DNA of 25,823 nucleotides from a virus. Location of the stretch: positions 6,674 through 32,496 of the IMG/VR virus record IMGVR_UViG_3300030328_003178. One strand, 5' to 3'. Every line of letters begins with the position of its first letter. The first letter of the stretch is position 1. A program made the position numbers and the translations under genes. This document shows positions 1 through 25,823 of this stretch, piece by piece. The notes beneath the pieces are model-generated. The model saw only the letters and a list, made by a program, of their open reading frames with translations, was not told the origin of the DNA and searched no databases.

Positions 1-14
1 TAAATTAATCTAAC

Positions 15-53
15 TGTAGATGCAGTCGCTCTACGGGGCGATTGCAAACTACA
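15..53 (+). other. Strong stem-loop in the leader ahead of the first gene
   Basis: The sequence shows a near-perfect inverted repeat. TGTAG (15-19) pairs with CTACA (49-53). After a small A/AA internal loop, TGCA (21-24) pairs with TGCA (43-46), and GTCGC (25-29) pairs with GCGAT (38-42) with one G-T wobble. That gives 14 pairs around an 8-base loop (30-37). It is much richer in G+C than its surroundings. All three forward frames have stops between positions 1 and 13 (TAA at 1-3, 6-8 and 11-13), so an upstream gene very probably ends just before it. There is no T-run after the stem, so it is not a classic intrinsic terminator. It could be an attenuator, a transcript-stabilising 3' end or a processing site between an upstream structural gene and the connector gene. 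Confidence 0.55.
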
Positions 54-68
54 AATTAAAAAGAAATT

Positions 69-758
69 ATGGTAAGAATTGATGATGTATATCAAAAAGT
101 ATTAGCTATAGCCAACAAAGAACAAAGAGGTTATATAACTCCACAAGAGTTTAATTTATTTGCTGATCATGCTCAAATGAGTATATTTGAACAATACTTT
201 TATGATAGAAATCAATTTGCAAGAAGGGCAACAGAAAATAGTACTATTGAGTTGTTAGAACAAAAAATTCAAATATTTGAATCTAATCCTGAGTTTTTTT
301 CTAGTGGAGATGATTTACCAGAAGACACTTATCAAATTGATAGTGTTTCAATAGTTTTAGATAGTGGAAAAACAATACCTATGCAAAGAGTTAGTAAGCG
401 TGAATTACAAGGTATATCATCTAGTCCTTTATTATCTGGAAGCACTCTTGCTACCAATTATTATATATACAATAACACTATAAATTTTGAACTACCTACA
501 AGTTTAGAAGGTAATAACGTTGTGGTTGAATTAGTAAGAAAGCCTTTAAAACCACAATGGACATATGTTATACATAATCAAAGTGCTCTTCATAATTCGC
601 ATGATGCAAACCTTCAAGACTTTGAATTACACTCTTCAGAAGAAAACAATTTAGTTATTAGTATATTAAAATTAGCTGGAATCGCTATTAAAGATGTTAA
701 TTTATCTCAAGCCGCGGCACAAGAAGAAGTTAAAAATATACAACAAGAAAAAGCATAA
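69..758 (+). CDS. Putative head-tail connector (ring/adaptor) protein, 229 aa
   Basis: The protein has a helical N-terminal part (residues 1-70, including GYITPQEFNLFADHAQ at 21-36), a central beta-rich part (about 85-160) and a helical C-terminus (about 180-229, ending in a charged Gln/Glu/Lys tail). This pattern, and its position ahead of a second neck-like gene and a giant tail protein, match a conserved marine-phage structural family that I recognise only as an uncharacterised virion protein. A connector or ring role at the portal-tail junction is inferred from gene order and size. The ATG at 69 follows an A-rich stretch with no Shine-Dalgarno sequence. The next gene starts 4 bases after the stop, so the two are probably co-translated. 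There is no signal peptide or membrane segment. Enzymatic function is not indicated. Confidence 0.6.
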   Translation: MVRIDDVYQKVLAIANKEQRGYITPQEFNLFADHAQMSIFEQYFYDRNQFARRATENSTIELLEQKIQIFESNPEFFSSGDDLPEDTYQIDSVSIVLDSGKTIPMQRVSKRELQGISSSPLLSGSTLATNYYIYNNTINFELPTSLEGNNVVVELVRKPLKPQWTYVIHNQSALHNSHDANLQDFELHSSEENNLVISILKLAGIAIKDVNLSQAAAQEEVKNIQQEKA

Positions 759-762
759 ATAA

Positions 763-2292
763 ATGGGATTATTAAAAAATACACAAAAAGATTATTATAA
801 AGGAAGTGATTATGGTAATTATCAATTTACATCTTTAGAAGATATTATAAACCAATTTATGGTGGTATATGTTGGTGATAATAAAATGATACCTAGTGCT
901 AGCAGGATGGATGTAGCATTTCACGCACAGAGAGCATTAGCAGAATTATCTTTTGACACTTTAAAATCTGTAAAAGCTTACGAAATAGAACTACCACCCT
1001 CATTACAAATGATACTACCTCACGATTATGTTAATTACACTAAAATTAGTAGTATAGATTCCGCTGGTATAAAACATCCGTTGTACCCTACAAAACACAC
1101 GTCAAATCCATTTCAAATCCTACAAGAGGAAAATGGTGATTATACGTTTATTCAAGAGGCGGAAGAAATTATTAATGGTACTTTTGACACAGATGTTGCG
1201 AATAGTGGTTCTATAGATGCTTGGGTTAAAAGTCAATTTTCTGAAATGAATAATTATCCAACAGCGGGTGTTTTTGAAAAACAAGGCGAAATAGCAATTG
1301 AATCTTCAAAATTAGTTTTTAAACATAGAAGTCAAAATCCATCGGGTACAAGTAATATTTGGTGTACAAACTCGTACGTTTTTCAACCTATAGACGTAAG
1401 TGATAAAGAATTTATCACATTATCAGCCGATGGACAAGCGGTGGACACAACAATAAGCACTGTTGTTCAGCCAGGTATTTTAAAAGTTGGTATAAGTACT
1501 AGTCTACCACAAACTAGTACAACCCACGTTAGTAGTGGTCCTTCGTCGGGATTGACAGCATATCTTCCTAATATTGACAATAGCATGTGGGATTTAACTG
1601 ATGAAGATGGAAATCCTAGTTATTTAGAGTGGACTGTAGCAGGTGATAATACTACATCTAAATCAATAGAATTTATTGATGTAAGAAATGAAAGCATAGT
1701 ATACGTTATAGTTTTATCTCGACATGATTTTACCGCTGAAACTACAACTTTTGTCACCACTAACAATATAGATAATATTTCTGTTGTTGCTTCAAATGTT
1801 AATAGTAATTTAATTTCTCCAGCAACTAATGGTAAAAACATATCTACTACTTGGAGTAATTATAAATCACTAACTCCATCAGAAAATAATAATGATGACT
1901 ACGAAGACGACACTTATTGGCCTGCAAATGGAGAAAGATACGGACTTGATCCAAACCACGCTCAAATTAACGGATCGTTTTTCATAGACCAAAGATTAGG
2001 AAAAATACATTTTAGTTCTAATATTTCAGGAAAAACTGTGATATTAGATTATATAAGTGATAGTCTTGGAACAGATTCAGAAATGCAAGTACATAAGTTC
2101 GCAGAAGAAGCAATGTACAAATCCATATCACATGCAATTTTATCCGCATCTTCATATGGGCAACAATTAGTCCCTAGATTGACTAAAGAAAAATTTGCCG
2201 CGATTAGAAAAGCGAAATTAAGATTATCTAATATAAAATTAGAAGAATTAACTCAAATACTTAGAGGTAAATCTAAGCAAATAAAACACTAG
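763..2292 (+). CDS. Putative neck/head-tail adaptor protein with an inserted beta-sandwich-like domain, 509 aa
   Basis: Residues 1-130 and about 370-509 look like one conserved core. The N-terminal half contains SRMDVAFHAQRALAELSFDT (47-66), then a beta region. The C-terminal half has FFIDQRLGKIHFS (406-418) followed by a long helix (about 440-500) rich in Lys/Arg. This split core resembles a small neck protein of uncultured marine podovirus-like phages (recalled family, function unproven). Between them, residues about 136-345 begin with NGTFDTD and end with NNIDNISVVAS. That start/end pattern is typical of carbohydrate-binding-module-like jelly rolls (CBM4/9 type). The insert is inferred to face outward and to decorate the neck. 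The start at 763 is 4 bases after the previous stop, and the next gene begins 3 bases after this one ends. No catalytic motif is visible. Confidence 0.6.
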   Translation: MGLLKNTQKDYYKGSDYGNYQFTSLEDIINQFMVVYVGDNKMIPSASRMDVAFHAQRALAELSFDTLKSVKAYEIELPPSLQMILPHDYVNYTKISSIDSAGIKHPLYPTKHTSNPFQILQEENGDYTFIQEAEEIINGTFDTDVANSGSIDAWVKSQFSEMNNYPTAGVFEKQGEIAIESSKLVFKHRSQNPSGTSNIWCTNSYVFQPIDVSDKEFITLSADGQAVDTTISTVVQPGILKVGISTSLPQTSTTHVSSGPSSGLTAYLPNIDNSMWDLTDEDGNPSYLEWTVAGDNTTSKSIEFIDVRNESIVYVIVLSRHDFTAETTTFVTTNNIDNISVVASNVNSNLISPATNGKNISTTWSNYKSLTPSENNNDDYEDDTYWPANGERYGLDPNHAQINGSFFIDQRLGKIHFSSNISGKTVILDYISDSLGTDSEMQVHKFAEEAMYKSISHAILSASSYGQQLVPRLTKEKFAAIRKAKLRLSNIKLEELTQILRGKSKQIKH

Positions 2293-2295
2293 TAT

Positions 2296-5200
2296 ATGCC
2301 AGAGATTAAGAATACTTTTCTTCAAGGTAAAATGAACAAAGATCTTGATGAAAGATTGGTGCCTAATGGACAATATAGACATGCGATGAACGTGGAAGTA
2401 GCCACAGCAGAAGACTCTGATATTGGTACTGTAAAAAACATATTAGGTAACCACAGAGTCGAAGAGTTAGTCGGCGTTGGTTTTGTTTGTGTTGGTAGTA
2501 TTGCTGATGAAAAAACAAATAAATTATATTGGTTTATTTCAAGCTATGAAAAAGACGTTATTTTAGAGTATGATGGTGTTAATGATGTTGCACTACCTGT
2601 TGTTGTAGATTTAAATGCTGGAAACTTTAAGGCAGTATTAAAATTTTCTGGAAATATAATAACCGGTATAAACATAATTGATAATTTATTGTTTTGGACA
2701 GATAATAATAGTGAGCCAAAGAAAATAAATATAGATATTTGTAAAGCTGGTACTGATCCAAGCGGAGACATACATACACAGTTAGAATTTAAAAATGGTA
2801 GTTTTAATGGTGTAACAGCAGAATTAGTGTCACCAAGTCCTCTTCCCACGCTTGTTTCGGGCAGTGATGATATTAGATATAGTGACAATGGGCAATATCT
2901 TTGGGCTGAACAAAAACAAATAGAAAAACTTTTTCCAAAAGAAATTATTGACGATATCACTAATAATGTAATACCTTTTACTTACGACACATCTGAGTTT
3001 GATGCAAGCAACCCATATAATATTCGTCACTATAGAAACGGTAAATTTTTAGGTGTAAAACAAGTGACTGTACAAGGTGTTGATCGTGATACGGGTAACC
3101 CATCATGGCCTTTTGGTAACACTATAAAATCTCATCTAGACGATTTCATAATTGGAGATGTTATCTTTGGTGACAATCTAACTATAGATTTAGAAGAACG
3201 CCATATTACAGTTGTAAGACCAAAACCTTTAAACGCTCCCGCTGTAAAAATAAATCACTCAGAAAATTCAAATAGTGCGCGTAACATTCCTAACTTATTC
3301 GAAACAAAATTCCCAAGATTTTCATATAGATACAAATTTAGAGACGGTGAATACTCGACATTTGCTCCTTTTACCGTTCCTGTTTTTAATCCTAAGTACC
3401 CTAAAGATACAAGCGCTTCTAAAGACACGAATATATTTTACAATAAGGACAATGCTTATGATATAAAAGAGCCGTACAACAAAGCTATGATCAACTCTAT
3501 TCACTCTATAGAGTTAACTGATTTTGTCTCTGCTAAAACACCTGAAGATGCTATAGAAATAGAAATATTATATAAGCAAGAGGAATCTAGCGTTATATAT
3601 TCTATAGGTACAATTAAACATGTAGATCCTGAGTGGCACGCAACAAGCAACCACGAGAATGCAGGAGCTAGCATAGGCATTGGTAAAGCTAGTTTTCCAA
3701 GAGCTTTTCAAGCTGAAGGCGGTTATACAAAAGGAAGGTATACGGTAACTACAGAAAATATATATGCAGCGCTACCGGCAAATCAACTGCTTAGACCTTG
3801 GGATAATGTTCCTAAAAAAGCTTTAGCACAAGAAATTACTGGTAATAGAATTGTATATGGTAATTATGTTCAAAATTACGATTTAAATCAAAACACTCAA
3901 GTTTCAGTGGGGTATAGTGACAGGAATAATACGTTTTCAAACTTCGAAACACAAGCGTTGCCTTCTATTAAATCACAAAGAAACTACCAACTAGGAGTTG
4001 TGTATTGCGATAAATACGGTAGAGAAACACCTGTGTTCACCTCTGATCACGCAGCATTAAACGTCCCTTGGCAAGATGGGGATGGTTCAAAAAATGCCAG
4101 CAAAAGCTTACAGCTAAATGTAAGTACACCGGTTAGCTTTCCAGAATGGGTTGATTCATTAAAGTTTTTTATAAAAGAAAGTTCTAATCAGTATTATAAT
4201 CTTATTATGGATAGAGCATGGGTTACCAAAAGGACTTATGAGCTAGACAACTCAGAAGGTCACATGTGGATTTCTTTTCCGTCTTCTGATAGAAACAAAA
4301 TCTCAGAAGAAGATTATATAATACTAAAAAAGAAAGTTGGCACTGGTGAAGGGCAGGTTGCTTTTGAAAACAAATTCAAAGTTATTGATATAAAAAACGA
4401 AGCTCCCGATGCCATTAAGTACGAATTAGTAACCTACTCAGTGATTCACAATGAACCACTCAGTGGTAGTACTAGCTATAATAGATTGGCAGGTGATAAA
4501 GATAATAGTTTGTTTAGAAATGGACACCGTAGACCAGATAGAGAAGTTGACGTCCTGCGGTGTAATAAAAATATGTTAGTAAATCACCATACAGCCGCTG
4601 GTCCTTTTGAAATGTTAGGACAAGTTCCACTACATGAAGATCAAGAAACACCTGGATTTGGACCAATTAAAACTAAAGATTTATATGTTTCTTGGTCTAG
4701 GATTAGTAATAATAGTGAGGGAGACGCCTGTTCTAAAAAATACAAAATAATTGGTGGAAGTTTAGATGCTACACATGGATATACATTAAGACTAGCTAAT
4801 AAAATTACAAGAATTGACGCTGATATAGCCCATGTTAATGGTGCTTCTGATGGAGATGATGCTGAAACTAACTTATTACATCCTGATTTAGTTTTTAAAG
4901 TAGAGAAAAAACAACTTAAAGATTCTGAAGATTTTTCTGGAAAGTTTTTTGTTAAAATTTCTAAAAACCAAATTACAGATTTAATAGAAAATGGTAGTCC
5001 CGTTAGTATATTAGACAAATTCCAAGTAAGATCAAAAACTAGTATATGGTATTGGCAAGATTATCTTGGACCAAGTAATAGTAACTACGAGTATTCAACT
5101 GACGATACTAGCTATGGAATGACTAATTACGAAGGAGCAAGAATAAGTTACGCTGGTGACTATCAAAACTGGTTACATTATACAGACACTTCAAACCCAC

Positions 5201-8200
5201 CAAATAATGGTTGGGGTAATATCGCTGGGGATGGTACTGACACTCGTACTGATGGAGAGATGAGAGTAACTGATTTTGCAACTCCTTGGAAAAACATGAG
5301 AAACAATACTTCTTCTTTTGGCCCTACTTTCTTTATAGACTCCGTGCACATGGCCGCCGGGCAAAGCGAGGCAAGTGATTATGCTAAGTATTGTTGTGTG
5401 ACTTGGTCAGGAGCAACGGCTGGACAAGAAAAATCAGCGGAAGATTCTAGTTGGAGTTATCCACCTTTTAAAACATGGATTACTGATTTTGGTGATACAA
5501 CAGGTTTTTTAACAGCAAGAAAAGAAAAGCTAAATGTAGGCGGAGACATAAGAGCATTAAGAGATATAGTACAAGGAAAGGGAGGTAATCGCGTGAGAAA
5601 CAAGGCTATGATTAACCAAATGTGGCTTGATAATAATTTAATCTCCGCATCACCTGGTTTACCTGAAAATGAAGATTATGACGGTTTGAGAATAGATGGG
5701 TGGGTTGGTCCTTTACAGGGCGTGTCAAGAAGTACACCACAATCTGATTGGCATCGTGGCGATAACCACGTGAACGGTTTAGAAGGTCTTGTTACTACGA
5801 GTGAAAACCATTCTAAAGGACCTAGAAGATGGTTTAGTGGTATAACTGGATCTAAAACTGACTACGGTGTTGGAACAGACACTAAAGCGTACGCTGACAA
5901 TCACGATGACGTTGGCAGGCATTTTATGCACTTATCATTTTTTGCACCTGGTAAAGATTTACATGATGGCAATTGGAATTCGTTATACCATGATGATGCC
6001 GTCGGAATGATATATGGTCCCCAAGGTTTTGGTGCAAATCTTCAGGGTATATGGGGTGGTGGTGTTTTTACAGGCGAGGAAGAAAATGAAACATTTGGAG
6101 ACACGACTGATCCAGTTGAAAAATATTTACATTTTCCAATGGAAGGTAATTATGATGATAGTTTAAACTATCTACCAGAAACACCAGGCCCAGGTGTTGG
6201 TTTTGGTTACGATGTAAAATACAGAGAGCTACACGAGAGACAATGGGATCCTACTTTTAATATAAATGGTGATGATAATAATGAGATACGTGATTTTATT
6301 AGAAATTTACACCCAGGTTCTAAGTTCAGGTTTAATAGAGTTGGTACTAACAGCGTGATTGATGACACGGTATATACCATTAAAAAGGTACAAATAAAAA
6401 AATTATATAATCACACCTCTTGGAGAAAGCCTTATAATCGACATGTACTTCGTGCCAATGCCGTCTACACGTACCTCCCATCAAACGGCTCTGAAGATGA
6501 GGTTTATAGAAGTGTTGAAGAACAAGCAATGTACTGGTTAGACTCTGTCCCGAACGGCGGTCTTCCAGGCACACAAAACGCAAATGGTGCTGATCAAAAA
6601 GCTGGAGTTGGACAATATCCTAACGAAGGTTTAACTCAAAAAATAACAGATTTTGGAGCTTCTCATAATAGACGTGTTTGTTATATAATTGAGTTAGATA
6701 AAAATCCAGCTGATAGTAGTAGTTCGATGGGTCATCCTTTAAGCCAAAAAGTTGGAGGTAAGGATGCTTTAAGCGCTGATTTCCATAATGGTGATTACAC
6801 TGATATTGAATTTTTAGATCCAGTACAAGATTATTTATTGTCTGATTTGAGTAAGTTCCCAGCTATATGGGAACTCGATCCTAAAAAACAAGAAGTAGAT
6901 TTAGATATATATTATGAGGCTAGTAGTAATATACCGGTTAATATAAACAAAGATACTAATGAATTATTCGCTCCTATTGGTTGTAAAGTTGAAATAGTAG
7001 ACTCTCCTACAACAAGCGCGTCAACGTTATTATCATGGGATAATCACACTATGATTCTTGATCCAGGTTTTCCTCAAGGAACTAGTGGAACAGAAATAGA
7101 TTACTCAGGAAGATCATTTAAATTTACTAGACAAGATGGTAGTTATACTATTGCCGAAGCTGGAGCGCAAGATTTATCTGGTGTTACTACGGGTTTAAGA
7201 ACTAAAATTGTCATTAGAGAAGACATTGGAGAGGTAATATCATCTGGGTTAGCATGGAGCAATTGCTTTTCTTTTGGTAATGGAATAGAATCCAATAGAG
7301 TTAAAGATGATTTCAACGAGCCGTTTATTACTAACGGTGTAAAAGCATCCACTACAATACAAGAAACTTATCAAGAAGAAAGAAGAAAAAATGGTTTAAT
7401 ATACTCTGGAATATATAATTCCAACTCTGGTGTAAATGATTTAAATCAGTTTATAATGGCTGAAAAAATCACTAAAGATTTAAACCCAACATATGGTAGT
7501 ATACAAAAATTATTTAGTAGAAATACAGATTTAGTTACGTTTTGTGAAGACAAAGTTCTTAAAGTTTTAGCAAATAAAGACGCTGTATTCAACGCTGATG
7601 GTAACCCGCAGTTGACAGCTAATGAAAATGTTTTAGGACAAACTATACCTTTTGTGGGTGAATATGGTATAGCTACAAATCCAGAGTCTTTTGCGTCAGA
7701 GTCTTATAGAGCTTATTTTACAGACAAACAAAGAGGTGCGGTGCTTAGATTGTCTAAAGATGGTTTAACACCTATATCTAAAGCTGGAATGAACGATTGG
7801 TTTAGAGATAATTTATCACGGTACCACTCTTTAATTGGTACTTACGACTCTTATAAAGAAGGTTATAACTTAACATTATCTAACGTGCCGGAGTTTAGCG
7901 AAAACTTTATATTAGATTCTTATTTAGATACTGGAGAAGCATTGGAAGCTTACACGTTAGGTTCTTTAAGTTTAGTGTCAAATCCAGGGATTGCCAATGG
8001 AGTTTCCTTGCATTATATTTTTGAACAAAGTAAAGTAAACAGCTATAGTACTCCTGTTAACGCGTTTGATTGGCCTGCTTTTACTCAAGCCTCTTATGAT
8101 TTAACCGCCACTATCTCAGTAATACACCACGTCGAGATGCTAGCTGGAGATATTAAACCAGCGGTGCCAGAAATTCTCCCTGGATCACAACAAACTCAAA

Positions 8201-11200
8201 GCAATTGGGAGGTAATAGCGACAAATCCCGCGACAGGACAACAACAATCGTTCACTGGCTATGGCCCTACATCCGCCGCTGCAGAACAAAACGCGATTAA
8301 CGCTGGGTACACTGAAGGTATTCAAACTACTAACTTTGTGCCGGCTACTTATACTTCAAGCTTGCCAGAGAGTGGTAGTGGTGTGTCAGGAAGATTTTGG
8401 CATGCTAATTTCGAAACTTGGAGCCAAAACATTTGGGGGAATGATTATCTAAATGCAGGCAATCCTGGTAGCATGCATATTGATCCTTTTATACATGGTT
8501 ATATTAGAAGAAACCATGGTGGTAGTTACGGTTATGTCAACGAATTTCAATCAACCCCTGGCACGGCCCCTTTAAATGCTAAAACTTGGGGTACTTGGTA
8601 CAGCCAAGATCCAGCTGTAGAAAAATTACTACATTTTGGTACTCAAGGAACTAACGGAACATACGTGTCTAATTGTATTACTAGAAATCAAAGTACTAGC
8701 AATATAATGTTTGATAGAGTTTTAAATGATGACGCTTTTATTGAGACTTACTTAATTGGTTCACAACTATACTATAACAGCGTTTTAATTCCAGCATCAA
8801 ACGTGGGTGGATTAAACTATAACATTGGTAATCCACTTACTAGTAATAGTAATTTGCCTCCAAATTTTCCGTTAACTTTTGGGCAAACTGACACTGCTAG
8901 CGGAATTCTTCATAGAAAAGTATATAACGGTGATGAAATACATGTTGAAATAGAACTAAAATGTTTTCCTACTTATGTGTTGCCGGGAGATCCTGATTAC
9001 CCTGGATCATACCCAACTCAATACCTAGGTTTTGGACAAAACTATATTATACCTAAAATAGAACTTAGAGATGGTGCTAACGAAATAGATTCTAACAAGA
9101 TATGGAAAGAAGATGCAGTGGGAGTGGGCGGTCAGTGGTATAACGGTATGAAAAACCCTATGTCTTCGCCAGGTGGATCATCTTTTGAATATGTACATAC
9201 TGATGGTGACAGTGCATCAGGAGGCAATGGTACTTTTGAGTTTAGTGGATTTTCAAGACCTTCCGGTACAAATTACTATGCAGATTCAAATTCTGTTACC
9301 TTTCCAAATACAAATACTATAAACGGTTTAAGATGGGCTCACAGTCAAAACCGTCCTGCTCCACACGAAACTACAGACTCTAAAACTGTTATTATTAAAG
9401 CAAGTTGGAAATTTATAGACCCTGATCAACAAAAATCCTTTGGTCCTAAAAAAAATGGAGTTGATCATATAAGAACAAGAGCAGTTGTTGACTATCTTAG
9501 AGTGAGACTATCTTTACCAAGAGGTGGTCCTCCTGGTGGTTATTGGGTTAACAATACCTACAGCAGCGGTACTACTCCATACAAACAAATGGCTTACCCA
9601 CTGGTTGAGGTTAAAAATATGAAAATAACAAAAGCTTTTGGTGTAGATACTTCTTCTGTACAACCTAATTACGATCCTTTTACTGGAATAGAGACTACTA
9701 GCCAATATCCATATGGGCAACATGCTGTTGATGCTATTCCACCTGTTAAAGTTCCCGCGTGGACGGAAGTTATACATCATGGTTTAACTAGTAGTTGGAA
9801 TCACCCGGATAGTCATGGTTTTTGGTGGAGTAGATTACCTGGTAAATTTGGACAGACGTATAACCGCGTTGAAATCACTCAACAATCTAAAAACGTTAAC
9901 AACATATCACAACCACCAAACGTTCCTGTGAAATATTCAGTTCCTTACGATTGGGATCACTCGCTAAACCCAAATCCCGCTTATTTGAATTTAGGCCAGG
10001 GTGATGCTCCAAGAATTAACGACACAGCACATAATAACTACGGTCACAATGGCTCGGCTCACCAACCAACTGGAATCGGTGCACATGGCTTAGTCTTTAA
10101 TAGGAAGAGTGAGACAAACAATAATTATGATAGAAGTAATACTAGTTCCGCGCCAGCACTTGTTACTTATAATGAACAATATTTCCATGCTAGCAGCAAT
10201 GCCTCTGGGTCGACACATTTAATATATGATCTTCCAAGTGGATCGCATTGGAATTCTTCTGCTGGAAACAACTGGTATTTAGTAGATGTTGAGTTTGACA
10301 ATACTTATGGAGACGGTGTCCCCGCTAATCCAGGAAATCCAGATTTAAAAACAGAATACAGCCAACTTGTTTGGCCAAACACTAGGGTTATGGTTTTGGG
10401 AGTAGCAGATCATACAAATTTTAATTACATTAATGGTGTAGATATAAATTCTGAATATGGTGTAGGTTATTTTGATGGATCGGGTAATGCCAATAATCCA
10501 AGTGATAATTATTTACACGTTGGATTAGTACCTACAGAAAGGACGGAATATGGTCGTAATGATGGCTCTGGTGATAACAAAGTTGTATTAAGAGGTATAT
10601 TTAAAATTGATAGTAGTAGTAACGTCATGACACAAGGTCCAAGTTGGGCAACTTATGGTAAGGCTTCAAACCAATTTGCACTTAGAGTTTATAACGCAAA
10701 CAATGGTCTTAGAATAAATAGAATAATTGCTAAAAGATTATCTCATCCTTCTTATCTTTCAACTTGGGCTAGTACATCTGGTACAGCAGAAAAATGGGCG
10801 CTTAACGATGGTATAGGAAACACTAATACCATGGTACATATGTTTCAGAAAAAACATATTTACTTCCAGAGACCTGGGTTATGCTGGCAAGTTCCAGCGG
10901 ATAAAAATGATGGGCAATATTTTTGGACACAGGAATTTGGTACAGCTAACACTTCGCAACCTCCAACAGTATCAAACAAGGGTTGGGAATTGAGGTTTAC
11001 AGTTAACAATAATCCACGTACTGATAATTTTTCTGGAAAATTAAAAGGTTATATCACTATAGATGATGGTTCTGGTGATCACGAAGGTCTTTATTTTGAA
11101 GATATACAACACGAAGGTGATTATCTTATTAAATTTAATTTTGATGGTAATAAGAATAATTACAATCCATCTACAGTCGCGGCTGGTTTAGATCCCGAAC

Positions 11201-12735
11201 CGTGGGAGTTTTTACGTCTTAATCAAACGCCGGACCCGGATTACAGCACTATTGGAAATTTTGATATAGCAAGTTCACAAACTACCGGAGACTTCGCTTC
11301 TTCTGCAAACGTTATAGATAGAATAAAGTTTTCAGATGGAGATGTACCAGGCACAGCTCAAGAATATCAAATAAATAATATACAACTTACAGATTCAAGA
11401 AAAGTATTTTTAGGTGGTTCTGCTGGGTCTTGGAATTTTGATCAATTTAATACGTCTATAAATAATTATGTTTATTGGAAAACAGCAACTGATTCATCTC
11501 CTGAGGAATGCTTAGTATTTAACAATTGCCCAGCTGTTAATTATTATGGTGATAAATTTGGATTTATAAATGTAAACCAACAAATTGATAAAACTATAAA
11601 TCAATTTGAGCAATATAAAATAAAGTTCACACACAGTATATCTGAAAATAGCACTGCAAAATTAGCAATATATTATTATAACAGCAAAGGTTTTGGTTTT
11701 AAAATAAGTGATATTGATGACACCACGGGTACTATTACGGGTAAATTTGACTTACAAGGTAATAAAATAAGAGAAGTTGGTTTTAATCCACTTCAACCTT
11801 TAATTGTAACAATTGGTGAATTAGATTCAACAGGACAACCAGTGGAAGGTTCTACATGGAGTAATGTTAACGAATTTGATAGTACTTATGAAGCTGATTT
11901 AGTAAACTCTTTTGTGATAGCGGTACAAGGTGATGAAACGCAAAGAATAGATGGTACTATAGATAATATATCAATGCAGCAAGCCTTCACGATGTCTTAC
12001 GAAGATGATAAAACAGTGACTTTTAGCGAAACAGTTAATGGCTGGACTAGTTTCAAGTCTTTTATACCAGAAAATGGCTTGAGTTTATCTAAAAAATATT
12101 TCACATTTAAAGAGGGTGGATTATACCAACACTATGTGCCAAAACAAGGTAATTCATTAGGCGAGTATATTGATGGTAATTTTGTAGAGTACGAACCTAA
12201 AGAAGCTAATAATTATAATATATTTTATGGTGTAATTGGCCCACAATCTTACTCTAGTATAACAGCTGTTTTAAATCAAGAACCTTCTATAGTGAAAACA
12301 TTTAACACCTTAAATTATGAGGGTACTCAGGCTCATATTTTAAAGCCTTCAACGGTTTACAAAGACGGTCTTATTGTAAAATCAGAAAACGACTTAACTA
12401 ATACAAACAATGCTATAACGCTTGGTCTTGGCAATCTACCTGGATGGTCATGTGAAGATATTAAAACTGATCTAGACGTTGGAACTGTTAGCGAGTTCAT
12501 TAAAAAAGAGGGTAAGTGGTTTAACTTTATAAAAGGTAAATCTAATACTGATATTATAAACACAAACTTATTTAGCGTGCAGGGACTTGGATTTATAGAC
12601 TCTATAGAAATAATACCTGATGAACCAGAAGTAGGTGTAAATAATCTTGATGGAAATGCCGAAGCGATTGGAGGTTCTATTCCAGGGGGTACCGCTGGGG
12701 GCAATGGTAATACTAATGGTAATGGTGGTTATTAA
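2296..12735 (+). CDS. Giant tail-region virion protein (stabilisation/muzzle-like), 3479 aa
   Basis: This gene spans 40 percent of the window. The N-terminus carries GKMNKDLDERLVPNGQYR (11-28) and repeated LYWF/LLFWTD-type strands (about 70-140). This is the hallmark start of a family annotated in marine and crAss-like phages as tail stabilisation protein, probably a beta-propeller-rich tail hub or muzzle (family recalled, not searched). A second conserved block lies at about 1739-1850 (NTDLVTFCEDK, GEYGIATNPESF, GMNDWFRDN). The conserved C-terminal block is about 3234-3455 (SFKSFIPENGLS, FNTLNYEGTQ, KEGKWFNFIKGK), followed by a Gly/Asn-rich tail (3459-3479). The stretch about 1890-3230 is rich in Trp, His, Gly, Asn and aromatic residues and includes beta-sandwich-like segments such as GTIDNISMQQ near 3220. 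It is probably a set of added receptor-facing or glycan-binding modules. There is no signal peptide or clear enzyme motif. The start lies 3 bases after the previous stop. I am confident it is virion structural and less so about its exact place. Confidence 0.65.
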   Translation: MPEIKNTFLQGKMNKDLDERLVPNGQYRHAMNVEVATAEDSDIGTVKNILGNHRVEELVGVGFVCVGSIADEKTNKLYWFISSYEKDVILEYDGVNDVALPVVVDLNAGNFKAVLKFSGNIITGINIIDNLLFWTDNNSEPKKINIDICKAGTDPSGDIHTQLEFKNGSFNGVTAELVSPSPLPTLVSGSDDIRYSDNGQYLWAEQKQIEKLFPKEIIDDITNNVIPFTYDTSEFDASNPYNIRHYRNGKFLGVKQVTVQGVDRDTGNPSWPFGNTIKSHLDDFIIGDVIFGDNLTIDLEERHITVVRPKPLNAPAVKINHSENSNSARNIPNLFETKFPRFSYRYKFRDGEYSTFAPFTVPVFNPKYPKDTSASKDTNIFYNKDNAYDIKEPYNKAMINSIHSIELTDFVSAKTPEDAIEIEILYKQEESSVIYSIGTIKHVDPEWHATSNHENAGASIGIGKASFPRAFQAEGGYTKGRYTVTTENIYAALPANQLLRPWDNVPKKALAQEITGNRIVYGNYVQNYDLNQNTQVSVGYSDRNNTFSNFETQALPSIKSQRNYQLGVVYCDKYGRETPVFTSDHAALNVPWQDGDGSKNASKSLQLNVSTPVSFPEWVDSLKFFIKESSNQYYNLIMDRAWVTKRTYELDNSEGHMWISFPSSDRNKISEEDYIILKKKVGTGEGQVAFENKFKVIDIKNEAPDAIKYELVTYSVIHNEPLSGSTSYNRLAGDKDNSLFRNGHRRPDREVDVLRCNKNMLVNHHTAAGPFEMLGQVPLHEDQETPGFGPIKTKDLYVSWSRISNNSEGDACSKKYKIIGGSLDATHGYTLRLANKITRIDADIAHVNGASDGDDAETNLLHPDLVFKVEKKQLKDSEDFSGKFFVKISKNQITDLIENGSPVSILDKFQVRSKTSIWYWQDYLGPSNSNYEYSTDDTSYGMTNYEGARISYAGDYQNWLHYTDTSNPPNNGWGNIAGDGTDTRTDGEMRVTDFATPWKNMRNNTSSFGPTFFIDSVHMAAGQSEASDYAKYCCVTWSGATAGQEKSAEDSSWSYPPFKTWITDFGDTTGFLTARKEKLNVGGDIRALRDIVQGKGGNRVRNKAMINQMWLDNNLISASPGLPENEDYDGLRIDGWVGPLQGVSRSTPQSDWHRGDNHVNGLEGLVTTSENHSKGPRRWFSGITGSKTDYGVGTDTKAYADNHDDVGRHFMHLSFFAPGKDLHDGNWNSLYHDDAVGMIYGPQGFGANLQGIWGGGVFTGEEENETFGDTTDPVEKYLHFPMEGNYDDSLNYLPETPGPGVGFGYDVKYRELHERQWDPTFNINGDDNNEIRDFIRNLHPGSKFRFNRVGTNSVIDDTVYTIKKVQIKKLYNHTSWRKPYNRHVLRANAVYTYLPSNGSEDEVYRSVEEQAMYWLDSVPNGGLPGTQNANGADQKAGVGQYPNEGLTQKITDFGASHNRRVCYIIELDKNPADSSSSMGHPLSQKVGGKDALSADFHNGDYTDIEFLDPVQDYLLSDLSKFPAIWELDPKKQEVDLDIYYEASSNIPVNINKDTNELFAPIGCKVEIVDSPTTSASTLLSWDNHTMILDPGFPQGTSGTEIDYSGRSFKFTRQDGSYTIAEAGAQDLSGVTTGLRTKIVIREDIGEVISSGLAWSNCFSFGNGIESNRVKDDFNEPFITNGVKASTTIQETYQEERRKNGLIYSGIYNSNSGVNDLNQFIMAEKITKDLNPTYGSIQKLFSRNTDLVTFCEDKVLKVLANKDAVFNADGNPQLTANENVLGQTIPFVGEYGIATNPESFASESYRAYFTDKQRGAVLRLSKDGLTPISKAGMNDWFRDNLSRYHSLIGTYDSYKEGYNLTLSNVPEFSENFILDSYLDTGEALEAYTLGSLSLVSNPGIANGVSLHYIFEQSKVNSYSTPVNAFDWPAFTQASYDLTATISVIHHVEMLAGDIKPAVPEILPGSQQTQSNWEVIATNPATGQQQSFTGYGPTSAAAEQNAINAGYTEGIQTTNFVPATYTSSLPESGSGVSGRFWHANFETWSQNIWGNDYLNAGNPGSMHIDPFIHGYIRRNHGGSYGYVNEFQSTPGTAPLNAKTWGTWYSQDPAVEKLLHFGTQGTNGTYVSNCITRNQSTSNIMFDRVLNDDAFIETYLIGSQLYYNSVLIPASNVGGLNYNIGNPLTSNSNLPPNFPLTFGQTDTASGILHRKVYNGDEIHVEIELKCFPTYVLPGDPDYPGSYPTQYLGFGQNYIIPKIELRDGANEIDSNKIWKEDAVGVGGQWYNGMKNPMSSPGGSSFEYVHTDGDSASGGNGTFEFSGFSRPSGTNYYADSNSVTFPNTNTINGLRWAHSQNRPAPHETTDSKTVIIKASWKFIDPDQQKSFGPKKNGVDHIRTRAVVDYLRVRLSLPRGGPPGGYWVNNTYSSGTTPYKQMAYPLVEVKNMKITKAFGVDTSSVQPNYDPFTGIETTSQYPYGQHAVDAIPPVKVPAWTEVIHHGLTSSWNHPDSHGFWWSRLPGKFGQTYNRVEITQQSKNVNNISQPPNVPVKYSVPYDWDHSLNPNPAYLNLGQGDAPRINDTAHNNYGHNGSAHQPTGIGAHGLVFNRKSETNNNYDRSNTSSAPALVTYNEQYFHASSNASGSTHLIYDLPSGSHWNSSAGNNWYLVDVEFDNTYGDGVPANPGNPDLKTEYSQLVWPNTRVMVLGVADHTNFNYINGVDINSEYGVGYFDGSGNANNPSDNYLHVGLVPTERTEYGRNDGSGDNKVVLRGIFKIDSSSNVMTQGPSWATYGKASNQFALRVYNANNGLRINRIIAKRLSHPSYLSTWASTSGTAEKWALNDGIGNTNTMVHMFQKKHIYFQRPGLCWQVPADKNDGQYFWTQEFGTANTSQPPTVSNKGWELRFTVNNNPRTDNFSGKLKGYITIDDGSGDHEGLYFEDIQHEGDYLIKFNFDGNKNNYNPSTVAAGLDPEPWEFLRLNQTPDPDYSTIGNFDIASSQTTGDFASSANVIDRIKFSDGDVPGTAQEYQINNIQLTDSRKVFLGGSAGSWNFDQFNTSINNYVYWKTATDSSPEECLVFNNCPAVNYYGDKFGFINVNQQIDKTINQFEQYKIKFTHSISENSTAKLAIYYYNSKGFGFKISDIDDTTGTITGKFDLQGNKIREVGFNPLQPLIVTIGELDSTGQPVEGSTWSNVNEFDSTYEADLVNSFVIAVQGDETQRIDGTIDNISMQQAFTMSYEDDKTVTFSETVNGWTSFKSFIPENGLSLSKKYFTFKEGGLYQHYVPKQGNSLGEYIDGNFVEYEPKEANNYNIFYGVIGPQSYSSITAVLNQEPSIVKTFNTLNYEGTQAHILKPSTVYKDGLIVKSENDLTNTNNAITLGLGNLPGWSCEDIKTDLDVGTVSEFIKKEGKWFNFIKGKSNTDIINTNLFSVQGLGFIDSIEIIPDEPEVGVNNLDGNAEAIGGSIPGGTAGGNGNTNGNGGY

Positions 12736-12747
12736 TAAAAAAATATT

Positions 12748-13980
12748 ATGAAAATAAATTCTTTTCAAATAGACACTTCTGAAATGTCTCACTTAGAGCA
12801 AGATAGAAAATTTACTGTTAACGGTGAAGTAGGAGCCACATTCACGATAATAGCTTTACAAAATCCAAGTAGCTCTTCTGCTCATACCTTGTATTATGAT
12901 TTTACAAACAGTGCGTTTGAAAGCGGTCACAATGATCAACATAACAATTTAACTGTAACTCTTACATCAAGAGTATATAGAGGCGATATTAAATTCCCAT
13001 CTGGCGGTGGAACTTTTGTTATTAAATTAATAACGGCAAACGGCACTACGACAAGTAGTGTAAATTCAAATGTTATAAGTAGATCTATATCAAAATTATC
13101 AACTATAACTACATTAACTTTTCAAGCAGAAACTAGTAATACTAACAGCTACGAAACTTTTCCAAGTACAACTTCTACAGGAATCTCTAACTCAAGTGGT
13201 TCTGTTAGTTTTGATTGGGCTATAACTAATAAAAAGACCGATGCTAATGGTTTTGGTTTGTTACAGAATACCAGTTCTGCATTTGACTTTGATCTCACGC
13301 AAGAAAGCTCGATTGTACCTAAAATACAAAACGCTTGGTATTTTAAAGCAACTGATACTGTTGATGGTGCTATAACATCGGCAACGCAATTTAAAGTTGA
13401 TGATTTAACAGATATATCTGTGGGAATGGCAATTACAGGTGTAAGTTCAGGAAGTTTAACTGGAGAACCTTTTATAACAAGTATAGACACTGGAACTAAA
13501 ACAATTACTATTAATTCAGCGCAAACTTTTGCAGATGGCATAACGCTAACATTTAAAGCATATGGAATTGATAATATTCAAAGTGCTATTGGAGCAAGAT
13601 TTACATTTAATGCAGTGACAGTTACTCCAACTGCACTAATTAAAGCAGTAAGAACTGATGTAAGTAGCGCTACCTCTATTGATTTAGTTGACACATATGG
13701 TATAGCTGGAGGTAATGTTGTTACTTATGTTGGTGTGGGTGTAGATAATAGTACTTCTAACAGAGTTACAGAAGTTACAACCGCAGATGTAGATGGTAGT
13801 AACGGTGTTATAGCTGTAGAAAAAGCTCAGTTATTAGCGCAAGGAGTGGTTCTTACTTTTGTGGGATCTTTTGCTGAAATAATGTTTAGTGGTAATATAA
13901 CAATAAATAGTTATCCAAACGCTAACAGAACAATAAACTTTGATATAGATAAATTTTTATCTGTAGGCGCAGCATCTTAA
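12748..13980 (+). CDS. Beta-rich virion protein with a duplicated module, 410 aa
   Basis: The protein is Thr/Ser/Val/Ile-rich with almost no helix-forming runs, as expected of a beta-sandwich tail or decoration protein. Residues about 1-200 form one region. Residues 209-271 and 304-373 are two related copies of a strand-rich module: compare ITSATQFKVDDLTDISVGM and QTFADGITLTFKAYG with SSATSIDLVDTYGIAGGNVV and QLLAQGVVLTFVGS. The C-terminus SGNITINSYPNANRTINFDI (381-400) is a motif I recall from uncultured marine phage virion proteins of unknown function. The ATG at 12748 follows a run of A bases with no Shine-Dalgarno sequence, 12 bases after the giant gene. It may build a tail appendage together with the giant protein and the small gene downstream; that is inferred from adjacency. 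No enzymatic motif is seen. Confidence 0.6.
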   Translation: MKINSFQIDTSEMSHLEQDRKFTVNGEVGATFTIIALQNPSSSSAHTLYYDFTNSAFESGHNDQHNNLTVTLTSRVYRGDIKFPSGGGTFVIKLITANGTTTSSVNSNVISRSISKLSTITTLTFQAETSNTNSYETFPSTTSTGISNSSGSVSFDWAITNKKTDANGFGLLQNTSSAFDFDLTQESSIVPKIQNAWYFKATDTVDGAITSATQFKVDDLTDISVGMAITGVSSGSLTGEPFITSIDTGTKTITINSAQTFADGITLTFKAYGIDNIQSAIGARFTFNAVTVTPTALIKAVRTDVSSATSIDLVDTYGIAGGNVVTYVGVGVDNSTSNRVTEVTTADVDGSNGVIAVEKAQLLAQGVVLTFVGSFAEIMFSGNITINSYPNANRTINFDIDKFLSVGAAS

Positions 13981-13992
13981 AAAAAATAAAAC

Positions 13993-14343
13993 ATGGCTAT
14001 AGTACAAGTAAATTTTAATAAAAAACCTAATTGTTCACTACAAGTTGGGGACAGAGCTTACGTTTCCTCTAAAATTAGTGATATTATTATAGGTGATCCA
14101 GCATATGCGGGTATTATAACAGAGGTAAATGGTAGTGGTGTAAAAATTAATAACACAGACGCACTTATTTTAGATCCAAATAACCCAAGTAATTCACCAC
14201 AGTTTTTTTCATTTGCGAAAGATATAGTTGCAAACGAATCTAGTTTAAAAGGATATTATGCAGATATCACTTTTAAAAATTATTCAAATAATTATGCGGA
14301 ATTATTCGCTATTAGCTCAGAAATAAACCCTAGTAGTAAATAA
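13993..14343 (+). CDS. Small conserved phage protein, probable virion component, 116 aa
   Basis: This is a compact, mostly beta protein. VNFNKKPNCSLQVGDRAYVS (6-25) and the glycine-containing turn at 39-50 (AGIITEVNGSGV, SH3-like in feel) are followed by FFSFAKDIVANESSLKGYYA (70-89) and AELFAISSEI (101-110). I recall this pattern (a 'VGD.AY' start, 'FFSKD...LKGYYAE' middle and 'KAELFAVSSEI' end) as a recurring hypothetical protein beside tail genes in marine phages, with no known function. The gene lies 12 bases after the 410-aa gene and ends the first gene block; a 44-base spacer follows. It is likely a small tail or tail-tip subunit, but nothing in the sequence proves a role. Confidence 0.55.
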   Translation: MAIVQVNFNKKPNCSLQVGDRAYVSSKISDIIIGDPAYAGIITEVNGSGVKINNTDALILDPNNPSNSPQFFSFAKDIVANESSLKGYYADITFKNYSNNYAELFAISSEINPSSK

Positions 14344-14387
14344 AGCACTAAAAGTGTGACTATATAAGTACACTTAAATTAAATTAA
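14344..14387 (+). promoter_or_regulatory. Inter-block spacer with candidate phage promoter word GTGACTATATAA and small stem-loop
   Basis: This 44-base gap separates the tail block from the internal-protein block. It holds GTGACTATATAA at 14356-14367, repeated exactly at 25070-25081 in the other inter-block spacer. The word resembles the SP6-family promoter core (GTGACACTATAG with two bases missing), so a single-subunit phage RNA polymerase promoter is a reasonable guess. AAGTGT (14352-14357) and ACACTT (14370-14375) form a 6-pair inverted repeat overlapping the word, and GCACT (45-49 of the same line) can compete for the same AGTGT. No T-run follows, so a terminator is unlikely. The A/T-rich bases 14374-14387 form the leader of the next gene. 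Confidence 0.4.
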
Positions 14388-14831
14388 ATGAATAACAACA
14401 TAAACTTTAGACCCTTTAAACAAGGGGACTATGAAACATGTGTCGAGTGGTGGAAGTGGTGGTGGAAACGCACTGGTTTAAACCCAGTTCAAAGAGCTTT
14501 ATTACCAAGCGATGATAGATGTTTTATGATAGAAAAAGATGGGGTACCAGTAGCGGCTTATTTTTTACTAGTATTTGAGTTTCGTTTAGTAGCTTTTACA
14601 ACATATCTAGTAACAAACCCAAATTATAAAGAAAAAGACAGAAGAGAAATAATAAAACTTTTAGTAACGAAAGTAGAAAAAGAAGCAGAAAAAATAGGTG
14701 TGATGCAGTTGTTTACTATCTGCATGAATGATCACATGACAAATATACACGATAGTTTAGATTGGATGTTAATACCAGTTCAAAATGAAGGTTTTAAATA
14801 TCTAACAAATAACTTTATAAAACAAAAATAA
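14388..14831 (+). CDS. GNAT-like acetyltransferase-fold phage protein, 147 aa
   Basis: The N-terminus NFRPFKQGDYETCVEWW (6-22) matches the opening strand and helix of GNAT-fold proteins (R-x-F/A-x-x-x-D-Y). It is followed by the central strands (FMIEKDGVPVAAYFLLV, 46-62; RLVAFTTYLVTNP, 66-78) and a long helix (EIIKLLVTKVEKEAEKIG, 87-104). The length suits a minimal GNAT. The acetyl-CoA pyrophosphate loop (Q/R-x-x-G-x-A/G) is not evident, so it may bind another ligand or be catalytically inert. The Trp cluster at residues 21-26 (five of six are Trp) is unusual. Similar small GNAT-like genes sit beside internal virion genes in T7-like and marine phages (recalled), where their role is unknown. 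The gene opens the second block after the putative promoter, and its stop is one base from the next ATG. Confidence 0.5.
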   Translation: MNNNINFRPFKQGDYETCVEWWKWWWKRTGLNPVQRALLPSDDRCFMIEKDGVPVAAYFLLVFEFRLVAFTTYLVTNPNYKEKDRREIIKLLVTKVEKEAEKIGVMQLFTICMNDHMTNIHDSLDWMLIPVQNEGFKYLTNNFIKQK

Positions 14832-14832
14832 T

Positions 14833-15924
14833 ATGGGAGATTTTTTTGGAAAGAGATCAAAAAGAAGGCAAACAGCAACGATGAACGAAATGAATCGAAT
14901 GATTCAAGAGCAAGTCGATCAGTTTGGACAAGAAAGAATTGAGGCTAAAGAAAAGGCTGCTAAAACTAGAGGTCAATATGAAGCTTTTCAATTTACAAAT
15001 CCTTTTGGCGACATGCAAAACGCTTACGGCGGATTGCAAACTGATTTTAGTAATCTAGCTGCTGGAGCAGAAAATCTATACGAAGGCATGGAAAACCGTT
15101 TTGAAGATATGACGGTAGATATGCGTGCTGCTGATTTCCAAGTACAACAAGGTCAACAGCAAAGAGCAAACATAATGCAAGGCTTAAGAGGAGCCGCTGG
15201 AACTAGTGGTGTTGCTGGTTTGGCACAAGCTATGGCTAATCAAGGTCAATTACAAACACAACAAATAGCAGCTGGTATTAGTCAACAAGAAAGACAAAAT
15301 CAAATGTTAGCCGCACGAGAAGGCGCTAGAATAGATGAGTTACAAAGAGGTGCTGGTATGCAATTACAACAAATGGAAATAGCAGGAGCACAGCAAGCTC
15401 GGGCGATGGGAGTATCAAGAGAAAATTTAGTAGCACAAGGAGCTTGGCAGGCTGACATGGCGCAAAGAGAGGGTGATGCGATGGTTCAAGCTGCTGAATT
15501 TGGTAGACAATCAACATTATTAGGCTTAGATTACAGTGAATTAGCTGGTGCCAACCAAGCTTACCAACAATCTTTAGCAAATCAGATGTCTGGTATGGGT
15601 ATGAAAGCAGATATGTATGGATCGCAGTCACAAAACAATATGTTCAGTACATTAGCAGGAACTGCTGCATCATTAGCAGGATCATACGTTGCTGGTGGTG
15701 GAACATTCCCCTCTGATAAAAGATTAAAGAAAAATATAAACAAAATTGGTAAATCACCTAGTGGATTAAACATATATAGCTTTGAATACAAAAACCCAAT
15801 ACACGGTGAGGGATTATTCCAAGGAGTAATGTCTGATGAAATTCCACAAGAAGCGGTTATTAATAACGGAGGATACGATATGGTTAACTATAATATGTTA
15901 GACGTAGAATTTAAACAAATATAA
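14833..15924 (+). CDS. Virion protein with C-terminal self-cleaving S74 chaperone domain, 363 aa
   Basis: Residues about 15-290 are rich in Gln, Ala, Met and Gly and largely helical, with heptad-like stretches (about 130-225), as in internal virion or needle-like proteins of podoviruses. Residues 294-363 match the intramolecular chaperone auto-processing domain (peptidase S74): SDKRLKKNINKIG at 294-306, then LFQGVMSDEIPQEAV (328-342) and the closing VNYNMLDV (351-358). The family's catalytic Ser-Lys dyad, Lys five residues after Ser, is present as S294 and K299. Autocleavage would occur just before S294, giving a mature protein of about 293 residues. S74 domains normally fold trimeric tailspikes and fibres; here the carrier looks like an internal or assembly protein. 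Three residues near 275-290 are consistent with a short hydrophobic Gly/Ala segment preceding the cleavage point. The next gene starts 2 bases after the stop. Confidence 0.75.
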   Translation: MGDFFGKRSKRRQTATMNEMNRMIQEQVDQFGQERIEAKEKAAKTRGQYEAFQFTNPFGDMQNAYGGLQTDFSNLAAGAENLYEGMENRFEDMTVDMRAADFQVQQGQQQRANIMQGLRGAAGTSGVAGLAQAMANQGQLQTQQIAAGISQQERQNQMLAAREGARIDELQRGAGMQLQQMEIAGAQQARAMGVSRENLVAQGAWQADMAQREGDAMVQAAEFGRQSTLLGLDYSELAGANQAYQQSLANQMSGMGMKADMYGSQSQNNMFSTLAGTAASLAGSYVAGGGTFPSDKRLKKNINKIGKSPSGLNIYSFEYKNPIHGEGLFQGVMSDEIPQEAVINNGGYDMVNYNMLDVEFKQI

Positions 15925-15926
15925 AT

Positions 15927-17873
15927 ATGGCAAGTAAATTAAATCCAGGAGCAGATGCAACATTAGTAAATGTAGCTTATAGAGCTGCAATGGCTAATAC
16001 ACCCGGTGATTATAGCGATACACTTGAAAAAGCTGCTGAAAGTTACGGGAAAACAATGGAGGCATCTGCTAAGATGTGGAAAAACATTGCAACTGTTGGT
16101 ACCGCGCTCGGTAGCGAAATGGTAAAGAATGCAAACGAAAGAGCTGCGTACGCCGCAAAAACTAATGTTTTAAACCCTGAAGACGCGAAGTTTTTAACAG
16201 ATGAAATATACGCAAATAAAGACGCTCAAAGAGAATTAGGTTTATTGCCTGGTATTTTTGGTGATAGAGAAACTAAAAAAAGATTAGCTGAGTTGAAAAT
16301 GGAGCAACAAGATCTTTTCGCTGAAATAGATTTAGCAGCAGCGAGTATTAAAGCTGGTACAGACGCTGTTGCAGCTGGAACATTTGACACTAAATTATCT
16401 ATGGATGGTGGTGAAATGGTAAACGCTATTATTAAAAATGGTTTAAAAAATAACGTTACAGATAACGGTAATGTAGCTAGGCTTGGTCGTAATGAGTATA
16501 ATGAATTAATGTACACTTTATACAAAAAAGATGGTTCGTTAGCTGACAATCCAAATGGTACCAGCGATCCCGTGACGATGACTATCAAACAATTTAACGA
16601 AGCTATAACAACCAACGTAGATGATAAGGGTGCAAAAGCAGCGGTATTTAATACGTACAACGACAGTGTGGCAAACCGTGGATTCGAAAGCAAAACTGGT
16701 GTTTATGACGAGCAAATGAGAGCAATGGATTCAAACTGGCTTGATACTCAACTTGAAAAACCAGTTGATTTAAAAAGAGCTATGCACATGAAGTTTGGGT
16801 ATATGTCAACTTCTTTTTTTGACGATATAACTACAAATCAAAATGAATATTCAGCTGACTTGTACAACACTTTAGTTAGCGTAACAGGAAGTAAAACCGG
16901 TGAGCTTACGGGTAGTATTGTTGATGGTATTGAAGACACAGACAATAGTGGTGGTATAAGTGCCGAAGAGGTTAGGAACTCAGAAAACTATCAGGTTTTG
17001 ACTGCAAATTTATTAGGTTTAAAAGATCCAGAGGTTAGCAAGGCATATTTTAAAGATTACGTTTTAAAAGAGTTTGAGGGTGCTAACAACTATGGACATG
17101 GTAATAAAAAAACTAAAACTGGTAGTGGAACTGATGGTAAAAACAAATATGGGTTTGGTAATAAAAGCGTTGAAATACCTGGTATGAAAGGAACATGGGT
17201 AAGCCAAAGCGATAGAAACAAAAGAAGAGGTCATATAGAGAACAATGAAGGATTCCGTGGTGTCTTTGGAGATTATGAATACGACAAAGATCTAGGTGGT
17301 TATATATTAGAAAAAGATACAGAAAATCCAATGACAAAGTGGGATGTAATGCAACAAGAACAAATAATCGGTAACAACGACAGGCAAGTAGATTTTGATT
17401 CTTTAGGAGTACAAAAATCTCAAGTAGCTGTTAATACCGCGGGTGAAGAAGTTGCCGGTGGTGTTACTTTGGATCTTTTAGATGGTAACGACGACACTGT
17501 TGCTGGCTCTCTAAATAGTTATATACCGGCAAATAGTAATTATAGTTTTAGACCTGCAAAATCGCCTAAATATGGAGAAAAAGGATGGTGGAATTTCAGT
17601 CAAGCGTTAAACGCGTTTGATTTCCTTGCAGGCGGTGAGGATCTTACGGCAAACGCTGTAGAGTTGGTTGACGGTGATAATAAACCTATCATGTGGAAAG
17701 GACAGAGATTACTTCTATTCACCTCTTCTGGAGGTGGCAGTACAGAAAGTAAAAATGCACAAGACGCGGCTGTAGCAAACTTTAATGATTGGTTAGGTCA
17801 ACAAAATGATTTCGAATTACAAACTGGTGGTAACACTGGCGTTGGCGCTTCAGAACCTGAAGACGTAAATTAA
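15927..17873 (+). CDS. Probable internal virion protein with an EF-hand-type calcium loop, 648 aa
   Basis: The N-terminal third is helical and Ala/Lys/Glu-rich (about 1-160), without a signal peptide, as in proteins packed in the capsid or ejected with DNA. At residues 337-348 the sequence DTDNSGGISAEE fits an EF-hand calcium-binding loop (acidic or polar ligands at loop positions 1, 3, 5 and 12, Gly at 6, Ile at 8). After it comes a Gly/Lys-rich flexible linker (about 393-420) and a mixed C-terminal region ending in a low-complexity, acidic tail. I do not recognise a catalytic domain. Its place between the S74 protein and the giant ejection-type protein suggests it belongs to the internal core or ejectosome; this is inferred from position, length and composition. 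The start is 2 bases after the preceding stop, and a 12-base A/T-rich gap follows. Confidence 0.6.
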   Translation: MASKLNPGADATLVNVAYRAAMANTPGDYSDTLEKAAESYGKTMEASAKMWKNIATVGTALGSEMVKNANERAAYAAKTNVLNPEDAKFLTDEIYANKDAQRELGLLPGIFGDRETKKRLAELKMEQQDLFAEIDLAAASIKAGTDAVAAGTFDTKLSMDGGEMVNAIIKNGLKNNVTDNGNVARLGRNEYNELMYTLYKKDGSLADNPNGTSDPVTMTIKQFNEAITTNVDDKGAKAAVFNTYNDSVANRGFESKTGVYDEQMRAMDSNWLDTQLEKPVDLKRAMHMKFGYMSTSFFDDITTNQNEYSADLYNTLVSVTGSKTGELTGSIVDGIEDTDNSGGISAEEVRNSENYQVLTANLLGLKDPEVSKAYFKDYVLKEFEGANNYGHGNKKTKTGSGTDGKNKYGFGNKSVEIPGMKGTWVSQSDRNKRRGHIENNEGFRGVFGDYEYDKDLGGYILEKDTENPMTKWDVMQQEQIIGNNDRQVDFDSLGVQKSQVAVNTAGEEVAGGVTLDLLDGNDDTVAGSLNSYIPANSNYSFRPAKSPKYGEKGWWNFSQALNAFDFLAGGEDLTANAVELVDGDNKPIMWKGQRLLLFTSSGGGSTESKNAQDAAVANFNDWLGQQNDFELQTGGNTGVGASEPEDVN

Positions 17874-17885
17874 AATAAATAATAA

Positions 17886-20800
17886 ATGGCAGATTATAAA
17901 GACGCTAATGGTGTAGTTTATAGAGAGAACGATATTCGTGCTTGGGCTAGAAATCGAGGTGTAAGCTTTGAGGATTATCTTAAAATCAAAGGATTGGCTT
18001 TTGACAAAATGGATTATGATGACGCTGGGTTTGCCGATAAAGTTATTAGTGTTGGCGCAAGTCTTGGTAAAGATATACTTGGTAAACTAGAAGGTTTCGC
18101 TGACATTAAAGATGCGGCTATGTTCGCCGCTATGACTGACGACAACGAAATGACTTCAGAAGCTAAAAAAGTAGCTATGGACGCCATGAAAAAAGCCAAC
18201 GGGTGGAAAAGTGATCCTTTTGAAAAAATGATTGAAGCTCTAGACAAACAAACATTAGAGTACGATGAAGCTAGTATAACGGAAACCTTTAAAAAAGGAG
18301 ATTATGCTACGGGTGGCTTTAGGGCTGTTGAAGCTGGTATTGCAAGTTTACCATCAATATTAATGGCAGCGATGGGCGTGCCTGGTTTAGCAGCTTTAGC
18401 TGTTACAACTGCTGGTAGTAAATTTGAAGAAGAGTTTGAAGAAGACGCGTCTAGAGACGTAACTTCTTTATTGGCAAATGCGGCTGGTTCTGGTGTAATT
18501 GAAGCAGGTTTTGAATTTGCTACTAGGGGTTTGTTAAAAAGAGCTGGTTTAATTGGTGGTTTAGGGGGTGAAGCTAATGAAAAACTAGCTAAAGAAATAC
18601 TTAAAGGTGGAGCTGGAAGTATTATAAAAAATATTACAGGTGGTATTGCATCTGAAGGTGCTTCTGAAGCCGCTACAGAGTTAACGTCTGCTCTATGGGA
18701 TCAAGTTAGTTTAGGTAAAAAAATTGATTGGGAAAGAAAATGGTACGAAATTGCTGATGCTGGTATTGTAGGTGGTTTAGTAGGTGGTGTAACTGGTGGT
18801 ATTGGAGAAATAAATAAGAAATCTCAAAAGTCTAAAAATTTAGCATACTCAATACTAGCCGATGCTGACACTAAGAAGGAGATTGCAGATTTGCAAGAAA
18901 AGTTATCAAAACTAATTTTAGATCAAAAAGGCACAAGAAAAAAAGCAGATCCTAAAGATGATGATGGTGAATACGAAAGACTTCAGGACATGATTATGGA
19001 TGTTCGAGCTGATATTGTTGGAGCCAAAGAAAGAGCACTACAAGGTTTATCCGAAATGAACGGTGAAGAATTTGATGCTTATTTTGCAAACGTTAAAAAA
19101 GCTAGACCATTAAATAAGATTGTAAAAGATAAGAAAAAATCTAAAGAGGCGCAGGCTGCTGCACAAAAAGAATTAGATGTTATAAACACTGAAAACAAAG
19201 CGATAGTAGAAAACGCTAATAATAGAAAGTTAGAGAAAAACCTAAAGCAAGCTGAGACTAGGGCTAGACAGAGAGGTGGTAAGGTCACAGTACACGAAAC
19301 TCAAGAAGAATATATAGAAGCCGTAAGTGGAGTATCAGCTAAAAAAGTATTAAATAAAGATGGTGAGTTAGATTACACTGACGAATTTAAAAAAGCCGCT
19401 AGAGAACATAGATGGAGTGATGGTAAAATACTAGATGGTGTTTCTCATATAAATAAACAAACAGCTAGAAAGCTAGGATCAGTGTCAGTAGGTTCTCACG
19501 AGGTTCTTCACTCTATTATGGATAAGTATATTAGAAATGAGGACGGTACTGTAAAAGATGAGGGTATAGAGTTGATTGATGACATGTTAGACGGCATGTC
19601 TAAGAGTGATAGGGCTATTGTTCAAAAAAGAATAGACGATAACTATAGGTTTAATAAAGACGGCACTGAGAAGAGTAAAAAAGACTATTATGATGAATAT
19701 TTAAATGTTCTTCATGATGCTATTGTAAAAAAGCAAATTACTTATAACAAAAACTTTGATACAATTGGTGGTAGGTTTAGCGGTGTATTCCAAAGGTTTG
19801 GTTATGGCAATATTGACCTATCTACAGGGAAAGGTCTTTTTAATCTTATAAGAACTTATACCAAAGCAATTGAAACTGGAGAAAGTACTGCTGATTTAGA
19901 TAAAATTATAGAAGACTCAAAAGGTTTTGCTATAACAAATAAAAAACAAGGTAGAAAATCAATTAACTTAGGTTCTGAAAACGACGGTGTACCTTTAGAC
20001 GAAAAAATAGATCCACTAACCGAAGGAGCTAAAACAAAAGAGGACTTGATGAAAGGCGGTATAAACTCTCCTTTCTCCAAAATATATCAAGGTATTTTAG
20101 ATGGTAGTTTTGATAGAATTTTTGGTACTGTCAGCGAGGAACAAAGGCAAATACAAAGGCAAGATTTAGCAGATAGATTCGCTGGTATGACAGAAGAAGG
20201 CGGTTATGACCCAGCTAAAACACCTGAGTTATCTAAATGGATGTTTGGTGGTAGTGGTATTGCTGGTAATATTGAATACACAAAAAGAAAAGCAAAAAAA
20301 GAATTAGCTATAAAATCTGAAAAAGCTAAAAGAGAAAAATCTATTGATGCTAAAAAACCCACTAAAGAAGGTGAAACTGGATTTGATGTTGCTGACACTG
20401 GAACTTTGACGCCCGAGGAAGCGTTGATAAAAAAAGAAGAGCAAGTTAAAGAACTTGAAAAGAAACAAGTAACATTTGCGGCATCGTTAGGTTTAGGGAC
20501 TGAACTACAAAACAGAATAAAAGCGGCTGTTATAAAAACATTTGGCACAAAACTACCAGCAGTGACAGACGCAAAGTATAGAAACGCTTTATCAAAAGCA
20601 TTTAGAAATGAAATAGGTAAGTCTATAGAGGAAATATTTGGTGTTGAAAAAACTTATGATGAATTTATAGATAAGTATTTTAAAGGTATAGTTTTTCCAA
20701 ATATTTCTAACGCTAGACTAATACAAATGGAAAGGCTTCTGCCTAAAGATGAAAAAATATTTGTAGACAAAAGAAGGATAACAAAAGTAAAAGAAGTAAG

Positions 20801-23800
20801 AGAATTACAAAAACAAGGGTTAATAGCTAAAACAGTTAAGCCAGCGTCAGGACCAAATCTTATTCAGAAGAAAAAACTTAATATGGATAAGGTTAAAGCG
20901 TTCTTTAACCCACCAGCAATAAATCCAAAAACAGGCGAAAAGAGTGGCTTGAGAGGTACTAGAAAAAGAGCGTTAGCAGAGGCTTTAGCAGAGGAGTTAG
21001 CACAAAACCAAACAGATGCAGTATTACAAAGTACTGACGTAATGAATAAAGTCAAAGAGTTAAATGCTTTATTTGAATATGATGACGTAAATAACTATGC
21101 GGCAGAGGTTGCTAGGCAAATGGATAGAGGTGCTAGAAATTCTGAAAGTTTAAACATGGCAGCTGAGTTAGATGGTTTAAACACCGCTGATTTACGTTTA
21201 GCTCTTAACATGGATGCCATTGAAATGGAAGATCAACATCCAAACACTTACAACGCTTTAAAAAATGATTCTGCCGACAAATACGAGGGGAGACAAGGTT
21301 TTATCGATAATGATGGTTTTTTAATAAGACTTACAAGGGGTATTACAAATCCTAAGGTTTTACAATTTATAAAAGATAAAGGGTATCAAACAGTTTCTAA
21401 AAAGGATGGTAAAAAAACCTATGATACCGAGGGAATGAAAAACCATTTTGATAATTACTCGTTAGGGTTACTCGACTTTATTCCAGGATGGATGGGTGTT
21501 AGAGAGTCTTTAGTGACTGGAAAATATCAATTTCTAACTAATGCTATATTAAAAGGTGGTAGTGACAGAGGTAATGCTGGCGGCCCGTTAAATATTAGAA
21601 AGAGAAACCAAACTAGATTTGCTCAAAAAATAGGAGAAAGAACCAGAATGGGCGTTAGTAAGTACATGAGTAAAGCCACTAAAGATCTATGGAAACAACT
21701 AGAAAAAATCCAAGGTGATTTAGTTTTAATGGAGTCTACTATGACTGAACCTGAAAGTGTTTTAAGAAGAGTTAAGGAGGTTCAAGCTATGAATAAAACC
21801 GCTAAAGAAAAAGCGGTTATACTTAGAAAAGAATTTAACCCAAAAGCTTTAGCAGCGGCTCAATTATTATTTAAAGCCTATAATTCCAGCGTACAAGATT
21901 GGGTTAATTCTCAAGTAGAAACTGGTAAGATGACTAGAGAAGAAGCTATTGGTTATGTTATAAGAGACAAACAAAAAAATACAAACTTTAATAAAGGCGA
22001 GAGAGCTTTAGCGGCCTTAACCTCTGTTTATTTAGTTGATAAATCTCAAAAAACAACCGGATATAAAGGTGAGCATGTTGTTGATTCAGCATCTGTTTCA
22101 GCTGCAACAGTTGTTAGTATATATAATGGAACTTTTTTACAAGACGCAAATACAATATTAAAAGGATTTGAGCAATCACTTTTACCAAAAGAATTAGCAG
22201 ATAGTTTAGATGATCTAGGCGGTCGTAATAGCCAACTTGGTAACTATAGGTTTTTAATGAATCCTGATATAGGTAAAAACACATATGACTTAGCCACGGG
22301 TAAAACAATGTACCAACTTGGAGTTGAACAACATGGTAAAGATCTAGCTAAGTCTATGGAAAAGATCAACGATACTAGTAGGGCTAGTGAAAATCTAGGT
22401 AAATTTTACAAAGCGGAGTCTTTCCGACTCGATCCTAATGCAAAGCCAAAAGGTATTAGTATTTTTGATTTTGATGAAACAGCTGGTATTAGCGATAATG
22501 TTATTATAGCAACTAAAAACGGTATTACAGAAACAATAGAATCAGCTGATTGGCCTTTAGTTGGCGATGCTATGGTTAAAGATGGTTGGAAAATGGATTT
22601 TTCAGATTTTAACAAAGTTACAAACGGAAGACCTGGACCGCTAATGCAAAAGTTAAAAAACCAAATTAAAAAATATGGTAATAAAGCTGTGTTCATACTA
22701 ACAGCTAGAGCTTCTCAAAGTCAACAAGCAATACATGAGTATTTAAAAAGTGAGGGTGTTGATTTACCACTAGAAAATATAACAGGTCTAGGAAATAGCA
22801 CTGGTGAAGCTAAGGCTGATTGGATGATTGATAAACTAGCGGAAGGTTATAATGATTTTTATTTTGTTGACGATGCAATGCCGAACGTTAAAGCTGTCGA
22901 TAATTTATTAAGTCAATTTGATGTTAAATCAAAATCTGTACAAGCAATATCTAGAAATAGTGAAAGTCTTGGTAGACAGGTTGACGAAATGATAGAAATT
23001 AACGAGGGAATTAAAGTCGATGTTGTTATAGATGAGGCAGAAGCGAGAACTCGTGGGGCTAAAAAAGGAAAAGGCGTTGGGGCTAAATTCTTTAACACGC
23101 CTGGTTCTAATGATTTCATGGGTTTAATGTACACGATAGCAAATGCAAAAGGTAAGCTCGGTGAAAATCAAATTGCGTTTTTTGAGGAAAATTTATACAA
23201 ACCTTATAGAAGAGGTGTTGATAGAATAAATAGATTAAAACAAGGTATATCTAATAATTATAAAGCGCTATTAAAATCATTACCTGATGCAGCTGGTAAA
23301 TTAAAAAAGACAGTACCTGATACTAACTTTACCTATGATACTGCGGTAAGAGTTTATTTGTTTGATCAAGCTGGGCATGAAATACCGGGTTTAAGCGCGG
23401 AAAATAAAGCCAAGTTAATAGAAGCTGTAAAAGCAGATCAAGGACTAATTGATTTAGCTAGTGGCGTTGCTGGTATTGTTAATAGTCCAGAGCTTTATAT
23501 TAAACCTGATCAAAATTGGCTTGGAGATACTATATTATCTGATTTAGATAGTATAACTAATAACGTGGGTAGAAAACAACATATACAGGAATTTATTGAA
23601 AATAGAAAATTAATTTTTGGTGATTGGAAAAACGGTAAATTATCTGGCCCGATGATGAATAAGTTAGAAGCTCTTTACGGCCCTGATTACGTTGAAGCAT
23701 TGAACGATATGATATGGCGTATGGAAAATGGAAACGCAAGACCAAGTGGTTCTAACGCTCAAGTTAATAAATGGATGAATTGGCTTACTAATTCTATTGG

Positions 23801-24458
23801 TGCAATCATGTTTTTTAACACAAGATCTGCGTTACTACAAACATTATCAACAGTTAACTTTGTAAATTGGGGAGATAATAATCCTATAAAAGCAGCAGCT
23901 GCATTTGCAAACCAAAAACAGTTTTGGAAAGATTTTACCACTATATTTAACTCTGATTTTCTTAAACAAAGAAGAGGAGGTTTAAAGCTCGATGTTAACG
24001 AAGCCGCTCTAGCGAAAGCTATAAATCAAGGTGGCAAAAGTAAAATTAAAGCCGCTATAGATTACCTGTTAAGAATTGGATTTTTACCCACACAAATGGC
24101 GGATAGCTTTGCTATTGCCGCTGGTGGTGCTACATTTTTAAGAAATAGAGCTGAAACATATGTCAAGCAAGGTATGTCTAAAACAGAAGCCGAAGCAAAA
24201 GCATTTCAAGATATGGTAGACGCTTCAGAACCAGTTCAGCAATCATCAGATCCATCACTTATATCTAAAGAACAGGCTAGTATTTTAGGTAGAATAGTTT
24301 TAGCATTTCAAAATGTTACAATGCAATATGCTAGACGTATGAAAAAATCTGTTATTGATTTAGCAAAAGGAAGAGGTGACGTTAAAACAAACATATCGAG
24401 AATCGTTTACTACGGAGCTGCTCAAAACTTTGTATTCAACCTGCTTTGTTTGCGATAG
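17886..24458 (+). CDS. Giant polyvalent ejection-type virion protein: membrane region, HEXXH zincin, HAD phosphatase; C-terminus frameshifted, 2190 aa
   Basis: Domains in order: a helical N-terminus; a hydrophobic, Gly/Ala-rich region (about 142-310) with GIASLPSILMAAMGVPGLAA (151-170) and IVGGLVGGVTGGIG (294-307), likely membrane-active; and a charged coiled coil (about 325-465). Next is a zincin-like domain (about 466-640) with HEVLH at 538-542 and E604 in DEYLNVLHDAI as a plausible third zinc ligand. A long helical middle follows (about 640-1500). A HAD-superfamily phosphatase domain (about 1520-1690) has every key residue: D1528 and D1530 with T1532 (FDFDET), T1606 (ILTAR), K1643 and D1662-D1663 (FVDDAMPN). 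The conserved C-terminal helical region (about 1750-2185) follows. The arrangement matches large 'polyvalent' proteins of marine phages, thought to travel with the genome into the cell. The reading frame stops at 24456-24458 in the middle of a conserved hydrophobic segment, and the missing end continues in another frame. Peptidase and phosphatase activity are inferred from motifs only. Confidence 0.7.
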   Translation: MADYKDANGVVYRENDIRAWARNRGVSFEDYLKIKGLAFDKMDYDDAGFADKVISVGASLGKDILGKLEGFADIKDAAMFAAMTDDNEMTSEAKKVAMDAMKKANGWKSDPFEKMIEALDKQTLEYDEASITETFKKGDYATGGFRAVEAGIASLPSILMAAMGVPGLAALAVTTAGSKFEEEFEEDASRDVTSLLANAAGSGVIEAGFEFATRGLLKRAGLIGGLGGEANEKLAKEILKGGAGSIIKNITGGIASEGASEAATELTSALWDQVSLGKKIDWERKWYEIADAGIVGGLVGGVTGGIGEINKKSQKSKNLAYSILADADTKKEIADLQEKLSKLILDQKGTRKKADPKDDDGEYERLQDMIMDVRADIVGAKERALQGLSEMNGEEFDAYFANVKKARPLNKIVKDKKKSKEAQAAAQKELDVINTENKAIVENANNRKLEKNLKQAETRARQRGGKVTVHETQEEYIEAVSGVSAKKVLNKDGELDYTDEFKKAAREHRWSDGKILDGVSHINKQTARKLGSVSVGSHEVLHSIMDKYIRNEDGTVKDEGIELIDDMLDGMSKSDRAIVQKRIDDNYRFNKDGTEKSKKDYYDEYLNVLHDAIVKKQITYNKNFDTIGGRFSGVFQRFGYGNIDLSTGKGLFNLIRTYTKAIETGESTADLDKIIEDSKGFAITNKKQGRKSINLGSENDGVPLDEKIDPLTEGAKTKEDLMKGGINSPFSKIYQGILDGSFDRIFGTVSEEQRQIQRQDLADRFAGMTEEGGYDPAKTPELSKWMFGGSGIAGNIEYTKRKAKKELAIKSEKAKREKSIDAKKPTKEGETGFDVADTGTLTPEEALIKKEEQVKELEKKQVTFAASLGLGTELQNRIKAAVIKTFGTKLPAVTDAKYRNALSKAFRNEIGKSIEEIFGVEKTYDEFIDKYFKGIVFPNISNARLIQMERLLPKDEKIFVDKRRITKVKEVRELQKQGLIAKTVKPASGPNLIQKKKLNMDKVKAFFNPPAINPKTGEKSGLRGTRKRALAEALAEELAQNQTDAVLQSTDVMNKVKELNALFEYDDVNNYAAEVARQMDRGARNSESLNMAAELDGLNTADLRLALNMDAIEMEDQHPNTYNALKNDSADKYEGRQGFIDNDGFLIRLTRGITNPKVLQFIKDKGYQTVSKKDGKKTYDTEGMKNHFDNYSLGLLDFIPGWMGVRESLVTGKYQFLTNAILKGGSDRGNAGGPLNIRKRNQTRFAQKIGERTRMGVSKYMSKATKDLWKQLEKIQGDLVLMESTMTEPESVLRRVKEVQAMNKTAKEKAVILRKEFNPKALAAAQLLFKAYNSSVQDWVNSQVETGKMTREEAIGYVIRDKQKNTNFNKGERALAALTSVYLVDKSQKTTGYKGEHVVDSASVSAATVVSIYNGTFLQDANTILKGFEQSLLPKELADSLDDLGGRNSQLGNYRFLMNPDIGKNTYDLATGKTMYQLGVEQHGKDLAKSMEKINDTSRASENLGKFYKAESFRLDPNAKPKGISIFDFDETAGISDNVIIATKNGITETIESADWPLVGDAMVKDGWKMDFSDFNKVTNGRPGPLMQKLKNQIKKYGNKAVFILTARASQSQQAIHEYLKSEGVDLPLENITGLGNSTGEAKADWMIDKLAEGYNDFYFVDDAMPNVKAVDNLLSQFDVKSKSVQAISRNSESLGRQVDEMIEINEGIKVDVVIDEAEARTRGAKKGKGVGAKFFNTPGSNDFMGLMYTIANAKGKLGENQIAFFEENLYKPYRRGVDRINRLKQGISNNYKALLKSLPDAAGKLKKTVPDTNFTYDTAVRVYLFDQAGHEIPGLSAENKAKLIEAVKADQGLIDLASGVAGIVNSPELYIKPDQNWLGDTILSDLDSITNNVGRKQHIQEFIENRKLIFGDWKNGKLSGPMMNKLEALYGPDYVEALNDMIWRMENGNARPSGSNAQVNKWMNWLTNSIGAIMFFNTRSALLQTLSTVNFVNWGDNNPIKAAAAFANQKQFWKDFTTIFNSDFLKQRRGGLKLDVNEAALAKAINQGGKSKIKAAIDYLLRIGFLPTQMADSFAIAAGGATFLRNRAETYVKQGMSKTEAEAKAFQDMVDASEPVQQSSDPSLISKEQASILGRIVLAFQNVTMQYARRMKKSVIDLAKGRGDVKTNISRIVYYGAAQNFVFNLLCLR
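24434..24458 (+). other. Frameshift site splitting the giant polyvalent gene
   Basis: Frame 0 reads NFVFNLLCLR and stops at 24456-24458. The -1 frame across the same bases reads IQPALFAIAFDDEED, which carries on the expected family sequence (recalled as 'QNFIFNALQQALFALAFD'). One extra base after 24440 would give NFVFNPALFAIAF in a single frame. A loss of about 10 bases relative to relatives would explain the shift equally well. I see no canonical X-XXY-YYZ slippery heptamer in the right phase. Confidence 0.7.
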
Positions 24459-25045
24459 CATTTGATGATGAAGAGGATAAAAAGAAACTAGCTAGAAGAG
24501 ATAGAGTTGTCAACGGTATGGCTGACTCTATTTTAAGAGGTTTAGGTATACCTGGGGCAATATTTGCAACTGGTAAAAATGCTATTATAGAATACGCAAA
24601 GCAAAATAAAAAAGGTTGGAGTGGAGATCAAACTTATACCTTGTTACAGCTATTAAACATTTCACCACCAATTGGAAGTAAGGCTAGAAAGTTTTACTCC
24701 TCTACTCAAACAGAAAAATGGAATAAAAAAATAATTCCAGAGATGTCAATGTGGGATATAAGCAATCCAAGATATCAATCTATAGGTAATGCTATTGAGG
24801 GTATAACGAACGTTCCTATGGGTAGAACTGTTAATAAGATAAACAATATTAAACAAGCTTTAGATTCTGATCACCAAACGTGGCAAAGGATAGCAATGAT
24901 GTTAGGTTGGAATAGATGGGATGTTGGTGTAAAAGATAGTGATGTGTTGAAAATAAAAGAAGAAGTTAAACACAACAAGAAAACCAATAAAAAATCTAGT
25001 GGCTACAAAAAACCTCAATTTTCAAAACCTAAATTTGGAAAGTAG
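24446..25045 (+). CDS. Displaced C-terminal part of the giant polyvalent protein, 199 codons
   Basis: The sequence begins with a hydrophobic segment and an acidic patch (FAIAFDDEEDKKK), then GMADSILRGLGIPGA (about residues 24-38), a hydrophobic helix, LLQLLNISPPIGSKARK (66-82) and WQRIAMMLGWNRWDVG near 145-160. It ends in a Lys-rich basic tail. These elements are the usual C-terminal end of the same large protein family whose first 2190 residues lie upstream, so it is best read as the end of that gene rather than an independent gene. The only start codon near the beginning is TTG at 24446, overlapping the upstream stop by 13 bases; the first ATG in frame is roughly 75 bases further in, inside conserved sequence. 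If it is translated, that must be by re-initiation or frameshifting. The basic tail may bind DNA. Confidence 0.6.
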   Translation: MFAIAFDDEEDKKKLARRDRVVNGMADSILRGLGIPGAIFATGKNAIIEYAKQNKKGWSGDQTYTLLQLLNISPPIGSKARKFYSSTQTEKWNKKIIPEMSMWDISNPRYQSIGNAIEGITNVPMGRTVNKINNIKQALDSDHQTWQRIAMMLGWNRWDVGVKDSDVLKIKEEVKHNKKTNKKSSGYKKPQFSKPKFGK

Positions 25046-25083
25046 ATAGGTAAACAATTAAAAAAATAAGTGACTATATAACA
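25046..25083 (+). promoter_or_regulatory. Spacer with second copy of GTGACTATATAA before the envelope-protein gene
   Basis: GTGACTATATAA occupies 25070-25081, 3 bases before the ATG at 25084, and is identical to 14356-14367. The 5' flanks of both copies are A-rich. Its position right against the start codon means a promoter here would give a nearly leaderless transcript. Alternatively the word could be a translation or RNA-processing signal. No stem-loop or T-run terminator is visible in the rest of the gap. Confidence 0.4.
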
Positions 25084-25823
25084 ATGGTGAAAAGATTAAT
25101 AATATTACTAATAACTATACTTTTTGTAGCTTGTTTAGCTCCAAAAAAATGTTGTTCGCAAACATATGGAATTGAAGATGTTAAGAAGCTATTAAAGTTC
25201 TCTACGTTTTACGCTGCCGTTAATGGTGGGACGTCACTTTCTGATGTTGACGTTTTCTCTGTGGATAATGGTTTGTCTACACAGACCATTTCAACTCCTT
25301 ATGATTATAATTTTACCATAGGTTTACGGAAGATAGCAAGGTTTGGCTATGAAAACAAAGCGCAAACATTTTACGATGGAACTGAATCTAATTACAGTGA
25401 TGCGGCCACTGTAGGTAAAGTCAAAGGAGTTGAGTACTTATTTGAGGTTGATTATAAAAGACAAGAAGGTGTAGACTATATGGATCAACACCATTTTATT
25501 AGATTTAGTTCTGATGATGGTTGTGGAGATGAGTTGTGTATAAACTTTTTTGCTTTAAAGTTAGAATACTTAGAAGATGGTTTTGCTGATATTAAATACT
25601 TTGAAGCTTCTGAAAGATATAGACAACGTAAAGGTAAAAACCTATCATGGAATGTTGGACTTACACATCGTCTTGCCGAGCCTTATGGTTACGATGCTTT
25701 AGACGAATGGATGTTGGCAAATGGCAATATACATTACACTTACTTAGCAATACAAGAAGGCTACGAGGTAGATGTGTATAGCAACACATATTATAATCCA
25801 GCTGGAGAAATTGTAGCTACTAG
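25084..25823 (+). CDS. Exported, outer-membrane-like beta-rich phage protein, 3'-truncated by the window end (246 codons seen)
   Basis: The ATG at 25084 opens a reading frame that runs off the window. Residues 1-26 are a signal peptide: positive start (MVKR), hydrophobic core (about 5-19), then a likely signal peptidase I cut after Gln26 (CCSQ|TYG), the form common in flavobacteria. Cys17 (FVAC) is an imperfect alternative lipobox. The mature part alternates polar and hydrophobic residues with many aromatics, such as NFTIGLRKIARFGYE, GVEYLFEVDYKRQE, FADIKYFEASERYR and SWNVGLTHRLAEPYGYD, as in outer-membrane beta-barrels or periplasmic beta-proteins. I recall homologues in uncultured marine phages with no known function. 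Expression with the virion genes suggests a role in ejection, lysis or blocking superinfection; none is proven. Two cysteine-rich spots (C23-C24, and C in DDGCGDELC) could form disulfides. Confidence 0.6.
   Translation, partial: MVKRLIILLITILFVACLAPKKCCSQTYGIEDVKKLLKFSTFYAAVNGGTSLSDVDVFSVDNGLSTQTISTPYDYNFTIGLRKIARFGYENKAQTFYDGTESNYSDAATVGKVKGVEYLFEVDYKRQEGVDYMDQHHFIRFSSDDGCGDELCINFFALKLEYLEDGFADIKYFEASERYRQRKGKNLSWNVGLTHRLAEPYGYDALDEWMLANGNIHYTYLAIQEGYEVDVYSNTYYNPAGEIVAT

Follow-up and report, generated by a model that had tools for sequence, protein, structure and literature searches.

What does a phage do with an exported, outer-membrane-type protein that is encoded beside its virion genes? 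The question is raised by the open reading frame at the downstream end of the window, that is, of the whole stretch of DNA analysed here (25,823 nucleotides, bases 6674-32496 of a 32,496-bp virus record). The preliminary description of this DNA had placed the frame correctly: the ATG at 25084 opens a frame of 246 codons that runs off the contig end, and since the record stops where the window ends, the gene is truncated. Complete genes, which that description had called for, were found in relatives, with products of about 353-374 aa; the gene cut off here would have ~366 codons. The features needed below are as follows.

14336-14364, plus strand: promoter-like element, second copy, 5' of the acetyltransferase-like gene at 14388 (genome scan)
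17886-25045, plus strand: giant virion gene of polyvalent/ejection type, immediately 5' of the barrel gene (cluster GIANT, adjoining the barrel)
25050-25078, plus strand: promoter-like element GTAAA-N15-GTGACTATA, 5 bases ahead of the barrel start codon (kept in relatives; genome scan)
25084-25823, plus strand: gene of the predicted outer-membrane barrel, 5' two thirds (246 codons, frame open at the contig end)
25084-25131, plus strand: signal peptide of lipoprotein type, MVKRLIILLITILFVA ahead of C17, lipobox FVAC (sequence and family statistics)
25201-25677, plus strand: predicted strands 1-7 of 12, residues 40-198 (AlphaFold2, numbering from the 93%-identical relative L005)
25678-25821, plus strand: first part of the insert between strands 7 and 8, residues 199-246 (AlphaFold2 model)

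Gene family, phage and promoter-like element

Scans of IMG/VR with three family members returned 319, 431 and 547 stretches encoding relatives (overlapping sets), and the barrel family is present in hundreds of marine viral contigs. When the window frame was compared with 12 relatives, dN amounted to 0.04-0.15 and dS to 0.5-1.6, with a dN/dS of roughly 0.05-0.14 for the family. Given this low dN relative to dS, the barrel gene is real and under strong purifying selection. Sequence searches of Pfam, NCBIfam, PHROG and the PDB gave no family match. With E values up to 10, Pfam returned nothing for the relatives L005, L077 and L072 and no match of the barrel family for L161; PHROG was silent for the window frame and for L005, which is 93% identical to the window barrel. 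A sequence search of solved structures found no relative, nor were sequence relatives of the barrel found among cultured phages, where matches at E 8-9 were dismissed as noise. The analysis thereby gives a name to a frequent marine-virome gene that is unannotated in Pfam, NCBIfam and PHROGs. In a scan of GTDB genomes, barrel relatives turned up on three contigs only, belonging to a Nitrosopelagicus MAG (48%) and to a Maricaulis MAG (82-83%); these contigs (L161, L162 and L163) are probably mis-binned phage DNA.

Identities of 37-46% link the record's major capsid protein to its counterparts in the Flavobacterium elemo phages, Maribacter phage Panino, Cellulophaga phi38:1 and an uncultured podovirus, and the virion genes follow the same order as in these elemovirus-like podoviruses. 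The window phage thus shares its backbone with the Elemovirus and Cellulophaga phi38:1-like podoviruses, but the virion operon of the cultured members inspected ends without the cassette described below. The frames upstream of the barrel are head and ejection-type virion genes. The giant gene consists here of two overlapping frames (17886-24458 and 24446-25045, overlapping at 24446-24458) and of one ORF in relatives; the split reflects a frameshift that is either genuine or an artefact of assembly. Farther upstream, a single 3479-aa ORF at 2296-12735 has several matches to phrog_14478 (phage virion protein, profile of 1474 positions). A GNAT acetyltransferase-like gene at 14388-14831 (147 aa, phrog_17252, weak Acetyltransf_1) heads the ejection-protein operon, and a similar gene occupies the same place in other flavophages.

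The suspicion that the barrel gene has its own copy of a candidate promoter word proved justified, as a bipartite motif lies directly upstream of it. Of the word GTGACTATATA the window has exactly two copies, at 14356 and 25070, each lying between genes; the word is half of the element GTAAA-N15-GTRAYWATA. Four related genomes contain 12 sites of this element against about 0.2 expected from shuffles, a count that is partly post hoc because the pattern was drawn from some of the same sites. Independent support is provided by position and strand: all 12 sites are intergenic and close 5' of a gene. The element precedes the barrel in 45 further loci, and the ~38 bases ahead of the start codon are kept as a block in close relatives whose DNA farther upstream is unrelated. 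It is not unique to the barrel gene, as the bipartite pattern occurs up to five times per genome. Judging by sequence, the element might be read by a sigma factor (phrog_351, E 2e-20, Sigma70_r4) whose gene is present in the relative G001 (L252:16075-16830, minus strand). A search of 14 relatives for a T7-type RNA polymerase (PF00940) gave no match, with a control that was likewise silent.

The gene had been assigned to the virion region. This holds insofar as it adjoins virion genes, but it lies behind their operon, follows a promoter-like element of its own and heads a separate cassette. In 87 of the 90 close loci it immediately follows the gene of the giant virion protein, a placement that could mark the barrel as a virion component, be it a decoy, a pore or a part of the ejection apparatus. 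We consider this highly improbable, given the export signal in 150/152 members, the separate promoter-like element and the T4-like phages in which the barrel lies away from the giant virion gene. Furthermore, the cultured relatives inspected (Elemovirus and Panino) carry giant or tail-end genes, with no barrel detectable.

Export signal and predicted fold

The preliminary description had read the product as an exported protein with a strand-rich, aromatic mature part, and each of these points found support. The N-terminus, MVKRLIILLITILFVAC, reaches a top 9-residue hydropathy of 3.6 from residue 5, and 150 of the 152 complete distinct relatives possess an N-terminal hydrophobic core. Under simple pattern rules, applied in place of SignalP, the window protein and 48/152 complete relatives have a lipobox, and 100/152 have a signal-peptidase-I-type A-x-Q end. 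Phenylalanine, tryptophan and tyrosine together make up 16.4% of the mature part encoded here and 19.1% in the complete relative L005. Phenylalanine is the usual last residue of an outer-membrane β-barrel, and it ends 121 of the 152 complete barrels as an aromatic β-signal. In this contig the corresponding end, ...NYVIF, falls past the contig end. With a signal peptide and a C-terminal aromatic β-signal, Sec export and BAM insertion are expected.

An AlphaFold2 model based on 61 aligned relatives places 12 transmembrane strands within residues 40-365 (pLDDT 69, pTM 0.62); it supersedes an earlier run on a shallow alignment (pLDDT 57). The predicted strand count is even, as is needed to close a barrel. 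A long insert, residues 199-273 in L005, separates strands 7 and 8, and strands 8-12 lie past the contig end. The best VIA match of the model is Tsx (Z 16.3 over 199 residues, rmsd 3.5), with KdgM, NanC, autotransporter domains and OMPLA also among the leading matches, most of which are outer-membrane proteins with 12 strands. Foldseek against the PDB yielded outer-membrane barrels only, among the best 50 matches listed. In BFVD, outer-membrane barrels of other phages were matched, and the viral protein A0A516LKJ4 (name unassigned) aligned with E 9e-20 at 21% identity. The complete protein is strongly predicted to be an exported 12-strand outer-membrane β-barrel, and the topology prediction proposed beforehand, together with the VIA matches, upholds the view of a phage-encoded exported outer-membrane-type protein. 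The two outcomes named as contrary to that view were looked for, and neither was found: an export signal and a predicted outer-membrane barrel speak against a cytoplasmic protein, and a barrel fold with a signal peptide and no PHROG match speaks against a tail fibre or receptor-binding protein.

The resemblance to Tsx, KdgM and NanC, which are nucleoside and oligosaccharide channels, would suit a nutrient channel or porin that supplies the infected cell late in infection, an auxiliary metabolic role. We regard such a role as very unlikely, since similarity between 12-strand folds says little on function and the long conserved insert is atypical of a small channel; the cassette and the link to a cargo, presented below, would also be left unaccounted for. 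In the family alignment, with the predicted topology presumed, the outer loops, in which GFAD and WN hardly vary, match the strands in conservation, as does the insert, and some periplasmic turns are more variable. This conservation of the loops argues against a decoy or an arms-race loop, so that the decoy suggested in the preliminary description is disfavoured.

A four-gene envelope cassette

The barrel belongs to a four-gene envelope cassette composed of barrel, TMCC, TRX and cargo, which is common to elemovirus-like podoviruses and T4-like phages (the latter evidenced by a Gp23 capsid protein in 6/17 large records). By ORF clustering, among 164 loci with distinct barrels and within the DNA covered, TRX is found in 137, TMCC in 130 and the cargo in 126. 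TMCC is an inner-membrane protein of about 94 aa, consisting of one TM segment followed by a charged helical stretch (coiled coil); no sequence relatives of it were found among cultured phages. TRX is an exported thioredoxin-like protein of about 108 aa (e.g. L176:6433-6759). The two co-occur in 79/79 TMCC-anchored loci. Only 8 of 137 TRX proteins contain any CxxC, and W-N-x-A-N stands in place of WCGPC, which would make TRX a redox-dead thioredoxin. The cargo is a large secreted protein with GCTDPxAxNYDP-type repeats, and in most of the phages it ends in a sorting domain for the type IX secretion system (T9SS) of the host.

Gene order differs between the two groups of loci. In 40 of the 74 distant loci the order is CARGO-BARREL-TMCC-TRX, and the 52 adjacent cargo/barrel pairs of this group mostly overlap, with a spacing of -4 in 29 and of -1 in 12 (41/52). 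The lineage of the window has the giant virion gene, barrel, TMCC, TRX, further genes and then the cargo. In the window contig the cargo would lie beyond the contig end, as deduced from the close relatives L002, L013 and G001. The barrel is not an obligatory neighbour of the cargo, as several genomes have the cargo or TMCC-TRX apart from it; all 15 genomes picked via TMCC or cargo (15/15) encode a barrel elsewhere in the same genome, also when the genes are non-adjacent. A second small exported barrel-like protein of 139 aa, with a weak OMP_b-brl match, is encoded outside the cassette in G001 (L252:7944-8360, minus strand).

A cassette of this composition could serve lysis and release, with TMCC and barrel bridging the membranes in the manner of spanins, the barrel being the outer partner, and rupturing the outer membrane. 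By inspection, TMCC resembles an inner-membrane spanin in layout, with its short end in the cytoplasm, one TM and a coiled coil in the periplasm. In larger phages the cassette is often flanked by a small holin-like gene on one side and an amidase endolysin gene on the other; holin-like genes occur in 20/74 and amidase genes, whose identity was confirmed, in 18/74 distant loci. Against this stand the window lineage, with an amidase nearby in 0/90 and a holin-like gene in 4/90 loci, and the weakness of the holin assignment itself (phrog_6384, E 0.037). Moreover, a lysis module leaves the T9SS cargo and the covariation with its sorting domain unaccounted for, and we rate it as quite improbable. 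The barrel is in any case no o-spanin, that is, no small outer-membrane lipoprotein, as it measures 366 aa and only 48/152 members have a lipobox.

Cargo, sorting domain and a candidate carrier role

In most of the phages the cargo C-terminus is a type A sorting domain, with matches to PF18962 (Por_Secre_tail) and TIGR04183 above curated cut-offs. All 57 complete cargos (57/57) have a hydrophobic N-terminus, and YPNP occurs within the last 95 residues in 61/64 cargos of the distant group. Only Bacteroidota possess a T9SS (PMC12618676), in keeping with a flavobacterial-type host. The TIGR04183 domain is present in 15/19 genomes, nearly always in one copy, and the ratio of barrel to cargo is about one to one. 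In the genome G033 (245,646-bp record) sorting domain and barrel each occur twice, forming two pairs with about 200-450 bases between the partners (sorting domain 106892-107086 with barrel 107277-108332, and 225632-225826 with barrel 226280-227335). In the podovirus lineage, the cargo C-terminus is shortened and TIGR04183-negative in 15/20 (VTDLLGRP...YIYSDGxVxxKLIKQ) and has the full form in 5; TIGR04183 is recognised in 0/3 genomes of this lineage, the shortened C-termini giving weak local profile scores.

Barrel and sorting domain vary together in the distant group. Across 37 non-redundant loci, the distances between barrels track the distances between the last 70 cargo residues at r 0.85, compared with 0.64 for the preceding 200 cargo residues, 0.69 for TRX and 0.56 for TMCC, the last value being lowered because TMCC is short and conserved. 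The sorting domain was the best correlate of the barrel in all 500 subsamples, and the partial correlation given TRX or TMCC is 0.73-0.80. Even the 3' part of the barrel, which adjoins the TMCC gene, correlates better with the sorting domain (r 0.78) than with TMCC (0.48). Shared phylogeny and linkage account for part of the covariation, and in the window lineage none was seen (r 0.05, n=20).

This context, a T9SS-tagged cargo with about one barrel each, points to a role more specific than the exclusion, release, decoy or pore that had been suggested at the outset. Flavobacterium johnsoniae offers a model: its type B cargo needs a PorP/SprF-like carrier, which receives the cargo from the SprA translocon and keeps it on the cell surface, and the porP/sprF-like carrier genes usually lie directly downstream of type B cargo genes and are required for secretion (PMC12618676). 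By analogy we postulate, as the best supported of the explanations but with about evenly divided confidence, that the barrel serves the T9SS cargo of the phage as a phage-made carrier or anchor in the outer membrane. It would be made in the infected cell of marine Bacteroidota, exported by the host Sec machinery and inserted by host BAM as a 12-strand barrel. There it would take the phage cargo from the host translocon and hold it on the surface, working as SprF does for SprB, though unrelated in sequence. As an outcome, the cell surface would be remodelled late in infection, so that fewer competing phages adsorb or adhesion is changed; surface remodelling or superinfection exclusion is plausible. 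From this arrangement we infer that barrel and cargo touch, that the barrel acts as carrier and that superinfection or adhesion may be affected. Several points are contrary to the carrier model. The podovirus lineage has the barrel first and the cargo several genes later, most of its cargos end in the shortened form, and the covariation of barrel and sorting domain is absent there. No sequence similarity of the barrel to PorV or PorP/SprF was found, and type A sorting domains normally use the host PorV (PMC12618676) and need no private carrier. The phage pair has the genetics of the type B case and the sorting domain of type A.

Phage-encoded porins and Lom/Cor-type proteins are thought to exclude superinfection in enterobacteria. 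The barrel could likewise act by itself, blocking or displacing the receptor of competing phages in the outer membrane, and its export, its outer-membrane fold, its own promoter-like element and the existence of outer-membrane barrels in other phages (BFVD matches) are in line with such a function. However, three other envelope proteins and a T9SS cargo at about one to one are not needed for plain exclusion, the position beside late virion or lysis genes would be late for an exclusion protein, and the barrel loops are without sign of diversification. We therefore deem exclusion by the barrel alone unlikely. Lom and the Lc porin of PA-2 are outer-membrane proteins encoded by enterobacterial phages; they share with the window protein that the phage makes an outer-membrane barrel, but no sequence relation was found between them, and they come with no T9SS cargo or cassette.

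The carrier model draws on the likeness to the SprF/PorP-like carriers of SprB-type cargo. In both, an outer-membrane protein is encoded directly downstream of a T9SS cargo gene (in the larger phages, with 52 adjacent pairs), with about one carrier per cargo and apparent coevolution with the sorting domain. The phage barrel differs in having no PF11751/PorP_SprF or NCBIfam carrier match, in lacking a twin-cysteine C-terminal tail, in being phage-borne and in its reversed order in the window lineage; the phage cargo is of type A (TIGR04183/PF18962), theirs of type B. Because the sequence and cargo type differ in this way, the barrel was not filed under PorP/SprF. A PorP_SprF profile search of the window's record gave no match, with a control that was likewise silent. 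Twin cysteines (PKKCC) are seen near the mature N-terminus of the barrel and are missing in most members; their likeness to the twin-cysteine link of SprF is superficial, as they sit at the opposite end.

PorV is a larger FadL-like barrel and would act on the same sorting-domain type, type A. The phage protein, with 12 predicted strands, gave no Pfam or NCBIfam sequence match to PorV, which is also absent among the 50 VIA matches listed, and a FadL structure aligns with the barrel model at a VIA Z of only 9.8. Phage-encoded T9SS cargo has been noted before in single cases, unexplained: in the available text of the reports, it is described for Cryophage (PMC7468147) and for crAss-like contigs (PMC6949934). 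These cargos likewise have T9SS sorting domains and would use the host secretion system, but that text presents the cargo alone, in single phages, and describes no partner barrel or four-gene cassette. A phage-borne cargo/barrel pair with its own barrel family, common to unrelated phages, was not found in the literature searched.

What is new here is a conserved cassette, found in hundreds of marine viral contigs and in at least two unrelated phage types, that pairs a T9SS cargo with a barrel about one to one. We tentatively suggest, as a possibility that we hold with some reserve, that unrelated phages of marine Bacteroidota share a portable private branch of the T9SS. It would comprise a cargo tagged in the manner of the host, a phage-made carrier unrelated in sequence to PorV and PorP/SprF, TMCC and a CxxC-less TRX; together these would span the envelope and redirect host secretion and the host surface. 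Should the barrel be a carrier, evolution would have given phages a route of their own into the T9SS of one of the main polymer-degrading phyla of the ocean. The compact pair of carrier and sorting domain would then be suited to studying T9SS cargo recognition, and it makes testable predictions on the surface of infected Bacteroidota.

One further observation concerns the cargo genes. In L291:5941-6336, a lipoprotein signal (...AACAAPKKCCSQ) of the kind typical of window-lineage barrels stands on a cargo and not on a barrel. Signal sequences appear to have been exchanged between cargo and barrel genes.
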